Shown here piece after piece: positions 1-64,000 of a DNA stretch of 64,000 bases. Under the pieces are notes generated by a model that was not told the DNA's origin, ran no database searches, and saw only the letters and a list, made by a program, of their open reading frames with translations. The position numbers and the translations under genes were made by a program. The first letter of the stretch is position 1; the number at the start of each line of letters is the position of its first letter. Origin of the DNA: Methanococcus aeolicus Nankai-3 (lineage in GTDB: Archaea; AGJL01; Methanococci; Methanococcales; Methanococcaceae); contig NC_009635.1 in the NCBI RefSeq assembly GCF_000017185.1, positions 436,563-500,562 of the forward strand, in the 5' to 3' direction.

Positions 1-479
1 TGCCCGCAGCAGACGCCATAAGAATATTAAGTTTAGGAACCGTTTTTATGACTTTAAATGGGATTGGATTTACAGTATTAAATGGTATTGGAAAGCCTTC
101 ATTATCAACTAAAATTTTATATTTTGGGGCGACATTTAACTTAATTTTCAATCTTTTATTAATTCCAAAATTTGGAATTATTGGAGCATCTATAACCACC
201 GTCTTAGGATACTTCATAATGTGGATTTTTCAGATGAAATATTTATCTAAATTTTTAGAGCATAAATTTTTAAATAAAAATTGGATATTAATTATATTCA
301 TTGGAATTTTTAGTTTAATTCCAATTATATTCATCAAAGATTTAATCAATAATATGTTTTTAGAGTTGGCTGTTTGCGGAATTGTTTATTTTGGAATATA
401 TATGTTGGGAATATTTGGACTAAAAATAATAAATATAAATGAGATTAATGATATTATTGGCAAAATTATAAAGAGGTAA
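1..479 (+). CDS. Polysaccharide flippase (Wzx/MurJ-like), C-terminal part
   Basis: This is the end of a gene whose start lies before the window; the frame is open from the first bases. The visible 159 or so residues are very hydrophobic and form about four membrane segments separated by short loops. The segment with NGIGKPSLSTK followed by FNLIFNLLLIPKFGIIGASI is typical of the last third of MATE/PST-type oligosaccharide flippases, which move lipid-linked sugars across the membrane. It sits ahead of a sugar-nucleotide gene cluster, which fits export of a surface glycan. The family call rests on the loop motif and context. Confidence 0.8.
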   Translation, partial: PAADAIRILSLGTVFMTLNGIGFTVLNGIGKPSLSTKILYFGATFNLIFNLLLIPKFGIIGASITTVLGYFIMWIFQMKYLSKFLEHKFLNKNWILIIFIGIFSLIPIIFIKDLINNMFLELAVCGIVYFGIYMLGIFGLKIININEINDIIGKIIKR

Positions 480-485
480 GCAATC

Positions 486-1175
486 ATGAAAAATAAAATC
501 CTTGCATTAATCCCCGCAAGAGGGGGAAGTAAAGGACTTCCAAGAAAAAATATAAAACCACTGTTGGGAAAGCCTTTAATTGCTTGGACAATTGAGCAAG
601 CAAAGAATAGCAAGTATGTAGATAAGGTTGTTGTATCTACTGATGATGAAGAAATTGCAGAAATTTCAAGAAAATATGGAGCAGAAGTTCCATTTTTAAG
701 GCCGAAAGAATTGGCAAGAGATGATTCCCCTACAATTGATACAATTATGCATGCAACAAACTGGTTTGAAGAAAGAGGGGAAATTTTTGATATTATTGTA
801 TTACTTCAGCCAACATCACCATTAAAAACTACTGAGGATATTGATAATGCAATTGAACTATTTTTAAATAATAAAAATGCTCTATCATTAGTTAGTGTTA
901 AAGAAAATGAACATCCGCCATTTTGGAGTTTTAAAATTGAAAACGACTATATAAAACCACTATTTGGAAATGAATATATTAATAAAAGGAGACAAGAACT
1001 CCCAAAATGCCATATACCAAATGGTGCAATATTTATATCCTATATTAAGGTATTAAAAGAATATAGGACATTTTACACTCCAAAAACAATATCCTACATA
1101 ATGCCACCAGAAAGAAGTGTTGATATTGATAATGAATTTGATTTTCTATTGGCTGAATTTATCTTAAAAAAATAA
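486..1175 (+). CDS. neuA: CMP-nonulosonic acid (acylneuraminate) cytidylyltransferase
   Basis: This enzyme activates a sialic, legionaminic or pseudaminic-type acid with CTP. The N-terminus LALIPARGGSKGLPRKNI is the nucleotide-binding signature of CMP-sialate synthetases, followed by STDDEEIA and LLQPTSPLK, and a late DIDNEFDF motif supplies acidic metal ligands. At 229 residues it is the usual length of a stand-alone domain. It starts seven bases after the flippase stop, behind a GAGGT ribosome site. With neuB and neuC downstream it completes the activation end of the pathway. The exact sugar (Neu5Ac, legionaminate or other) cannot be read from this gene alone. Confidence 0.92.
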   Translation: MKNKILALIPARGGSKGLPRKNIKPLLGKPLIAWTIEQAKNSKYVDKVVVSTDDEEIAEISRKYGAEVPFLRPKELARDDSPTIDTIMHATNWFEERGEIFDIIVLLQPTSPLKTTEDIDNAIELFLNNKNALSLVSVKENEHPPFWSFKIENDYIKPLFGNEYINKRRQELPKCHIPNGAIFISYIKVLKEYRTFYTPKTISYIMPPERSVDIDNEFDFLLAEFILKK

Positions 1176-1186
1176 AAAGTGATACA

Positions 1187-1858
1187 ATGAAAAATTCTGT
1201 ATATTCCCATCAACTTGTTATATATAAGATCATAAAAAATTTATGTACAAATAAAATATTATATGGCATATTTAGAATTTTAGAAGAAGCCAGATGGGAA
1301 TACGAATATAAAAGATATCGGGAAAAATACGATATTCATCCAACATTTAGATTCAATGGTCCAGGAATTACTCTTTACGGCAATGGTAAAATAATATTGG
1401 GGGAAAATTCATATATTGGTAGATACAGCTCTATTCAATCGGTAGATGGATGTATTGTGAAAATTGGTAATAATTGTGCAATTAGTCATTATGTTATGAT
1501 TTATACTGCAAATGCTGTTGCTGATCAAGATTTTAATAAGCCCAGAGACCAAAGAAAAATTAAAAAGGGTAATGTAATAATAGAAGATTTTTGTTGGATT
1601 GGTGCTCAAACATTTATTACTGAAGGAGTAAATATAGGTCAAAATGCTGCTGTTGTTGGAGCGAATTCTGTTGTTACAAAAGATATTCCCCCACATTCAA
1701 TTGCAGTAGGATGTCCCACAAAAGTTATAAAATTTAAATCTTATTTAAATGATAAAGACATAATAAAATTAGCAAAAGATTACTGGAACATTTTACATCA
1801 AAATCTTAAAAAACATTTACTTACCCAATATGAAGAACTAAATAATTTAGGGGATTAA
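1187..1858 (+). CDS. Hexapeptide-repeat (left-handed beta-helix) acyltransferase
   Basis: The 223-residue protein carries hexapeptide turns such as GENSYIGRYSSI, GNNCAISHYVMI and EDFCWIGAQTFITEGVNIGQNAAVVGANSVVTKDIPP, ending in AVGCPTKVIK, as in maltose/xenobiotic acetyltransferases. Such enzymes move acetyl or other acyl groups from CoA to a sugar. The first 60 residues are a charged helical lead not typical of the core. It lies between neuA and a radical SAM gene in one operon, so a surface-sugar substrate is inferred. Confidence 0.85.
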   Translation: MKNSVYSHQLVIYKIIKNLCTNKILYGIFRILEEARWEYEYKRYREKYDIHPTFRFNGPGITLYGNGKIILGENSYIGRYSSIQSVDGCIVKIGNNCAISHYVMIYTANAVADQDFNKPRDQRKIKKGNVIIEDFCWIGAQTFITEGVNIGQNAAVVGANSVVTKDIPPHSIAVGCPTKVIKFKSYLNDKDIIKLAKDYWNILHQNLKKHLLTQYEELNNLGD

Positions 1859-1859
1859 A

Positions 1860-2897
1860 ATGTGAGACATTCAAAAGGAATTAATTAAAAAGATTCTAAA
1901 ATATAAAATAACGAGAAAACTAGTAATTAAATATGGCCACACAATAACATGGTTAAAATATGTTAGATATTTTATTAAACCTCCAAAAGTTCCAAAAACT
2001 ATCTATATTGAGACTACAAATGCTTGTAATTACAGATGTGTAATGTGTCCAAGAGAAACCATGACACATGAAGTAGGGTTTATGGATGACGAATTATATA
2101 AAAAAATTATTGATGAGGCATGTAAATTGGGAGTTCAAAGAGTAAGATTGCATTTCTATGGAGAACCACTACTACATAAAAACCTTATTGAAAGAATAAA
2201 ATATGCAAAAAGAAAAGGACTTTTTGTTGATATCGATACTAATGCAGAACTTTTAACACCAGATTTAAGTGAAAAATTAGTGAATTCAGGAATTGATCAA
2301 ATTATAATCTCTTTTCATGGATTGACTCCTGAGGAATATAAACATATCACAGGCAGGGACAGTTTTGGAGTTATTACGAAGAACATAACACACTTAATTA
2401 AAATTAAAGAAATAAAAAACATTAAAAAGCCAAAGATAATAATCCAAACGACCATTATGGATATAAATTACAAAAATGTTCATAAAGTATTTAATTATTT
2501 TCCCAAAGATAAAGTTGAATTTAGTGTAACAAATTGTAATTACAATCCATTATTGATGAAAAATGACTATCGACATATAAAATTTGAATATAACAGAAAA
2601 GTTCCTTGCTTATCTCTCTATAATACATTAGTTGTTTCATGGGATGGAAATGTTACTGTATGTTGCTCAGATGTCAATTTTAATCTTTCAATAGGTCACA
2701 TTGAAGATGGAATTATTAACCTATTTAATAATGATAAGATCAAAAAACTTCGAAAATATCATCTTTTCGGAAAATTTGATAAATTACCATTGTGTAAAAA
2801 ATGTATTGATCCAATCGCACATTCATTATACATGCCAATAAAAATAAAAGAGAATATAATATGTGGTAAATATGAAAAAAATAAAAATAGAAAATAA
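1860..2897 (+). CDS. Radical SAM protein with SPASM-like C-terminus; in-frame TGA at codon 2
   Basis: The radical SAM [4Fe-4S] motif CxxxCxxC is present as TNACNYRCVMCP at about 2020-2050, followed by a glycine/proline-rich FYGEPLLH strand. A late cysteine set (VTVCCSD, LPLCKKCID) resembles a SPASM auxiliary-cluster region. The only ATG with a ribosome site (AGGGGATT) is at 1860, but the next codon is TGA. No in-frame ATG, GTG or TTG occurs before the cysteine motif; the first in-frame ATG at 2043 would remove two of its three cysteines. The coding frame from 1866 onward is intact, so this is a start-proximal nonsense codon, a sequencing error, or an unusual start. Substrate is unknown; the sugar cluster suggests glycan or cofactor modification. 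Confidence 0.75.
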
Positions 2898-3921
2898 ATA
2901 TATTGGTGAAAATGAGCCAGTGTTTATAATAGCAGAGGCAGGGGTTAATCACAATGGAGATATTGAGCTCGCAAAAAAATTAATTGATATTGCATCAGAA
3001 TGTGGTGCTGATGCCGTGAAATTTCAGACATTTAAAGCTGAAAAGGTAGTTTCAAAAAGAGCTCCGAAAGCAGAGTATCAAACTAAAAATACAGGAACTG
3101 ATGAGAGTCAGTATGAAATGATAAAGGAGCTCGAATTAACAGAAGATGATTTTTATGAATTATACAAATATTCTAAAAATAAAAATATAATGTTTTTATC
3201 TACACCATTTGATTTTGAAAGTGCTGATTATTTAGACGAATTAATGCCATTATTTAAAATATCATCAACTGATTTAAACAATTTACCATTTTTGGAATAT
3301 ATCGCAAAAAAGAAAAAGCCTATAATACTATCCACTGGAATGGGGACATTGGGGGAAATAGATGAAGCTATAAACATCATAAAGAAAGCAAACAATAATG
3401 ATATAATATTGCTACACTGTGTCACAAACTATCCAGCTAGTTTTGAAAGTTTGAATTTGAGAGTTATTAGAACATTAAAAGAAGCATTTAAACTACCTGT
3501 TGGTTTTTCAGACCATAGCTTAGGAATTTATGCCCCAATAAGTGCGGTATCTCTCGGAGCTACTGTTATTGAGAAGCATTTTACATTAGATAAAAATCTA
3601 CCGGGTCCTGACCATAAGGCATCCCTAAGCCCCGAAGAATTAAAAGAAATGGTAAGTGCAATCCGTTCAATTGAAAAAGCATTGGGAAATGGTATAAAAA
3701 GACCCACCTCCGAAGAAGAGAAAATTAAAAAAGTTGCAAGAAGAAGTTTAGTAGCAAATGTTGATATTCCAAAAGGGGCGACAATCAAAAAAGAAATGAT
3801 AGTCATAAAAAGACCAGGAACGGGGATTGAGCCAAAGTATTTAAATGAAATTATGGGGAAAAAGGTAAAAAGAGATATCAAAATAGATGAGATTTTAAAA
3901 TTAGGTGATATAGAATGGTAA
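2872..3921 (+). CDS. neuB: N-acetylneuraminate/legionaminate synthase (NeuB family)
   Basis: It condenses phosphoenolpyruvate with an N-acyl hexosamine to form a nonulosonic acid. The N-terminal TIM barrel shows IIAEAGVNHNGD, AVKFQTFKAE, STPFD, STGMG, LHCVTNYPA, GFSDHS, IEKHFTLD and GPDHKASL, all diagnostic for NeuB. A C-terminal SAF (antifreeze-like) domain follows from about residue 285 (RRSLVANVDIPKGATI). I chose ATG 2872 over the upstream GTG 2863 because it has a GTGGT site and gives the normal N-terminus MKKIKI. The gene overlaps the end of the radical SAM frame, indicating translational coupling. Confidence 0.95.
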   Translation: MKKIKIENKYIGENEPVFIIAEAGVNHNGDIELAKKLIDIASECGADAVKFQTFKAEKVVSKRAPKAEYQTKNTGTDESQYEMIKELELTEDDFYELYKYSKNKNIMFLSTPFDFESADYLDELMPLFKISSTDLNNLPFLEYIAKKKKPIILSTGMGTLGEIDEAINIIKKANNNDIILLHCVTNYPASFESLNLRVIRTLKEAFKLPVGFSDHSLGIYAPISAVSLGATVIEKHFTLDKNLPGPDHKASLSPEELKEMVSAIRSIEKALGNGIKRPTSEEEKIKKVARRSLVANVDIPKGATIKKEMIVIKRPGTGIEPKYLNEIMGKKVKRDIKIDEILKLGDIEW

Positions 3922-4880
3922 AAATTTTAAGAACAGCAACTGGATGCATGGCATCGATTAGTTTTATCAATGAATTAATGAAAAAGGGTGTTGAGGTTGT
4001 ATGTGTTGATGCAAATCCTATTTCTGTTGGATTACATTACTGTAGAAAGAAATATGTAGTTCCAAAAGGAAATGAACCAAATTTTATTCCCGAATTACTA
4101 AAAATTTGTAAAAAAGAAAATATAGATGCCATCTTATCAGGTCCAGAAGAAGAAATTATACATATCTCAAAAAATAAAGATATTTTCTTAAATGAGGGAA
4201 TTTTACCAATTGTATCCGATTATGAAACAATTAAAATAACATCCGATAAGTGGAAGACTTATGAATTTTTTATAAATAACAACATCTCAACTCCAAAAAC
4301 ATATAAATTAGATGAAATTAAAAAAGAAGAAATAAATTTCCCAATTGTCCTAAAACCAAGATTTGGTAGAGGGGGTCTGGGAATATACATCGCAAAAGAT
4401 ATGGGTGATTTTAATTACATTGTAAAGAAATGTAACTCAGATTATATTGCACAGGAGTTCATTGAGGGCATTGAATTCACAATTGATATATTTTCAGATA
4501 TGGATGGAAATATTTTGTCTGTTGTTCCAAGAAAACGGTTGTCAGTGGAATCAGGCATATCTGTAAAATCTGAGGTAACATACAATGAGACCATAATAAA
4601 ATATGCAAAAGAAATTGCGGAAAAACTAAATATTAAAGGTCCTGCAAATATTCAATGCATTTTAAAAAATAATAAATCATATTTTATTGAAATAAATCCA
4701 CGATTTGGTGGTGGCTCAATATTGTCAATAAGGAGTGACCCAACAATAATTGAAAATTTAATAAGAATTGTCAAAGGGGAAAAACCCATACCAAGCAAAG
4801 GTTTCAAACAAAACTTACTGATGTTAAGATACTACTCTGAAATTTTTGTTGAGGGGAAACATGAAAGCCATAATATTTGA
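3915..4880 (+). CDS. ATP-grasp ligase-like protein in sugar cluster
   Basis: The 321-residue protein has an N-terminal Rossmann-like pre-ATP domain (GCMASISFINELMKKGVEVVCVDAN), then the ATP-grasp lysine/glycine loop PIVLKPRFGRGGLGIYI, the QEFIEGIEFTIDIF strand and the metal-binding EINPRFGGGS. This layout matches PylC/carbamoyl-phosphate-synthase-like carboxylate-amine ligases. It overlaps neuB by seven bases, so it is in the same operon. It likely attaches an amino acid or other carboxylate to an amino sugar or nonulosonate intermediate; this role is inferred from position only. Confidence 0.82.
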   Translation: MVKILRTATGCMASISFINELMKKGVEVVCVDANPISVGLHYCRKKYVVPKGNEPNFIPELLKICKKENIDAILSGPEEEIIHISKNKDIFLNEGILPIVSDYETIKITSDKWKTYEFFINNNISTPKTYKLDEIKKEEINFPIVLKPRFGRGGLGIYIAKDMGDFNYIVKKCNSDYIAQEFIEGIEFTIDIFSDMDGNILSVVPRKRLSVESGISVKSEVTYNETIIKYAKEIAEKLNIKGPANIQCILKNNKSYFIEINPRFGGGSILSIRSDPTIIENLIRIVKGEKPIPSKGFKQNLLMLRYYSEIFVEGKHESHNI

Positions 4881-5514
4881 TTTAGATAATACTCTTTATG
4901 ATTATAGGGATTATTTCTATCAAGTTTTTTTAAAATTATCAGAATATTTTTATAAAAGGTACCAAATTCCAAAAGATGAATTTATTAAAACATCAATGGA
5001 GATATTGAACAAAAGAAAAAGCAGATATCCAAAATTATTCAATGAAATATTGAATGTATTAAACATTCCTGAAAACGAAGTTAAGTTTTGTGTTGAGATA
5101 TTCACTAGTGGAAGATTTCCAATAGTTCCATCTGATGGAGTTTATGAAGTGTTAGATTATCTAAAAAACAAAAATTATTTTTTAGGCATAATTACTGATG
5201 GAAACCATATACGTCAAAGAGAAAAAATAAAATCCTTAAAATTTGAAAATTATTTTGATACTGTTGTTTATACAGATATTTTTCAATCTCCAAAACCTTC
5301 CCCAACACCTTACCAATATATAATTAGTAAATTTGGTATTAATCCAAAATTATCATATTATGTTGGCGATGACCCTGATGTTGATTTTAGAGGAGCAAAA
5401 TTCGTTGGATTAAATACTATAAGGGTATTAAATGGAGAGTTTATATATAAAAAGAAAAATAAATTTATAGATTACGAAATAAAGGAAATAAAGGAAATAA
5501 TTAACATAGTGTAA
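4861..5514 (+). CDS. HAD-superfamily hydrolase (phosphatase)
   Basis: HAD motif I FDLDNTLYDY stands at the very N-terminus, motif II/III follow as GIITDG and SPKPSP, and motif IV as YVGDDPDVDFRGAK. The protein is 217 residues with a helical cap of the subfamily I type. ATG 4861 is chosen because GAGGGG precedes it. It overlaps the ATP-grasp frame and precedes neuC. NeuB-type pathways can involve a 9-phosphate intermediate needing a HAD phosphatase, so this may be a nonulosonate-9-phosphate phosphatase, but many HAD proteins serve other sugar phosphates. Confidence 0.85.
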   Translation: MKAIIFDLDNTLYDYRDYFYQVFLKLSEYFYKRYQIPKDEFIKTSMEILNKRKSRYPKLFNEILNVLNIPENEVKFCVEIFTSGRFPIVPSDGVYEVLDYLKNKNYFLGIITDGNHIRQREKIKSLKFENYFDTVVYTDIFQSPKPSPTPYQYIISKFGINPKLSYYVGDDPDVDFRGAKFVGLNTIRVLNGEFIYKKKNKFIDYEIKEIKEIINIV

Positions 5515-5530
5515 TGTAGGTGGGTCCCCT

Positions 5531-6703
5531 ATGAAAAATAGAAAAATTAAAAAAGTTGCAGTTGTTACAGGAACTCGTGCAGAGTATGGAATTTTGAAAC
5601 CATTGATTGAAAAAATTAATGACGATAATGACTTAGAATTGCAATTAATGGTCACTGGTATGCATTTGTTAAAAAAATTTGGATACTCTATAAAAGAAAT
5701 AGAAAACGATGGGTTTCCAATAGCTTCAAAAATAAGAATGTATGATGAAGACTCCCTTGGGGAATTGAGTTATCATGGTGTTTCATTAGGTAGGGCAGTT
5801 TCTGAATTCACAAGAGAATTTGTATATCTAAATCCAGATATTGTTTTAGTTATTGGGGATAGATTAGAAGCATTAGCTCCTGTATTATCGGCATCAACTT
5901 TAAATATTCCAATTGGGCACATTCATGCAGGGGATAGTACAGACAGTGGACATATTGATGAACAAATTAGATTCGCCATTTCAAGATTTTCCCATTTATT
6001 ATTTGCACCAACTGAAAAGTGTGTAGAACGTTTAACAAAAATGGGGGAAGAACCATGGAGGGCATATAATGTTGGAGCGTTGGGTTTGGATAGTATTTTA
6101 TCATACAAGCCATTAACTAAAGAGGAATTATTTAAAAAATTAAATCTTAATGGAGATAATCCAGTAGCAATCATTATATTTCATCCTGTAATTCATGAAT
6201 ACTCAACAATTGACCATCAAATAGAAAGCATTATGAAAGCGGTAATCGAAACAAAAATAAATACAGTAGTTATTTATCCAAATAATGACTTAGGCAGTAA
6301 GAAAATTATTGAAATTATTAAAAAATATTCTAATTTTGAAAATATTAAATTATTTGAGAATTTGGAGCACAATATATATATAAGTTTAATGTATCATGCT
6401 AATCTAATGATTGGAAATTCAAGTAGTGGGATAATTGAAGCACCATCATTAGGATTGCCTGTTATAAATGTAGGAAGTAGAAATACTGGGAGGGAACATG
6501 GGGACAATGTCTTATTTGTAAAACCAGTCAGTAAGGAGATTGTTGAAGCTATTAATAAGGCATTGTATGATATTGACTTCATTGAAAAAGTTAAAAAGAA
6601 AAACAATCCCTGGGGAGATGGGAAAACCAGCGAAAGACTGGTTAATATTTTAAAAAATACTGAAATTAATGAGCATTTTATGAGAAAGAGAATCCTATAT
6701 TAA
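5531..6703 (+). CDS. neuC: UDP-N-acetylglucosamine 2-epimerase, hydrolysing (NeuC family)
   Basis: The protein of 390 residues is full length for the NeuC/WecB fold (GT-B-like). It begins KKVAVVTGTRAEYGILKPLI, has VIGDRLEALAPVLSA, HIHAGD with nearby E/H residues, and the late GNSSSGIIEAPSLGLPVINVGSRNTGR nucleotide-binding segment typical of hydrolysing epimerases. It releases UDP while inverting C2, giving ManNAc or the 2,4-diacetamido analogue used by NeuB. It follows a GGTGGG ribosome site. Because a 4,6-dehydratase and aminotransferase are also present, the LegG-type substrate is more likely than UDP-GlcNAc. Confidence 0.93.
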   Translation: MKNRKIKKVAVVTGTRAEYGILKPLIEKINDDNDLELQLMVTGMHLLKKFGYSIKEIENDGFPIASKIRMYDEDSLGELSYHGVSLGRAVSEFTREFVYLNPDIVLVIGDRLEALAPVLSASTLNIPIGHIHAGDSTDSGHIDEQIRFAISRFSHLLFAPTEKCVERLTKMGEEPWRAYNVGALGLDSILSYKPLTKEELFKKLNLNGDNPVAIIIFHPVIHEYSTIDHQIESIMKAVIETKINTVVIYPNNDLGSKKIIEIIKKYSNFENIKLFENLEHNIYISLMYHANLMIGNSSSGIIEAPSLGLPVINVGSRNTGREHGDNVLFVKPVSKEIVEAINKALYDIDFIEKVKKKNNPWGDGKTSERLVNILKNTEINEHFMRKRILY

Positions 6704-6755
6704 TTAATTGAATTTAAAATAACTAAAAAATATAAAATATAATAGTGGTGATATT

Positions 6756-7427
6756 ATGAAAAATTTTAAAGAAGCATGGGAAAAATTATATGATGAAAAT
6801 AAATATACTATGAAATTTCCGGATGAACCCACTATAAGATTTTTTGGAAAAATATCTAAGAAAATTGAGTTAAATGGAAAAGGTTTGGATGTGGGCTCAG
6901 GAATGGGAAGAAATTGTAGACTCATGTATGAATTTGGTATTGATGCTTATGGTATTGAAATCTCAGAAATGGCGATTAAAAGAGCTAAAGAATATATGAA
7001 ATTAGGGAATTTTAAGGCACAATTTATATTATATGATGGCATAAGAATACCTTTCGAAGATAGATATTTTGATTATGTAATAAGTCATGGAGTATTGGAT
7101 TCTATGACATTTGAAAATGCACAAACTATAATTAATGAAATATATCGAGTATTAAAATCAGATGGTTATAGTTGTATAGTGGTGCATAGTGATAAAGATT
7201 CTTCATATGGCGAAGGAAAAAAAATAGAAGAAAATACCTTTATTATTAAAGAAGGTTTTGAAAAAGATACTCCTCAACATTATTTCACATTAGATGAAAT
7301 TAAAGAACTGTTTGGAGAATTTGAAATTATAGATGTTGGATTACATGAAGATATTCAAGTTGATTTAAATACTGGAAACCCGAAAAAAAAGGCTAGCTTT
7401 TGGTATATCTATTTGAGAAAAAGGTGA
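6756..7427 (+). CDS. Class I SAM-dependent methyltransferase
   Basis: Motif I GLDVGSGMGRNCRLM, post-I acidic residue in GIEIS, and motif IV-like FDYVISHGVLD are those of a Rossmann methyltransferase. It lacks membrane segments and has 223 residues, the size of the core fold with a short C-terminal beta extension. The GGTGATATT site precedes ATG. It sits four bases ahead of the deacetylase gene within the sugar cluster, so O- or N-methylation of the surface sugar is inferred. Confidence 0.85.
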   Translation: MKNFKEAWEKLYDENKYTMKFPDEPTIRFFGKISKKIELNGKGLDVGSGMGRNCRLMYEFGIDAYGIEISEMAIKRAKEYMKLGNFKAQFILYDGIRIPFEDRYFDYVISHGVLDSMTFENAQTIINEIYRVLKSDGYSCIVVHSDKDSSYGEGKKIEENTFIIKEGFEKDTPQHYFTLDEIKELFGEFEIIDVGLHEDIQVDLNTGNPKKKASFWYIYLRKR

Positions 7428-7431
7428 AATT

Positions 7432-8088
7432 ATGAAAATTTTAATCATAGCACCACATCCAGACGATGAGGTCTTAGGTTGTGGTGGAACAATAGCAAAA
7501 CATTCTGAAAACGGAGATGATGTTTATTTAATAATTGCTACAAAGGCATACACGCCAGATTGGACAGATGAATATATAACAAATAAAGAAAAAGAAATAA
7601 AAAAATCAAATGAAATTTTAGGAATAAAAAAAACTTATTTTTTAAATTATCCAACAGTTAAATTGGATACAATTCCACAAAAAGAGTTAAACGATTCAAT
7701 ATCAAAAATAGTTGATAAAATAAAACCAGATATTGCATATATTCCATTTAAAGGAGATTTGAATAAAGACCATCGTTTATTGTTTGAAGCTTCGTTAGTT
7801 GCTTTAAGACCATTAAATCATAAGGTTAAAAAAATATTATCCTATGAAATTCTCTCGGAAACAGAATGGGGACAAGAAATAGAAATTTTTAAACCAAATG
7901 TATATGTCGATATAACAAAAACTTTTAACAAAAAAATTGAAGCAATGAAAGCATACAAAAGTGAATTAAGGGAATTCCCGCATCCGAGGTCTGTGGATGC
8001 AATAGAAACATTGACGAAAAAGAGAGGTTCAGAGATTGGGATTAAATATGCTGAAAGTTTTTACTTAATAAGAGAAATTCAGGGATAA
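7432..8088 (+). CDS. PIG-L/LmbE family zinc deacetylase
   Basis: The N-terminal zinc-binding motif APHPDDEVLGCGGTI is diagnostic of the PIG-L/LmbE N-deacetylase fold, and the third metal ligand is in NKDHRLLFEA. At 218 residues it has the family's normal size. Family members remove N-acetyl groups from GlcNAc-type sugars. It is followed two bases later by a hexapeptide acyltransferase, so the pair may swap an acetyl group for another acyl group on an amino sugar. That exchange is an inference from adjacency. Confidence 0.9.
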   Translation: MKILIIAPHPDDEVLGCGGTIAKHSENGDDVYLIIATKAYTPDWTDEYITNKEKEIKKSNEILGIKKTYFLNYPTVKLDTIPQKELNDSISKIVDKIKPDIAYIPFKGDLNKDHRLLFEASLVALRPLNHKVKKILSYEILSETEWGQEIEIFKPNVYVDITKTFNKKIEAMKAYKSELREFPHPRSVDAIETLTKKRGSEIGIKYAESFYLIREIQG

Positions 8089-8090
8089 CA

Positions 8091-8519
8091 ATGAGATTTA
8101 AAAATTGGAAATTTCCAAAAATCGAGCATAATAAACCAACAGAATATAACTGGGTTGTTCAATACCCTGAAAATTTAGAGCTCGGAAAATACACAGATAT
8201 TGGAGCATTTACATATATAAATTCAAAGTATGGGGTTAAAATTGATGAGTATGTGCAAATAGGTTCTCATTGTTCTATATACTCTGTTTCAACAATAGAT
8301 AATAAAAAAGGAAAAGTGATAATAAATAAAAATGCAAGAATCGGAAGCCATAGTGTAATTATGCCAAATGTTGAAATTGGAGAAAATTCTATTATCGGAG
8401 CATTTAGTTTTGTAAATAAAAACATTCCACCGAATACATTAGCTTATGGCGTTCCAGTGAAACTTATTAGGAAACTAACTGATGAAGAAATTAAAAAGTT
8501 ATTGAAGGAGATAGAATGA
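8091..8519 (+). CDS. Hexapeptide-repeat acyltransferase (short)
   Basis: The 142-residue protein is mostly left-handed beta-helix repeats (LGKYTDIGAFTYI, IDEYVQIGSHCSIY, INKNARIGSHSVIMPNVEIGENSIIGAFSFVNKNIPP) with the usual AYGVPVKLIRKL end. This is the acetyl-CoA:sugar acetyltransferase architecture, as in PglD/LegH-type or WbbJ-type enzymes. It overlaps the following aminotransferase by four bases. N-acylation of the C4 amino sugar made by that aminotransferase is a plausible role. Confidence 0.85.
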   Translation: MRFKNWKFPKIEHNKPTEYNWVVQYPENLELGKYTDIGAFTYINSKYGVKIDEYVQIGSHCSIYSVSTIDNKKGKVIINKNARIGSHSVIMPNVEIGENSIIGAFSFVNKNIPPNTLAYGVPVKLIRKLTDEEIKKLLKEIE

Positions 8520-9640
8520 AAATTCCACTATTTAAAATTTACTGGGATAATGAAGATATTAAATCTGTTGAAAAAATTATAAAATCGGGCATGTTTTGGA
8601 GCTCCGGTAATGAGATTGAAGAGCTCGAAAATAAGATATCAGAATATATTGGTTCAAAATATTGTGTTACTTTCAACTCAGGAGGTTCTGCACTACATGC
8701 TTTAATGAAATCTTATGGATTTAAAGAAGGGGACGAAATAATTGTCCCATCATTTACTTTCATAGCAACAGCAATGGCTCCATTATATGTTGGAGCAAAA
8801 CCCATATTTGCTGATATTGAAGAGGAAACACTTGGATTAAATCCTGATGATGTTTTAGAGAAAATAACAAATAAAACAAAGGCAATCCTGCCAATTCATT
8901 ATGGAGGAGTGCCCTGCAAAATAAAAGAGCTTAAAGAGATTGCCGATGATTATGATTTAGTTTTGATAGAGGACGCAGCAGAGGCATTTGGGGCAAAAAT
9001 TGATGATAAAAATGTGGGAACTTTTGGGGATTCGGCAATATTCAGCTTTTGTCAAAATAAAATCTTTACAACAGGCGAGGGGGGATGCATAACCACCAAT
9101 AACAAAGAACTATATGAAAAATTAAAGCTTATCGTATCCTATGGTAGAATATCGGAAGGGAATTATTTTGTTGGACAATCAAAAACTGATTATGTTGATA
9201 TTGGATACAATTGGAGACTATCGACCATTTTAGCATCTCTTGGAATTTCTCAGTTAAATAAAGTTGATAAATTAATAGAATTAAGGAGAAAAAATGCAGA
9301 ATATTTAAACACTGAGCTCAGTAAAATAAAAGATGTAAATATAATGCCTGTCCCGAATAATTACTTTGCAGTTTATCAGTTATACAGCATTATTTTGAAT
9401 AATGAATATATTAGGAATGAATTAATGAACTATTTAAAAGAGAAAAATATTTCAACAAAAATTTACTTTGAACCCTGTCATGAATACACTGTATTTAAAA
9501 AATTTGTAAATAATATAAACTTACCAACAACACAGCAAATATCTTCAAAAATATTGACACTCCCCATATATCCAAACATGACTAAAAATGAATTAAATTA
9601 TATCATTGATACAATAAAAGAATTTTTTGAAGGGCGATGA
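8516..9640 (+). CDS. DegT/DnrJ/EryC1 PLP-dependent sugar aminotransferase
   Basis: The protein of 374 residues shows the DegT family pattern: FWSSGNEIEELE start, FNSGGSALHALM cofactor phosphate site, IVPSFTFIATA, IEDAAEAFGA aspartate, and FSFCQNKIFTTGEGG with the PLP lysine. It would aminate the 4-keto sugar from the adjacent 4,6-dehydratase, as LegC or PseC do. It contains the only GGAGCTCC octamer in the first 14.6 kb. The exact stereochemistry of amination is not readable from the sequence. Confidence 0.92.
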   Translation: MKIPLFKIYWDNEDIKSVEKIIKSGMFWSSGNEIEELENKISEYIGSKYCVTFNSGGSALHALMKSYGFKEGDEIIVPSFTFIATAMAPLYVGAKPIFADIEEETLGLNPDDVLEKITNKTKAILPIHYGGVPCKIKELKEIADDYDLVLIEDAAEAFGAKIDDKNVGTFGDSAIFSFCQNKIFTTGEGGCITTNNKELYEKLKLIVSYGRISEGNYFVGQSKTDYVDIGYNWRLSTILASLGISQLNKVDKLIELRRKNAEYLNTELSKIKDVNIMPVPNNYFAVYQLYSIILNNEYIRNELMNYLKEKNISTKIYFEPCHEYTVFKKFVNNINLPTTQQISSKILTLPIYPNMTKNELNYIIDTIKEFFEGR

Positions 9641-9643
9641 CTT

Positions 9644-10675
9644 ATGAATAAATCTCAATTGGAAAATTTAAAATCCTTTTATGACAATAAGGTTATTCTA
9701 GTAACGGGAGGAACTGGCTCAATAGGAAAAGAAATTGTAAAAACTTTATTAAATTTTAATCCAAAGGCGATTAGAGTTTTAGATATAAATGAAACAGCAC
9801 TTTTCGATTTAGAACAAGAACTAAACACTCCTAAAATAAGGGCATTTTTAGGTGATATAAGAGATAAGGATAGATTAAAAAGAGCTGTTGAAGGGGTAGA
9901 TATAATATTCCATGCAGCAGCATTAAAACATGTTCCCCTATGTGAATATAATCCATTCGAAGCAGTAAAAACAAATGTAATAGGTACTCAAAATTTAATA
10001 GATGTTGCGATGGATGAAGAGGTTGAAAAATTCATAACAGTAAGCACGGATAAGGCAGTCAATCCAGTAAATGTTATGGGTGCAACTAAATTATTAGCCG
10101 AAAGATTAACCACTTCTGCGAACTTATATAAAGGACATAGAAAAACTGCTTTTTCTGTTGTTAGATTTGGAAATGTTTTAAATTCGAGAGGTTCAATTTT
10201 ACCATTGTTAAAAGAACAATTAAAAAATGGAAAGGATATTACCTTAACACATCCTGAGATGACGAGATTTATAATGAGTATCAACGATGCTGTAAAATTA
10301 GTTTTAAAATCATGCACATTGGCAAAAGGTGGAGAAATATTCATATTAAAAATGCCTTCTGTAAAAATTAAAGATTTAATAGAAGTGGTTGTTGAAGAGC
10401 TCGCTCCAAAATATGGATATGATCCAGAAGAGATAAATATTAAAATAATTGGTAAAAGACCGGGCGAAAAATTATATGAAGAGTTGATAGTAGAAGAAGA
10501 AATTTATAAATTGGAAGAGTTAGAGGATATGTTTGTTGTTTATCCTTATAAGTCAAATACAGATAATAAAGATAAAAAAATAATTTATGATTCAAAAAAT
10601 ACTAAATTTTTAAGTAAGGGGGAAATTAAGAGAGTATTGTTTGATATTAGATACCTGGGTGATAATTATGAATGA
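9644..10675 (+). CDS. UDP-GlcNAc 4,6-dehydratase (LegB/PseB/CapD type)
   Basis: This is a short-chain dehydrogenase/reductase of the soluble polysaccharide dehydratase type: NAD-binding VTGGTGSIGKEIV, DINETALFDLEQEL, the FHAAALKHVPLCEYNPFEAVKTNVIGTQNL segment, VSTDKAVNPVNVMGATKLLAE with the catalytic YxxxK replaced by the MGATK form usual in this group, and VVRFGNVLNSRGSILP. It catalyses the first step of UDP-2,4-diamino sugar and nonulosonate pathways. It follows the aminotransferase directly, which supports a dehydratase-aminotransferase pair. Confidence 0.92.
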   Translation: MNKSQLENLKSFYDNKVILVTGGTGSIGKEIVKTLLNFNPKAIRVLDINETALFDLEQELNTPKIRAFLGDIRDKDRLKRAVEGVDIIFHAAALKHVPLCEYNPFEAVKTNVIGTQNLIDVAMDEEVEKFITVSTDKAVNPVNVMGATKLLAERLTTSANLYKGHRKTAFSVVRFGNVLNSRGSILPLLKEQLKNGKDITLTHPEMTRFIMSINDAVKLVLKSCTLAKGGEIFILKMPSVKIKDLIEVVVEELAPKYGYDPEEINIKIIGKRPGEKLYEELIVEEEIYKLEELEDMFVVYPYKSNTDNKDKKIIYDSKNTKFLSKGEIKRVLFDIRYLGDNYE

Positions 10676-12215
10676 TAAGGATACATTTACCAACTACATC
10701 ATAAACAATTTTCCAAATATAATACCAATTTTATCCAATAACTTTCCATTTAAATTTCCAAAAGTTAAGTATGTTCCTAGTAAGGCTAAATCCAACATAA
10801 CTATATACAATAGTATAATAAAAGTGTATCTTAATTTGAATGATTTTATAAATAAACTTAGGTCTAAATCCGAATATTTACATGTCACAAAAACTGATGT
10901 TATAATAATAGGATACACTGGAAAAATAGTCAATAATCCTAAGGGTATTCCAATCGGAGATTATTCAAACTACTTTATAAAAGATTTCCTTAATAGAAAT
11001 GATATAAAAACAAAAGAACTATTAATATTTAATTTAAAAGATATCTCAAGAATTATAAATATATTAAATATGCAAAAATATTTAAAACATAATAATAGTG
11101 ATTTGCTTTTTTTGTTAAAATATCAAACCCCTAAAAAAATTGATCTTGATAATTTAAAGAATATTTGCACAAAATGTATAGAAAATAAATTGTATGAATA
11201 TATATATTCTGATTTAGAATATTCAGTTATACCTAAGGAAGACCTAAAAAAAAGGATCTCTAACTTAGAGAAATATATTAAATTCATCACATCAAATACA
11301 TTTGTAAGTTATGTGTTATCCTTAGCACATTCTATAAAATATTATCTTGAGATGTCTTCTCCAAAGATTTTAATAATTAATTCAATAAGTGGTTTAGTAG
11401 ATAGATTATGTGTGTATGTGGCAAAATATTTGGGTATAAAGATAATATTTTTACCACATGGTATTGGTGAAAATTTATCATCATCCAATTTTATAAATTA
11501 CTTTAAAATTAATCCTATTCCAATTGATGTATATATCAACCCAACATATGATAAAAAAAATATAACTATAAAATTTAAAAATATAGAAATTTGTAATTAC
11601 GGGGTAGCAATATATGGGCATACAATTGATAATTATTTTAATGAAATATCATTACCTAAAGACAATAGAAAGCTTACGGTGTTGTATGCTACACAGCCAT
11701 GGGTTAGAGATGGCATAATTGAGAAAAGAAAATATATTGAGTTTTTGTATAAATTTTTCAATATTCTAAAGCAAATTGATTGTGATATAATCATAAAATT
11801 CCATCCACGAGATAACGACAATATTTATAAAAATATACTAAAAAAATTAAATATTAAAAATGTAGAATATAGTTATAAAGCACCACCATTTTTTATTGAA
11901 GATATAAAAAAATCTGATGTTTTGTTGACCCATATTTCAGGCATTTGTTATGAGTCAATTTTGGCAGGGACTCCAGTAATTAGTATAATACCTCATGAAT
12001 TAGAAAAATATTACTATCCTTATGAATCAATTGAGGTTCCAAAATTTACTGAAAATAATCTTAATAAACTAAAAAATTTTTTAAAACAAAAATATGTTGA
12101 TAAATCATTAAATAATTTACTTGAAATTGAACAAAAAAAAGTTAAACCAAAAATATTAGGTGATGATTCATTAAATTTATTCTTATTTAAAATAAAATCA
12201 TTATTGGAAAAATGA
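10668..12215 (+). CDS. Putative GT-B-fold glycosyl/sialyl-type transferase
   Basis: No close family is recognised for the first 230 residues, which are rich in N, I and K. The C-terminal half looks like a GT-B or TagB/KpsS-type transferase: FLPHGIGENL, VLYATQPWVRDG, IIKFHPRDND, then SDVLLTHISGICYESILAGTPVI, the motif set seen in capsule, CDP-glycerol and polysialyl transferases. ATG 10668 overlaps the dehydratase stop by eight bases, so it ends the operon. As the only transferase on this strand next to CMP-sugar genes it is a candidate for moving the nonulosonic acid onto the glycan. Confidence 0.6.
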   Translation: MNDKDTFTNYIINNFPNIIPILSNNFPFKFPKVKYVPSKAKSNITIYNSIIKVYLNLNDFINKLRSKSEYLHVTKTDVIIIGYTGKIVNNPKGIPIGDYSNYFIKDFLNRNDIKTKELLIFNLKDISRIINILNMQKYLKHNNSDLLFLLKYQTPKKIDLDNLKNICTKCIENKLYEYIYSDLEYSVIPKEDLKKRISNLEKYIKFITSNTFVSYVLSLAHSIKYYLEMSSPKILIINSISGLVDRLCVYVAKYLGIKIIFLPHGIGENLSSSNFINYFKINPIPIDVYINPTYDKKNITIKFKNIEICNYGVAIYGHTIDNYFNEISLPKDNRKLTVLYATQPWVRDGIIEKRKYIEFLYKFFNILKQIDCDIIIKFHPRDNDNIYKNILKKLNIKNVEYSYKAPPFFIEDIKKSDVLLTHISGICYESILAGTPVISIIPHELEKYYYPYESIEVPKFTENNLNKLKNFLKQKYVDKSLNNLLEIEQKKVKPKILGDDSLNLFLFKIKSLLEK

Positions 12216-12218
12216 ATG

Positions 12219-13358
12219 TTATGCAACATTTTTTATAACTCTTATAATCTTATCTACAACAATATCCCAACAATATTCTTTTTTTACTAAATAATAGCCA
12301 TTTAACCCTATTTCATCCACTTTTTTTTGTGATAATTGTAATATATACTTTAGTTTTTCTGCCAATTCATGACAATTTCCAGGATCTACTAGCCATCCGT
12401 TATGATCCTCTTTAATAATATAAGATAACTCTCCAACAGATGTAGCCAACACCGGCAATTTACAAGCCCAAGCCTCTAAAACTGTTAATGGAAATCCTTC
12501 ATAAAGAGAAGGCAATATAAAGAGATGTGAAGATTCATATTCCCTACTTAAATCGTCTCCAAACATTCTACCTTTAAACACAAATAAATCTTCTAATCCC
12601 AAATACCTTATTTTATTTATTAGATTATTTTTTTCATCACCCTCTCCAACAATAACAAATCTCACCTTTCTTGGTAATTCATTCTTAATTAAACTTACTG
12701 CATCGACAAGATACATTAAACCTTTTTGAGGATGTAACCTACCAACAAAAAGAATTTTAAAAAATTTATCCTCTTTTTTTGCATTTATGTTTTCAAATTT
12801 TTTTAAATCCACACCATTTGGAATATAAATTGGCCTATTTATGTTTTTATATTGTAGGAATTTTCTATCTACTGTTATTTCCACATCATATTTAATAATT
12901 CGTTGTAGAAAAACTTCCATTATATATAAAAATTTGCTTTTTAAACCTTTGCCATACATTTTTTTTATAGTTTCTATACCACTTCCATGAACATGATAAA
13001 CAATGGGAACTCCTAATAAAATACTTAATATTTTTCCAAGAAATCCGGGAAGATTCGCATGAGCATAAATCAAATCATACTTTTCCTTTTTATGGTAATT
13101 CAAAATTTCTTTCATCAATTCAAAAATCCATATTATTCTATCCTTAAAACACCAATTCCTTTTTTTGCCAACATGAATGATCCTAAAATTTTCATTTATT
13201 TGCTCTATTTTCTCCCCTTCATATCCAACAAGGTTCATAACAAATAAATCAATTTTGACATCATAATCTTTGCTTAACCTTTTTCCTATTTCATAAGCAA
13301 CAGCTTGCCCGCCGCCCCAAATAGGTTTCCATGCTTCTATAATCATTGCTATTCTCAT
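12219..13358 (-). CDS. Glycosyltransferase family 4 protein
   Basis: This is a GT-B retaining glycosyltransferase of 379 residues. The N-terminal domain starts MIIEAWKPIWGGGQAVAYEIGKRLS, the donor-binding half has KILFVGRLHPQKGLMYLVDA, VIVGEGDEKNNL and the EX7E-type motif SLYEGFPLTVLEAWACKLPVLATSVGEL. It is convergent with the preceding operon (three bases apart) and lies just after another GT4 gene on the same strand. It likely adds a hexose to the surface glycan; the sugar is unknown. Confidence 0.92.
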   Translation of the reverse strand: MRIAMIIEAWKPIWGGGQAVAYEIGKRLSKDYDVKIDLFVMNLVGYEGEKIEQINENFRIIHVGKKRNWCFKDRIIWIFELMKEILNYHKKEKYDLIYAHANLPGFLGKILSILLGVPIVYHVHGSGIETIKKMYGKGLKSKFLYIMEVFLQRIIKYDVEITVDRKFLQYKNINRPIYIPNGVDLKKFENINAKKEDKFFKILFVGRLHPQKGLMYLVDAVSLIKNELPRKVRFVIVGEGDEKNNLINKIRYLGLEDLFVFKGRMFGDDLSREYESSHLFILPSLYEGFPLTVLEAWACKLPVLATSVGELSYIIKEDHNGWLVDPGNCHELAEKLKYILQLSQKKVDEIGLNGYYLVKKEYCWDIVVDKIIRVIKNVA

Positions 13359-13360
13359 GT

Positions 13361-14503
13361 CTAGTCCCCTAAAATATCCAAATATATATTTTCCACATCA
13401 TGGGTTAATTTTTTCCAATCATATTTTTTAGAAAGTTCCAAACATTCTTTTTGTTTCTTAAAATATAAATCTTTATCTTCTAAAAGCATTTTGATTTTTA
13501 ATGATAATTCATCAACATTTTCAGGTTCAAATAACAACCCTCCTTTTCCATTTTCAGTAATTTCAACAGTGGGGGGAATGGCAGAATTTACATAAGGTGT
13601 TTCAGATGCAACACTTTCTATAGTCACCATTCCAAATCCTTCAACAATACTTGGTAGCGAAAAAATAGTTGAAGATTTAACATGTTTTAGAACATCCTCG
13701 TGTTTCTCAACAAATCCTAAAAATTCAATATTATTTTCCAAATGTAGGCTTTTAATCATTTTCCCTAAATTTTCTTTTTCTGGACCAGTACCAATAATTT
13801 TTAATTTTACATCTGGAAAATCAGTTTTAATAATATTTATTGACTTAATCAAATCATCAACTTTTTTATATTTAACCAATCTTCCCACATAACATAAAGT
13901 ATTTTTTTCCTTAGGGACTTTTATTTTTTGATATTCTTCCAAATTAACACCATTATAAACTACGCCTATATTTTTTTCTTTAACCCCTGCTTTTATCAAT
14001 TTTTCCTTTGTATATTTGCTTACCGCAATAAATTTATCCCATTTTTTTGAGAGAATGTATCTTTCCAGTATCTCGCCAAATATTCCAAAGAATCCTAGGT
14101 TTTTTATCCACTCTCCACCAAGCCAAACATCATGATATGTGGCCACTCTCGGAATATTCAACTTTTTTGAGATATTATATGCTACGGGATAAGTAATAAA
14201 ATTGTATCCCTCTACGATATCAACATCCAACTTTTTTCCAGTTTTTACTGCTTCATTCATAAAACTTAACCTTTCGATGAAACTTCCACCTTGGCTGTAT
14301 TTCCTCTGTTTTCCGCACCGAATTACACTGATTCCACAAAATTCATCCTTTTGAGATAATCCTTCCTCCCAAGATGTTATAACATATACATTATGATTCT
14401 TAGCCAGATTTTTTGCTATATAAAATGCCCTCGCTTCAACACCTCCCTTAACATTGCATTCTTCTGATGAAGGAAAATATTCTGTAATTATTAATATATT
14501 CAT
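13361..14503 (-). CDS. Glycosyltransferase family 4 protein
   Basis: This is a second GT4 enzyme with MNILIITEYFPSSEECNVKGGVEARA, LCYVGRLVKYKKVDDLI, LKIIGTGPEKENL and the EX7E region SIVEGFGMVTIESVASETPYV. ATG 14503 has a GGTGA site ten bases upstream and is preferred over the ATG at 14515. It is two bases ahead of the next GT4 gene, so the two are co-transcribed. The pair probably acts on successive positions of the same lipid-linked oligosaccharide; that order is inferred. Confidence 0.92.
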   Translation of the reverse strand: MNILIITEYFPSSEECNVKGGVEARAFYIAKNLAKNHNVYVITSWEEGLSQKDEFCGISVIRCGKQRKYSQGGSFIERLSFMNEAVKTGKKLDVDIVEGYNFITYPVAYNISKKLNIPRVATYHDVWLGGEWIKNLGFFGIFGEILERYILSKKWDKFIAVSKYTKEKLIKAGVKEKNIGVVYNGVNLEEYQKIKVPKEKNTLCYVGRLVKYKKVDDLIKSINIIKTDFPDVKLKIIGTGPEKENLGKMIKSLHLENNIEFLGFVEKHEDVLKHVKSSTIFSLPSIVEGFGMVTIESVASETPYVNSAIPPTVEITENGKGGLLFEPENVDELSLKIKMLLEDKDLYFKKQKECLELSKKYDWKKLTHDVENIYLDILGD

Positions 14504-14573
14504 CAATTTCACCATACCTGATATTTATTAATAACTCATAATATTTGATACATTATATGCCCTTAACAGTATA

Positions 14574-15518
14574 TTATTTACCCTCAATGAATTTTTCAAA
14601 CATTTCATAATCCCAAGTCCCAAAATATGTATGTTTTCCAGTCAAATTTAAATGATTTAATGTTAAGTTGTCCTTAAAATATAAAAGTTTCGGAGCTCCG
14701 GCAAAAACACCAATATTGCCATTATCCACCAATATAAAAAATGGTTTTAAATAATCTATTTTTGGATGGGAATATGCAGTATTTACAATCGTTGGATAAT
14801 GTTGCCCATCAATAGAGCCAAAAACCCAGCCCTTTATTTTGTCAAATAGTGATTGTTTTATATAAATATATTGACAGGGGAGCTCCCTGCCATTTCGTTC
14901 AATAGTGGTGTATCTTATTTTTCTATTATTTAACTCTTTATTAAATAATTTTATGGATTTTGCCAATTTTATTTTATATTTATTTACTAATTCTTCATCG
15001 GGCAATTTTTGATATATTACACATTTTTCAATTTCATTGTATTTTTTCAATTTATATAGTGCATTTAATTTTGAAATATATTCTTTTAATTCAATATTAT
15101 ATTTTTTTAAATAATAGCATTTACCAAATATCAATTTTGGAGCATATTTTACATATTCAGCAGGTATATTTTTGGCAATTTCTTTTAATAACAATATTCC
15201 CAATTTCTTTTTTTTATCTTTATTTAAATTTATCAATTTATCATTTGGATTAAAATTATTATTTTTTAAAAATAAAATTGACTGGGATTCATTTTTAAAC
15301 AGTGGAACTTCATTAAAATACAATAAAGACCTAAATAACGGATAGTTTTTTCCATATAATAGCAAATCATTTTTTTCAACAATGCCAATACTTTCAAAAT
15401 AATCTTTATATTGGAATATATTATTATTTTTATAATAATCACTAAGTATTTTAGAAAAATAAATAACATTATTATCATATTTATTTGAGGATAACTTATA
15501 TAATATATCGGATAGCAT
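14574..15518 (-). CDS. Unrecognised 314-residue protein
   Basis: I do not recognise a family. The protein is strongly biased to K, N, Y, L and I, has no signal peptide or membrane segment, and looks helical through residue 200. A better-ordered C-terminal part has GWVFGSIDGQHYPTIVNTAYSHPKIDYLKPFFILVDNGNIGVFAG. It lies between the glycosyltransferases and glmM. It contains two GGAGCTCC octamers, the first in this direction after the octamer-poor sugar island, so it may already belong to the native flank. Confidence 0.7.
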   Translation of the reverse strand: MLSDILYKLSSNKYDNNVIYFSKILSDYYKNNNIFQYKDYFESIGIVEKNDLLLYGKNYPLFRSLLYFNEVPLFKNESQSILFLKNNNFNPNDKLINLNKDKKKKLGILLLKEIAKNIPAEYVKYAPKLIFGKCYYLKKYNIELKEYISKLNALYKLKKYNEIEKCVIYQKLPDEELVNKYKIKLAKSIKLFNKELNNRKIRYTTIERNGRELPCQYIYIKQSLFDKIKGWVFGSIDGQHYPTIVNTAYSHPKIDYLKPFFILVDNGNIGVFAGAPKLLYFKDNLTLNHLNLTGKHTYFGTWDYEMFEKFIEGK

Positions 15519-15563
15519 AATACAAACTACTAATTAATATCATTTATAATTTTTGGTGGTAAT

Positions 15564-16922
15564 ATGAAATTATTTGGAACATCGGGCATAAGAATGAAAA
15601 ATCTAACCCCTGAAATCGCATATAAGGTGGGATTTGCAGTATCTCAAATAGCAAAAAATGTTGTAGTTGGGAGAGATACACGAACCACAGGAGATTTAAT
15701 TAGAAATTCATTATTTGCGGGATTGTTGAATGGAGGGGCCGAAATAGTTGATATAGGTATTGTCCCAACACCTACACTTGGATATAGTGCAAGAAATTAC
15801 GATATGGGGATTATGATTACGGCATCACATAATCCCTCGGAATACAATGGCATAAAATTATTTAATAAAGATGGGACTTCATTTAGGCCAGAACAAGAGC
15901 AGAATATTGAAGATATTATATATAATAAAAAAAACCAAAAGCGAGTTAGTTGGAATTCTATTAAAAAAGTTTGGACTGATGAAAGTGCTTTAAAAAAATA
16001 TTCAGATTTTATATTGGATAGCGTAGAAATTAATAAAAATTTTTCCGTTGTTGTGGATTGTGCAAATTCAGCTGGTTGTGTAGCTTCACCATATTTATTT
16101 ACTGATGTGGGAGCTCATGTAATATCTGTAAATGGGCATATCGATGGAAGATTTATTGGAAGAAGTCCCGAACCAAATGAAAAAAATCTTCAAGATACTA
16201 TGCATATGATTAAAGGATTAAATGAAAATAACAAAGGCAACAAATATATTGGAATTGCCCATGACGGTGATGCCGATAGAATGATAGCAATTGATGAAAA
16301 GGGAAGATTAACCGATTTTGATAAATTGTTGGCAGTGTTTTCAAGATACATGGCTGAAAAAACAGGAACAAAAACAATAATTACCACAGTTGATGCCTCA
16401 ATGGCTATTGAAGAATATCTAAAAGATTTAAATGTAAATGTAATAAGAACTAAGGTTGGAGATGTTGCAGTTTCTGACGAATTGAATAAGCATGATGATG
16501 CTATTTTTGGAGGGGAGCCTTCTGGAACTTGGATTCATAAAGATATTCACCTAACTCCCGATGGAATTTTATCTGGTTTAAGATTGTTAGAAATGATGGA
16601 ATTTTATGATAAAAAATTATATGAATTAATCGATGATGTTCCTTGCTATTCAAATTTAAGAGAAAAACTACCTTGTCCAGATGATAAAAAAATAATCGTT
16701 ATGGATTTTGTTATTAAAAATGGTGAAAATATATTTGATGCAGAAGTGGAAACAATTGATGGGGCTCGGTTTAGTTTAGATGATGGCTGGGTGCTTATAC
16801 GACCATCTGGAACAGAACCATTTGTTAGAGTGAGGGTTGAAGCTAAAAATGATATCATTGCAAAAGAACTTTTAGAAAAAGGTATTAAATTAGTTAAAGA
16901 TGGATTAAATGAAAAAAAATAA
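15564..16922 (+). CDS. glmM: Phosphoglucosamine/phosphomannomutase
   Basis: This archaeal alpha-D-phosphohexomutase has the four expected sites: phosphoserine loop MITASHNPSEYNG (serine near residue 90), metal loop DGDADRM, sugar-specificity loop GGEPSGTW and phosphate-binding loop RPSGTEPFVRV. The length of 452 residues is normal. The GEPSG loop favours phosphoglucosamine or mannose substrates. It interconverts hexose 6- and 1-phosphates that feed UDP-GlcNAc, the precursor for the neighbouring glycan pathway. It is preceded by a GGTGGTAAT site. Confidence 0.9.
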   Translation: MKLFGTSGIRMKNLTPEIAYKVGFAVSQIAKNVVVGRDTRTTGDLIRNSLFAGLLNGGAEIVDIGIVPTPTLGYSARNYDMGIMITASHNPSEYNGIKLFNKDGTSFRPEQEQNIEDIIYNKKNQKRVSWNSIKKVWTDESALKKYSDFILDSVEINKNFSVVVDCANSAGCVASPYLFTDVGAHVISVNGHIDGRFIGRSPEPNEKNLQDTMHMIKGLNENNKGNKYIGIAHDGDADRMIAIDEKGRLTDFDKLLAVFSRYMAEKTGTKTIITTVDASMAIEEYLKDLNVNVIRTKVGDVAVSDELNKHDDAIFGGEPSGTWIHKDIHLTPDGILSGLRLLEMMEFYDKKLYELIDDVPCYSNLREKLPCPDDKKIIVMDFVIKNGENIFDAEVETIDGARFSLDDGWVLIRPSGTEPFVRVRVEAKNDIIAKELLEKGIKLVKDGLNEKK

Positions 16923-16941
16923 ATAATATAATTATAATATA

Positions 16942-17943
16942 CTAAATATTATTATTTTTTTTAGAAATATTTTCTAACTTCTTGTACAAATTATTTTTTT
17001 CGTCATATATAATCTCCATATGTGGATAAGCTATATTGACATCTGGTTCGGGCCCTATTTTTTCAAGAATTCTCTGCGTAATTTGGGTTTTTATTAGTGC
17101 CCATTCCAACGAATTTACTAGATATCTAACTTTTATTTTTATTCCATTCTCAAATAAACTTATACGAATCATGGGTTTTGGATTTGTCTTATTTTTCGCA
17201 AATTGTCGGGGTCGCGATTCCCAAATTTTTGCCAATCTTCGCATATCCTCCCCTACAATCCCATCTGCGGCCTCAAAAACTAACTTCTCGGCCTTTTTCC
17301 AATTACTTTCGTAAGTAATGGCTATTTCTACACTGTCCCAAATGTAGTGGGAACCTTTTGTATAATTTATTATGGCATTTGTTAATACAAATGCATTTGG
17401 AATAACTAAATTTCGTCCTGATGGCTCCATATCCACTTCACTTAAATAAATATGCATGGTGTCTATTTTATAAACATCACCCATACCAACGCCTTTAATA
17501 TTTATTCTATCATTTATTTTAAATGGTCGAGTTACGACAATATTGACCCAACCTGCAAAATTCATAATTGGTCTTTGTAGTGCAAAAGTAATCCCTGCCC
17601 CAATAAGCCCAAGAGACATTATTAATGAACCCAATCCTTGATATAAAATAGATACGGCAACCAATATTGTGGTAAACCATGTAATATACTTGAATACCGA
17701 CCCCACAACAGGATAATCTCTTAGTTCCCCTTTTTTTTCAAAAAATCTTCGCAGGAGCTCCAAGGATATATCAAGAAATATCATCGTTCCAATAAATAAT
17801 ATTATTAATACCAATATATTACTATAATATTTTTCTAAATTTAACAGATAAGAATATATATTTAGATAGGTTCCCAAAAAATATGCTATAATAATTAATG
17901 CAAATATTTTCATTAAAAATTTTAATTTTAATTTGTTGTCCAT
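16942..17943 (-). CDS. Small-conductance mechanosensitive channel (MscS family)
   Basis: Four or five hydrophobic segments fill the first 140 residues; the pore helix is LGLIGAGITFALQRPIMNFAGWVNIVVTRPFKINDRI, the typical MscS TM3-to-beta-domain transition. A cytoplasmic beta and alpha/beta domain follows (NAFVLTNAIINYTKG). ATG 17943 is chosen because GTGGGG precedes it; a GTG at 17955 would add four residues. It is convergent with glmM and independent of it. The channel releases solutes on membrane tension. Confidence 0.9.
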   Translation of the reverse strand: MDNKLKLKFLMKIFALIIIAYFLGTYLNIYSYLLNLEKYYSNILVLIILFIGTMIFLDISLELLRRFFEKKGELRDYPVVGSVFKYITWFTTILVAVSILYQGLGSLIMSLGLIGAGITFALQRPIMNFAGWVNIVVTRPFKINDRINIKGVGMGDVYKIDTMHIYLSEVDMEPSGRNLVIPNAFVLTNAIINYTKGSHYIWDSVEIAITYESNWKKAEKLVFEAADGIVGEDMRRLAKIWESRPRQFAKNKTNPKPMIRISLFENGIKIKVRYLVNSLEWALIKTQITQRILEKIGPEPDVNIAYPHMEIIYDEKNNLYKKLENISKKNNNI

Positions 17944-18112
17944 ATTTTTCCCCACGCCTTTTATATTTTATTTATGTATGGTCAAGAACAATTTTTACCA
18001 CCACAATATTTAACAGAAATAACAAAAAAATACTCTGATTCACGGGTAAGGATTAACATACAGAGCATATATATTTAATATATTTATACCTAAATTAACG
18101 AAAAGTGTTCGT

Positions 18113-18886
18113 CTATTCAGATATATTTTCGCATAAATATTTTAAAGCATCCTCCTCCATAAAGTGCAAATTTCCAGTGAATATTATGCAATGTAATGGA
18201 GCTCCGAAATCATATTCCAATAAATCCCCTATTTTTCCATATACCATTTTAGGTTTTAAACTTCCCGCTCTTGCAACAACTACAACCTTTGTATCTTTAT
18301 TTAATATATTTTCATTTCTTTTTTCTTCAATTTTCAATAATACTTCAAGTCCTTCGTTTGCAGTCATAAATCGTGTGTTATGTGCCTGAATATCCAAAAG
18401 ACATAGCGTATGATATCCCATTTTTGAGTTTTCTTTTATAACATCGTAGGGGGTTTCAGGGAAATAATTTGGCTCTGGAAATACTATGGAAGTGGTTTTT
18501 CCAAATTTATATAATTGTAATCCGGTTATACCAATTGCCGAATATATAGATGGTGCATTTAATATAATTACTTCAATTCCTTTCTTTTTAGCTTCAATTG
18601 CAATATCAATATGAGTTGTTGCCACCATTGGGTCTCCTGCTGTAAGAAACATTATATCTTTATCTTTACTTTCATTAATTAACTTTTCTGTTTCTAACTC
18701 AACTTTTTCCCTATCCAATATTGTTATTTCTTTTCCAAGTGTTTCCTCTATTTTTTCTATCGTGGTGCCCGTTAAAATAGCAGTATAAAATTCTGCATAT
18801 ATTTTATCTGCCTTTTTAGCAAATTCAACTGTTTTTAGTGTTGTGTCTTTTTCATCATATAATCCTAATCCTGCCAATATAATCAT
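18113..18886 (-). CDS. dphB: Diphthine synthase
   Basis: This SAM-dependent tetrapyrrole-methylase-fold enzyme methylates the elongation factor 2 histidine-derived side chain to build diphthamide. The family motifs are present: IILAGLGLYDEKDTTLKT at the N-terminus, KADKIYAEFYTA, FLTAGDPMVATTH, NAPSIYSAIGITGLQLYKFG and VVARAGS near the C-terminus. The 257-residue length is typical for archaeal DphB. A AGGTGATATT site precedes ATG. It is monocistronic as far as visible. Confidence 0.95.
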   Translation of the reverse strand: MIILAGLGLYDEKDTTLKTVEFAKKADKIYAEFYTAILTGTTIEKIEETLGKEITILDREKVELETEKLINESKDKDIMFLTAGDPMVATTHIDIAIEAKKKGIEVIILNAPSIYSAIGITGLQLYKFGKTTSIVFPEPNYFPETPYDVIKENSKMGYHTLCLLDIQAHNTRFMTANEGLEVLLKIEEKRNENILNKDTKVVVVARAGSLKPKMVYGKIGDLLEYDFGAPLHCIIFTGNLHFMEEDALKYLCENISE

Positions 18887-19148
18887 AATATCACCTAAAT
18901 TTTTATTAATTCAATTGTTATAGTAAATTGACGAACATTTTTCATAATGTTATGTGTAAAGAGAAAACATAATTTCTCCAAATATCAATTCAATATAATT
19001 CACGGAGCTCCTGAACGCACTATATATGTTTGAATACATTATATATACATATACATATGATATATGGTGTATATTCCAGTTTGTTTATAATTATTATGCG
19101 GCATATACGCTATTATATATATTTATTTGTTAAAATGGTGATACTAAT

Positions 19149-19469
19149 ATGGCAAAAGCTACATTTGGCATAAATGAAAATATTGTTAGTTTATTATGTT
19201 ATTTAATTTGGCCAATTTCTGGGTTAGTTATATTTTTAGTTGAAAAAGAAAATAAATTTGTTAGATTCCATGCCGTGCAGTCTATTATAGTTTGGATAGC
19301 AGGTGCAATAATTACTACAATAATATCTGGAGTTGGTGATATATTGATGTTAATTTTGTGGATATTCTTGATGTATAAATCTTACAAAGGCGAATATTAT
19401 AAATTACCCTACATTGGGGATTTATCTGAAAAACTGATAAAAAAATTAATTTATAAAAATATTATTTAA
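19149..19469 (+). CDS. Small DUF4870/UPF0132 membrane protein
   Basis: The 106-residue protein has three hydrophobic segments: LLCYLIWPISGLVIFLV, SIIVWIAGAIITTIIS and ILMLILWIFLMYKSY. The VEKENKFVRFHAVQS loop between the first two is the hallmark of the DUF4870 (Tic20-like) family found in archaea and bacteria. Function is unknown. Start ATG has a GGTGATACTAAT leader. It is isolated between dphB and the release factor gene and on the opposite strand. Confidence 0.85.
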   Translation: MAKATFGINENIVSLLCYLIWPISGLVIFLVEKENKFVRFHAVQSIIVWIAGAIITTIISGVGDILMLILWIFLMYKSYKGEYYKLPYIGDLSEKLIKKLIYKNII

Positions 19470-19557
19470 TATATTATCTTTATTTTTATCTTTTTGTTAT
19501 ATTATTTTTAATATTATGAGATACACTAAAAATTAAATAAAAACCGTAGCTTCATAA

Positions 19558-19650
19558 TATATAGTTAATCTTCAATAACTGTTCCTTATCCGGCTTATTA
19601 TTAAACAAAATCTTTTTAGGATTTTATACAAAATCTTTTTAGGATTTTGT
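19558..19650. repeat. Solo end of the TATAGTCAATCTTC element plus tandem hairpin
   Basis: TATAGTTAATCTTCAATAACTGTTCC is the reverse of the right end of the element at 35453. It is followed by a tandem repeat of an ACAAAATC-TTTTTA-GGATTTT unit just before the aRF1 stop codon, which could also end transcription. Confidence 0.45.
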
Positions 19651-19654
19651 ATAT

Positions 19655-20914
19655 TTAATCTACCCTATATCTTACAATGGCACAAACGCCCTTAAAAGCC
19701 TTTAAAATTTGATGTCCTTCCTCTGTATCAGTAGATATTATTTTTAAGGTTGAATTTGATTCATCACATAATCTAGCATAGAATTCAATGATATCTTCTT
19801 CGCTGTCAATATATAGTGCCCCCTCACAGCGGGGACAGGTTTTTGTTTTTAATATTTCTTCTAATTTCAATATGTCCTCATTTTTTACGGTTTTTTCTTC
19901 AACATATTCACAATTATTACATTTTATAGTAATTCGCGAAGTATTGATGCCTTCTGTGATAATAAGAGTATCAACTGCCCCCATTTCAAGATATTTCATT
20001 ACCTCTTTTTCACCATATACGGCAAGTCCTCCGTCCTCTTTTACAAGCTCCTTAAAGAACCTCTGAACTACCTCTTTTTCCTTCATTAAATCTAAATCCC
20101 TCAATAAAGTTGAAGCTTTATCAAGGAGCTCCCTGACACCACTTTCTTCCGTATAACATAAATCAAAAGTTTCAATTATTTTTTGCTTTAACTGGTGGTG
20201 TAAATATCCTTTTTCTGCAAATTCATTTTTTGTATTTCCAGGACCGCCCAACAATAATCCGCTTAATTTTTTCTCCTCCAATAATGGAAGGAATATCTCA
20301 TTGGAATATTCTCCAATTCTAACCATAAAATGGTGTGCAGCATCATCAATTAATCGCTCCAACCTTCGAGCTGACTGCCCTCCTGCTTTAAACTTACCTG
20401 GAACTCCACTTGTTAATCTTTTAACAATGGATATGCTGTTTCCTTTTACTATTCCGATTGTGGCTTCATTTCTATCTACAAGAATTACTCCATAAATATC
20501 TTTATCTGCCATAAAGTCTTCCAATGGTTCGGTATAAAATTGAGAATCGCATCTATAAATATATGTTTTCACAGGTTCAGGCGGTTCTAAAACATAGGTC
20601 TCCATTTTTTCTGTTCCTGGACCACCTCTTGGAATCATTCCTGCAAATATAATTACTCCTTTTTCAAGTGGTTCTTTTAATAATTTTAATCTTTGCAATA
20701 TTACTTCAATTGCCGACTGGACATTTTTTTTAGTGGTTTTACTTTTGATGTTAGCTGATTGGGATATTTCTTCCCTTAAATGCTGACTTACATCTGAAAT
20801 TCTCTTTCCTTTCGGAATATACAAACTAATTAATTCTGTCCCTTTTCCTTTTTTATCTTTTAATTCTTTTAGAGCTTTTTTGAATAAATATGTCTCTGTT
20901 GAGGAATTACTCAT
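19655..20914 (-). CDS. prf1: Peptide chain release factor aRF1
   Basis: This is the class I archaeal/eukaryotic-type release factor, which recognises all three stop codons and triggers peptide release. The N-domain NIKS motif is in SANIKSKTTKK (about residue 60) and the catalytic GGQ is in KFKAGGQSARRLERL (about residue 175). A C-terminal zinc-like pair of CxxC (KCNNCEYVEE, TCPRCEG) matches archaeal aRF1. Length of 419 residues is normal. The start has a CAGGTGATTAA leader. Confidence 0.97.
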   Translation of the reverse strand: MSNSSTETYLFKKALKELKDKKGKGTELISLYIPKGKRISDVSQHLREEISQSANIKSKTTKKNVQSAIEVILQRLKLLKEPLEKGVIIFAGMIPRGGPGTEKMETYVLEPPEPVKTYIYRCDSQFYTEPLEDFMADKDIYGVILVDRNEATIGIVKGNSISIVKRLTSGVPGKFKAGGQSARRLERLIDDAAHHFMVRIGEYSNEIFLPLLEEKKLSGLLLGGPGNTKNEFAEKGYLHHQLKQKIIETFDLCYTEESGVRELLDKASTLLRDLDLMKEKEVVQRFFKELVKEDGGLAVYGEKEVMKYLEMGAVDTLIITEGINTSRITIKCNNCEYVEEKTVKNEDILKLEEILKTKTCPRCEGALYIDSEEDIIEFYARLCDESNSTLKIISTDTEEGHQILKAFKGVCAIVRYRVD

Positions 20915-21065
20915 TTAATCACCTGTAATATATTATTATTCTTAAAATTGAAAATATATGATATATTTGGAGCTCCAAATATTAATAAAAATATAAAAAT
21001 ATATTATTATAAAAATATGTGTTAAAAAATGATTTATATTTTTTATTATTTTATTTAATTATTTA

Positions 21066-23054
21066 TCATCTTAATAATTCAATAATTCTTTCCTCTATAT
21101 CTTCTTTTGGTTTGCCTGTGATACTTGCAAGTCCTTCTGCGAATATAACGGCATATTTCATTACATATTTTCTTTTCTGCTCTTCCTCTTTTTCTTTCCT
21201 AATTTTTGAAATATGTTTTTCCATGCCCCTTGCACAAATCATTAAAGCCTGTCTTATTTCGTTAAATATCTCTTCATTTTCCTCTGCACTACATGCTATT
21301 GCCTGTTTTCCTGCGGAAGTATATGGTATATGGGTAGATATTAAATTTACAAATACAGTTAATGGGACATCTTCTTCACTCCTAAGTCCGTATCTTCTCC
21401 AATTTACACTTTTTACACCACTGGTTAATCCACAGCCAGAGGTATCAAATAACAATGGGACATGGTTGGAAAATCTCATTATTTCCATCTTTCTTCCGGT
21501 ATCCCCCATTTTTCCAGCATCTCCACCATATGCCAATCCAACTTCCACAGCAAAAGGAACTCCTCCTTTGTATGTTTTAGGTTTTCTTGTTAGCGTGGTT
21601 GCAAACTCAGGATTTAGTGTAGATAATGACTTTTTTATATTTTCGTCCCCAATCGGTCTTAACCCTATTGTAGATGGTGCCATAAAGTCCATATCTTGAA
21701 TTACTCTTACTATTAACTCGGCATTCTTCCAATCCATTTTAGATGGGTTCATTTTCATTACATTTTTTATTTCATTTTTAAATCTGTCTTTTTCTTCGTT
21801 TGAAACCATTGCCATATCTATTAGCGTATTTACAAATTCGGAAGGGCTTTTAGTTATGTCCCTTGATTTCTTTTTAAATTCATCCATTAAAGAAGCATTT
21901 AAATAATTCTTTTCCGCAAATTCTATAAAGTTTTCAGGTTTCTTTTTAAAGTGTTTTTTAATCTCTTTAATGGTTTCTTCGTCAAGTTTTCCAATTAAAT
22001 AGTCCATTATTATATATTTTAAATAATGTATTTTTAAATCAGGCAAACTGTCAGGTAGCGTATTTATTATCTCCTCTATGTCAGATATTTCATTTTTATC
22101 AACATATTTGTTATATTTGCCATCTTTACCAACATATTGATTAATATTAACATTTAAATAACAATTTACTACAATATCCCAGAATGTGCTACCCCTATAA
22201 TTTTCAAGAAGTTTATCTCTTAGCATATAATCTTGGAGCTCCTTCAATCTTTTTGAAGTCATTCTTGATAATTCCCCGGTTAGCATACTAGAAATTTTTG
22301 TAAATTCTGTTCTTCTTGAAGTATATAATAATTCATCTGGTGTTAATCCATAGGGGTGTGGTTTCATTTCCTCTGGTCTATCCGGTATAATTTCCACAGT
22401 CCTATCAAATGTTATGGTCTCCTCTGGGTCTGTTAATACTATTTTAGCATGGGGCGTGGATAAACTAATCCTTCTTAAATATTCAAAAGGACCTTGTTCT
22501 CTTCTACTGTATGTTATTTCTTTAAATTCACCTTCTACTTTAATTCCCCTCCAAACTCCGTCTCTTATTTCATGATTTACTACATCTCCTTCGTTTTTTT
22601 CAACACTCATTTTTATATCCAATGTGTGGATTTTACCATCTCCTGTGGAGGTAGTAATTCTTAAAGGTTTTCCTGTGGTTATTTGGGCAAATAATAATAC
22701 ACCAGCTGCTCCAATACCTTGCTGACCTCTTGATTGTACCAGCCTATGCATCTTTGAACCTGCGAGCATTTTTCCAAATACTTTTGGAACAAATTCAGGA
22801 GGAATCCCTGGACCATTGTCCTCAACAGAAATATGATAATGGTCAGAACCCAGTTTTTTAATTGTTATGTCTATATCCGGTAAAATTTCAGCTTCTTCAC
22901 AGGCATCAAGGGAGTTTGTAATAAGCTCGTGAATTATTGTTGTCATACTTCTTAATTTTCCACTGTATCCCAACATATGCCTATTTTTCCTAAAAAATTC
23001 AGATATTGAATGTTCTTTAAATTCGTCAAATATTCCATCGCTTTCCGTTGCCAT
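21066..23054 (-). CDS. top6B: DNA topoisomerase VI subunit B
   Basis: This is the ATPase subunit of the archaeal type IIB topoisomerase. The GHKL ATP site is seen as [42 protein letters not shown] and [25 protein letters not shown] helix-two-turn-helix insert and a transducer domain follow, giving 662 residues. It should pair with Top6A encoded elsewhere, since no Spo11-like gene is adjacent. A TAATGGTGAAATC leader supports the start. Confidence 0.97.
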
Positions 23055-23102
23055 GATTTCACCATTAATTATTAAAATTAAAAAATGTTAAAAAAATATT
23101 AC

Positions 23103-23194
23103 GATAGCCAATCTTCGAACTTTTTCGCTCAATATTAAATCCAATTATTTAATTATTTAGTGCCCATTGGGACGGTTTTTGAAGATTGACTATA
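23103..23194. repeat. MITE-like element, family TATAGTCAATCTTC
   Basis: Starts GATAGCCAATCTTCGAAC and ends GACGGTTTTTGAAG then ATTGACTATA, 92 bases. The terminal bases are inverted copies. It lies between top6B and ppaC and is non-coding. Confidence 0.65.
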
Positions 23195-23324
23195 ATACAC
23201 ATAATAACTAAATAAAAATATTTTTTAAAATATATAAAGCATATATATTTACAATATATTTAAAGTATGTTGTTGAAAAAAGTAGACAAAAATAATCATA
23301 AAAAAGAGGAATTTAAAAAAATAT

Positions 23325-24245
23325 TTATTTAATATAATATTTTTCCAATGGTGGCACAACCTGTTTTTTTCTTGACATAACTCCCTCTAAAAAGGTGCTA
23401 TTATTTTCTACCGTTGTGTTAAATGCTTTTTCAAATGCTTTATTATCTCCAACTACTAAAACTTCGCTTCCCTCTTTCATTATGTCGGTTATAAGGAATA
23501 ATATTAAATCATAATTTTCTTTGAATTTTTCTTCAAGTGCTTTGTAAATGTGCTGTTTTTTTGCTTCAACTTCTGAAACATCTATTACTTCAACCTGCCC
23601 AATACCTATTTTTTTACCATTGAAATCAAAATTTTTATAATCTAATGATATTATTTCCTCAGGACTCATTTTGCCCACTGATGATTTAGCTTTAAGGAGC
23701 TCCATGCCATATTTATTTATGTCATCAATATTTGCTATTTTTGCAAGTTTTTCAGCCAATTGTTTATCTGTTTCTGTGGTTGTAGGGGATTTAAATAAAA
23801 CAGTATCTGATATAATTGCCGAAAGAAGAAGACCTGCTAAATCAGGCTTTAATTCTTTGTTTTTTCCTCCAATATATGGCATCATATTATTGAAGTATAA
23901 TTCAGATATAACCGTAGCCGTGGAACCTAATGGCTTTGAAATAAATAATATTGGTTCGCTGGTTGTCATTCCCACCTTGTGGTGGTCAATTATACCAATT
24001 AATTTTCCTTCGTCCAAATCTTCTAAACTTTGGGATTTTTCAGCATGATCTACCAAAATAAGTTCTTTTCCTTTTGCTGACTTTATTAATTCGGGTTCCA
24101 TAATTCCAAATCTTTTTAATATAAATTCAGTTTCGGGGTTGAGTTTTCCCAATCTTGCAGGAGCTCCGTCCATAAAATAAGATAAAACTATTGCCGAACA
24201 AATACTGTCTGTGTCTGGATTTGTATGTCCTGTAATATACAACAT
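23325..24245 (-). CDS. ppaC: Manganese-dependent inorganic pyrophosphatase (DHH family)
   Basis: The family II pyrophosphatase motifs are ITGHTNPDTDSICSA (metal-binding H and D residues), LVDHAEKSQ, GIIDHHKVG (the DHH signature), a DTVLFKSPTTTE segment and the C-terminal MSRKKQVVPPLE substrate loop. The 306-residue length is standard. It removes pyrophosphate made by biosynthesis. The start has a GGTGAAAAT site, and the gene stands alone between top6B and an uncharacterised gene. Confidence 0.95.
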   Translation of the reverse strand: MLYITGHTNPDTDSICSAIVLSYFMDGAPARLGKLNPETEFILKRFGIMEPELIKSAKGKELILVDHAEKSQSLEDLDEGKLIGIIDHHKVGMTTSEPILFISKPLGSTATVISELYFNNMMPYIGGKNKELKPDLAGLLLSAIISDTVLFKSPTTTETDKQLAEKLAKIANIDDINKYGMELLKAKSSVGKMSPEEIISLDYKNFDFNGKKIGIGQVEVIDVSEVEAKKQHIYKALEEKFKENYDLILFLITDIMKEGSEVLVVGDNKAFEKAFNTTVENNSTFLEGVMSRKKQVVPPLEKYYIK

Positions 24246-24377
24246 ATTTTCACCATTGATATTTTTTCTATATATTTTATATATCTCATATATTTTATAT
24301 AAAATTATAATAAATATTAATTAAATAGATAAACATACAACATATACACTATATATTATAAATATTTTGGTGATATA

Positions 24378-24791
24378 ATGGAACAATCAATACAATTCAG
24401 AGCAAAAAAAGGAAAATGGACAGTAATTAAAAAAATAAATATTGACGAAAATACAACAGATACAGAAGTTGCAAGATTATTAAATTCCATTGACGAAACA
24501 GTTAATAAAAAGGTATATGAGTTTTTACCATTTGATTTGGATAAAATTGAAGAAATTGCTAACGAAATATACGAAAAGAAAAAAGGAAAAGTTAAAGAAG
24601 AAGATATAACCAATGCACTTTTAAAATTAAAATCCCCTGCAACAACAAGAAAATTAAATGCCATAACAAAATCAAAAGAGGGAAAGGCAATTGTAAAAAT
24701 AATATTAAATAATATTGTTTTAGAAAGATTGGGTATAAAAACAAGATTAGAAACTAAATTGATAGATAAATATATGGAGAAAAATGAATAA
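24378..24791 (+). CDS. Uncharacterised archaeal protein (possibly DUF2666)
   Basis: The 137-residue soluble protein has a beta-strand start (SIQFRAKKGKWTVIKKINID) then a helical body with conserved-looking VARLLNSIDETVNKKVYEFL. It resembles methanococcal DUF2666 proteins as I remember them, but I cannot align it here. A GGTGATATA leader precedes ATG. It is convergent with mch and the two share a GGAGCTCC hairpin between their ends. Function is unknown. Confidence 0.75.
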   Translation: MEQSIQFRAKKGKWTVIKKINIDENTTDTEVARLLNSIDETVNKKVYEFLPFDLDKIEEIANEIYEKKKGKVKEEDITNALLKLKSPATTRKLNAITKSKEGKAIVKIILNNIVLERLGIKTRLETKLIDKYMEKNE

Positions 24792-24814
24792 GTAATAATC
24801 TAATTTATAAAATA

Positions 24815-24834
24815 GGGAGCTCCAAGGAGCTCCC
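24815..24834. terminator. GGAGCTCC-pair hairpin between convergent genes
   Basis: The sequence GGGAGCTCCAAGGAGCTCCC is an inverted repeat with a 9-base stem and two-base loop, built from two copies of the GGAGCTCC octamer. It sits between the convergent ends of the 24378 gene and mch, so it may terminate both. Terminator function is inferred from structure and place. Confidence 0.5.
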
Positions 24835-24857
24835 ATAAAATAAATAATAATTTTTAA

Positions 24858-25832
24858 TTATTCTAATTCTTTGTATCCTAATGATTTTTTAAGAACATCT
24901 ACATGTGGCTTTCCATAAGTTACCAATTTTCCTGTTCTCATATCATTTATTACAACAACAGCAGGAGCAAACATTCCTTTATCTATTTTATAGAAGTCGT
25001 AGTTTGCTGCTTTAAATGTTTCTAAAAATGGCTTACCGTAATCTTGTGATGAGCATGAAGGAAGTGCTTTACAAAGTGCTTCTACATCATCATTTTCATC
25101 ACTTTCTATGTAGTAGTATGTTCTACCTCCATATAATACCATATCATTTGTAGCTCCCATCATAGCCAAATCGTCTCCAATAATTGGAGCAACAGGTGCG
25201 ATTCCAGCTGCAAATTTAACTTTATTAACATCGAAGTGGAGAGCTTCAAGCATTTTATAGGTTCCGTTTTCTACAACTCTACCACTTATTTGTATTGACC
25301 CTACAAGTGATGAGGTTGGAGCTACTAAAAGATATACTTTACTTACATCTACACCACATTTTTCAGCAACAAATTCTGCAACTTCTTCATTTGGTAATTG
25401 TGATGCTTCCAAACATAAAATAGCAACATCTGCGTTGTCTTCGTAGTTTATTTCTTCGTAGGTTGCTTTTGGTATCTTTGCCAATGCTCTCGCAGGTCCT
25501 GAACCCATAGCAAAGAATTTTCCAATGTTAATTGTCCAACCTGCTTTTTGGGATCCCAATGTTGCTATTGCAGGATGTGAGGTTTTAACTTTTACACAAG
25601 GTAATACCATCTCATCGGATACGGTTCCAGCTATACTAACTCCAACATGAGCTAATCCTCCTAAACATATTTTTGTAAAGGCTTTTCCTGCCTCTATACT
25701 TCCCATAACATTTACTCCACAATCTAAAACTGTTGCCCCATTTTCTAATTTTATTACTTCAATGTTCATTTCTTCCGCTTTTTCAATCATATTTTCTACA
25801 ATTGGCAAAGATTTTAAATTTACACTTAACAT
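24858..25832 (-). CDS. mch: Methenyltetrahydromethanopterin cyclohydrolase
   Basis: This methanogenesis enzyme converts formyl-H4MPT to methenyl-H4MPT in the cytoplasm. The 324-residue protein shows the Mch-specific LENGATVLDCGVNVMGSIEAGKAFTKICLGGLAHVG and the substrate-site SHPAIATLGSQKAGW, AMGSGPARAL and APIIGDDLAMMGATNDMVLYGGRTYYY. The start has a CTGGTGAAAAA leader. Its presence is a firm mark of a methanogen (or close relative). Confidence 0.97.
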   Translation of the reverse strand: MLSVNLKSLPIVENMIEKAEEMNIEVIKLENGATVLDCGVNVMGSIEAGKAFTKICLGGLAHVGVSIAGTVSDEMVLPCVKVKTSHPAIATLGSQKAGWTINIGKFFAMGSGPARALAKIPKATYEEINYEDNADVAILCLEASQLPNEEVAEFVAEKCGVDVSKVYLLVAPTSSLVGSIQISGRVVENGTYKMLEALHFDVNKVKFAAGIAPVAPIIGDDLAMMGATNDMVLYGGRTYYYIESDENDDVEALCKALPSCSSQDYGKPFLETFKAANYDFYKIDKGMFAPAVVVINDMRTGKLVTYGKPHVDVLKKSLGYKELE

Positions 25833-25882
25833 TTTTTCACCAGTTTTATGTTATTGGATATATAATATATAGAGTATGTATT

Positions 25883-25950
25883 TATAGTAAATCTTCGGTC
25901 TTTTTCAATAAACTGTCTCAAAATCGCAAAGCGATTTTTACGATTATATA
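25883..25950. repeat. Partial MITE-like element, family TATAGTCAATCTTC
   Basis: Begins TATAGTAAATCTTCGG, then CTTTTTCAATAAACTGTCTC and a hairpin AAAATCGC-AAA-GCGATTTTT. Only the left end is present, so this copy is degenerate. It lies between mch and the MBL gene. Confidence 0.45.
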
Positions 25951-26116
25951 TTATATATTATATATGTATAAATATTTTCCATTAGAAATTTTATTATATT
26001 ATATAACATATAATATATTTTATATATTCTATTTCTATATTGTATTTATGCATTTTTTACATATTGTATATAATATTTTTATATGTTTTGATTTGATTTT
26101 CATGGTGAGAATTTAT

Positions 26117-26641
26117 ATGTTAAAAATTATTTATGATGGGATACTAATAAGAGAGGGAAATACAATAACAGAAGCCTCTTCCTCAATAGTATTTATACGG
26201 ACTAAAAAGAATAACATTATTATAGATACAGCTACAAAGGATAAAAAAGATTTAATTATAAATGAATTAAATAAATTAGGACTGACTCCCGATGACATCA
26301 CAATAGTAATAAATACCCATGACCATTGGGACCATGTAGAAAATAACGATTTATTTAAAAATGCAAAATTAATAACCTACAAAAATTATAAAGAACTAAA
26401 TAATGAAGATGAGGAAATTGAAATAGTAGAGACCCCAGGGCATACTTATGATAGTATTTCTGTAATATATGATGATTATATTGTGGCAGGAGATGCAACA
26501 CCTTTAAAAAATAATATATTGCAGGATATTGAACCAAAATTAAATGTCGATAGTGAGCTTGCAAAGAAAACATTAAAATGGATAAAAAGTTTAAAAAAGA
26601 AAATAATTACTGGACACGAAGGGGAAGTAGATTATTATTAA
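26117..26641 (+). CDS. Metallo-beta-lactamase-fold hydrolase
   Basis: The zinc-binding HxHxDH signature is present as NTHDHWDHVEN, with later ligands in VETPGHTYDS, VAGDATP and TGHEGEV, the order of class MBL hydrolases. ATG 26117 is chosen for its GGTGA site eight bases upstream and because it leads straight into the first beta-strand; upstream frame is low-complexity hydrophobic sequence that is not part of the protein. The 174-residue size is a minimal MBL domain. Substrate is unknown. Confidence 0.88.
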   Translation: MLKIIYDGILIREGNTITEASSSIVFIRTKKNNIIIDTATKDKKDLIINELNKLGLTPDDITIVINTHDHWDHVENNDLFKNAKLITYKNYKELNNEDEEIEIVETPGHTYDSISVIYDDYIVAGDATPLKNNILQDIEPKLNVDSELAKKTLKWIKSLKKKIITGHEGEVDYY

Positions 26642-26778
26642 TTGGTTATTATTAATTGATAATTAATATACTATTGTCTATCCTAAGTAGTATTTATTAA
26701 ATAGTGTGTATATTCTCAACTACTATTAAATAAAAACTTTGTATTATGTGGAACTAAATCATATAACATTATGAAATA

Positions 26779-26825
26779 ATAGAATAATAATAATAATAAT
26801 AAAATAATAAAATAATAAAATATAA
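26779..26825 (+). repeat. AATAAT microsatellite
   Basis: A run of AATAAT/AAATAATA units without other structure lies in the 240-base gap ahead of gatB; it is a simple low-complexity tract. Confidence 0.6.
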
Positions 26826-26884
26826 AACATATATTAAGAGATACAATAGAGATATAATCTATAAATTATAATTTCGGTGATTAA

Positions 26885-28294
26885 ATGGATGAAACAGTAT
26901 CAATGAAATGCGGTTTAGAAATACATGTGCAAGTAGATACAAATTCTAAATTATTTTGCACATGCCCTACAAATTACAACGAAGTAGAACCAAACACAAA
27001 TATATGTCCTGTTTGTATGGCTCACCCCGGGGCAAGACCCATGCCACCAAACAAAAAAGCAGTAGATATGGCAATAATGGTTGCCAAGATGCTTGGTTGT
27101 GAGATTGTATTGGATAAAGATATTTACTTCCAAAGAAAACACTATAATTACCCAGATTTGCCAAGCGGATACCAAAGAACTTCTGTTCCAGTTGGGGAGC
27201 ATGGTAAATTTTTAGGTGTTGGAATTACAGAGGTTCATTTGGAGGAAGACCCAGGACAATATAAACCAGATTTAGGAGTTGTAGATTATAATAGAAGTGG
27301 AACTCCACTAATAGAAATCGTATCCGACCCAGATATAAAAAGCCCAGAGGAAGCAAAAGAGTTTTTAAGACAGCTTTTGAGATTATTTAATTATATTGGA
27401 AATTTAAGGGGAGAGGGCTCTATGAGGGCTGATGTAAATATATCTGTTAATTATAATGGAGTTCAAGGCAATAGGGTAGAGGTAAAAAATGTTAATTCCA
27501 TCAAAGGAGTTTATAAAGTTTTAAAATATGAATTTATTAGGCAAAAAAACATATTAAGAAGAGGCGGAGAGATAAAAAGAGAGACTCGAGCATTTATGGA
27601 AGCTCAACTTATCACAAAAGCTATGAGAAGTAAAGAAACCGCAGACGATTACAGGCATATTCCAGACCCCGACCTTCAACCCATTGTAATAAATAAGGAA
27701 TGGGTAAAAACAGTTGAGGAAAAGATGCCAGAAACCCCAATGGACAAAGAAAAAAGATTTGTAGAGCAATATGGCATAAAATTAGAAGATGCTAAGGTTA
27801 TGGTTGCCGACCTTGCCCTTGCCGATGTTTTTGAAACTGTTGTAAGTGAATTGGGTAAGGAAAAAGAAAATATATCTCTTGCCGTGATTTGGATAAGAAA
27901 TGAATTAAGAAGGGTATTAGCATATAATAATATAGATTTCCTTGAAAGCAGATTAAAACCAGAACATATAACAGAATTAATACAGTTAATCACCGGAAAA
28001 ACCATAAGCCAAAAAATTGGTAAGAAAGTTATAGAGATTATGGTAGAAAATAAGGGAGAAAAAACACCAAAACAAATAATTAAGGAGTTAGGTTTAACAG
28101 TTATCGATTCTGAGGCCGTTCTTGAAACAGCATGTAAAGAAGCCATTGAAAATAATCCAAAAGCTGTCGATGATTATTTAACTGGAAATGAGGGGGCTCT
28201 TAACTTTGTAGTTGGTCAAGTTATGAGAGCAACCAGAGGAAGGGCACAACCAAATAAAGTTGTTGAAATATTGAAAAAATTAATAAATAAATAA
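26885..28294 (+). CDS. gatB: Asp-tRNA(Asn)/Glu-tRNA(Gln) amidotransferase subunit B
   Basis: GatB activates Asp- or Glu-tRNA for transamidation by GatA. Diagnostic segments are MKCGLEIHVQVDTNSKLFCTCP, the zinc site with NICPVCMAHPGARP, HYNYPDLPSGYQ, VHLEEDPGQ, DYNRSGTPLIEIVSDPD, and a C-terminal YqeY-like tail domain (NPKAVDDYLTGNEGALNFVVGQVMRATRGRA). Full length at 469 residues. GatA and GatC are not adjacent. The start has a TCGGTGATTAA leader. Confidence 0.97.
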   Translation: MDETVSMKCGLEIHVQVDTNSKLFCTCPTNYNEVEPNTNICPVCMAHPGARPMPPNKKAVDMAIMVAKMLGCEIVLDKDIYFQRKHYNYPDLPSGYQRTSVPVGEHGKFLGVGITEVHLEEDPGQYKPDLGVVDYNRSGTPLIEIVSDPDIKSPEEAKEFLRQLLRLFNYIGNLRGEGSMRADVNISVNYNGVQGNRVEVKNVNSIKGVYKVLKYEFIRQKNILRRGGEIKRETRAFMEAQLITKAMRSKETADDYRHIPDPDLQPIVINKEWVKTVEEKMPETPMDKEKRFVEQYGIKLEDAKVMVADLALADVFETVVSELGKEKENISLAVIWIRNELRRVLAYNNIDFLESRLKPEHITELIQLITGKTISQKIGKKVIEIMVENKGEKTPKQIIKELGLTVIDSEAVLETACKEAIENNPKAVDDYLTGNEGALNFVVGQVMRATRGRAQPNKVVEILKKLINK

Positions 28295-28420
28295 TTATTT
28301 TCTTTTTTACTTTTTTATGATTATTAACAAGGAGCTCCAATATAATCACACTCCAATATAATCACAATATAACTATTGAAATATTCGGGAGCTCCCCACC
28401 AAACCCCAATCCACACCACA

Positions 28421-28494
28421 CATAGCGTATGTTATGAACATATTTGATTAGCTTAACAAATTCCTTCGGAATTTTACTTTTGAACACACTATAA
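28421..28494. repeat. Small inverted-repeat element (ATAGTATGTTCA type)
   Basis: Ends ATAGCGTATGTT and GAACACACTAT are imperfect inverted copies, with an internal AAATTCC-TTC-GGAATTT-like hairpin. A related element lies at 30469-30527, so the two flank the aldehyde ferredoxin oxidoreductase gene. Nature (MITE relic or transcription signal) is unresolved. Confidence 0.45.
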
Positions 28495-30399
28495 TTAATC
28501 TTTAATATTCCAATCTATATCTAATAATTTACTATATTCACTCATTGCTCTTTTTACATATTCGTCAATATATTTATCCCTATCTTCTTTAAACAATTTA
28601 CTCCATTTTTCGTCTCCAAATTCTTCCGCACCAAGTGCTATTATGTCTTTAACTCTATTACTTTCTATTTTATGAGGATTTGGACATATTTTTTTATTGT
28701 ATTCATATATATCTTTAATTAAATTTCGAGTATTTTCCTCTAAATCAAAATCAATACCCATAATTTCATTTACTAAATCTTTAATTACTGGATTTATCCA
28801 TACTCTATGGAATCTACAAATACCTAAATTTTCAAGGGTTGCCTCCTCCAAAGTTCTTGCAACACTTAATTGAGATAATTTTTCAGGTTCAAAAAATACT
28901 CCATATTTATAATGGGTTAAATATTTTCCTTGAATAAGATAGGGCATAAAATTACCAATAGCCCAATACAGCGTTGGAGCCATTTCCCCACTTTTTCCAA
29001 ATGGGACATAAACGGCATAATCTTCGAATTTTTCCCCTTCTTTTAACCTATCTTTAAATTTATCGTTAAATATTTGAGATGCCTTTCTTTTACCCAATGC
29101 AAGTATTTTTCCTATTTCATTTTTTTCAAATGCTATTATATTTACTAATTCCACAGCCTGGGAACTGTTGTAGTTTGAATTATTTAGCATATCTTCCTCA
29201 GTTTTAAAATCCGAAGGGCTAAATTTGGGCTTGTTTATTCCAACTTCCTCTGGTTTTAATAGCCCAATATCCAATAACTCAAATACCCATGAGAGGAGCT
29301 CCCCCATTTCAATGGCATCATACCCCATAGCATCTATACGATGCACAACTTTATCTGTGGCATGTATATCAAATACCCCTATTTGGGGACCATTTGCACT
29401 ATATGGTTCATAATCCACTTTTAAACCATCTAACCTATATTTTTTACATAATACAGGACATGGCTCCCCGCAATTTGTCCATTTTTTAGGATTTGTTGAT
29501 TCTTCGTTGAATTTTCCGACAAAATATGTTAATAATCTTTTATGTAATTCGGTTCTTTCTTCTTTGCCCATATAAATCATTTTCCAATTAAACATTGGTG
29601 CTTTATCCTTTAATGATACATAATTACAGCCAAAAGTCCCCCCTGTGTTTATTTCTTTATCAAATCGATATTTTTTAGTGCCTTCGATTATTACCTTTGT
29701 GAGTGGCTTTTCATAATATTCTTCCACTATTGCCTTTAATTTACTTTTTAGCTCTTTTTCTTCTTTATTTGATGAATTATTTTTATCCCCACAATATACA
29801 ACCCCTAATATGTTATGTGCTCGATATAATGCAGAACCTATACCGCCTCTTGCTGCCCAGTCCTCAGAACCTTCAACAAATTTTCCGTTTCTCACTGTTT
29901 GAGATAATACTGCACCCATATTTGAGTTAATTGAGGACGGACCTACAATTAATGCCCTATAATTTTTATCTTTGAATTTGTCCAATATGTAGTTATTTAA
30001 ATCGTAAATATTTGTATAGTTTTTTACATAATCCTCCATATCAATATAATCTATTTCTATGGCATTATTTTCCCCATTTATTACCAATAAACTTGGTTTT
30101 TCACATTTTCCAATTATGCCCACATTTTTTAATCCTGTATCTTTAAATTGATATCCTGCTCCGCCCATTGCTGAAAAATGAAATGATTCCCACAATGGAG
30201 ATTTAAATGAAAATATTAGTCTATTGCCCCCAATTATTGGAAGAACCCCTCTGCCGAAACAAAAAACATTGTTTTCGTCGTATGGATGTAGTTCATATGT
30301 TTTGTATTTTTTGTGGAGCTCCATGCCCCAATTTAATGGAAAATATGTCCCATCTATATTTTCATAATTTTTTTCTGAAACATTTATTATAATATTCAA
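28495..30399 (-). CDS. Aldehyde ferredoxin oxidoreductase family protein (tungsten enzyme)
   Basis: The protein has the AOR layout: an N-terminal tungstopterin-binding domain (FCFGRGVLPIIGGNRLIFSFKSP, HFSAMGGAGYQFKDTG), a middle part with the cluster cysteines NCGEPCPVLCKK, DYEPYSANGPQIGVFD, and the fourth cysteine candidate in LGICRFHRVW. It oxidises aldehydes to acids with ferredoxin using a tungsten or molybdenum pterin. TTG 30399 is preferred because GGGTGGT lies just before it; a GTG at 30408 is the alternative. A tungstate transporter and moaE elsewhere in the window fit metal-cofactor supply. Confidence 0.9.
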   Translation of the reverse strand: MNIIINVSEKNYENIDGTYFPLNWGMELHKKYKTYELHPYDENNVFCFGRGVLPIIGGNRLIFSFKSPLWESFHFSAMGGAGYQFKDTGLKNVGIIGKCEKPSLLVINGENNAIEIDYIDMEDYVKNYTNIYDLNNYILDKFKDKNYRALIVGPSSINSNMGAVLSQTVRNGKFVEGSEDWAARGGIGSALYRAHNILGVVYCGDKNNSSNKEEKELKSKLKAIVEEYYEKPLTKVIIEGTKKYRFDKEINTGGTFGCNYVSLKDKAPMFNWKMIYMGKEERTELHKRLLTYFVGKFNEESTNPKKWTNCGEPCPVLCKKYRLDGLKVDYEPYSANGPQIGVFDIHATDKVVHRIDAMGYDAIEMGELLSWVFELLDIGLLKPEEVGINKPKFSPSDFKTEEDMLNNSNYNSSQAVELVNIIAFEKNEIGKILALGKRKASQIFNDKFKDRLKEGEKFEDYAVYVPFGKSGEMAPTLYWAIGNFMPYLIQGKYLTHYKYGVFFEPEKLSQLSVARTLEEATLENLGICRFHRVWINPVIKDLVNEIMGIDFDLEENTRNLIKDIYEYNKKICPNPHKIESNRVKDIIALGAEEFGDEKWSKLFKEDRDKYIDEYVKRAMSEYSKLLDIDWNIKD

Positions 30400-30468
30400 A
30401 TATACCACCCATTCATTACTATATCTATTTATTATGTATATATATTATTAACAATATAAATATGCCCA

Positions 30469-30527
30469 TATAGTATGTTCAAAAAGTTTGTTCCTTAATA
30501 TCCTACAATGTTCCTGAACATACTATA
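30469..30527. repeat. Inverted-repeat element ATAGTATGTTCA ... TGAACATACTAT
   Basis: A perfect 12-base inverted repeat bounds a 35-base centre. It lies between the divergent aldehyde ferredoxin oxidoreductase and AI-2E-type genes and resembles the element at 28421-28494. It could be a mobile relic or a shared operator; placement upstream of both genes leaves either open. Confidence 0.5.
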
Positions 30528-30546
30528 AATTTGATGGGTGCAATTT

Positions 30547-31728
30547 ATGAATAATAACGAATTTCGACTATTGTTTAAGCTTTTTGTTTCATTGGTATCA
30601 TTATCTCTTATTTATACAGTATTTCCGTATTTAGATGTTTTAGCCTTATCCTGTGCATTGGCATATATGTCAAAACCAGTGTATGATAAATTAAAACCAA
30701 AATTTGGGAGCTCCATATCTTCAATGATGTGTTTATTGTTTGTCATAGTGCCAATGGTGATTATTGGATTTATTATATTATATCAAATATTGGAGTTCTT
30801 ACAGTTTTTAAATCTAAATCAATTAGATATACAAAATTTAAATTTAATATCTTTGATAAATTATAAATTAAATTATTTATCCAATATTTTGGGATATAAT
30901 ATACCCATAAAATTGGAAGAAGAAAAATTATCTCAATATATTTCATTAATATTGTCCTATTTGGAACCCCACATATCCACAGCAGTATCTGGATTACTAT
31001 TATTGCCTGAAATAGCTATAAAGCTCATAATGGGAGTGTTTATAACATTTTACTTTTTAAAAGATGGATACCATATAAAAAATATTGTATTGGACAATAT
31101 TCCAACAGAATACCAGTTGAAAACTCAATTGTATTTAAAATATCTAAATGAATCCTATCAAAATTTATTTACTGGAACTGCATTAACCTCCGTCGCCATA
31201 GTTATTATATCATTTATTGGATATTTTATATTTGGAGTTCAAAATGCTTTATTATTATCCGTGCTTACTGGGATTTTTGCACTGTTGCCCATTGTTGGAG
31301 GATGGGGAGTATATATTCCACTTTCATTATATTATTTAATAATAGGAGATTTCGTTACAGCAATTGGAATATTTATATTTGGGTGGGTATTTTTATCCCT
31401 TGCTCCTGATTTTGTGATAAGACCCCATATAGTAAAAAAAGAAAGCGATGTTCATCCTGTGGTGGTGTTATTGGCATTTTTGGTTGCCCCTTTGACATTG
31501 GGAATTGCAGGATTTGCCATAGGGCCAATATTATTTGGAGCATTTGATGCATTATTTAAAGTAAAATCTAAAATAAAATATGTTGAAAATGAAAAAATAA
31601 AGGAGAATAATGCGAGTAATGAGAATGATATAAGCAATATAAGCGATGAGAATAATAGTAAATATGATAATAATAACAAAATAGAAGATAACAGCCAAAA
31701 TGGAAATAATAAAGATAGTAAAAATTAA
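30547..31728 (+). CDS. AI-2E family (UPF0118) membrane transporter
   Basis: The protein has about eight hydrophobic segments and the family's motif region LALSCALAYMSKPVYDKL near the start, with GIFALLPIVGGWGVYIPLSLYYLIIGDF and LAPDFVIRPHIVKKESDVHPVVVLLAFLVAPLTLGIAGFAIGPI near the end. Members are proposed exporters of small molecules or ion antiporters. The last 50 residues form a low-complexity N, D, S and K tail after the final helix. ATG 30547 follows GGGTG; the GTG at 30538 is less likely. Confidence 0.87.
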   Translation: MNNNEFRLLFKLFVSLVSLSLIYTVFPYLDVLALSCALAYMSKPVYDKLKPKFGSSISSMMCLLFVIVPMVIIGFIILYQILEFLQFLNLNQLDIQNLNLISLINYKLNYLSNILGYNIPIKLEEEKLSQYISLILSYLEPHISTAVSGLLLLPEIAIKLIMGVFITFYFLKDGYHIKNIVLDNIPTEYQLKTQLYLKYLNESYQNLFTGTALTSVAIVIISFIGYFIFGVQNALLLSVLTGIFALLPIVGGWGVYIPLSLYYLIIGDFVTAIGIFIFGWVFLSLAPDFVIRPHIVKKESDVHPVVVLLAFLVAPLTLGIAGFAIGPILFGAFDALFKVKSKIKYVENEKIKENNASNENDISNISDENNSKYDNNNKIEDNSQNGNNKDSKN

Positions 31729-31749
31729 AAAGAATAATACAATAATATT

Positions 31750-31870
31750 AGTGTGGTTCATATTACATATTCTTTAAATATCAACATATAATTTTATGAC
31801 AAATATATCTATCCATATAATAAATAAAACTTTAAAATTTAATATATTATGAATAATTTGACCCACCCTA
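31750..31870 (+). repeat. Inverted-repeat element, copy 1 (left flank of toxin cassette)
   Basis: About 121 bases bounded by AGTGTGGTTCATATTA and AATTTGACCCACCCT, which are near-inverted copies. The first 75 bases match the element at 34100 with one visible mismatch, and a further stretch is similar. It has no coding capacity and looks like a MITE. Confidence 0.65.
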
Positions 31871-32028
31871 TTATTATAATTCTATTTAATTTTTAATCCC
31901 TTAGAAAAATATATATACTAAAAATATATATATATATATATATATATGTGGGTAAATACCTATCTAATATTAATATTTAAATATCGCATAAATAACCTAC
32001 ACTACACATATATACTTTTTAAAATTTA
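31871..32028. repeat. AT dinucleotide tract in cassette leader
   Basis: The gap between the repeat and the toxin-like gene includes an uninterrupted (TA)n run of about 24 bases near 31925-31948 and a TATA-like stretch near 32008. It probably contains the promoter of the cassette, but no distinct operator is visible. Confidence 0.4.
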
Positions 32029-32044
32029 GGAGGTGAATTCAACG

Positions 32045-33475
32045 ATGTTGAGAAAATCTTTTACTATTTTATTGGCAATTCTTCTTTTAGCATCTCCAGT
32101 TAGTGCATTTTTTTCTTTCGATTTTTCAATATCTCAAAGTAGTGCAATTACAGGAGCTACAATTGCGACAGAGGCAATTGCAGATACGATGGTTAGTAAT
32201 TACATAGATGAAAACCACCCAGAATATTCAGGTGCATATACTGCTGTTTCTTTGATATTTGACCCTATGGGAAAGATAGTTGGTAAATTATCTTCAAATG
32301 GAGTAAAATATGCTAATAAATTATATGAATATTCCAAGAAGGCAGATAATGGAAAAAATATTGTAAATTCTGATGATTTAAATAAAATATTTGACAAAGA
32401 CATAATTGAAGAGTTCGCAAAGAAAGAAAGCAAAGGATATAGTCCAAAGACAGTTGCAGGTAATGCTGTTAATCTCTTAGACGAAGGAGTTGAACCAGAG
32501 AATATTAACAAACTGTTTAAAGATGCAGTTAAAAATGATAAAAAACTCGGTTGGATAGATAACAGAATATCTAAACTCAAAGATAAAGGAGTAGAAATAA
32601 AAACAACAAACAACATCATCAAAAACAGTGATAAACCAAATAATGCTCTTAAAAAAGCAGTAGATGAAACTAATAAATTATCTAAGATGGGAATATCCAA
32701 AAGTTCCATCTCTAAAATAACTAAAAATGCTAACAATATAGATGATTTAACAAAGCAAAGAAAAGTTATTGGAGATTTAAAAAGAAGAAAGATTAGTAAA
32801 GAAGCCATAAATAAACTAATAGAAAATGGTTATGATTTAGAAAAATCAAGAGATGTGATTAAAGAGTTAAGAAATAAAGGAATAAAAACTAAGACAATAA
32901 ATAAACTAATAGAAAATGGTTATGATGTAACAAAATTCAATAAAGAATTTAAAGCTATAACTAACTCAGACCCTAAACTAATGAAAAAATTGGCAAAATA
33001 CATCAATAGCTGGGATATTAAAAGAATTAATCCATTAGATGTTTCAGGAGGAAGCCAGAAATTGGTTAAAGTGTTTAATGCCAGAGGAATCAGGACAATT
33101 GTTAAAGATAAAGATACGGGAGAAATTAGGGGGGAAGTAAATAATTTTGCTGTGCTTAAAGTAGGAAATGATAAATTTGGCTTAAAACATATTATTAATA
33201 GACATGAGGCAGATTTTAAAAAAATATTTAATATTAAAGAAGATGATGAGATAATCAAAAAAATAAAAGAAACTCTTGAAAGTCCAAGTGATAAACCGAA
33301 ATATGGGCTTAACCCAAAAATTGGAAAGTATGGAAAATATGAATACCATATATATAAAAAGTTTGGTGATAATCAATATCTACTTATAGCTCTCGATGAT
33401 TCTGGAAGTATAACTACTGCAATCCCTACAACTAAATATTCTAAAGTAGAAACTTTTATGGATGGTTTGGAATAA
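32045..33475 (+). CDS. Secreted toxin-like protein with C-terminal BECR-type nuclease-like domain
   Basis: A classical signal peptide (RKSFTILLAILLLASPVSA) begins the 476-residue protein. Residues 25-360 are helical and lysine-rich, with internal repeats; the 10-residue unit INKLIENGYD occurs twice from an identical 30-base stretch near 32810 and 32902. The last 110 residues are distinct: KFGLKHIINRHEADF, a charged helix, then GKYEYHIYKKFGDNQYLLIALDDSGSITTAIPTTKY. The HIxxRH start and the ITTAxPT end resemble the PBECR/Barnase-EndoU-ColicinD-RelE fold of polymorphic toxins, so H, R, H and T are candidate catalytic residues. ATG 32045 has a perfect GGAGGTGA site. A nuclease activity is inferred, not shown. 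The downstream gene may be its immunity partner. Confidence 0.72.
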   Translation: MLRKSFTILLAILLLASPVSAFFSFDFSISQSSAITGATIATEAIADTMVSNYIDENHPEYSGAYTAVSLIFDPMGKIVGKLSSNGVKYANKLYEYSKKADNGKNIVNSDDLNKIFDKDIIEEFAKKESKGYSPKTVAGNAVNLLDEGVEPENINKLFKDAVKNDKKLGWIDNRISKLKDKGVEIKTTNNIIKNSDKPNNALKKAVDETNKLSKMGISKSSISKITKNANNIDDLTKQRKVIGDLKRRKISKEAINKLIENGYDLEKSRDVIKELRNKGIKTKTINKLIENGYDVTKFNKEFKAITNSDPKLMKKLAKYINSWDIKRINPLDVSGGSQKLVKVFNARGIRTIVKDKDTGEIRGEVNNFAVLKVGNDKFGLKHIINRHEADFKKIFNIKEDDEIIKKIKETLESPSDKPKYGLNPKIGKYGKYEYHIYKKFGDNQYLLIALDDSGSITTAIPTTKYSKVETFMDGLE

Positions 33476-33521
33476 ATTAAAAAATAATGAAATTTTTTAC
33501 ATTTAATTTTTTGGTGAAATT

Positions 33522-34052
33522 GTGGCAATAAACAAATGTTTGATTTTGGAAGTATATCCCTATGAATACGAATTGGGAGCAATACATAGTGGAGATATAG
33601 TATTTAAAGTTAAGGATATAGACTTAGAACTTGTGGGATTTAGCATAGATATAGATTTAATAAAATATGCTATGCAAAACATTGGAAAATACATTGAAAT
33701 GGACATATCAATAGATATCTCTAAAGGCATGAAGAAAATCGATGAAAAGAAAAAAACTATCGAACTATTAAAAAAAGAACCAAGACAGTCTAAATTTATG
33801 CCCTCTGATTGTGAATATGGAATTATTGGGAAAATTGTCTCAATGATATATTTAGACTTATCTAACGGAAATAAGGAATATTATAGTAGGATTGACTGTG
33901 GATGTTTAGTGGATTATCCGCTTTCTAAATCAGAAATAATGAAATTTGAAACTGGAGAATACAAAATAGGTGATTATGTAATGGTTGAATTAACAAAATT
34001 TGATGTTAATTTACCAAATATGTATGACTATAAAATTGTTGTCTATAAATAA
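33522..34052 (+). CDS. Small cytosolic protein, candidate immunity partner
   Basis: The 176-residue acidic-to-neutral protein has no signal peptide or membrane segment and no family I recognise. It appears beta-rich in both halves (CLILEVYPYEYELGAIHSGDIVFKV; EYKIGDYVMVELTKFDVN), with two nearby cysteines in RIDCGCLVDYPL. It starts at GTG 33522 behind GGTGAAATT, 46 bases after the toxin-like gene. The position directly after a secreted toxin-like gene, within the same repeat-bounded segment, suggests an immunity protein. This is inference from context only. Confidence 0.65.
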   Translation: MAINKCLILEVYPYEYELGAIHSGDIVFKVKDIDLELVGFSIDIDLIKYAMQNIGKYIEMDISIDISKGMKKIDEKKKTIELLKKEPRQSKFMPSDCEYGIIGKIVSMIYLDLSNGNKEYYSRIDCGCLVDYPLSKSEIMKFETGEYKIGDYVMVELTKFDVNLPNMYDYKIVVYK

Positions 34053-34099
34053 TACTTCATAGCAGGTCAAAATATATAACCTATACTAAATATAATATC

Positions 34100-34358
34100 A
34101 GTGTGGGTCATATTACATATTCTTTAAATATCAACATATAATTTTATGACAAATATATCTATCCATATATAAATGAAATTTTAAAATTTATAGTGTCCGA
34201 CATAATAAACTTAACTAATATATGTTTATAACTCATCGTTATCCCTATTTATTGTGTAGAAAGCATAAGTATCCATCCAAGTTTTATAGAATATAATTTA
34301 ATAGTTAATAAAGTTCCGTATTCAACTATAATTTAGTATGGATATTTGACCTACCCTA
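34100..34358 (+). repeat. Inverted-repeat element, copy 2 (right flank of toxin cassette)
   Basis: About 259 bases bounded by AGTGTGGGTCATATTA and TATTTGACCTACCCTA. The left 75 bases are nearly identical to copy 1 in the same orientation, after which it carries about 140 extra bases. This accounts for most of the 400-base gap before mfnD; nothing coding is seen there. Confidence 0.65.
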
Positions 34359-34456
34359 GAATAATACAATAATAGTAAATACAATAATAATTATGATTAA
34401 TAATTAAAATAATTAGAAAATAGAAATAAATAAAAAAATAAGCATATAATTAAATA

Positions 34457-35392
34457 TTATTCGGTATCTCCGCAATTTAAAATTTCATTATTTACTATAA
34501 ATTTTTTTCCTTTTTTAACTGTATATTTTAACCTATTTTTTAAAGCATTATTTACTAAAAGAGTAGATAACGAAGGATTAGTATCTATACCAATAATTGA
34601 AGTTGTAATTCTTGGATTTATTTCTAAAATATATATGTTTTCATTATTTATGATTACATCTACACCAACATATCCGTTAAATCCACCGATTGTTTGAATT
34701 GCTTTTTTGCACTGGTTTATTATTTCTTCTTTTAGTGGGTGGTCAATATTTGTCTCCCCTCCACAATAGCATTCTTTAATATATTGTTTATTTAAACATA
34801 ATGGATATATGGAATGTTCTCCAACGATAAAACTAACAGAATAACTTTCCCCTTCAATAAATTCTTGGATTATGCTATTATTATTTATTACCTGTCGTTC
34901 CCCTCCACAACCATCTATTTCCTTAACTATATATTTATCGGGTTGTAATGTTTTTGGTGTTTTTACTGAATCCTTTATTTTTAAGTAAGTTAAATATTTA
35001 TCTCCTGCTATTTCAACAGCTTTTGATGGAGCTCCTAAATTTATAGTATTTGAACTTTCCAATAATTTTGTTAAATCATATAAAATATTATCACATTCTG
35101 GGGCAATAATTAAACCATATTTTAAATTTGTGGTTGGTGAGTTGAGGAGCTCCTTAATTTTTAACTTATAATTTTGTCCTTCCTCTAATGCAATAATATT
35201 TAAATTTTTTTCCTGTTTGTAATTTTCCATTATTGTATCATAATATTTTATATCTACAATAGACAATACAGAATAGCCCTGTTTTAAAAAATCCTTTAAA
35301 AGTCTATCGAACATTAAACGCCCTTCTTCCAATATATTTTTATCTACAATTTCACCGCTACCTAGGGCATATTCAAAAAAATATATATCCAT
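34457..35392 (-). CDS. mfnD: Tyramine-L-glutamate ligase (methanofuran biosynthesis)
   Basis: This ATP-grasp enzyme joins tyramine to glutamate in methanofuran synthesis. Features matching MfnD are the N-terminus MDIYFFEYALGSG, EEGRLMFDRLLKDF, the IIAPECDNILYDLTKLLE segment, KTPKTLQPDKYIVKEIDGCGGE, IQEFIEGESYSVSFIVG, GYVGVDVIINNENIYILEINPRITTS. ATG 35392 with its GGTGAAATT site gives that N-terminus; upstream frame is non-coding. The identification rests on remembered similarity to the methanococcal enzyme and ATP-grasp motifs. Confidence 0.82.
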   Translation of the reverse strand: MDIYFFEYALGSGEIVDKNILEEGRLMFDRLLKDFLKQGYSVLSIVDIKYYDTIMENYKQEKNLNIIALEEGQNYKLKIKELLNSPTTNLKYGLIIAPECDNILYDLTKLLESSNTINLGAPSKAVEIAGDKYLTYLKIKDSVKTPKTLQPDKYIVKEIDGCGGERQVINNNSIIQEFIEGESYSVSFIVGEHSIYPLCLNKQYIKECYCGGETNIDHPLKEEIINQCKKAIQTIGGFNGYVGVDVIINNENIYILEINPRITTSIIGIDTNPSLSTLLVNNALKNRLKYTVKKGKKFIVNNEILNCGDTE

Positions 35393-35452
35393 AATTTCAC
35401 CATTATTAAAATAGTTATAGTTCGTTCGGGAAAAATATAATAAAGAAATAAA

Positions 35453-35574
35453 TATAGTCAATCTTCGAACTGTTTCACCCTATATTTTGTAAATAGGACT
35501 GTGTTATATTACTTCGTCTTATCGCACTTAATTATTTGGGACAATAAAGGGACAGTTTTTGAAGATTAACTATA
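35453..35574. repeat. MITE-like element, family TATAGTCAATCTTC
   Basis: The 122-base element begins TATAGTCAATCTTCGAAC and ends GGGACAGTTTTTGAAG then ATTAACTATA, so the ends are near-perfect inverted repeats of 14 bases. Related copies lie at 23103, 25883, 42852 and a solo end at 19558. It has no coding potential and occupies the gap between mfnD and moaE. Confidence 0.7.
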
Positions 35575-35612
35575 ATTACAAAAAATAAAATATTAATAAT
35601 AAAATATATTTA

Positions 35613-35972
35613 TTAATGATATCTTTTAATTTCATCAATAATATATCTGCAAGCCAAAAATGCTTCATCTCTGTGCTTTGTAAATACGGTAATGGAAGAC
35701 ACTAAGTCTCCAACTTTTAAAATTCCTTTGTTATGGTAAACTATGGCATCCAGTAACCCAAATTTTTCGATTGCTTTTTGTCTTATTTCCTCAATTATAT
35801 CATAGTCAATTTTACTTAAATCCATACTCTCCGCAGGAGTTTTTTTTCCTTCTTTAAAATGGTAGTCCCTAACAAATCCACTTAATGAAACAAAACATCC
35901 CATTTTTCCATTGTATTCTTTTTTTAATTTTTCCAATTCTTTTTCAAACTCTTCATGGTTTTGATATATCAT
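35613..35972 (-). CDS. moaE: Molybdopterin synthase catalytic subunit (MoaE), short
   Basis: MoaE transfers sulfur to precursor Z to make molybdopterin. The family segments GCFVSLSGFVRDYH, SMDLSKIDYDIIEEIRQKAIEKFGL, VYHNKGILKVGD and RDEAFLACRYIIDEIKRYH are present. The protein stops just after the DEIK lysine, so the usual C-terminal extension with a second active-site lysine (the K-x-x-x-P-x-W-K-type segment) is missing. A MITE lies 40 bases beyond the stop. ATG 35972 has a GAGGGAT site. It may still function or may be slightly truncated. Confidence 0.85.
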   Translation of the reverse strand: MIYQNHEEFEKELEKLKKEYNGKMGCFVSLSGFVRDYHFKEGKKTPAESMDLSKIDYDIIEEIRQKAIEKFGLLDAIVYHNKGILKVGDLVSSITVFTKHRDEAFLACRYIIDEIKRYH

Positions 35973-36093
35973 ATTATCCCTCATTTTATTCTTATATATG
36001 TATATGTTTATTGTGGTGTAGACTGTATTAAATACCTGTTTTTTTAAGTATATATACTTTATTGATATATTTCGCTTTTACCATATATATTTA

Positions 36094-36930
36094 TTATAAT
36101 ATATCAATTATTGCATTTTTCATAATATTTATATCGGGTTTTACACCAGTCCATATTTCAAAAGATTTTGCACCTTGATAAATTAACATACCAAGCCCAT
36201 TTATTGTGGCGCAACCTTTTTCCTTTGCCTCTTTTAAAAATAGCGTTTCTTTTGGATTGTATATTAAATCCATTACAACTGCATCTTTTTTGATATTTTG
36301 CATGCTTATTGGTGGTTTATTATCGACATTAGGATACATTCCCAAAGAAGTTGTATTTATTATAATATCAAAATTTGCCATGTTGTAATTGTGATTTAAT
36401 CCCCCATAATATACGGCATTATTTAATTTATTGGACAAATCATTTGCTATTATTTCTGCTTTTTCAACTGTCCTATTTATTATGGTCAAATTATTGTTTT
36501 TGGCTAATTCGCAACACACTGCACGAGAAGAACCTCCTGCTCCAATTACTAAAATATTATAATCTTTTACTTCCCCTATTATTTCTTCAATTGATAGCCG
36601 GGCCCCTATTCCGTCCGTATTATATCCTATTGCTTTATTATTTTCTATTTTTACAGTATTTACAGCACCAATTAATTTTGCATCGTTGTCAATTTTATCA
36701 AGATATTTCATTATTTCTATTTTATGGGGTATTGTGATGTTAAACCCTTTCCAGCCTATGGCTTTTGCACCATTAACCACATCTTTTAAATTTTCTGATT
36801 CTACATCAAAAGCCAAATATACATAATTTAAATCTTTATCTTTTATGGCTTCATTATGCATTGTTGGAGATAACGAATGTTCCACGGGATGTCCAATAAG
36901 TCCTAATAGTTTTGTTTTTGAGTTTATCAT
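36094..36930 (-). CDS. aroE: Shikimate dehydrogenase
   Basis: AroE reduces 3-dehydroshikimate to shikimate with NADPH. Motifs are GLIGHPVEHSLSPTMHNEAI (shikimate site), GFNITIPHKIEIMKYLD with catalytic lysine, GAVNTVK, GYNTDGIGA, the NADP loop LVIGAGGSSRAVCCEL and INTTSLGMYPN, and GLGMLIYQGAKSFEIWTG at the end. The 278-residue length is standard. The start has a GGAAGGCAT leader. Neighbours are functionally unrelated. Confidence 0.96.
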   Translation of the reverse strand: MINSKTKLLGLIGHPVEHSLSPTMHNEAIKDKDLNYVYLAFDVESENLKDVVNGAKAIGWKGFNITIPHKIEIMKYLDKIDNDAKLIGAVNTVKIENNKAIGYNTDGIGARLSIEEIIGEVKDYNILVIGAGGSSRAVCCELAKNNNLTIINRTVEKAEIIANDLSNKLNNAVYYGGLNHNYNMANFDIIINTTSLGMYPNVDNKPPISMQNIKKDAVVMDLIYNPKETLFLKEAKEKGCATINGLGMLIYQGAKSFEIWTGVKPDINIMKNAIIDIL

Positions 36931-37186
36931 TATTATGCCTTCCTTTCTTTTTATCTATATTATTAGGTTATATTTTTATTATATATATTATATAATACGC
37001 CATATTAGGATAAATCAATTTTACCACATATATAATATATTGTTTCCCAAACACATTCTAATATTAGAACAATATACGATATATGATATACGATATACAC
37101 ACATAAAGAATAAAATCATTATTGTTATATAATTTATTTTTATATTTTATTATATTTTTATTCTTTATATTTATTTATGTGATTAA

Positions 37187-38197
37187 ATGGAAGCAATAAA
37201 ACAAATAAAAATTGGAATTACTGTTATAGGAGTTATTATATTGTTGGCATCATTAGGTTTAATGAGGTATGAAAATTGGGATTTTTTCACTGCTCTATAT
37301 GTAACAATAATCACAATTACCACGGTTGGATATGGTGATTATGTCCCCCAAACAATTAAAGGAAAACTTATCACGGTTGGATATATAATATTTGGAGCAG
37401 GTGCCATGGCATATACTTTTGGGTCTATTGCAGGGTTTTTTATTGAGGGACGATTTAAAGAAATAATATACTTAAAAAAAATGAAGTCAAGGTTAAAAAA
37501 AATGGAAGATCATTATATTATTTGTGGATTTGGTAAAATTGGTAAGGTAGTAGCTAAAAAATTTGAAGATGCAAATGTGCCTTATGTAGTAATTGATTCC
37601 GACCAATCAATAATGGAGAGTCCATTAGAGCAATATCCTCATTTATCATATGTAATTGGAGATGCTTCCTCGGATGAGATATTAATAAAAGCAGGTGCGC
37701 ATAAGGCTAAGGGATTAATAACCGCAGTAAATTCCGATGCAGATAATGCCTTTATCACCATATCTGCAAAAGAGATAAATCCAAACATATATATTGTTGC
37801 AAAAGCTGATAAAGATAGCTCTGTTGATAAATTAATAAAAGCAGGTGCGGATAGGGCAGTATCTCCATATGACATAGGAGGATTGAGAATCGCAGAACTG
37901 TCCCTAAAACCTGAAATTCTTGATTTTGTATCTACTCTTATGGATGCATCACAAGATATGGAAATTGGAAGATATGAAGTATCTCCAAATTCAAAGGTTG
38001 TTGGACATTCTCTTTATGAGTGCAAAATAAGACAAACAACTGGAACTACAATTCTTGCCATTAAAAAAATTAAAGAAGATGGCAGTGATGATATTATTAT
38101 TAATCCAGAGTCCGATGTGATTTTAAAAGAGCATGACATATTATATGTATTTGGAACAAAAGAACAATTAAGAAAACTTAAAGAAATATTATTATAA
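37187..38197 (+). CDS. Two-TM potassium channel with RCK (TrkA-N/TrkA-C) domains
   Basis: The filter sequence TITTVGYGDYVPQ lies between two membrane helices (residues about 7-25 and 60-85), then an RCK TrkA-N domain begins at YIICGFGKIGKVVAKKF with a Rossmann nucleotide loop and continues to a TrkA-C domain ending VFGTKEQLRKLKEIL. This is the MthK-like plan of calcium- or nucleotide-gated K+ channels. It is 336 residues, a usual size. The start is GTGATTAAATGG. Confidence 0.95.
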   Translation: MEAIKQIKIGITVIGVIILLASLGLMRYENWDFFTALYVTIITITTVGYGDYVPQTIKGKLITVGYIIFGAGAMAYTFGSIAGFFIEGRFKEIIYLKKMKSRLKKMEDHYIICGFGKIGKVVAKKFEDANVPYVVIDSDQSIMESPLEQYPHLSYVIGDASSDEILIKAGAHKAKGLITAVNSDADNAFITISAKEINPNIYIVAKADKDSSVDKLIKAGADRAVSPYDIGGLRIAELSLKPEILDFVSTLMDASQDMEIGRYEVSPNSKVVGHSLYECKIRQTTGTTILAIKKIKEDGSDDIIINPESDVILKEHDILYVFGTKEQLRKLKEILL

Positions 38198-38255
38198 AAT
38201 GAAGATAGTATTTAATAATATATATTATTTAAAATAAAAATATAGAGGAGATATA

Positions 38256-38672
38256 ATGAATAATATAGAATCTACTGAATATATTGAATTAAAAGGACGA
38301 ATTATATCCAAAGGATACATAGAAGCAGAAGCCATAGTTTCAGAGGAATCCATTTCATTTTTAGGGGGCGTTAATGAGGAGGGAGTCATAACTGACAAAG
38401 ACAGTAAATTAAATGGGCAAACTGTTAAAAATAAAATTTTTGTGTTCCCAACCGGCAAAGGTAGCACAGTAGGCTCTTATGTAATATATGGACTTGCAAA
38501 AAACAACATCTTAAAAGGCATAATAAATGCAGATTGTGAGCCAATAGTGGCAACAGGTGCAATATTGGGAAAAATACCTATGGTCGATAAAATAGACATA
38601 AGCGAAATAAAAACCGGAGATAAAATAATAATTGATGGGAATAATGGGACAATTAAAATATTTAAAAAATAA
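38256..38672 (+). CDS. Phosphomevalonate dehydratase small subunit (DUF126, aconitase X swivel)
   Basis: The DUF126 swivel domain of aconitase X is recognised by KGRIISKGYIEAEAIVSEESISFLGGV, the GKIFVFPTGKGSTVGSYVIYGL segment with the catalytic serine region, INADCEPIVATGAILGKIPMVD and a closing GDKIIIDGNNG. In archaea this subunit pairs with a DUF521 large subunit to dehydrate phosphomevalonate in the modified mevalonate pathway for lipid isoprenoids. The large subunit is not in the window. A GGAGAT site precedes ATG. Confidence 0.88.
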   Translation: MNNIESTEYIELKGRIISKGYIEAEAIVSEESISFLGGVNEEGVITDKDSKLNGQTVKNKIFVFPTGKGSTVGSYVIYGLAKNNILKGIINADCEPIVATGAILGKIPMVDKIDISEIKTGDKIIIDGNNGTIKIFKK

Positions 38673-38706
38673 AATTTTTTTAAAAAAATATGGAGGGCGT
38701 GTAGAT

Positions 38707-39431
38707 ATGGCAGACAATAATGATAATAATGGCATAAATAATATAATATTAAATATAGAAAACTTAAATGTCATACTTGGAAATGAAAAAATAGTTGAAG
38801 ATTTAAGTTTTAAAGTAAAAAAAAAGAATTTTTAACAATAATTGGGCCAAATGGTTCTGGTAAAACCACATTGTTAAAAGCATTGCTTGGAATTCTGCCC
38901 CATACTGGGAAAATAGAATGGAAAGACGATGTTAAAATAAGCTATCTTCCGCAACGACTATCTAAAGAAGATTTTGCCTGTGTGCCAATTTCAATTAAAG
39001 ATTTTTTTAAATTTAAAAATGTTTCAGATAATGTCATTATATCTATGTTGGAATGTGTAGGGTTAGAAAATTGTGAAAAACTTTTAAATGTAAATCCAGG
39101 GGAGCTCTCAGGAGGACAATTTCAGAGAATGCTTATTGCGTGGAGTTTAATAGATAATCCCGATGTTTTGCTTTTTGATGAACCAACAACAGGCATAGAC
39201 ATAGGTGGCGAAAAAACCATATATTCTTTGCTATATAAATTTTGGAAAGAAAGAGATTTAACGATATTATTAATTACTCATGATTTAAATATCGTATTTA
39301 CCTATTCCACAAATTGTTTATGTATTAATAGAAATAAAAAATGTTATGGAGCTCCGAAAGAAATACTGACACCAGAACAATTACAAAAAATATATGGGGC
39401 CAATATCAAATTTTATAAGCACACCCATTAA
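38707..39431 (+). CDS. Zinc/manganese-type ABC transporter ATPase, frame interrupted at an A9 run
   Basis: The ATPase is split across two frames. The first part (ATG 38707, GGAGGGCG site) covers the first strand region NLNVILGNEKIVEDLSFKVKK and runs to TAA at 38833-38835. The second frame continues at once as EFLTIIGPNGSGKTTLLKALLG (Walker A), then LSGGQFQRMLIAWSL signature, DVLLFDEPTTGID Walker B and LLITHDL. The switch lies at nine A's at 38817-38825; one extra A or two fewer restores one protein. The family is the ZnuC/MntB-type, with its permease next. It may be a mutation, a sequencing error or a slippage site. Confidence 0.8.
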
Positions 39432-39461
39432 TAGAATATAAAAAATTTAAAAAGCGATAAT

Positions 39462-40226
39462 ATGCAACAATTTATATTAAGTTTAATCACCGTAATATTT
39501 ATAGGTGGAATTGCAGGATATTTGGGTTCATTAATGCTAACAAAAAGAATGGCATTAGTTGCAGGACCAATTGGACATTTGGCACTTCCCGGTGTTGCAT
39601 TGGCTTTAATATATGGGTTTGGTATTTTTTACGGAGCTTTGCTTTCAATAGGGGCAGGTGCATTTATTATATGGATATTTAGTTTAAAATCAAAAATACC
39701 TATGGAGGCATTAACGGCAATAGTTTTTGCGTCGGGTGTTGCATTAGGATTTTTATTTTTACCATTGGACCATGCAGAAGAGGCTTTAATTGGAAATATA
39801 TCAAAAATAACATTATTTGATACAGCATTGGCAGTTTTTTTATCCGTCATTGTATTTTTTATAATTAAAAAAATATACAATAAAATAATATTATCAGAAA
39901 TATCAAGCGATTTAGCTTTAAGCGAAGGAATAAATGTAAAAAAATACAATTTAATCTATTTAATAGCTATTGCAGTTGTGGCAGCCATGGAGGTTAAAAT
40001 CGTAGGAATATTATTAACTGCGGCACTTGTTGCAATTCCCGCAGCAACTTCAAAAAATATAAGTAATAATTTAAGTCAGTACTCCATTATAGCCCTTATA
40101 TTTGGAGCAGTTTCTTCAATGGTGGGGCTATTATTGCATAAAATTATAGGTCTTCCAGCTGGTCCGCTTATTATTTTAACTTCTTTTGTGTTATTTTTAA
40201 TATCCCTAATGGGAGTTAAAAAATAA
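39462..40226 (+). CDS. ABC-3 family metal permease (ZnuB/MntB type)
   Basis: The 254-residue protein is hydrophobic with seven or eight helices and the ABC-3 segments GYLGSLMLTKRMALVAGPIGHLALPGVALA, AEEALIGNISKI, ALSEGINVKKYNLIY (cytoplasmic coupling) and EVKIVGILLTAALVAIPAATSKN. It would move zinc or manganese with the preceding ATPase; no substrate-binding lipoprotein is adjacent. It is 31 bases downstream of the ATPase stop, so the two are one operon. Confidence 0.93.
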   Translation: MQQFILSLITVIFIGGIAGYLGSLMLTKRMALVAGPIGHLALPGVALALIYGFGIFYGALLSIGAGAFIIWIFSLKSKIPMEALTAIVFASGVALGFLFLPLDHAEEALIGNISKITLFDTALAVFLSVIVFFIIKKIYNKIILSEISSDLALSEGINVKKYNLIYLIAIAVVAAMEVKIVGILLTAALVAIPAATSKNISNNLSQYSIIALIFGAVSSMVGLLLHKIIGLPAGPLIILTSFVLFLISLMGVKK

Positions 40227-40349
40227 TATTTATTTTTATATACTTATACACTCAAATATATTTTAAAAATATTTCGATATATTAATTAATCGAAAGTTAT
40301 AAATATAATGATATTAATAATAAAATTTGCAAATTGTTGTGGTGATAAA

Positions 40350-40514
40350 ATGATTATATGGAATTTAAAATGTCCAAATTGTGGAATGCGGATAAGATAT
40401 GAAGTAGATGTATGTCCATGTATGGCTTCTGAGGTGGAGCTCCCAAATTGTAATAACTGTAATGAAAAAATGACATATGATATTGCATCATTAAAAGGAA
40501 GGAGGAAAAAATAA
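40350..40514 (+). CDS. Small zinc-ribbon protein
   Basis: The 54-residue protein holds two CxxC pairs, KCPNCGMRI and ELPNCNNCNEKM, separated by VDVCPCMASE, giving a zinc ribbon or rubredoxin-like knuckle. ATG 40350 has a GGTGAT site; upstream ATG 40308 would add 14 residues without a leader. It overlaps the following permease by one base, so the two are translationally coupled. A role with that permease is inferred; no family is recognised. Confidence 0.75.
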   Translation: MIIWNLKCPNCGMRIRYEVDVCPCMASEVELPNCNNCNEKMTYDIASLKGRRKK

Positions 40515-41617
40515 TGGATATAGTCGGAACACTAATTTATGCATTTAATGTTGCTGTTGCTACTCTTGTAGATTATTTAAATTTTAATAGAACCGTAGCT
40601 TTAATAATCTCCTTCTTTATTGCAGGGGGCATATCTTCAATGATAAATAAAAATTTCATAATAAAATATTTTGGTTCAGAAACTCCAAAACATATTTCTT
40701 ATTTGGTCGCATCGGTTAGTGGTTGCCTTCTTGCCGTATGTTCTTGCACAATATTGCCATTATTTGCTGGAATATATAGAAGAGGTGCGGGAATTGGTCC
40801 AGCTACGACCTTTTTATTCTCTGGCCCCGCCATAAATGTTCTTGCCTTGTTCTATTCCGCGGCACTTCTTGGTTGGGGAATTGGAGCAATTAGGGGCTCG
40901 TTTGCTATAATATTGTCCATAATATTGGGTTTAACGATGGCATTATTATTTAGTTCAGAGGATAAAAAAAGAAAATTCAAAATTTCAGCCGAGGAAATAT
41001 CAATAAGACCAGCATATCAAACAATAATATTCTTTGGAATTCAGATATTAATGTTATTGGCAATTACGGCATCCCATACACTTATACCTTCCCTAAGTGT
41101 TGCGTTGTTTAATATTCCCATATTTGGTGCTGTCCTTGTAAAACATATAATTACAGGGGGGCTATTGATATTATTAATAGGAATTGTGAAATCGTGGTTT
41201 AATAAGGAAGAAATAAATAGCTGGTTAAGAGAAACGGTTATATTGGGTAAATTGGTAATTCCGTTATTATTATTTGGTGTAGCTCTTGCAGGGGTATTAA
41301 GTGCCTTTTTGCCATCAGAACTGGTAAGTCGATTCGTAGGTGGAAATTCACTATCTGCTAATTTCATTGCATCATTTATCGGAGCTCCGATGTATTTTGC
41401 AACATTGACAGAAGTGCCAATTGTAAAATCTTTAATGAGTCTGGGTATGGGGGCAGGTCCTGCTATGGCTTTACTTCTCGCAGGTCCAAGTTTGAGTATT
41501 CCTACGATTTTAACCATATCCAGAGTTATCGGCACTAAAAAAGCCCTCACTTATTTAGGAAATGTAATAGTGTTATCAACTATCGCAGGACTTATAACTG
41601 GAATGATTTTAGGATAA
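40514..41617 (+). CDS. Permease of the DUF318/UPF0718 (ArsP/YraQ) family
   Basis: The 367-residue protein has eight to ten membrane helices and the family motif VSGCLLAVCSCTILPLFAGIYRRGAGIGPATTFLFSGPAINVLAL, including the CSC pair seen in ArsP-like permeases, and a duplicated second half with SFIGAPMYFATLTEVPIVKSLMSLGMGAGPAMALLLAGPSLS. Members are thought to move thiol- or organoarsenical-type substrates. Its neighbours are a zinc-ribbon protein and a thioredoxin-fold protein, the usual partners of this family in archaea. Confidence 0.88.
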   Translation: MDIVGTLIYAFNVAVATLVDYLNFNRTVALIISFFIAGGISSMINKNFIIKYFGSETPKHISYLVASVSGCLLAVCSCTILPLFAGIYRRGAGIGPATTFLFSGPAINVLALFYSAALLGWGIGAIRGSFAIILSIILGLTMALLFSSEDKKRKFKISAEEISIRPAYQTIIFFGIQILMLLAITASHTLIPSLSVALFNIPIFGAVLVKHIITGGLLILLIGIVKSWFNKEEINSWLRETVILGKLVIPLLLFGVALAGVLSAFLPSELVSRFVGGNSLSANFIASFIGAPMYFATLTEVPIVKSLMSLGMGAGPAMALLLAGPSLSIPTILTISRVIGTKKALTYLGNVIVLSTIAGLITGMILG

Positions 41618-41689
41618 AATAAAATATAAATTAAAAAAATAAGAAATATATCAATAAAAACAAAATTAAAAAAATAAAAGAGTGATAAA

Positions 41690-41929
41690 ATGAAAATAAG
41701 AATATTTGGAACAGGATGTAAAAAATGCACAGAAACATACGAAAATGTTAAAAAAGCTGTTGAGGAGCTTGGAATTGATGCCGAAGTAGTAAAAATAACA
41801 GATATAAATGAAATATCTGAGTGGATTTTCGTAGCTCCCGGTGTGGCATTTGATGATTTGGTAGTATTTGAAGGAAAATTGCCAACTGTTGAGGAGGTTA
41901 AAAAAGAATTGGAAGATTATATCAAATAA
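41690..41929 (+). CDS. Thioredoxin-fold redox-active disulfide protein
   Basis: The 79-residue protein is a minimal thioredoxin fold with the active motif GTGCKKCTETYENVKKAVEE near the start and a FVAPGVAFDDLVVFEGKLPTVEEVK sheet. It resembles the small redox-active disulfide protein 2 family known from methanogens. It follows the DUF318 permease, with which it commonly pairs. It probably supplies electrons to a substrate or to the permease's cysteines; that is inference. It ends before a GGAGCTCC hairpin. Confidence 0.9.
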   Translation: MKIRIFGTGCKKCTETYENVKKAVEELGIDAEVVKITDINEISEWIFVAPGVAFDDLVVFEGKLPTVEEVKKELEDYIK

Positions 41930-41961
41930 AAATAGTGACAAAAAAGAATAATTTTATTTTA

Positions 41962-41983
41962 GGGAGCTCCGCGGAGCTCCCTT
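41962..41983. terminator. GGAGCTCC-pair hairpin followed by T-run
   Basis: Two GGAGCTCC octamers with a central CGCG form a perfect 22-base palindrome followed on the plus strand by a T-rich run at 41984-41995. It ends the permease-thioredoxin operon and is a good intrinsic terminator candidate. Confidence 0.6.
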
Positions 41984-42075
41984 TTATTTTTTTTCAATTT
42001 ATATTTATATTATTATATGCAATATTATTTTAGCCCATAAATATAATAATTCAATAAACTAAATATTGTGATATA

Positions 42076-42804
42076 ATGAACCTTAAAGAGTGGAAACCAA
42101 TTTACAATGAAATAATGGACGATTTTGGATTTAGCAAAGAAAATGACTTAAAAAGTGCATATCTATTGAAAGACATAATAAAAAATACAGGGAATAATAT
42201 TGAATTATATAATTTAGAAAATATTATAAAAAATAAAATTGTTTATATTTTCGGTGCTGGACCATCATTAAAAAAACATATCAAATCATATAAAAATATA
42301 ATAAATAGCGAAAAAGAAAAAGATAATATTATAATATCCGCAGACGGTGCAACAAAAGCACTTTTAGAGGAAAATATTATTCCTAATATAATAGTTTCCG
42401 ATTTAGATGGGGATTTAACCTCTATCATTGAACGAAATAATAATGGTTCTATTGTGGTTGTTCATGCCCATGGCGATAATGTCGAAGCTATAAAAAAATA
42501 TGCTCCTCAATTGAAAAATATTGTAGGGAGCTCCCAGTTTCCAGAGGAAATTGAAAATTTAATAAATTATGGTGGTTTCACCGATGGAGATAGATGCTGT
42601 TTTTTAGCTGAGCATTTTAATGCAAAAGAATTAATATTATGTGGAATGGATTTTGGAGAATATACTACAAAATATTCCCGCCCAAATTTAAAAGAGGATA
42701 TTGAAAAAGCAGACCCCATAAAAATTAAAAAATTGCAATATGCTGAAAAATTAATCAACTGGTTAAAAGAAAATGGAAATAGCAATATAACATTTATACA
42801 ATGA
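42076..42804 (+). CDS. mptE: 6-hydroxymethyl-7,8-dihydropterin pyrophosphokinase (archaeal, DUF115)
   Basis: This archaeal DUF115 enzyme makes the activated pterin for methanopterin. Motifs are IVYIFGAGPSLKKHIKSYKN, IIISADGATKALLEENIIPNIIVSDLDGD (acidic metal site), VVVHAHGDN and GFTDGDRCCFLAEHF, ILCGMDFGEYT. The 242-residue length fits MptE. It is flanked by GGAGCTCC octamers. A GTGATATA leader supports the start. Confidence 0.88.
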   Translation: MNLKEWKPIYNEIMDDFGFSKENDLKSAYLLKDIIKNTGNNIELYNLENIIKNKIVYIFGAGPSLKKHIKSYKNIINSEKEKDNIIISADGATKALLEENIIPNIIVSDLDGDLTSIIERNNNGSIVVVHAHGDNVEAIKKYAPQLKNIVGSSQFPEEIENLINYGGFTDGDRCCFLAEHFNAKELILCGMDFGEYTTKYSRPNLKEDIEKADPIKIKKLQYAEKLINWLKENGNSNITFIQ

Positions 42805-42851
42805 ATAAATTATGTGGGAGCTCCGATAATTTGTAAAATATAATTTTTATA

Positions 42852-42971
42852 TATAGTCAATCTTCGGGACAATTCCACCAAACCCATATTAAAATACAAA
42901 ATAACCATAATTAAAAAAGGATTATAAAATATGATATAGGACGGAGTAGGGACAGTTTTTGACTTACTATA
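42852..42971. repeat. MITE-like element, family TATAGTCAATCTTC
   Basis: The 120-base element starts TATAGTCAATCTTCGGGACA and ends GGGACAGTTTTTGACTTACTATA; the right terminal repeat is shorter than in other copies. It precedes the TnpB element and has no coding capacity. Confidence 0.6.
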
Positions 42972-43028
42972 TTCCTAATTGCATAGAAAACATAATATCC
43001 TTTATACAATAATTAACTTATTCTATAA

Positions 43029-43110
43029 GAAGTCCCCTTCCGTAAGGGATTAAACAAAATCCTTCGGATTTTGTAGCCCTCCGCTTCGCTACGGGAGGAT
43101 GAATTATGAT
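43029..43110 (+). ncRNA. TnpB-related structured repeat (omega-RNA-like scaffold), upstream copy
   Basis: The sequence opens GAAGTCCCCTTCCGTAAGGG, the same as the TnpB right end at 44439, then carries a 45-base insert of two hairpins (AAAATCC-TTC-GGATTTT; CCTCC-n-GGAGG) and ends AGGATGAATTATGA. It lies 150 bases ahead of tnpB. It may be the left end of the element or a separate guide-RNA scaffold. Confidence 0.45.
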
Positions 43111-43259
43111 AAAAACTTTTGGTTTTTATATATTTCCTTCGCTTCGCTCGGAAATGTGAGCAAATATTATTTAGCTAAATACAGAAGAAATATATGGATA
43201 TAAATGATAATATACTAAGTTTTCTTAAACATGTTGATGAACAATGGTGTAAATAATAT

Positions 43260-44465
43260 ATGATGAGAACTTATAAGTTTAGGATTTATCCCTCTAAGAG
43301 ACTCCAAGAAACAATAGAAGAGCATCTAAACATTTGTAGATACCTCTATAACTATCTTTTGGAACAAAAAACTAAAAATCCGAAACTAAACAAAGGAGAT
43401 ACCCAAAAACTAATAACAGAGCATAAAAAGGAAAATCCTGAACTTAAAAAAGTCCATTCCAAAGTCCTTCAAATTATAAACAATAAACTTTGGGGCAGTC
43501 TCAAAGCATTAGGAAAACTAAAACAGAATGGGCATAAAGTAGGTAGATTAAGATTCAAATCATCTAAAAATCACTATAAAACGATAGAATACAATCAATC
43601 GGGTTTCAAGGTTGATTATAAAACCAAAAGACTCAAACTGTCCAAGATTGGAGAAATTCATATAAAACTACATAGAAAAATCAAAGGAGTAATTAAAGGA
43701 ATAATTATAAAAAAAGAACCAACTGGTAAGTGGTTTGCCTTCTTTCAAGTGGAAGAAGAACCTAAACCACTACCTAAAACCAATAAGGTTGTAGGTATAG
43801 ATTTAGGAATCGATGGTTATGCCATCGATTCAGAGGGGAACAAATTTGAAAATCCAAAGTTTATTGCCAAAACTTTGGGTAAAATAAAAAAAGTCCAAAA
43901 GAACCTATCTAAAAAGGTTAGGGGTTCTAATAACTACAAAAAGACCAAATTAAAACTTATCAAGGTTTATGATAAACTAAACAATCAGAAAAATGATTTT
44001 CTACATAAATTATCAAGATATTACATAAACAATTATGATAAAATAGTTATAGAGGACTTAAACATTAAGTCCATGATTGAAAACAAAAAAGGTCAGAAAA
44101 CTCTAAACCGCCATATTCTTGACGGTTCTTGGAAAAAATTCATAAACTTACTTCTCTATAAGGCGGAGGGTGCTGATAGAGAAGTAATACTTATAAATCC
44201 TGCATATACTTCTAAAAAGTGTTCCAATTGCGGTTGTGTAGTGGATAGTTTAAAATTATCTAATAGACTCTTTTTCTGTCCAAACTGCGGTTGGAATATT
44301 GATAGGGATTACAATGCGTCCCTAAATATATTAAAGTCAGGGCTTGGAGAGTCCGTTGTGCCTGCGGAGGGGAGACCTCTACTCAGAGTTATACCTTATA
44401 TAAAGGTAATCTCTGGGCAAGTATCCCCTATGAGTCAGGAAGCCCCTTCCGTAAGGGAGGGGTAA
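43260..44465 (+). CDS. tnpB: TnpB, RNA-guided nuclease of an IS200/IS605-group element
   Basis: TnpB is a 401-residue RuvC-type RNA-guided endonuclease of an IS605-family (IS1341-like) element. It has the N-terminal HTH-type TYKFRIYPSKRLQETIEEHL, RuvC-I aspartate D181 in VVGIDLGIDG, RuvC-II glutamate E265 in IVIEDLNI, a four-cysteine zinc knuckle CSNCG...CPNCG, and RuvC-III D350 in DRDYNASLN. All catalytic positions are intact, so it may be active. No TnpA gene is present, so mobility would need one in trans. The end of the frame overlaps the right-end hairpin. The coding base use looks like a mobile gene and no GGAGCTCC octamers occur within it. Confidence 0.92.
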   Translation: MMRTYKFRIYPSKRLQETIEEHLNICRYLYNYLLEQKTKNPKLNKGDTQKLITEHKKENPELKKVHSKVLQIINNKLWGSLKALGKLKQNGHKVGRLRFKSSKNHYKTIEYNQSGFKVDYKTKRLKLSKIGEIHIKLHRKIKGVIKGIIIKKEPTGKWFAFFQVEEEPKPLPKTNKVVGIDLGIDGYAIDSEGNKFENPKFIAKTLGKIKKVQKNLSKKVRGSNNYKKTKLKLIKVYDKLNNQKNDFLHKLSRYYINNYDKIVIEDLNIKSMIENKKGQKTLNRHILDGSWKKFINLLLYKAEGADREVILINPAYTSKKCSNCGCVVDSLKLSNRLFFCPNCGWNIDRDYNASLNILKSGLGESVVPAEGRPLLRVIPYIKVISGQVSPMSQEAPSVREG

Positions 44466-44470
44466 TTCAC
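44437..44470 (+). ncRNA. TnpB right end / omega-RNA 3' scaffold
   Basis: GAAG then CCCCTTCCGTAAGGGAGGGG, an eight-base-pair stem capped by a GTAA (GNRA) tetraloop, and GTAATTCAC close the element. This matches the place of the TnpB guide-RNA scaffold, overlapping the end of tnpB; the guide would be the bases following 44470. RNA function is inferred by analogy with other IS605-type elements. Confidence 0.55.
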
Positions 44471-44540
44471 TATACAACAATGAATAATTAATAACTAATT
44501 TATATTTATCTATAATTTATATTAATTTACGGTGATTTTT

Positions 44541-45830
44541 TTGAATTCTATAAATGTATTATCCATAGGAGGATATGACCCAACAGGCGGAGCAGGAGTT
44601 ATAGCAGATGCAAAAACCATCGAAATACTTGACTGTAATCCACTAACAATTACTACTACAATAATACCACAAAACAACCAGAAAGTATATTCTCAATTTA
44701 ATTTACCAAAGGAGGAAATAGAAAACCAGTTTAAATCAATATTTTCTGATTTTGAAGTATCAACTGTGAAGACTGGTGTAATAAATAAAGATACCATAGA
44801 TCTAATATTAAAATATCATAAAAAATATAATTTTAAAATTATTTGTGACCCAGTTTTAAAATCCACAACAAACCATAATTTTGTAGATAATGAGTTAATA
44901 AAAAAATATTTTTCATTATTTGAAAAATCGTGTATTATTACCCCAAATAAAGAGGAATACGATAAATTAAAGGAGTTTGAAGAATACAATGATTTGAAAA
45001 ATAAAAACATTTACACACTGATTACCGGCGTAGAAGATAAATTATTATTTAATGATATTGAATTAAGAACCTACGGCGGAAAAAAAATAGACAAAGAATG
45101 CCACGGCACAGGTTGTGTATTTTCTTCGGCAATTGCATCATTTATAGCAAAAGATTATGATATCGTAAATGCAATAAGGAGGGCAAAAATCGTAGTTGTG
45201 GGTTCTGTAATTTATGCAAATAAAACAAAATACGGTTATAATTCAAATCCAGTTTATATAAATAGGGAAAAAGTTATAAAAAATCTAAATTATGCATTAT
45301 ACCTATTGAATAAGGTTAATTTTGAGGATTTTGTTCCAGAAGTTGGTTCAAATCTTGCAGAGAGCTCCCTATTGCCAAAACGATATAATGATGTTGCAGC
45401 CCTTACTGGAAGAATTATAAAAAATAAATTAGGCGGAATATTTGTAGTCGGAGATATTGAATTTGGAGCATCGGAACATATTGCTAAAATAATTCTTGCT
45501 GCAAGTAGTTTTGACCCCAAAATAAGGAGCTGTCTCAATATACGATATAGTGAAGATACAATAAACCTATTGGAAGAATATAGTGATTTTTCCATATCTT
45601 CGTTTAATAGGGGGGACGAACCTAAAAGCGTATCTTCTATGGAGTGGGGAACTAAATTTGCCTGTGAAAATTATTCAAAACAGAACGATTTCTTGGGAGC
45701 TCCCGATATTATATATGATAAAGGAGGAGACGGAAAAGAGCCTATGATAAGGGTATTGGGCAATAACTCCATAGAAGTAGTAAAAAAAGTGATAAAAATT
45801 ATAAATTTAAATAAGATGCATTGTAAATAA
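44541..45830 (+). CDS. thiDN: Bifunctional HMP-phosphate kinase / thiamine-phosphate synthase (ThiD-ThiN)
   Basis: ThiD (residues about 1-240) shows NVLSIGGYDPTGGAGVIADAKTIEIL, the CDPVLKST and ITPNKEEYD sites and the CHGTGCVFSSAIASFIAKDYD anion hole. ThiN follows (residues about 250-429) with VGSNLAESSLLPKRYNDVAALTGRII, IEFGASEHIAKIILAA and GAPDIIYDKGGDGKEPMIRVLG. The fusion is normal in archaea and makes thiamine phosphate. Start TTG 44541 is chosen because GGTGAT precedes it by four bases and gives a proper N-terminus. Confidence 0.94.
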   Translation: MNSINVLSIGGYDPTGGAGVIADAKTIEILDCNPLTITTTIIPQNNQKVYSQFNLPKEEIENQFKSIFSDFEVSTVKTGVINKDTIDLILKYHKKYNFKIICDPVLKSTTNHNFVDNELIKKYFSLFEKSCIITPNKEEYDKLKEFEEYNDLKNKNIYTLITGVEDKLLFNDIELRTYGGKKIDKECHGTGCVFSSAIASFIAKDYDIVNAIRRAKIVVVGSVIYANKTKYGYNSNPVYINREKVIKNLNYALYLLNKVNFEDFVPEVGSNLAESSLLPKRYNDVAALTGRIIKNKLGGIFVVGDIEFGASEHIAKIILAASSFDPKIRSCLNIRYSEDTINLLEEYSDFSISSFNRGDEPKSVSSMEWGTKFACENYSKQNDFLGAPDIIYDKGGDGKEPMIRVLGNNSIEVVKKVIKIINLNKMHCK

Positions 45831-45906
45831 TGTATAGAAAATTATATATAAAGAATTGTATGTTAGTTTATTTAATTTATTTAATGGCGCATATCAAGGT
45901 GATAAT

Positions 45907-47118
45907 TTGGCAAATATAGTAGTTAAAAAATTAAATTCAACACCAATTGAGGAGCTCCCTGTGGAAATTGTGGAGAGAAAAGGAATTGGGCATCCAGATA
46001 GTATTTGCGATGGAATAGCTGAGGCAGTTAGTGTTGCACTTTGTAAAATGTATAAAGAAAAAATGGGGGCAGTATTGCACCACAACACAGACCAGGTTGA
46101 ACTTGTTGGAGGATATGCTTACCCTTCATTAGGTGGCGGAGACATCGTAAATCCTATTTATGTATTATTATCTGGTAGGGCAACAACAGAAGTATTTGAT
46201 AAAGAAAAATGCGAAACAATAAGACTTCCAGTTGGAACTGTTGCCGTAAATGCTGCAAGAGAATATATTAAAAATACAATCATAAATTTAGATGTAGAAA
46301 AAGATATTGTAGTGGATTGTAGAATAGGACAAGGTTCCGTTGATTTAGTTGGTGTATTTGATAGGGAAAATTCAATACCGTTGGCAAACGATACCTCCTT
46401 TGGAGTGGGGCATGCACCATTTAGTACAACAGAAAACCTTGTTTTAAAAACTGAACAATTATTAAATAGTAAGGAAATTAAAAAAGAGATTCCAGCTATC
46501 GGTGAAGACATTAAAGTTATGGGATTGAGAGAAGGAAAAAAAATAACTTTAACAATTGCTATGGCTACTGTTGATAAATATGTTAATTCCGTCGAAGAAT
46601 ACGAGGAAATAAAAGCAAAAGCAAAAGCAAAAGTTGAGGAGCTTGCAAAAGAATACGCAGACGGCTATGAAATAGAAGTATTCGTAAATACAGCAGATAG
46701 TGATAACTGTATATTTTTAACAGTTAGTGGAACATCCGCAGAAATGGGAGACGATGGTTCAGTTGGAAGAGGAAATAGGGCAAACGGATTAATTACTCCA
46801 TTCAGACCTATGAGTATGGAGGCTACAAGCGGTAAAAATCCAATAAATCATATCGGAAAATTATACAATATATTGGCAAATATAATTGCAAATGATGTTG
46901 CAAAAATTGAAGGAGTAAATGAGTGCCATGTTAGAATATTGAGCCAAATAGGAAAACCAGTAAATGAACCTAAAATATTGGATATAGAATTAATAACTGA
47001 TGAAGGGTATGATGTGGCAGACATTGAGCCAAAAGCAAACGAAATAGCCGAATATTGGTTAAATAATATTGAAGAAGTAAGAGAAAAATTAATGACTGGA
47101 GAAATAAAAACATTCTAA
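45907..47118 (+). CDS. mat: Archaeal S-adenosylmethionine synthetase
   Basis: This is the archaeal-type MAT, distinct from bacterial MetK. Segments include [134 protein letters not shown] 45907 is preferred, as it follows GGTGATAAT and gives about 403 residues, the family's length; upstream codons are leader. Confidence 0.95.
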
Positions 47119-47285
47119 ATTAATTAATATATTTTTTATCTTTTATCTTTTTTATTTTTATTTTACTATTTTTTTATATAATAAATATTACTTAAATACT
47201 TAAAAAGAGCAATATTACTAGTATTTTAATGATTTTTTTACGACCTTTATTGTAATAATATTATACAATTGTCGAAGTTCCGAAA

Positions 47286-47351
47286 CATTTATATAATATG
47301 TGTAATTAATACACATATATAATGATAAATAATGATAAATAGGGTGAAAAT
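47286..47351 (+). promoter_or_regulatory. por operon promoter with palindromic operator
   Basis: A TATA box (TTTATATA, 47288-47295) is followed by TGTGTAATTAATACACA at 47299-47315, a perfect palindrome apart from its centre, then ACATATATAATGATAAATAAT leading to the GGGTGAAAATG start of porC. The operator sits where RNA polymerase would begin transcription. The same palindrome and flank appear ahead of cdhA. Confidence 0.6.
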
Positions 47352-47891
47352 GTGGATGAGATAAGACTTCATGGTAGGGGAGGTCAGGGGGCAGTTACAG
47401 CCGCCGAAATTCTTGCCATAGCTTCTTTAAAAGAGGGAAAATTTTGTCAAGCTTTTCCATTTTTTGGTCCTGAAAAAAGGGGAGCTCCTGTAACTTCATA
47501 TGTTAGAATAAGCGATAGCGAAATTAAAACAAGAACTCAAATATACAATCCAAATTATGTGATGGTTCTAGACCCAACAGTTATAAATGACCCTACTGTG
47601 GATGTTGTCCAAGGACTGGATGATGGAACCATAATTGTGAATACAAAGGAGCCTATCGAGTTTGAGGGCCAAAATACCTATACAATAGATGCCACCAAAC
47701 TTGCCATTGAAACTCTGGGGGTTCCAATTACAAATACCGTCATGATTGGAGCATTTTTGGCAATATATGATAATATCTCATTGGATTCAGTTATTTCAAT
47801 CATATCAGAAAGATTTCCGAAAAAACTTGCTGATAAAAATATATTGGCCGTTAAAAGGGCATATGATGAGATGAAAAAGGTGGTCGTATGA
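47352..47891 (+). CDS. porC: Pyruvate:ferredoxin oxidoreductase gamma subunit
   Basis: The gamma subunit shows IRLHGRGGQGAVTAAEILAIASLKEGKFCQAFPFFGPEKRGAPV, SYVRISD, and an ATKLAIETLGVPITNTVMIGAFLAI core typical of 2-oxoacid:ferredoxin oxidoreductase gamma subunits. The 179-residue size and the porC-D-A-B order fit the four-subunit archaeal enzyme that makes pyruvate from acetyl-CoA and CO2. It begins at GTG 47352 behind GGGTGAAAAT. It overlaps porD by four bases. Confidence 0.94.
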   Translation: MDEIRLHGRGGQGAVTAAEILAIASLKEGKFCQAFPFFGPEKRGAPVTSYVRISDSEIKTRTQIYNPNYVMVLDPTVINDPTVDVVQGLDDGTIIVNTKEPIEFEGQNTYTIDATKLAIETLGVPITNTVMIGAFLAIYDNISLDSVISIISERFPKKLADKNILAVKRAYDEMKKVVV

Positions 47892-48157
47892 CATTAGATT
47901 ATAATAATATAATCATAGGTGGTGTGCTTCCACCTGGAACAAGCGTAGAAAACAAAACTGGAGGTTGGAGGACCTATAAACCAATTATTGACTACGAAAA
48001 CTGTAATTCATGTCTTTTCTGCTGGCTCTACTGCCCCGATGGAGTGGTAATTGTTGAGGACGATAAAATAACAATTGACTACGATTTTTGCAAGGGATGT
48101 GGAATTTGCGAAGTTGAATGTCCAAAAAATGCTATAAAAATGATAGAGGAGGACTAA
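47888..48157 (+). CDS. porD: Pyruvate:ferredoxin oxidoreductase delta subunit (ferredoxin)
   Basis: The 89-residue protein has two [4Fe-4S] motifs, CNSCLFCWLYCPDG and CKGCGICEVECPKNAI, with an N-terminal GTSVENKTGGWRTYKP extension characteristic of Por delta subunits. It passes electrons from the catalytic subunits to ferredoxin. It overlaps porC by four bases and sits two bases ahead of porA. Confidence 0.95.
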   Translation: MTLDYNNIIIGGVLPPGTSVENKTGGWRTYKPIIDYENCNSCLFCWLYCPDGVVIVEDDKITIDYDFCKGCGICEVECPKNAIKMIEED

Positions 48158-48158
48158 A

Positions 48159-49310
48159 ATGCAAGGAATGACCGGACATATGGCAGTTGCCACTGCGGTG
48201 AAAAATTCAAGTGTCGATGTGGTGGCAGCATATCCAATTACTCCCCAAAGTGAAATTGTTGAGATAATAGCAAAATTTATTGCCGACGGTGAGATGGATT
48301 GCGAGTATATTCCAGTAGAATCCGAACACAGTGCATTGAGTGCAGTAATTGGGGCTAGTGCCTGCGGTGTTAGAACGTTTACCGCATCTTGCGGACCTGG
48401 TGTAGCATTATTTCACGAGCTCATCCCATGTGCTTCGGGGCTTAGGTTGCCCATTGTTACGGCAATTACAAACAGGTCTTATTCTGCTCCAATATCAATA
48501 TGGTCAGACCATATTGATGCCTTAGCTCAAAGAGACAGTGGGGCAATTCAGATGTTTTGTGAAAGTAATCAGGAGGCCCACGATTCTACAATAATGGCAT
48601 ACAAAATATGCGAAAATAAAAATGTGTTATTGCCTGCAATGGTATCTCTTGATGGATTTATATTGTCCCATACTGTTGAACCCGTAAATCCATTAGATAA
48701 TGAAACAATTAAAAGTTTTCTCCCAGAATTAGATTTAGAATATAGGTTAGACTCTGAAAATCCTTACACAATAGGACCAGTTGGGGGCCCAAATATATAC
48801 ATGGAATTAAAATACCAACAGGAAAAGGCCATGAATAATGCCATGGGCACTATAAGAAAAACATTTAAAGAATTTGAAGAGATTACTGGAAGGAAATATG
48901 ATTTAATTGAAGAATATCGAACAGAAGATGCAGAAACTGTTATTTTAACGATTGGGGCAATAACTACCACTGCACGATTAATTGTGGATGAGCTAAGAAA
49001 AGAGGGGGAAAAAGTGGGGTTGATTAAATTAAAAGTATTTAGGCCATTTCCAAAAGAGGAATTGAAAAAAATACTTTCAAGGTTTGAAAAAATAGGGGTA
49101 ATTGATAAAAATATAGGCTTTGGTTCGGGTGGAATTGTGGCCCATGAAGTTAAATCCTGCCTTTATGATTTAGATAATAAACCAATCATAAAAAACTTTA
49201 TTGTTGGACTTGGCGGTAGAGATGTAACTTATGACAATTTTAGAACCATATTTAAGTTATTAGGGGACAATAATTCAAAAGAAATTACTTGGGTGGGTGT
49301 TAATCTATGA
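48159..49310 (+). CDS. porA: Pyruvate:ferredoxin oxidoreductase alpha subunit
   Basis: The alpha subunit segments are [111 protein letters not shown] and the C-terminal [12 protein letters not shown] region. Length of 383 residues is normal for archaeal porA. It overlaps porB by four bases. Confidence 0.95.
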
Positions 49311-50200
49311 AAATCACAGATATTCCAAAAGAAGAATATTTAGCACCAGGAGCAAGAGCCTGTGCTGGATGCCCAGAACTTCTTGCTTTAAGGTTGGCTT
49401 TAAAAATATGTGGAGAAGACACAATTGTTGTTGCACCTACTGGATGTATGGAAGTTATTACTACAATATATCCTGAAACTGCCTGGCGAGTGCCATTTAT
49501 ACATGTTGCATTTGAAAATGCCGCTGCTGTTGCAAGTGGCATAGAAAATGCCATGAAAAGAAAGGGTAAAAAGACAAATATTGTAGTATTTGCAGGAGAT
49601 GGAGCTACCGCAGATATTGGTTTTCAATCATTATCGGGAGCCATAGAGCGAGAGCATAATATATTATACATATGCACAGATAATGAGGCATATGCAAATA
49701 CTGGAAAACAGAGAAGTGGAACCACACCTTATGGGGCATCAACAACTACCAGTCCTGCTGGAAAATACAGTATTGGAAAGCCAGAAGAAAAAAAGAATAT
49801 GCCTTTTATCGTGGCTGCCCATGGAGCTCCCTATATTGCTACTGCATCAATAGGCTACCCATTTGACTTTCTAAAAAAAGTGAAAAAGGCATTATCAATT
49901 AAGGGATTTAAATATCTCCATGTCCATGCCCCATGCCCTACTGGATGGGGATTTCATAGTAAAGATGGAATAAAAATTGCAAAATTAGCTGTTCAATCTG
50001 GATTATGGACACTTTATGAAATTGAAAATAAAAAATTTAAGATGAACTATAAAAACAAAAAAATACCTGTGAAGGATTATTTAAATATTCAGAAAAGATT
50101 TAAACACCTTTCAGACATTGAAATTGAGCATATACAGAAAAGAACAGATACTAGCTGGGAGGAATTGTTAGAACACAACAATAAAAAAATCTTAATTTAA
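49307..50200 (+). CDS. porB: Pyruvate:ferredoxin oxidoreductase beta subunit (TPP-binding)
   Basis: The beta subunit shows the cysteine-containing [25 protein letters not shown], the TPP-binding [47 protein letters not shown] and the [10 protein letters not shown] segment near the end. Length of 297 residues is normal. It completes the porCDAB operon; the next gene downstream is carA, so the porE and porF ferredoxin genes known after porB in related methanococci are not seen here. Confidence 0.95.
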
Positions 50201-50342
50201 TTATTTCTTATTTATTTAAATATCCAATATTTTGGAAAATTATTTATTATTTACTACTAATTTTTAAGCTCAATACATTTACTCAGGTATTAGTCAATAA
50301 TGACCATACACGGCACAATATAATATATAATAAAGGGATAGT

Positions 50343-51416
50343 ATGACGAAAGCCAAATTAATTTTAGAAGATGGAACTGTTATGCAGGGCAAAGGATTTG
50401 GTGCAGAAGGAGTTGCAGTTGGAGAAATCATATTTTGCACAGGTATGACTGGATATGTGGAGGCATTAACCGACCCATCATATAAAGGTCAGATATTAAC
50501 CATGACCTACCCGTTAATTGGAAACTATGGCGTAAATGAAGAATGGTTTGAATCTGATGGAATAAAAGTAGGCGGTTTTGTCGTAAAAGAGAACTGTTTA
50601 ACTCCCAGCCATCATAAATCTAAAAAAAATCTTGATGAATTTTTAAAAGAATATGATGTCTGCGGAATATCCGACCTTGACACAAGAAAATTAACAAAAA
50701 AAATAAGGACTTATGGAGCCATGAAAGCAGTTATTGCAGTTGGAGATATCGAAATAGATAATGAAGAATTATTAAAAAAAGTTAAATTGCACAAAAATAT
50801 TTCAGAATTAAATTTAGTCTCCGATGTATGCGTAAAAAATCCAATAATATTGGGAGGAGGTAAAAAGACTGTGGTTTTAATCGACTGTGGAGTTAAAAAA
50901 TCCATAGTAAATCAGCTAATTGATAAAAATATAAATTTGGTCATTGTCCCATACAATACAAGTTATAAAGATATATTGGAATATAATCCAAATGGAGTGT
51001 TTATTTCAAATGGGCCCGGAGACCCTGCTGTCCTAAAAGAAACAATAAACACCGTGAAAAACCTTATCGGCAAAGTTCCAATATATGGAATATGTTTGGG
51101 GCATCAAATAATATCACTGGCACTTGGTGCTAAAACGAGAAAATTAAAATTTGGTCATCATGGATTAAACCAGCCTATTAAGGATTTGGAAAATGGAAGG
51201 GTATATATCACTTCCCAAAATCACAACTTTGCAGTTTCTGATTTGCCCGATTGTATGGACATTACACAGATTAATTTAAACGATAACAGCATTGAGGGAA
51301 TAAAACATAAGGAACTACCAATTGTCGGAGTTCAATATCACCCGGAAGCCAAACCTGGTCCTCATGATACATACGGATTCTTTGACGATTTTAATAAGAT
51401 TATTAAACAATATTAA
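50343..51416 (+). CDS. carA: Carbamoyl-phosphate synthase small subunit
   Basis: CarA is the glutaminase that supplies ammonia to CarB. The N-terminal domain reads AKLILEDGTVMQGKGFGAEGVAVGEIIFCTGMTGYVEALTDPSYKGQILTMTYPLIGNYG, followed by a GATase1 domain with NGPGDPAVL, the nucleophile cysteine in YGICLGHQIISLALG, and VQYHPEAKPGPHDTYGFF. The 357-residue length is standard. It is followed 63 bases later by carB. Confidence 0.96.
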   Translation: MTKAKLILEDGTVMQGKGFGAEGVAVGEIIFCTGMTGYVEALTDPSYKGQILTMTYPLIGNYGVNEEWFESDGIKVGGFVVKENCLTPSHHKSKKNLDEFLKEYDVCGISDLDTRKLTKKIRTYGAMKAVIAVGDIEIDNEELLKKVKLHKNISELNLVSDVCVKNPIILGGGKKTVVLIDCGVKKSIVNQLIDKNINLVIVPYNTSYKDILEYNPNGVFISNGPGDPAVLKETINTVKNLIGKVPIYGICLGHQIISLALGAKTRKLKFGHHGLNQPIKDLENGRVYITSQNHNFAVSDLPDCMDITQINLNDNSIEGIKHKELPIVGVQYHPEAKPGPHDTYGFFDDFNKIIKQY

Positions 51417-51478
51417 TATATGTTAATATATAATATTAACTTACATTATTAATTTATATTATATAATTTGGTGGTTTT

Positions 51479-54400
51479 ATGCCAAAAAGAGAAGATATTA
51501 AAAAAATAATGATAATAGGTGCTGGCCCAATAATTGTGGGGCAGGCATGTGAATTTGATTATTCTGGTTCTCAGGCATGTAAAGCTTTAAAGGAACTGGG
51601 ATATGAAATAGTTCTTGTAAATTCTAACCCTGCAACAATTATGACTGACCCCGAGATGGCAGATGAAATATATATAGAACCTTTGGTGCCCGAGGTCGTT
51701 GAAAAAATTATTGAGAAGGAACAGCCCGACGCAATACTACCTACCCTTGGAGGACAGACTGCACTAAACTTGGCAGTTGAATTGGCCGATAAAGGAATTC
51801 TTGATAAATACGGCGTTGAATTAATTGGTGCAAAATTAGATGCTATTAGAAAGGCGGAGGATAGGGAGCTCTTTAAAGAAGCCTGTAAAAAAGTTGGAGT
51901 GGATGTGTTAAAAAGTGAAGTTGCATATACTGTGGAAGAATCCCTAAGTATTGCAGAAAAATTAGGCTACCCTGTGGTAGTTAGACCTGCATTTACCCTT
52001 GGGGGAACAGGAGGAGGTGTAGCATTTAATCCAGAGGAGTTAAAATCAATAGCTTCAAAGGGATTGGAATATAGCCTTAAAAATCAAATATTGATAGAAG
52101 AGAGCATAATTGGTTGGAAGGAATATGAATATGAAGTAATTAGGGATTTAAACGACAATGTAATTATAGTATGCACCATTGAAAATATTGATCCTATGGG
52201 GATACATACAGGAGATAGCATTACAGTAGCTCCAACTCAAACACTTAGTGATGAAGAATATCAATTATTAAGAGACTATTCCATAAAAATCATTAGAGAA
52301 ATTGGGGTTGAGACCGGCGGAAGTAATATTCAATTTGCAGTTAATCCAGAAAATGGGAGAATTGTGGCAATTGAAATGAACCCAAGAGTAAGCAGGAGCT
52401 CCGCACTTGCAAGTAAGGCAACAGGTTATCCAATTGCTAAGGTTGCCGCAAAATTGGCTGTTGGTTTAACTCTTGATGAAATTAAAAACGAAATAACAGG
52501 AACTTCCGCAGCATTTGAACCCACAATAGATTATGTGGTTGTAAAGATTCCAAGATGGGATTTTGATAAATTTTCTGGTGTTGATAATACCTTAACAACC
52601 CAGATGAAAAGTGTTGGGGAAGTTATGGCTATGGGTAGAACTTTTGAAGAATCATTTTTAAAGGCATTGAGAAGTTTAGACCATTATAATATACAATATC
52701 AATTTGATGGAAAAAGATTAAATTATACAAATCCAAAAGGCGGACTAAATAGAATATATGATTTATTTGAGATTTTGAAAATAAAAGAGATAGATGAAGT
52801 TTATAAAATAACTAAAATAGACCCTTGGTTTCTGAATAAGATTAAAAATATAATGGAGCTCCGGAGCTCCATAAAAAGTAATACAAATCTTGACTATGAA
52901 ACACTTTTAAAATTAAAAAAATATGGAATATCTGATAAAATAATAGCCGATATTTCGGGAAAATCGGAGAAAGAGATAAGAAATCTAAGAAAAAAATACA
53001 ATATAATTCCAAAATACAAAATGGTAGATACCTGCGGTGCAGAATTTGAGGCAAAAACACCATATTACTATTCAACATATAATGACGAGGAGGACGAAAT
53101 AAAGGAAATAAAGGAAATAAAGGATATTGGCAGTGCAAATAGTAAGAAAAAAATTATAGTATTGGGTTCGGGACCCAATAGAATAGGTCAGGGCATAGAA
53201 TTTGATTATTGTTGTGTCCATACAATAAAATCCCTAAAAGAGGAGGGTTTTGAAACAATAATGGTAAATTGCAACCCCGAAACAGTTAGCACCGATTTTG
53301 ATTTGGCAGACAAACTTTACTTTGAACCACTATATCCCGAGGATGTTTTAAATATAATTGAAAAAGAAAATCCTTACGGCGTTGTAATTCAAGTTGGGGG
53401 ACAAACTCCTCTTAATCTATCGAAATACATTTCTGACAATATGATTGTTGGAACTCCAAAAGAATCCATTGATTTAGTAGAAGATAGAGAGAAATTCTCA
53501 AATATATTGAATGAATTAAAAATACTACAACCGCCAAATGGAATAGTATTTGATGAAAAAACAGCCGTAGAAGTGGCTGAAAAAATTGGATATCCTGTAT
53601 TGGTTAGACCTTCCTATGTGATTGGTGGAAGGGCTATGCATATAGTATATAATAATGAGGAATTAAAAAAGTATATGAAAGAGGCAGTTATGGTTTCACC
53701 GGAGCTCCCAATTTTAATTGATAAGTTTTTGGAAGATGCTATTGAAGTAGATGTAGATGCCATTTGCGATGGTGAAGATGTATTTATCGGCGGAATAATG
53801 GAACACATAGAAGAGGCAGGAATACATAGTGGAGATAGTGCCTGTGTGATACCCACACAAACATTATCCAATGAAACATTAAATATTATAAAAGATTACA
53901 CAAAAAAATTATCATTAAAATTAAAAATTAAAGGTTTGATAAATATACAGTATGCCATAAAAGATAATACAGTGTATGTTTTGGAGGCAAATCCAAGGGC
54001 TAGTAGAACAATACCTTATTTAAGTAAAGCTATTGGCATATCTCTTGCAAAGATTGCAGCAAAAATCATGGTTGGAAGAAAATTAAAAGATTTAAATGTT
54101 GTGGAAAAAATACCCGATAAAGTATGCGTCAAGGAGGCTGTATTTTCATACGGCAAATGGCCAAATGCAGAGATTTCCCTATGTCCTGAAATGAAATCCA
54201 CAGGAGAAGTTATGGGCATAGATAAGGATTTTGGACTGGCATATTATAAAGCCCAACTGGCTGCTGGTATGGAGCTCCCAATGAATGGAACTGTATTTAT
54301 AAGTGTAAATGATGATGATAAAAACAAAATAATACCAATAGCAAGAAAGTTTGAAAATTTAGGATTTAAAATAGTGGCAACAGAAGGAACCCATAATATA

Positions 54401-54664
54401 TTAACCAATAACGGAATAGCAGTGGAAAAAGTATTCAAAATAAGCGAAGGGAGACCAAATATAATAGATTTAATAAAATCTAGAAAGATAGATTTAATTA
54501 TAAATACTCCAAAGGGAAGTGCATCAAAAGAAGACGAATATCTAATAAAAAGAACTGCAATAGATTATAAAATACCATACATTACCACAACCAATGGGGC
54601 AAAGGCCACATATAATGCCATTGAAAATATGGGCAATATGGATATTGAAGTGTATAGCATATAG
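51479..54664 (+). CDS. carB: Carbamoyl-phosphate synthase large subunit, undivided
   Basis: The 1061-residue protein has two homologous ATP-grasp halves: [30 protein letters not shown] (first) and [30 protein letters not shown] (second), each with a [23 protein letters not shown] or [16 protein letters not shown] core, and a C-terminal allosteric MGS-like domain from about residue 930. In some methanococcales carB is split in two, here it is one gene. The linker after the oligomerisation domain (around residue 460) includes a double GGAGCTCC palindrome at 52853-52872 that is translated as MELRSSIKS. Confidence 0.96.
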
Positions 54665-54712
54665 AATAATATAAACAAAAAAAGAAATAAACAAAAAAGA
54701 AAGGTGTTAATA

Positions 54713-55441
54713 ATGGAAATAAATATTAACGAAATCTTAAAAAATGAACCATTATACAGTGGAAAGGCAAAATCAATATATGAAATAGACGATGAAAAAG
54801 TATTAATTGAATTTAGGGACGATATTACCGCAGGAGATGGAGAAAAGCACGATATAAAAAAAGGAAAAGGTCATTTAAATGCTTTAATATCTTCAAAATT
54901 ATTCGAACTTTTGGAAGAAAATGGGGTCCCCACACAGTTTATGGAATATGTTGAACCAATATATATGGTTGCTAAAAATGTGGAAATTATATTAATTGAA
55001 GTAATTGTAAGAAATATTACAGCAGGTAGTTTATGTAGAAGATACCCATTTGAAGAAGGTAAAGAATTGACCACTCCTATTGTGCAATTTGACTATAAAG
55101 ACGACGACTATGGGGACCCCATGTTAAACGAGGATATAGCCATTGCACTAAATCTTGCAACTGAGGAGGAGTTAAAAGAGTTAAAAGAGTTGGCACTAAT
55201 AGTAAATGAAATTCTAAAAAAATTCTTTGACGAAAAGGGCATAATCCTTGTAGATTTCAAAATCGAGATTGGAAGAACAAAAGATGGAAAATTGGTAGTT
55301 GCAGACGAGATAAGCCCGGACACCATGAGATTATGGGATAAAGAAACAAAAGATGTTCTTGATAAAGATGTATATAGAAAAGACATGGGCGATGTTGTTG
55401 GAAAATACGAAGTTGTAGCAAAAAGAATAGGATGCATTTAA
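54713..55441 (+). CDS. purC: SAICAR synthetase
   Basis: PurC ligates aspartate to CAIR in purine synthesis. Motifs are YSGKAKSIYEID, IEFRDDITAGDGEKHDIKKGKGHLNALISSKLFELLE, VRNITAGSLCRRYPFEEG, VDFKIEIGRTKDGKLVVADEISPDTMRLWD and the end YRKDMGDVVGKYEVVAKRIG. At 242 residues it is a normal bacterial/archaeal PurC. ATG 54713 follows AAAGGTGTTAATA. Confidence 0.96.
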   Translation: MEININEILKNEPLYSGKAKSIYEIDDEKVLIEFRDDITAGDGEKHDIKKGKGHLNALISSKLFELLEENGVPTQFMEYVEPIYMVAKNVEIILIEVIVRNITAGSLCRRYPFEEGKELTTPIVQFDYKDDDYGDPMLNEDIAIALNLATEEELKELKELALIVNEILKKFFDEKGIILVDFKIEIGRTKDGKLVVADEISPDTMRLWDKETKDVLDKDVYRKDMGDVVGKYEVVAKRIGCI

Positions 55442-55582
55442 ATTAATTAAATTAATTATATTATTATTTTTTTATATCTAAAAAGATGGCTTTATTTTTA
55501 AATTGAATGAAAATAGTGTAATATAAAATAGTGTAAGATATTATTGACTCAAAATATATATAATTTTTAACCTATTTTGCAG

Positions 55583-55663
55583 GAAGTCCCCGTCCGTAAG
55601 GGTTGAATAAAAATCCCATGGGATTTTTATAGCTCAAACCTATGGTTTGACAGGATAATTCAC
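55583..55663 (+). ncRNA. Stand-alone TnpB-type scaffold repeat
   Basis: GAAGTCCCCGTCCGTAAGGG is followed by two hairpins, AAAAATCC-CAT-GGGATTTTT-like and TCAAACC-TAT-GGTTTGA, and then AGGATAATTCAC. The architecture equals that of the copy at 43029 although the hairpin sequences differ, and the ends equal the TnpB right end. No transposase gene is near. It is a solo end or a structured RNA; both are inferences. Confidence 0.5.
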
Positions 55664-55714
55664 CATTGCTAATAGGTTTTAGTGCACAATATTAAAAATT
55701 AGGGTAATATTTAT

Positions 55715-55760
55715 ATATTAGGTGTAGCATATACACATGTGTAGTTATTACACATTAAGA
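55715..55760 (+). promoter_or_regulatory. Promoter of the carbonic anhydrase gene with two abutting operators
   Basis: After an AT-rich TATA region near 55710 come GGTGTAGCATATACACA (55721-55737) and TGTGTAGTTATTACACA (55738-55754), two TGTGTA-N5-TACACA-type palindromes exactly end to end, then the GAGGTGAT ribosome site. Confidence 0.6.
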
Positions 55761-55769
55761 GGTGATATA

Positions 55770-56558
55770 TTGAATAAAAAGATTGGAGTATTGGGCATGT
55801 TCTGTGTGGCACTAACATTGCTATTTGCAGGATGTGTCGACAATCAAACAGTTGATGAATCTACCACAGACGAATTGAAATCAGAAATATCCAAATTAAA
55901 TGGAGAAATAAACAAATTGAAATCATCTCCAAATATGGTGCCAAATATAAGGAAAAATTTAGAAGGACATTATCCTTCAATAAGTAAAACAGGCACCTAC
56001 ATTGACCCTAACGCAGTAGTTATTGGAAATGTAAAAATCGGAGATGATGTATATGTTGGACCTCATGCACTTATAAGATGTGATGAAATTCCAACAGAAG
56101 GAATTATAATTGGCAATAAAGTAAATATTCAAGATGGCGTTATTATACATGCCCTAAGAGGAACAAAAATAGAAATTGAAGATGAGGCTTCACTTGCCCA
56201 TGGATGTATAGTGCATGGACCTGCTAAAATAGATAAAAATGCATTTATCGCATTTGGTGCAGTTGTATTTGCTGCGGAAATAGGACAAGGTGCATTAATC
56301 GGACACAACGCAGTTGTAGATGGAATTGGAGTAGAAGGAGGATTGAAAATACCTGCTGGAAAATTGGTTCCATCTGGGACTGTTGTAATGAAAGATATAG
56401 ACGGACAAGTAAAAGCATTTTTGCCTGATGGCACAGTATTGACAGATTTAAACGATTTACCTGAGGTAGTGGATTGGTATAAAGCCGTCCCTAAAAAAGT
56501 AGTGGATGTAAATATTGAGTTGGCAGAAGGATATTTAAACATGCAGGATTTATATTAA
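55770..56558 (+). CDS. Gamma-class carbonic anhydrase, putative lipoprotein
   Basis: The protein has a lipoprotein signal (NKKIGVLGMFCVALTLLFAGC, lipobox LFAGC at about residue 21), a short coiled region EIKSEISKLNGEINKL, then a left-handed beta-helix with zinc-site histidines in VGPHALIRC, VIIHALRG, EASLAHGCIVHGP and VFAAE/IGHNAVV, as in Cam. It hydrates CO2 outside the membrane. TTG 55770 follows GGTGAT and gives this N-terminus. Tandem operators precede the gene. Bicarbonate/CO2 supply fits neighbours that fix CO2. Confidence 0.87.
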   Translation: MNKKIGVLGMFCVALTLLFAGCVDNQTVDESTTDELKSEISKLNGEINKLKSSPNMVPNIRKNLEGHYPSISKTGTYIDPNAVVIGNVKIGDDVYVGPHALIRCDEIPTEGIIIGNKVNIQDGVIIHALRGTKIEIEDEASLAHGCIVHGPAKIDKNAFIAFGAVVFAAEIGQGALIGHNAVVDGIGVEGGLKIPAGKLVPSGTVVMKDIDGQVKAFLPDGTVLTDLNDLPEVVDWYKAVPKKVVDVNIELAEGYLNMQDLY

Positions 56559-56671
56559 TAAAGATATAAAAATAAATAAAATATTAATTTTCTATTTTTT
56601 TATTGAAATATATTATGGGAGCTCCCATTAAATAATATATGCTAGAAGACGACAATAATGAAAACTTTTAA

Positions 56672-56920
56672 AATATCATAGCAAAAAAATGCTTAAAATG
56701 TATATTTAAATTAGAAGATTTTTCGAGAGAATATACAGAAAAAACAATACATTTAAATTATTTATGGTTATTTTTTATTTGTAAAACCATATTTACAAGG
56801 ACTTCAAATGCAAAAGTTTTTTTAGGTTTGACCGAAAAGGGACATTTAGGACTTGGTGCTGATGCCGATATTGCAATATATAAAACACCTGGAACAATGA
56901 AAAGAGAAAAGAGAAAATAA
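56672..56920 (+). pseudogene. Relic of the C-terminus of formylmethanofuran dehydrogenase subunit A
   Basis: The open stretch ends in TRTSNAKVFLGLTEKGHLG then LGADADIAIY, which resembles the FwdA/FmdA ending (a TRTxPAKxLGL...KGHLGVGADADIAIY pattern), and then KTPGTMKREKRK and a stop. Upstream residues (FSREYTEK) are a weaker match and no start, ribosome site or metal site is present. It is a lone C-terminal fragment, probably left by loss or shuffling of a gene copy. Confidence 0.7.
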
Positions 56921-56947
56921 AACAATTATAAGTTTTATGCTTCCAGA

Positions 56948-57670
56948 TTAATAAAACATTTCTCCACTTATAAATTTTTTTGTTAATTCATGCTTTGGAT
57001 TAGAAAATATTTTTTTAGTAGTTCCAACTTCGATAATTTTTCCATCATACATATGGGCGGTGCTATCCGATAATCTTTTAACTTGGAATAGGTTATGTGT
57101 TGCTAAAACAATTGTGGTATTATATTTTTTAACGGTGTCTTTTATTATATTTTCGATTAATATGGAATTACTGGGGTCTAAGTTTGCCGTGGGTTCATCC
57201 ATCAATAAAACTTCTGGTTCAATGACTAATGCCCTTGCCAGTGCCACCCGTTGCTTTTCCCCTCCTGAAAGTGATTTTGCTATTCTATCTTTATAATTAG
57301 ATAAACCAATATGTTCAAGAATATCTTCTACCTTTTTTTTAATATATTCCTTGGGATATTTTCTAATTTTAAGCCCATATGCTATGTTATTATAGACCGT
57401 TGAATTAAACATGACTGGATTTTGAAACACCAGTGTAATTTTTCTTCTAAAATCGATATCCCATTTAACTTCTTTACCTCCTATAAAATATGTTCCATAA
57501 TCGGGTTTATTAATAAGTGCCAATATTTTAAGTAAAGTAGTTTTTCCTGCACCACTATGCCCCATAATGCAGAAGATTTCTCCTTTTTTAATGTTGAACT
57601 CAATATTATTTAGAACTTTTCTTCCACCATGCAATTTTGTGATATTCTTTAACTCCATATAATCTTTCAT
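56948..57670 (-). CDS. tupC: Tungstate ABC transporter ATP-binding protein
   Basis: The ATPase has Walker A MGHSGAGKTTLLKILAL, Q-loop LVFQNPVMFNS, signature SLSGGEKQRVALARAL, Walker B EVLLMDEPTANLD and H-loop LATHNL, in 241 residues. It ends the three-gene tup operon, with ATG 57670 overlapping the permease stop. It energises import of tungstate (or molybdate). Confidence 0.92.
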   Translation of the reverse strand: MKDYMELKNITKLHGGRKVLNNIEFNIKKGEIFCIMGHSGAGKTTLLKILALINKPDYGTYFIGGKEVKWDIDFRRKITLVFQNPVMFNSTVYNNIAYGLKIRKYPKEYIKKKVEDILEHIGLSNYKDRIAKSLSGGEKQRVALARALVIEPEVLLMDEPTANLDPSNSILIENIIKDTVKKYNTTIVLATHNLFQVKRLSDSTAHMYDGKIIEVGTTKKIFSNPKHELTKKFISGEMFY

Positions 57671-58374
57671 TAATACCACTTTCTTCTTATTAAATTGGAT
57701 ATCAAATTAACAATAATAATTATACTCATTAAAATTATTCCAAGAGCTATTGCAGTGCTAATATCTGCCCTAACTGTGTGCATCTGTATTGCCGTTGTTA
57801 GAATTCTTGTGTTGTAATGTCCCCCATTTACATATATATTTCCACCTATCATTAAAGCTATACCTAATTCAGATATTGCCCTGTTGAATCCTGTGATGGT
57901 GGCCAATATAATCCACCCCCAGATTTCTTTAATAATTTGAATAGTAGTTTGAATCTCACTTGCACCAAGGGTCATGCATAACTCCTTAATGTCCCCTTCA
58001 ACAGACTCAAAGGAATCAATAATTATACTCATAACTATTGGAGTAATAAGAAGAGCTTGCCCCGCAATTATTCCACTTTCAAAATATAGCAAATCGAGAA
58101 AGCCCAATGGCCCCTTCGGCACAAAAAAAAGATAGAGCATAAGTCCCCATATCACAGTAGGAATTCCCATAAATGAATTTATAAAATTTTTTATAAAAAA
58201 TCTTCCTTTAAATTTCTTAAACGCTATAAAAATAGAAATGGGCAATGACCACAATAAAGATAATATTGTGGCACTTCCCGAGATTTTTATGGATCTCCAT
58301 GCTATTTCCAAAACATAACCGTCCTGTATAAGCACTAATGCGTCCATAAATCCATTTATTAAATATTCAAACAT
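57670..58374 (-). CDS. tupB: Tungstate ABC transporter permease
   Basis: The 234-residue protein has five or six helices and the EAA-type coupling loop ELCMTLGASEIQTTIQIIKEIWGWIILATITGFNRAISELG. It fits the single-permease architecture of TupABC. It lies 20 bases after the binding-protein gene and overlaps tupC. Substrate is taken from the binding protein. Confidence 0.92.
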   Translation of the reverse strand: MFEYLINGFMDALVLIQDGYVLEIAWRSIKISGSATILSLLWSLPISIFIAFKKFKGRFFIKNFINSFMGIPTVIWGLMLYLFFVPKGPLGFLDLLYFESGIIAGQALLITPIVMSIIIDSFESVEGDIKELCMTLGASEIQTTIQIIKEIWGWIILATITGFNRAISELGIALMIGGNIYVNGGHYNTRILTTAIQMHTVRADISTAIALGIILMSIIIIVNLISNLIRRKWY

Positions 58375-58393
58375 TACATTACACCTTAATATG

Positions 58394-59473
58394 TTAGCCC
58401 GTTATTTCAGTTGAGTCAAATTCAAAGAAATTCCAATTTGTGTCGTATCTGAATTTTGTCGGACATTCTGTGTATTTGCTACCGTCTTTCATAAATCCAT
58501 ACTTTACAATCCACTGGTATATTGGTGCTTCTTTGTTGGTGAGAATTGGAACAGCTGGACTAAATAATGATACTCCAAATTCCTCTTTACCATAATTTCC
58601 GATAAAATCTTGTCCTTCATCAGATACAAGCCATTCTGCTAATTTTGAAGATTCTTTAAAGTCTTTACCGTCTATTTGTTTTGGATTTATTAATATTATG
58701 GCATAAACATTTGTTAATTCTTCCCCTTTATCGACCAATTTTTCAAGGTTTATTAATCCTTCTTTCTGGTATTTTAAATAGGTTCCTGTATCACTAAGAG
58801 TATAGCCCCTCACATTCTCCGAGGTAGTATATTTTAATGTGTCGCCCATGCCTTGACCCGTACTTCTCATCCATCCTTCTTTTTTAAGTTCTTCGTAGTC
58901 ATAACCTGCGGCGGCCCATAAATTAATCTCTTTTTTGTTGGTTCCTGAGTTGTCATCTCTTGTAACCCATACAGTATTTCCTGCCCTTCCCGCTTCAACT
59001 ATTTTTTGTAGTGCCTTTTGAGGTTCTAATCCTTTTATGCTCGCAGGGTCATTGTCTGGACCCACAATTATAAAGAAATTGTATGCAAATACCTTTCTAT
59101 TTACTCCATATCCTTCATTCATGAATTTTTCTTCGGAACCTACTGCATGAACAATTATAGCATCAGATGCTCCACTTTTAGCATCCAATATTGCCCCACC
59201 CGTTCCTTTTGGAATGAATCTAACTTCTGTATTATATTTTTCTTTAAATTTTTCAGAAATTGCTTCTGCCAATCCTGTGGCATAAACACTTGTAGTAATA
59301 GATAATGTTAATACTTTTGGCTTTTCTGTTTTTATGTTGGTATTGCTATCCGTATTGGTATCGGTATTTACTATGCTGGATTCGGTTGTATCCGCAGGTG
59401 TGCCTGAATCCACACATCCTGCCATCATACCTACCAGTAATAATGGTATTAGATATATAACAAGCTTTTTCAT
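58394..59473 (-). CDS. tupA: Tungstate-binding lipoprotein
   Basis: The signal peptide ends in a lipobox (VGMMAGC at about residue 20), then a S/T/D-rich linker, then a periplasmic-type binding fold with LSITTSVYATGLAEAISEKFKEKY, RFIPKGTGGAILDAKSGASDAIIVHA, the FIIVGPDNDPA and VWVTRDDNSGTNKKE segments. The TTSxxxxGL and RxDxSGT signatures point to TupA (tungstate) rather than sulfate binding. Its promoter holds a TGTGTA-TAT-TACACA palindrome (59494-59508). Confidence 0.9.
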   Translation of the reverse strand: MKKLVIYLIPLLLVGMMAGCVDSGTPADTTESSIVNTDTNTDSNTNIKTEKPKVLTLSITTSVYATGLAEAISEKFKEKYNTEVRFIPKGTGGAILDAKSGASDAIIVHAVGSEEKFMNEGYGVNRKVFAYNFFIIVGPDNDPASIKGLEPQKALQKIVEAGRAGNTVWVTRDDNSGTNKKEINLWAAAGYDYEELKKEGWMRSTGQGMGDTLKYTTSENVRGYTLSDTGTYLKYQKEGLINLEKLVDKGEELTNVYAIILINPKQIDGKDFKESSKLAEWLVSDEGQDFIGNYGKEEFGVSLFSPAVPILTNKEAPIYQWIVKYGFMKDGSKYTECPTKFRYDTNWNFFEFDSTEITG

Positions 59474-59493
59474 AATTTCTCCCTATTTATATT

Positions 59494-59508
59494 TGTGTAT
59501 ATTACACA
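59494..59508 (-). promoter_or_regulatory. Palindromic operator ahead of tupABC
   Basis: TGTGTATATTACACA is the TGTGTA...TACACA palindrome with a three-base centre instead of five. It lies about 20 bases before the tupA ATG. A half-site (ATATGTGTATACTATATATA) follows upstream. It resembles the operators of por, cdh and the carbonic anhydrase. Confidence 0.5.
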
Positions 59509-59576
59509 CTACAAAAAGTTATATGTGTATACTATATATAATTTTTGTTAATTATATTAAATTACTACAAATTTAG

Positions 59577-59914
59577 GGTTTCAATAATATAAATATATAT
59601 CGGAACATTATCTTCTGTTCCCTGCATTTATATAACATCATTTATAGAAATATCTAAACTAAAACCACACTAAATCCAAAGCAATAGCTCATATAATATT
59701 CCAATGTTTCATATTTGTGGATATATGTTACTATCAACCATTCACATTATTGGAGATATAATTTTTATAGGTCATATTTATCAGAAAATATTAGCTAATT
59801 ATATTCATTACTACTGTCTTATTATCACGATCATTATAATTTTAATTATTCGGCAACATATTTTTATACAATAAAAAGAGAGAGAGAAAAAATACAATGA
59901 ACAGGGAAATTTAT
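59577..59914. other. Gap without genes between tup operon and cdhB
   Basis: About 340 bases with high AT content. I see no ORF with a start and leader, no tRNA-like signature and no copy of the repeats described elsewhere. Confidence 0.6.
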
Positions 59915-60427
59915 TTATTCCATATATTCAACCAGCTTTGAAAGATATATTACCCAGCCATCATAAGACATATTTGGATAAGATAAATCAGCATTAGGGT
60001 GCATAAATTTGCACAGCGTAATGGTTTTTAAGTGAGGTGCAAAGTTTTTTAATGTAGAAAGACCTTGGGAGCCAATATAATAAGGCACACCTATAAAACA
60101 TATTAAATCATAATTTCCCTTACCGCAAAAACCATTCCAATTTGAATCTTTTAGATGATTTATTAACTCCACAGCCCCAATATTATAATGGGGTTTAAAA
60201 TTTAATTTCGAAAGCATAATGTTAGAACCGCCCGTTGATACAACAGTCATGTGTTTTAATTTTGCTATTTTTATTGCATATTCTGCTATCTCTTCGGGTA
60301 TCACATTTAATAAAGAACCCATGACAAACATGGGATTTTTAGACTGTTTTATTGTTAGTGCAGCTATTTTAGGGGAACAAATTATTGCCTGATTTGGGGA
60401 AGATAATGCAGGATTCCATGCAGACAT
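59915..60427 (-). CDS. cdhB: Acetyl-CoA decarbonylase/synthase epsilon subunit
   Basis: The 170-residue CdhB shows NPMFVMGSLLNVIPEEIAEYAIKIAKL, TGGSNIML, and the DLICFIGVPYYIGSQGLSTLKNFAPHLKTITLCKFMHPNADLSYPNM segment of the CO dehydrogenase epsilon (CooS-associated) family. It binds the alpha subunit. It is encoded divergently from cdhA, with its start only 84 bases from cdhA's, instead of following it in the same operon as in many methanogens. Confidence 0.9.
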   Translation of the reverse strand: MSAWNPALSSPNQAIICSPKIAALTIKQSKNPMFVMGSLLNVIPEEIAEYAIKIAKLKHMTVVSTGGSNIMLSKLNFKPHYNIGAVELINHLKDSNWNGFCGKGNYDLICFIGVPYYIGSQGLSTLKNFAPHLKTITLCKFMHPNADLSYPNMSYDGWVIYLSKLVEYME

Positions 60428-60439
60428 AATATCACCACA

Positions 60440-60510
60440 AGATTTATATATTGTGTGTATTAATTACACATATATAATGATTAATAATGATATTATATAA
60501 AGGTGAGGGT
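60440..60510. promoter_or_regulatory. Divergent cdhB/cdhA promoter with shared operator
   Basis: TTTATATA (60443-60450) faces right and ATTATATA on the other strand faces left, with TGTGTATTAATTACACA (60454-60470) between them. The palindrome is the exact reverse complement of the one ahead of porC, and the following bases TATATAATGATTAATAATGAT match the porC leader. Confidence 0.65.
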
Positions 60511-62817
60511 ATGTTTCGGGTTGACGGATATAAAAGCAAAAATGTTTCAATTAAAGGATTGAAAATGGATTTTAAAAAAATAAATTTAGATACTGAACAT
60601 ACAAACACAAATTATCCTCCTTCTAAAAATAAAAAAGTTAGTGTAGATTACTCAAAACTTAGGGAGTGGGATTTTAAGTTATTGTCTTATTTTAAACCAT
60701 TTTATGCTCCATTGTGTAATTTATGTTGTCTATGTACATATGGAAAATGTGATTTATCCAAAAATAAAAAAGGAGGATGCGGTATTAATTTAGAAAAACA
60801 ACAGGCAAGAATTGTATTATTGGCATGCTGTATTGGGGCATCTACTCATGCCGCCCATGCTAGACATATTGTTGACCACATATTGGAGGAAAATCCAAAT
60901 TTAAAAATAGATTATGGAAATGCCATAAATATAGTTGCACCTTTATCAACTACCATTACAGGCATCACTCCAAAAACTGCTGATGATTTAGATAAAATAT
61001 TGGTGTATGTTGAAAGGGAAATAACAAACTTACTGGCTGCCACCCATACAGGTCAAGAGGGTAGTTATTTAGATTTTGAATCAAAAGCTCTTCATGCGGG
61101 AATGATTGATAATTTAGCCTTGGAAATAGCAGAATTGGCACAAATAAATTATTATAATTTACATAAGGGTGAGCCCAATACTCCATTAATAGATATTGGA
61201 TTGGGAGTAATAGATGACCAAAAGCCAATAATATTGTGCATTGGACACAATATAGCACCAGGAGTAGAAATTATTGATTATATTGATGACATGGATTTAT
61301 CTGAGGATATAGAAGTATGTGGTTTGTGTTGCACTGCAATAGATATCAGTAGATACTCAAAGGAATCAAAAATAGTTGGTCCAATATCGAGGCAATTGAT
61401 GTTTATAAAATCGGGTATTCCAGATATAGTGGTTTTGGACGAACAATGTATAAGGGCAGATATATTAGAACTATGTGCTGAACAAAATATTCCCATAATT
61501 GCAACAAGCGACAAATGTTCATTGGGATTGATTGAAATGACATCCAAAGACGAAAATATTATTATTCATGAGCTATTATCAAATAAACATAAAGGTGCCC
61601 TTATAAAAGATATGGCGAAAGTTGGAAAGGTTGCCGTTGGTTTAGCCTTACTGTTAAAGAAAAACCAAAAACCCAAACAGGAACATAGAAACATAGATAT
61701 TTCTGAACTTATAAATGGATGCACAGAATGTGAATGGTGCAACAGGGTATGTCCTGCCATGCTCCCAATAAAAGAAGCTTTTGTACTGGGTAAAAACGGG
61801 GATTTATCCGGGTTTTCAGCCCTTTATGGTATGTGTGTAGGATGTGGAAAATGTATGGGGGAATGTGAGAGGGAGCTCCCAATAATAGATATTATAAGAA
61901 TAGCTTCAAAAGATAAAATAGCTTCCGAAAGATTTAAAATTAGAGCGGGGAGGGGACCAATTCAAGATATTGAAATAAGAAAAGTGGGAGCTCCCATTGT
62001 ATTGGGCGATATTCCTGGAGTTATTGTACTTGCAGGTTGTTCCAACTACCATAATGGAGAAAATGAAATAGCCCTTATTACAGAAGAATTTTTAAAAAGA
62101 GGGTATATTGTAGTGGCTGCGGGATGTGTGGCCATGGACATAGGACTTTATATGGATAAAGACGGAAAAACACTTTACGAAAAATTCTCTGGCGACTTTG
62201 ACAAAGGGGGACTTCTAAATGTAGGTCCATGCGTTGCAAATGCTCATGCCATCGGTAGTGCCATCAAAATAGCAAATATATTTGCAAAAATACCCCTTGA
62301 AAATAATTTTACAAATGTAGCAGACTATATATTAAACAGGGTCGGGGCATGCGTAATTGCATGGGGTGCCATGAGTCAGAAGGCAGTAGCAATTGCAACC
62401 GGCGCGAATAGGTGGGGCATACCTGCTGTGGTTGGGCCTCATTCATCCAAATACAGAAGATTGTATTTAGGAGAATCAGAATTAAGAGAAATTACCGATA
62501 AACGAACAAATGAAAAGGTGAAATGCGAACCCGCCCCGTTGCACTTAATATATTGTGCTGAAAGTATGAATGAATGTATGGCAATGGTGGCAAAATCTTG
62601 CATAAGGCCTAATGATACCCCAAAAGGAAGATTAATAAAATTAACTCATTATGTGGACATATATAAAAAATACTATGGGTGCCTACCAGATGATTTACAC
62701 TTATATATTAGAAATGAAAGGGAAATTCCTTATGAAGATAAAAAAGAAATATTAAAATTCCTTAAAGAAAAAGAATGGAATCCAAGAAATGCTCCAAATG
62801 AACCTTCCATATTGTAG
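60511..62817 (+). CDS. cdhA: Acetyl-CoA decarbonylase/synthase alpha subunit (CO dehydrogenase)
   Basis: The 768-residue CdhA is the Ni-Fe-S CO dehydrogenase catalytic subunit. It has the N-terminal cluster cysteines CNLCCLCTYGKCDLSKNKKGGCGI, HAAHARHIVDHIL, LCIGHNIAPGVEI, ICGLCC- and CIRADI-type C-cluster ligands, and two [4Fe-4S] motifs typical of the ACDS form: CTECEWCNRVCPAM and CVGCGKCMGECERELP. ATG 60511 follows GGTGAG. It makes CO from CO2 for acetyl-CoA synthesis. Other ACDS subunits are not in the window. Confidence 0.95.
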   Translation: MFRVDGYKSKNVSIKGLKMDFKKINLDTEHTNTNYPPSKNKKVSVDYSKLREWDFKLLSYFKPFYAPLCNLCCLCTYGKCDLSKNKKGGCGINLEKQQARIVLLACCIGASTHAAHARHIVDHILEENPNLKIDYGNAINIVAPLSTTITGITPKTADDLDKILVYVEREITNLLAATHTGQEGSYLDFESKALHAGMIDNLALEIAELAQINYYNLHKGEPNTPLIDIGLGVIDDQKPIILCIGHNIAPGVEIIDYIDDMDLSEDIEVCGLCCTAIDISRYSKESKIVGPISRQLMFIKSGIPDIVVLDEQCIRADILELCAEQNIPIIATSDKCSLGLIEMTSKDENIIIHELLSNKHKGALIKDMAKVGKVAVGLALLLKKNQKPKQEHRNIDISELINGCTECEWCNRVCPAMLPIKEAFVLGKNGDLSGFSALYGMCVGCGKCMGECERELPIIDIIRIASKDKIASERFKIRAGRGPIQDIEIRKVGAPIVLGDIPGVIVLAGCSNYHNGENEIALITEEFLKRGYIVVAAGCVAMDIGLYMDKDGKTLYEKFSGDFDKGGLLNVGPCVANAHAIGSAIKIANIFAKIPLENNFTNVADYILNRVGACVIAWGAMSQKAVAIATGANRWGIPAVVGPHSSKYRRLYLGESELREITDKRTNEKVKCEPAPLHLIYCAESMNECMAMVAKSCIRPNDTPKGRLIKLTHYVDIYKKYYGCLPDDLHLYIRNEREIPYEDKKEILKFLKEKEWNPRNAPNEPSIL

Positions 62818-62830
62818 AGGGCGTGGCTAA

Positions 62831-63313
62831 TTAATCTAACTCTCCTCTATTATCCTTAATTATTTTTAAAAATATTGCATTTTTTTGGCATAATTCTTGA
62901 CATAACTCACATCCACAACATTTATTTTTATCAATATTGATTAGATCGTTTTCAATAGTTATTGCCTTTGTTGGACATATGTCAATACATATTTTACATA
63001 AATTACATTTACTGGAAATGGCTACATCAACATCAATATTATCAGAAATTAATGTTTCCGTAATTGTAGTTACAATGTCATTGTCATCACATACGGTTTT
63101 AATAAAAAGAACAGCATCTCGCGGATAAAATTTTTCGGCCGTGACTTTTGCACATTTAACAGCTTCTTTTGCAGGTATCCGTCCAGCCAAATAATGGGTA
63201 ATTACAGTCCTATCTACATTAAGTAATTTTGCAATCTCTTCATGTGTTAAACCTTTTTCCCGAAGTTTTTTTGCCGTGAGTGCCCTTAAACCTGCCAATA
63301 TATGTTGAGTCAT
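62831..63313 (-). CDS. HTH transcriptional regulator with two [4Fe-4S] ferredoxin motifs
   Basis: The 160-residue protein has an N-terminal helix-turn-helix (LREKGLTHEEIAKLLNVDRTVITHYLAGRIP, about residues 18-48), a linker, then KCNLCKICIDICPTKAI and KCCGCELCQELCQKNAI, two bacterial-ferredoxin-type 4Fe-4S motifs. This combination suggests a redox- or oxygen-sensing DNA-binding protein. It lies 13 bases after cdhA and converges with it. It is a candidate regulator for the palindrome shared by cdh, por, tup and the carbonic anhydrase, an inference from position and domain content. Confidence 0.85.
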   Translation of the reverse strand: MTQHILAGLRALTAKKLREKGLTHEEIAKLLNVDRTVITHYLAGRIPAKEAVKCAKVTAEKFYPRDAVLFIKTVCDDNDIVTTITETLISDNIDVDVAISSKCNLCKICIDICPTKAITIENDLINIDKNKCCGCELCQELCQKNAIFLKIIKDNRGELD

Positions 63314-63696
63314 AATATCACCATTAAATATTAAAATATAAATTTATTATGTAAATCGATGCTCTTGGCATAAATGACAATCCATTAAATGGATAATTAT
63401 GATATATGGGTCATTGAACATAGGTCATTTATTGTCGATTCACCAAACATACAAATATAGGCCATACGATATATGATAATATATATTATATATTTATCCT
63501 CCTTAAAAAATAAAAACTATTTAAAAATTTCATATATCCTACATTCAATTCTTTACGGCTTTGCTACCTTCTCTGGAATCTTTTTATATTATTCCATAAT
63601 ATCGGGAAGCCCATAAATCTGTCATAAGGTCCAACAAGAGGAATATTTTTATTATATTATTTGGTGGCATATATATTTTTGTTCAGATATTACCCT
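63314..63696. other. Gap without confirmed genes
   Basis: About 380 AT-rich bases. The only hint of coding is on the minus strand at 63564-63650, a 29-codon open stretch reading IPLVGPYDRFMGFPILW then a stop, with no start or family match I can name. No tRNA or repeat is seen. Confidence 0.5.
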
Positions 63697-64000
63697 TTAT
63701 TTGTGCCCTAATTCAAAACCTTTTTCTAGAGCTTTTAAGTTTAATTCTTTAAATTTTGGCGGCACGACATCAAATACGGCATTTTTTAAAGATTCTTTTG
63801 ATATCGTGTTTGTAATACTAACCAACGCCCCAAGCATTACAACATTGGCAACTATTTTATTTCCAATATCATAGGCCATTTGAGTGGCGGGAATTGGGTA
63901 TATATTTATATCTTTTCTGTTGGGAAAATTATTCATCATATCTGGGTCATAAATAAGGATTTTTCCAGACTTCAAATCTCTTATATATATGTCCAAAGAC
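63697..64000 (-). CDS. 2-oxoacid:ferredoxin oxidoreductase gamma subunit, C-terminal part
   Basis: The visible end of a gene that continues past the window edge. It reads GKILIYDPDMMN, PIPATQMAYDIGNKIVANVVMLGALVSITNTISKESLKNAVFDVVPPKFKELNLKALEKGFELG, the tail of KorC/VorC-type gamma subunits. The TISKE-L...V--VPPKF pattern suits the 2-oxoglutarate enzyme, but vor and kor cannot be separated with this fragment. Confidence 0.85.
   Translation of the reverse strand, partial: SLDIYIRDLKSGKILIYDPDMMNNFPNRKDINIYPIPATQMAYDIGNKIVANVVMLGALVSITNTISKESLKNAVFDVVPPKFKELNLKALEKGFELGHK

What the first reader, a model, noticed from the sequence alone, without database searches (positions are those of the whole stretch)
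31750..34358. Repeat-bounded secreted toxin-like gene with possible immunity partner
A 476-residue protein with a clear signal peptide, repetitive helical body and a C-terminal domain with HIxxRH and ITTAxPT features resembles polymorphic-toxin effectors (BECR/PBECR nuclease group). A 176-residue unknown cytosolic gene follows 46 bases later. The pair is framed by two direct copies of an inverted-repeat element and lacks the genome's GGAGCTCC octamer, so it looks acquired. Archaeal contact- or secretion-dependent toxins of this type are little described, and the partner seems to have no known family.
Basis: partly seen in the sequence, partly recalled or inferred. Interest (0 to 1): 0.87.

Follow-up and report, generated by a model that had tools for sequence, protein, structure and literature searches.

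The report
Archaeal secreted polymorphic toxin with immunity
A methane-making archaeon carries a secreted toxin gene with a swappable tip, next to the gene that probably protects its owner, and the pair sits between two copies of a small mobile DNA element; such toxin sets are common in bacteria but rare and still barely tested by experiment in archaea.

Summary
Window 32045-33475 encodes a 476-aa protein: signal peptide, conserved N-terminal body, about six helical-hairpin repeats, and a C-terminal BECR-like RNase domain (PBECR3 E=2e-5, PBECR1 E=4e-5, both below Pfam's curated cut-offs; AlphaFold order HHH-EEEE-H; conserved H382 and S455). The decisive evidence is comparative. The same N-terminal body (72-82% identical over its first 200 residues) occurs at a second locus in this genome and in four other Methanococcales genomes, each at a different site, with unrelated C-termini or truncated; identity collapses at residues 275-300. 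Downstream of relatives lie silent cassettes: toxin tips without signal peptide, each with an immunity gene. Four tip classes were found; three recur and keep the same immunity family each time. This is the diagnostic anatomy of a polymorphic toxin system. The 176-aa partner has no known family; its homologues follow only this tip class. The pair lies between two copies of a 115-130-bp MITE-like element whose outer flanks form a 17/20-bp direct repeat, so it looks like cargo of a composite element or an integration into a resident MITE. The missing GGAGCTCC octamer is not significant. Delivery, enzyme activity and toxin-partner binding are inferred.

The parts
31731..31750 (.). left outer flank AGAATAATACAATAATATTA; with 34358-34377 forms a 20-bp direct repeat (1 mismatch), target-site-duplication-like
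   Evidence: (D14)
31751..31876 (+). MITE-like element copy 1 (imperfect terminal inverted repeats GTGTGGTTCAT...TTTGACCCACCCTA)
32045..33475 (+). polymorphic toxin gene, 476 aa, ATG start with Shine-Dalgarno GGAGGTGA just upstream
32045..32107 (+). Sec-type signal peptide MLRKSFTILLAILLLASPVSA, conserved in six homologues
   Evidence: cleavage site inferred by eye
32108..32914 (+). conserved N-terminal body and about six helical-hairpin repeats of about 33 aa (aa 22-290); recombination boundary at aa 275-300
   Evidence: alignment; AF2 model (block pLDDT 87 or more for aa 121-290); DNA identity falls from 71-95% per block to about 35%
32897..33472 (+). exchangeable C-terminal module, class A (aa 285-476)
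   Evidence: four class A modules in four genomes
33173..33472 (+). BECR-like nuclease domain (aa 377-476); conserved H382 (33188-33190) and S455 (33407-33409)
   Evidence: active-site pattern from PMC5512222
33522..34052 (+). predicted cognate immunity protein, 176 aa, GTG start, no signal peptide, no known family
34101..34357 (+). MITE-like element copy 2, with an extra insertion of about 140 bp near its 3' end
34358..34377 (.). right outer flank AGAATAATACAATAATAGTA (partner of 31731-31750)

Best explanation
The locus is a working toxin-immunity unit of a Methanococcales polymorphic toxin system. The toxin is exported by Sec. A conserved N-terminal body with a helical-repeat stalk presents an exchangeable C-terminal metal-independent RNase of BECR type, with H382 and S455 as likely catalytic residues. 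The RNase kills or arrests related archaeal cells it enters, probably by cutting tRNA, rRNA or mRNA. The cytosolic 176-aa protein made from the next gene binds the nuclease domain and protects the producer and its kin. Tip and immunity gene are exchanged together by recombination inside the helical repeats, drawing on silent tip-immunity cassettes kept behind full-length genes (seen at the sister locus and in relatives). Here the pair was acquired between two copies of a MITE-like element, as a composite insertion or by crossover into a resident element. Shown: signal peptide by sequence, body/tip modularity, tip-immunity linkage, silent cassettes, predicted helix/strand order, purifying selection, repeat-flanked insertion. 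Inferred: RNase activity, target, neutralisation, delivery to neighbours.
For: N-terminal body with 72-82% identity over 200 aa in 6 loci of 5 genomes at different chromosomal sites. Identity falls from 71-95% DNA per block to about 35% at aa 250-300. All-against-all comparison finds four tip classes; A, B and D recur and each is followed by its own immunity family; C was seen once. Own genome, second locus (L026): full-length gene with a PD-(D/E)xK-like tip and immunity gene, then a signal-less tip plus immunity gene, then a fragment. G035 carries the same tip (65% id) plus the same immunity protein (80%) on an unrelated dockerin-bearing N-terminus. PBECR3 2e-5 and PBECR1 4.2e-5 on the isolated domain; AF2 domain block pLDDT 66-90, order H-H-H-E-E-E-E-H. 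K381-H382-I383 and S455 invariant in four class A tips. dN/dS 0.15-0.29 for the body, 0.29 for tip A, 0.12-0.20 for the immunity gene. A class D immunity protein is 99% identical between G030 and G003, while GatB of this genome is only 70% and 83% identical to theirs, pointing to recent transfer. Flanking MITEs with a 17/20-bp outer direct repeat.
Against: Pfam scores stay below curated cut-offs (24.9 against 30; 24.4 against 27.6). Foldseek of the full model found no BECR protein among the listed PDB matches; the helical stalk dominated. No structure of the immunity protein was obtained (pLDDT 35). No known trafficking or target-entry domain was found. The G035 locus is a low-coverage MAG contig. 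No experiment shows secretion, toxicity or protection.
Confidence: 0.87

Rival explanations
1. An ordinary intracellular type II toxin-antitoxin pair carried by a mobile element; the apparent signal peptide is only a membrane anchor and no other cell is attacked.
For: BECR folds occur in RelE/ParE toxins; weak ParE_toxin match (E=0.025); mobile, patchy, two-gene operon.
Against: Toxin-first order, conserved signal peptide and long body with exchanged tips, silent tip-immunity cassettes lacking the signal peptide are features of secreted polymorphic toxins, not of type II pairs; no DNA-binding domain in the partner.
Confidence: 0.06
2. A hypervariable surface or secreted recognition protein (VARTIG-like) whose variable C-terminus binds rather than cuts, with the downstream gene as an accessory.
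For: Archaeal VARTIG modules show similar N-constant/C-variable organisation (PMC8416519); a helical-repeat stalk could serve recognition.
Against: Two unrelated nuclease-like tip classes (BECR-like and PD-(D/E)xK-like with an E..D..ECK motif), an invariant catalytic-type His and Ser in class A, cytosolic partners in tip-specific pairing, no Ig domains.
Confidence: 0.05
3. A decayed remnant that is no longer used: a toxin pair stranded between two MITEs.
For: Several sister loci are truncated or broken (G016 lacks a tip; G014 is frameshifted or truncated, with a transposase inserted in an immunity gene).
Against: Both window genes are intact with good ribosome-binding sites and evolve under purifying selection against their G035 and own-genome homologues.
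Confidence: 0.04

Closest known systems
Classical polymorphic toxin systems / CDI (Zhang et al. 2012, PMC3482391)
   Same: Constant secreted N-terminus, exchangeable C-terminal toxin, adjacent downstream immunity gene, standalone tip-immunity cassettes, patchy spread
   Different: Archaeal; about 475 aa; helical-repeat body matching no known trafficking family; no RHS, filamentous haemagglutinin, LXG/WXG, MuF or HINT region found; flanked by MITEs
Archaeal polymorphic toxins named earlier (Methanosarcina acetivorans RHS, barnase-barstar of some methanoarchaea, Halogeometricum contractile-system toxins; PMC3482391, PMC11566945; wider survey by Makarova et al. 2019, not readable here)
   Same: Archaeal toxin-immunity modules with variable tips
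   Different: No RHS stalk or contractile-system linkage; body found only in Methanococcales among the genomes searched. Whether Makarova et al. 2019 list this family could not be checked
PBECR/BECR nucleases (PF18812, PF18809; PMC5512222), colicin D
   Same: N-terminal helix His, alcoholic residue on strand 4, helix followed by four strands
   Different: Below Pfam's curated cut-offs; on a Sec-secreted archaeal protein, not a phage polyvalent or MuF protein
VARTIG modules of Thermococcales (PMC8416519)
   Same: Archaeal, constant N-terminus with hypervariable C-terminus and linked downstream genes
   Different: No Ig domains; here the tips are nuclease-like and the partners cytosolic

Membership tests
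[quoted passage not shown]
Polymorphic toxin systems | Linked immunity gene directly downstream, specific to the tip class | tested here: met
   for linkage; binding itself not tested
Polymorphic toxin systems | Standalone toxin-tip/immunity cassettes | tested here: met
   L026, L028, L029 (and remnants in L027, L031); none beside the window copy itself
Polymorphic toxin systems | Secretion signal or trafficking domain at the N-terminus | tested here: inconclusive
   Signal peptide clear by sequence; no known trafficking domain found; export not shown
Polymorphic toxin systems | Toxicity neutralised by the cognate partner | not testable with these tools
   needs expression
PBECR1/PBECR3 (PF18809/PF18812) | Curated gathering score | tested here: not met
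   24.4 of 27.6 and 24.9 of 30 bits; so described as BECR-like, not filed as a member
[quoted passage not shown]
   AF2 model, secondary-structure order only; the Foldseek lists shown gave no BECR match
[quoted passage not shown]
   H382 and S455 invariant in four class A tips; H382 in helix 377-386, S455 at the start of strand 456-462
Type II toxin-antitoxin | Small cytosolic toxin, antitoxin with DNA-binding domain | tested here: not met
   476-aa secreted-type toxin; partner matches no known domain
VARTIG | Ig domains in the variable protein | tested here: not met
   no Ig match

The most novel reading that the evidence does not exclude
Methanococcales own a distinct class of polymorphic toxins: a short Sec-secreted body with a TALE/mTERF-like helical stalk (no known delivery family), with its own immunity families and a conserved inter-cassette spacer, whose toxin-immunity units also travel as cargo between MITE copies that make 14-20-bp target duplications.
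Probability: 0.4. Interest if true: 0.75.

Novelty: new variant of a known kind. Interest (0 to 1): 0.63.

Why it matters
Archaeal polymorphic toxins have been predicted, but a 2021 paper states that none had been characterised by experiment (PMC8416519); contractile-system antagonism has since been reported in a haloarchaeon (PMC11566945). This is a complete, intact set (constant body, two full-length genes with different tips, silent cassettes, cognate immunity genes) in one small genome of a methanogen order that has genetic tools. It makes three questions directly testable: how a wall-less, S-layered archaeon delivers and admits a protein toxin, whether methanogens police kin, and how toxin tips move between archaeal families.

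Tried and rejected
Octamer-depletion and base composition as signs of acquisition: not significant. OB-fold / exosome Csl4 kinship of the immunity protein (weak hit in G055): rejected by hhalign (probability 1.4%); Pfam gives only E=0.006 to an OB family for one homologue. Structure of the immunity protein: useless model. TRAPP subunit match of the immunity profile (E=0.005): judged chance. Foldseek of the toxin: best matches are BurrH/TALE and designed helical toroids (E about 3e-3, TM 0.13-0.22) and phage tape-measure proteins; taken as generic helical-repeat resemblance, not homology. G003:C57 weak body hit: no corresponding intact ORF listed, taken as chance. No relatives in plasmids, phages or viral contigs, nor of the N-terminal body in 138 genomes of two other phyla. 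No autonomous transposon with the MITE's ends was identified. A link between class A and class D tips (both possibly BECR) is not settled: they share only the helical-repeat lead-in by hhalign.

Full report
WHERE. The window is part of a single-contig 1,569,500-bp Methanococcales genome (the size matches Methanococcus aeolicus Nankai-3 from memory only). The finding lies between an AI-2E-family transporter gene (30538-31728) and an ATP-grasp gene (34457-35461).

OBSERVATION. The 476-aa toxin candidate starts at ATG 32045 behind a strong Shine-Dalgarno (GGAGGTGA), ends at 33475, and is followed after 46 nt by a GTG-start 176-aa gene. The repeat elements are real: copies at about 31751-31876 and 34101-34357, with single copies elsewhere in the genome at 591677 and 247131. 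The octamer argument is not significant.

WHAT IT IS. A search of 61 genomes found the N-terminal body again in this genome (L026) and in G003, G014, G016 and G030, while G035 shares only the C-terminus. Over the first 200 residues the other bodies are 72-82% identical to the window's. From residue 250-300 on, DNA identity falls from 71-95% per block to background. Of the other five bodies, two (own locus 2 and G030) carry a class B tip, one (G003) a class D tip, and two (G014, G016) are truncated before or without a tip. Behind full-length genes lie cassettes that begin inside the body or helical repeats, lack the signal peptide, and carry a tip plus an immunity gene. All-against-all comparison gives four tip classes. 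Class A (BECR-like) is followed by 147-176-aa partners of one family, class B (E..D..ECK, weak Tox-REase-3 match) by partners of about 212 aa, class C (seen once) by a 215-aa partner, and class D (HxWLRH, weak EndoU match in one member) by 196-216-aa partners. G035 carries the window's tip and immunity protein (65% and 80% identical) on a different N-terminus with a dockerin (E=5e-5) and a weak periplasmic-binding-protein match. That contig is from a low-coverage MAG, so it is supporting, not essential.

THE TOXIN DOMAIN. On the isolated domain Pfam gives PBECR3 2e-5 and PBECR1 4.2e-5, both under the curated cut-offs. AlphaFold with only five sequences models residues 84-320 as a helical superhelix (block pLDDT 87-96 between 121 and 290) and 377-476 as three helices, four strands and a helix (block pLDDT 66-90). 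[quoted passage not shown] H382 and S455 sit there and are invariant in four class A tips from four genomes. I therefore call it BECR-like and most probably an RNase.

THE PARTNER. It matches no family. Its relatives occur only with class A tips. It has no signal peptide and evolves under purifying selection (dN/dS 0.12-0.20). Linkage makes immunity the best reading; binding was not tested.

MOBILITY. The MITE family is 115-130 bp with imperfect terminal repeats. G011 of the same genus has about 12 copies, several with 14-16-bp exact flanking repeats. In this genome the two single copies are flanked by 20-bp and 16-bp exact repeats. The two copies here have none of their own, but their outer flanks share 17 bp exactly (20 with one mismatch), expected in about 3 of 10,000 random intergenic pairs. 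Either the unit copy1-toxin-immunity-copy2 inserted as one piece, or DNA carrying the pair and one element crossed into a resident element; the data do not separate these. Toxin and partner are absent within 1.5 kb of the ATP-grasp gene in the 29 relatives' loci inspected, although AroE, the 123-aa gene and ATP-grasp keep their order in G011. Body loci sit at different places in each genome. A class D immunity protein is 99% identical between G030 and G003, while GatB of this genome is 70% and 83% identical to theirs, which points to recent transfer across families.

HOW IT PROBABLY WORKS. Sec export, presentation on the helical stalk, entry into a neighbour by an unknown route, RNA cleavage, and protection of kin by the cytosolic partner. 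Tip exchange probably runs through the repeats, where the breakpoints fall and where a 40-nt stretch of the gene is repeated at 93% identity (D3). Export, entry, cleavage and protection are inferred.

NOVELTY. Polymorphic toxins are a known kind, and archaeal examples were named in 2012 (Methanosarcina RHS, barnase-barstar, Halogeometricum) and predicted more widely in 2019 (cited). The 2019 paper is not in the library, so I cannot say whether this family is in it. No searched paper links such a system to Methanococcus aeolicus, and the only match for Methanococcales with 'immunity protein' was the VARTIG paper; RHS-type proteins have been noted in M. maripaludis (PMC11452385). The body has no significant match in Pfam, NCBIfam, PHROGs or PADLOC and was found only in Methanococcales. 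I rate it a new variant of a known kind.

Noticed in passing
L028:15901-15949, 17500-17548, 18851-18899; L027:10160-10203; L031:4682-4724, 5939-5983; L029:10759-10799: A 44-49-nt spacer (T-rich tract then TATA-like stretch, TTTTCTTTTTTATTTTTAATTAGAATATTAATTTATATGTTTAAATAAA) follows immunity genes at cassette junctions in several genomes, 86-100% identical; absent behind the window's immunity gene. Terminator, promoter or recombination site unknown.
   Followed up: partly
L026:5586-9219 (- strand) (G000:C1 about 994-997 kb): Second toxin locus of the same genome: full-length gene with PD-(D/E)xK-like tip, a 212-aa immunity gene a few nt downstream, then a signal-less orphan tip with another ECK motif and its own partner.
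   Followed up: yes
L026:5138-5530 (- strand): A third cassette fragment made of helical repeats ending in a hydrophobic, membrane-like tail instead of a toxin domain.
   Followed up: no
G011 contig 2, e.g. L073-L083: About 12 copies of the same MITE in another species of the genus, many with 14-16-bp target duplications; no autonomous transposase with these ends identified. The long duplications recall casposons (from memory), not tested.
   Followed up: partly
L029:7345-9114: A transposase-like gene (7572-8540, - strand) splits a class D immunity gene in G014.
   Followed up: no
L081:378-2096: In G011 two inverted copies of the MITE flank a P-type ATPase gene, and neither copy has a flanking duplication of its own above chance.
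   Followed up: no
L031:758-2641: Dockerin-bearing surface-type protein with the same toxin tip: dockerin anchoring as a possible alternative way of displaying an archaeal toxin.
   Followed up: partly
window:34101-34357: Copy 2 of the MITE carries an extra insertion of about 140 bp of unknown origin near its 3' end.
   Followed up: no

Follow-up and report, generated by a model that had tools for sequence, protein, structure and literature searches.

A HTH-ferredoxin protein as probable switch of a CO2/HCO3− enzyme island in Methanococcus aeolicus

Which protein reads the palindromic TGTGTA operators that precede several carbon-fixation genes of Methanococcus aeolicus Nankai-3? The question arises from a 64,000 nt stretch of its 1,569,500-base genome (G000), hereafter the window, in which a short protein combining a HTH with two 4Fe-4S motifs is encoded next to the CODH gene cdhA, and a preliminary description had put this protein forward as the regulator of the operator. 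We compared the locus across 61 genomes, 36 of which are from the host phylum, and the proposal is supported by both the co-occurrence of gene and operator and the footprinting of fwdH promoters in the Methanococcota and Methanobacteriota.

The HTH-ferredoxin protein and its gene

The gene at 62831..63313 (− strand) encodes a proposed repressor of 160 aa, defined by its ORF, Pfam matches, invariant residues and an AlphaFold model, which consists of an XRE-type HTH_3 domain (residues 15–57), a helical linker and a complete 2[4Fe-4S] ferredoxin domain (about residues 93–154). The HTH_3 domain was matched by Pfam with E 7e-6 (26.4 bits, cut-off 23), and Fer4 was matched twice (E 2e-10). Family alignments showed eight invariant cysteines (C103, C106, C109, C113, C132, C135, C138 and C142), with R35, H40, Y41 and G44 of the HTH being equally invariant. 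Five AlphaFold models were produced, and in the best of these, the only confident one (pLDDT 91.6), helices 24–31 and 35–43 form the HTH. The first cysteine motif has the spacing CxxCxxCxxxC, as found in Methanobacteriota, and is shorter in the FwdH proteins of Methanococcota; the clusters are predicted to be redox-active. There was no match to the FNR, IscR or WhiB families among the Pfam or listed NCBIfam hits, and a PDB search gave no HTH-ferredoxin fusion among solved structures, with a good match for the ferredoxin half only. Among the solved Fwd chains, the profile of the protein matched FwdF and FwdG only.

The fusion of a short HTH to two complete 4Fe-4S motifs and the position abutting cdhA, both previously described, agree with the ORF coordinates, the strand and Pfam, but this cdhA has to be reassigned to a second CODH, as another cdhA with 53% identity is present in the host genome. 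The stops of cdhA (62817) and of the HTH-ferredoxin gene (62831) lie tail to tail on opposite strands with 13 bases between them, which places the HTH-ferredoxin gene outside the cdhA operon. Also in line with the earlier reading, no operator above chance was found upstream of the gene at either locus searched (L001 and L002), with a best score of 10/12 (shuffle p 0.40). The gene is located downstream of the operator-bearing korDABC operon on the same strand, with the 3′ part of korC, the end of that operon, at 63697..64000 (−) in the window, and thus may possibly come under read-through control from kor.

The CO2/HCO3− enzyme island and its operators

The gene is part of an island at window positions 44000–64000 (481–504 kb of the genome), with a sister island at 1350–1389 kb in a genome of another genus (G012), and most of the island enzymes have only the use of CO2 or bicarbonate in common. 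A second, CO2-using pyruvate:ferredoxin oxidoreductase is encoded by porGDAB (47352..50200, +; native Por elsewhere at 60%), with carA and carB (HCO3−-using carbamoyl-phosphate synthase) and purC closely spaced behind it (50343..55441, +; native CarB 59–60%). These are followed by a gamma-carbonic anhydrase gene (55770..56558, +), for which a TTG near 55770 is the likelier start, since the listed ATG (55737) falls inside an operator, and by a tungstate-type ABC transporter (56948..59473, −) consisting of tupA (58394–59473), a permease and an ATPase. Second copies of cdhB (CODH epsilon subunit, TIGR00315; 59915..60427, −) and cdhA (alpha subunit, TIGR00314; 60487..62817, +) diverge from one common operator; this second CODH comprises only these two genes, no ACS genes adjoin it, and its closest other relative is found in G025 (65%). 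As both genomes also contain native relatives of Por, CODH and CarB (53–62% identity), the island represents a second set. PurC and the tungstate transporter are exceptions, which may serve a neighbouring CO2 step (PurE and the W-type Fwd).

Three perfect copies of the palindrome TGTGTA-N5-TACACA are present in the window (47299, 55738 and 60454), where an order-1 model predicts 0.002, and five is the only recurring spacer in the 55–60 kb around both islands. The por operon is preceded by TGTGTAATTAATACACA (47299..47315, +), which is identical to the 17-mer before fwdH in L167, while the gamma-carbonic anhydrase gene is preceded by a tandem pair that is also present in G012, the first with one mismatch (55721..55737, +) and the second perfect (TGTGTAGTTATTACACA, 55738..55754, +). 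The third perfect operator (TGTGTATTAATTACACA, 60454..60470) is common to the divergent cdhB and cdhA genes, has a TATA box on each side, and is conserved in G012. A degenerate operator with a spacer of 3 (TGTGTATATTACACA, 59494..59508, −) precedes tupA, where G012 has an N5 operator with one mismatch, and the operator of korDABC is located outside the window at genome position 503162. In the host, exact or one-mismatch operators are present in front of por (closely followed by carA, carB and purC), the gamma-carbonic anhydrase gene, cdhB/cdhA and kor. The operators of the sister island precede por, carbonic anhydrase, cdhB/cdhA, kor, tup, purE and the PEP carboxylase gene ppcA, as well as two fwd segments and a FwdF-like polyferredoxin, and this island also contains LarB, TsaC and a second carbonic anhydrase. 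The targets given earlier, CODH and Por, are indeed both fronted by an operator, but the regulon is broader and consists of a set of CO2/HCO3− enzymes.

A TATA-like element begins 6–17 bp before the operator in 15/17 island promoters, the exceptions being the remnant of purE, with a weaker TATA-like sequence, and tup, with a TATA about 30 bp upstream. Given this distance the operator probably spans about −17 to +1, and its earlier placement as centred on the transcription start holds only approximately.

Several observations were made outside these promoters. Just outside the window, at G000:C1:503346-503487 (window 66784-66925), a perfect operator precedes a short ORF (MNMAKKAVDIFKNL...) that is similar to a portion of PurE, and this looks like a decayed purE still with its promoter. 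Within the sister island (G012:C1:1363675-1365479), two adjacent ORFs, one of which is 118 aa, have the same fwdB-like N-terminal start and lie beside tandem operators, an apparent partial duplication. An exact operator is also located 303 bp upstream of the distant pycB-pycA (pyruvate carboxylase) genes of the host, in a region where Rfam and tRNA scans gave two tRNAs only. Since pycB is native (83% identical to that of G011) and the close relatives compared are without the pyc operator, pycB-pycA is a plausible rather than a firm target. Further one-mismatch operators elsewhere were rejected as chance-like, as five of the six inspected were within ORFs, and the sixth was intergenic with no CO2 enzyme adjoining.

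The HTH-ferredoxin paralogue is present in only 2/61 genomes, G000 and G012, which have six and eight exact operators, respectively, versus zero or one in the other 59. The association of the gene with the TGTGTA palindrome suggested in the preliminary description was thus recovered, with paralogue and operator set held by the same two genomes, and an operator set lacking the gene was absent among the 61. Island proteins are 86–100% identical between G000 and G012 (89% for the HTH-ferredoxin protein), while the other orthologues compared mostly share 59–70% (80% for native pycB), which makes it most likely that the island moved horizontally between lineages, and the HTH-ferredoxin gene along with it. 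One common transfer history, as opposed to two independent events, makes the co-occurrence weaker as statistics, but their joint transfer does show regulator and operators as a unit. The HTH-ferredoxin protein is apparently the only XRE protein that G000 and G012 have in common and that G011 and G003 lack, and no other DNA-binding family was matched among the remaining proteins of the shared block. Far from the island, a protein of 378 aa and the one encoded beside it seem almost identical in the two genomes (G000:C1:556559-557695 and G012:C1:1482627-1483763), apparently another recently shared piece.

FwdH relatives in two archaeal phyla

The relatives of the HTH-ferredoxin protein are single-copy, and at all 58 loci checked their genes open an fwd (formylmethanofuran dehydrogenase) operon and have fwdF as neighbour, whereas the window protein adjoins cdhA and kor and is not first in an fwd operon. 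In the tree, which is unrooted and hence does not give the sister group of the window lineage among the two FwdH groups, the FwdH proteins of Methanococcota (support 98/96) and Methanobacteriota (support 99/97) make up two lineages, and the window protein groups with its counterpart from G012 in a third. An origin as recent duplicate of the resident FwdH was rejected (AU p 0.004). The third lineage in the tree and the position beside cdhA/kor instead of fwdF together identify the window protein as a paralogue lineage and not FwdH itself.

The promoters of the relatives in both phyla contain a 17-bp palindrome with the same N5 spacer as the island operators, often at two sites. Methanothermococcus-like genomes have TGTTAGN5CTAACA at fwdH, about once per genome and in most as the sole exact copy, and for the TGTGAGN5CACACA variant of Methanocaldococcus-like genomes, 18 of the 19 matches in 61 genomes were at fwdH loci (10 in promoters, 8 inside the gene). 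The intragenic copies were found in eight Methanocaldococcus-like genomes (for example G023:C1:684012, G025:C1:1016830, G026:C1:377198 and G030:C1:692868), lie where the first cysteine motif is encoded, and may represent either coding constraint or a third site. Methanobacteriota fwdH promoters have TGTGTA-type sites near −105 and at −27 to −29, with exact TGTGTAN5TACACA at 11/30 loci, one of which is identical to the por operator of the window. The upstream site scored at least 11/12 in 19/29 Methanobacteriota promoters, compared to 0.23% in the order-1 null. As the scoring consensus was partly drawn from Methanococcota promoters, scores for this phylum are optimistic, while the exact-pattern genome counts are independent of the consensus.

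Site pairs with a distance of 77–78 bp are found in fwdH promoters of both phyla (for example L005, L011, L020, L054 and L071), and the resident fwdH copy of the host (genome 653626–654072) has its sites, TGTGTGCTACTCTCACA and TGTGTATATTACTAACC, 77 bp apart. Of the two sites, one directly precedes the TATA box and the other falls in the leader. This geometry is unlike that of the island promoters, and such spacing on either side of the TATA region points to possible looping or control from two sites. The idea that FwdH has a wider regulon in other Methanococcota was rejected, as exact palindrome variants are almost only found at fwdH. The presence of the palindrome at the family's own promoter across two phyla makes the HTH-ferredoxin family its natural reader, and recognition of the operator by the HTH-ferredoxin protein or its family can be proposed with considerable confidence. 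With the same palindrome in front of the genes of its relatives in two archaeal phyla, the HTH-ferredoxin protein is very probably the switch of the mobile CO2/HCO3− island.

Regulatory model, alternatives and known systems

We propose a model in which the HTH-ferredoxin protein acts as one-component XRE-HTH/2[4Fe-4S] repressor at the operator promoters of the island, and we consider this model probable as a whole. The protein belongs to the FwdH family, whose usual member is encoded at the start of the fwd operon of hydrogenotrophic methanogens. A dimer, as suggested by the symmetry of the operator and by the footprinting, would bind TGTGTA-N5-TACACA directly downstream of the TATA boxes and block initiation, thus repressing the second set of the island (por-carAB-purC, cam, tup, cdhA/cdhB and kor), and in the sister island also purE, ppcA and the fwd genes. 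Protein bound at the operator would hinder the assembly or start of transcription, making repression the simplest and a decidedly probable reading, and the TATA-proximal position also agrees with the dimeric repressor envisaged in the preliminary description. The usual role of the family would probably be to keep fwd, and with it the first step of CO2 reduction, under feedback control via the two sites 77–78 bp apart. Several points count against the model: the HTH-ferredoxin gene, in contrast to those of its relatives, is not preceded by an operator; the arrangement of sites around TATA differs in fwdH promoters; the resident FwdH might read the island operators as well; and 303 bp separate the pyc site from its gene.

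The domain content and the logic of the regulon point, tentatively, to ferredoxin redox state at CO2 shortage as the signal. In a methanogen with CO2 as electron acceptor, ferredoxin should build up in its reduced form once CO2 runs short; with ferredoxin unable to unload its electrons, the clusters would stay reduced and the repressor would release the DNA, allowing expression of the island. With similar reserve, the system could be read as an inorganic-carbon-shortage regulon, in which a mobile island with second copies of CO2/HCO3− enzymes of unrelated pathways (Por, Kor, CODH, carbamoyl-phosphate synthase, PurE, PEP carboxylase, LarB, TsaC, Fwd and carbonic anhydrases) is mostly under one HTH-ferredoxin repressor sensing CO2 shortage via ferredoxin redox, itself from a family in charge of the entry into methanogenesis in two phyla.

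Alternatively, the HTH-ferredoxin protein may regulate the operator in response to tungstate/molybdate status, CO, iron-sulfur status or oxidative stress, which is possible but rather doubtful: the regulon includes a tungstate transporter, no ACS genes lie beside the window CODH, and Fe-S regulators often sense O2 or iron, but the same island contains enzymes independent of W, CO and Fe-S, with CO2/HCO3− as the common feature. These independent enzymes are the carbonic anhydrases, PEP carboxylase, PurE and carbamoyl-phosphate synthase, none of which is known to use tungsten or CO or to be an Fe-S enzyme. It is unlikely that the TGTGTA operators are read mainly by the resident FwdH, with the window protein as its partner, antagonist or redundant copy. 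The two proteins do belong to one family, and the native fwdH promoter has the related sites TGTGTGCTACTCTCACA and TGTGTATATTACTAACC, one of which includes a TGTGTA half; however, FwdH is present in all Methanococcota, while TGTGTA operator sets are found only alongside the window paralogue, which travelled with the island and is of a lineage distinct from FwdH (AU p 0.004). Reading of the operator by an unrelated regulator encoded elsewhere (such as a winged-helix or ribbon-helix-helix protein common to G000 and G012 only), with the HTH-ferredoxin protein acting otherwise, is more improbable still: although the genome-wide comparison covered XRE-type proteins only, which leaves room for other DNA-binding families, the shared block is without a match to any of these, and the same palindrome is found at fwdH promoters of a different phylum that has the HTH-ferredoxin family. 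Finally, a role as electron carrier or assembly subunit for Fwd or CODH, with a HTH that no longer binds DNA, would fit the listing of FwdH with the formylmethanofuran dehydrogenase gene set (PMC3087415) and the fully conserved cysteines, but is very hard to reconcile with the invariant R35, H40, Y41 and G44, with promoter palindromes conserved over two phyla, and with profile matches to only FwdF and FwdG among solved Fwd chains.

Under the repressor model, the conserved but uncharacterised FwdH of the fwd operon would acquire a concrete function that can be tested, that of an autoregulator in two phyla, and a regulator-operator pair for CO2 fixation in methanogens would be named; the gene island itself is unusual in being organised by a common small molecule (CO2/HCO3−) and not by pathway. 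A literature search, mostly of papers available without subscription, found no published regulatory role for FwdH, no publication on a CO2-responsive regulator or CO2 regulon in methanogens, nothing relevant for the locus tags of the genes, and no description of the HTH-ferredoxin/operator system. FwdH has been named only within the tungsten formylmethanofuran dehydrogenase gene set, with Tfx as the known DNA-binding protein of the fmd operon (PMC3087415).

Tfx of Methanothermobacter is a HTH protein encoded beside a formylmethanofuran dehydrogenase operon (fmd) and linked to its control, but it is repressed by tungstate and binds downstream of the fmd promoter (PMC3087415), and there was no Tfx match among the Pfam hits of the window protein. 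FwdH, encoded by the first gene of Methanothermobacter fwdHFGDACB and with orthologues across the Methanobacteriota and Methanococcota, has the same HTH and 2[4Fe-4S] layout (30–43% identity) and the same N5 palindrome, with identical TGTGTAN5TACACA in several Methanobacteriota. It differs in being encoded beside fwdF with the palindrome at its own promoter, usually as sole exact genome copy where tested, whereas the window protein lacks such a site in front of its own gene, would control many promoters and belongs to a third lineage. The lambda-repressor-like XRE/HTH_3 repressors share the HTH_3 domain and a short palindrome with half-sites about one helical turn apart, but the window protein has a 2[4Fe-4S] ferredoxin instead of the usual dimerisation or ligand domain. 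With FNR, IscR/NsrR (Rrf2) and WhiB, from which it differs in fold and cysteine motifs, the window protein may share the principle that the state of a cluster changes DNA binding.
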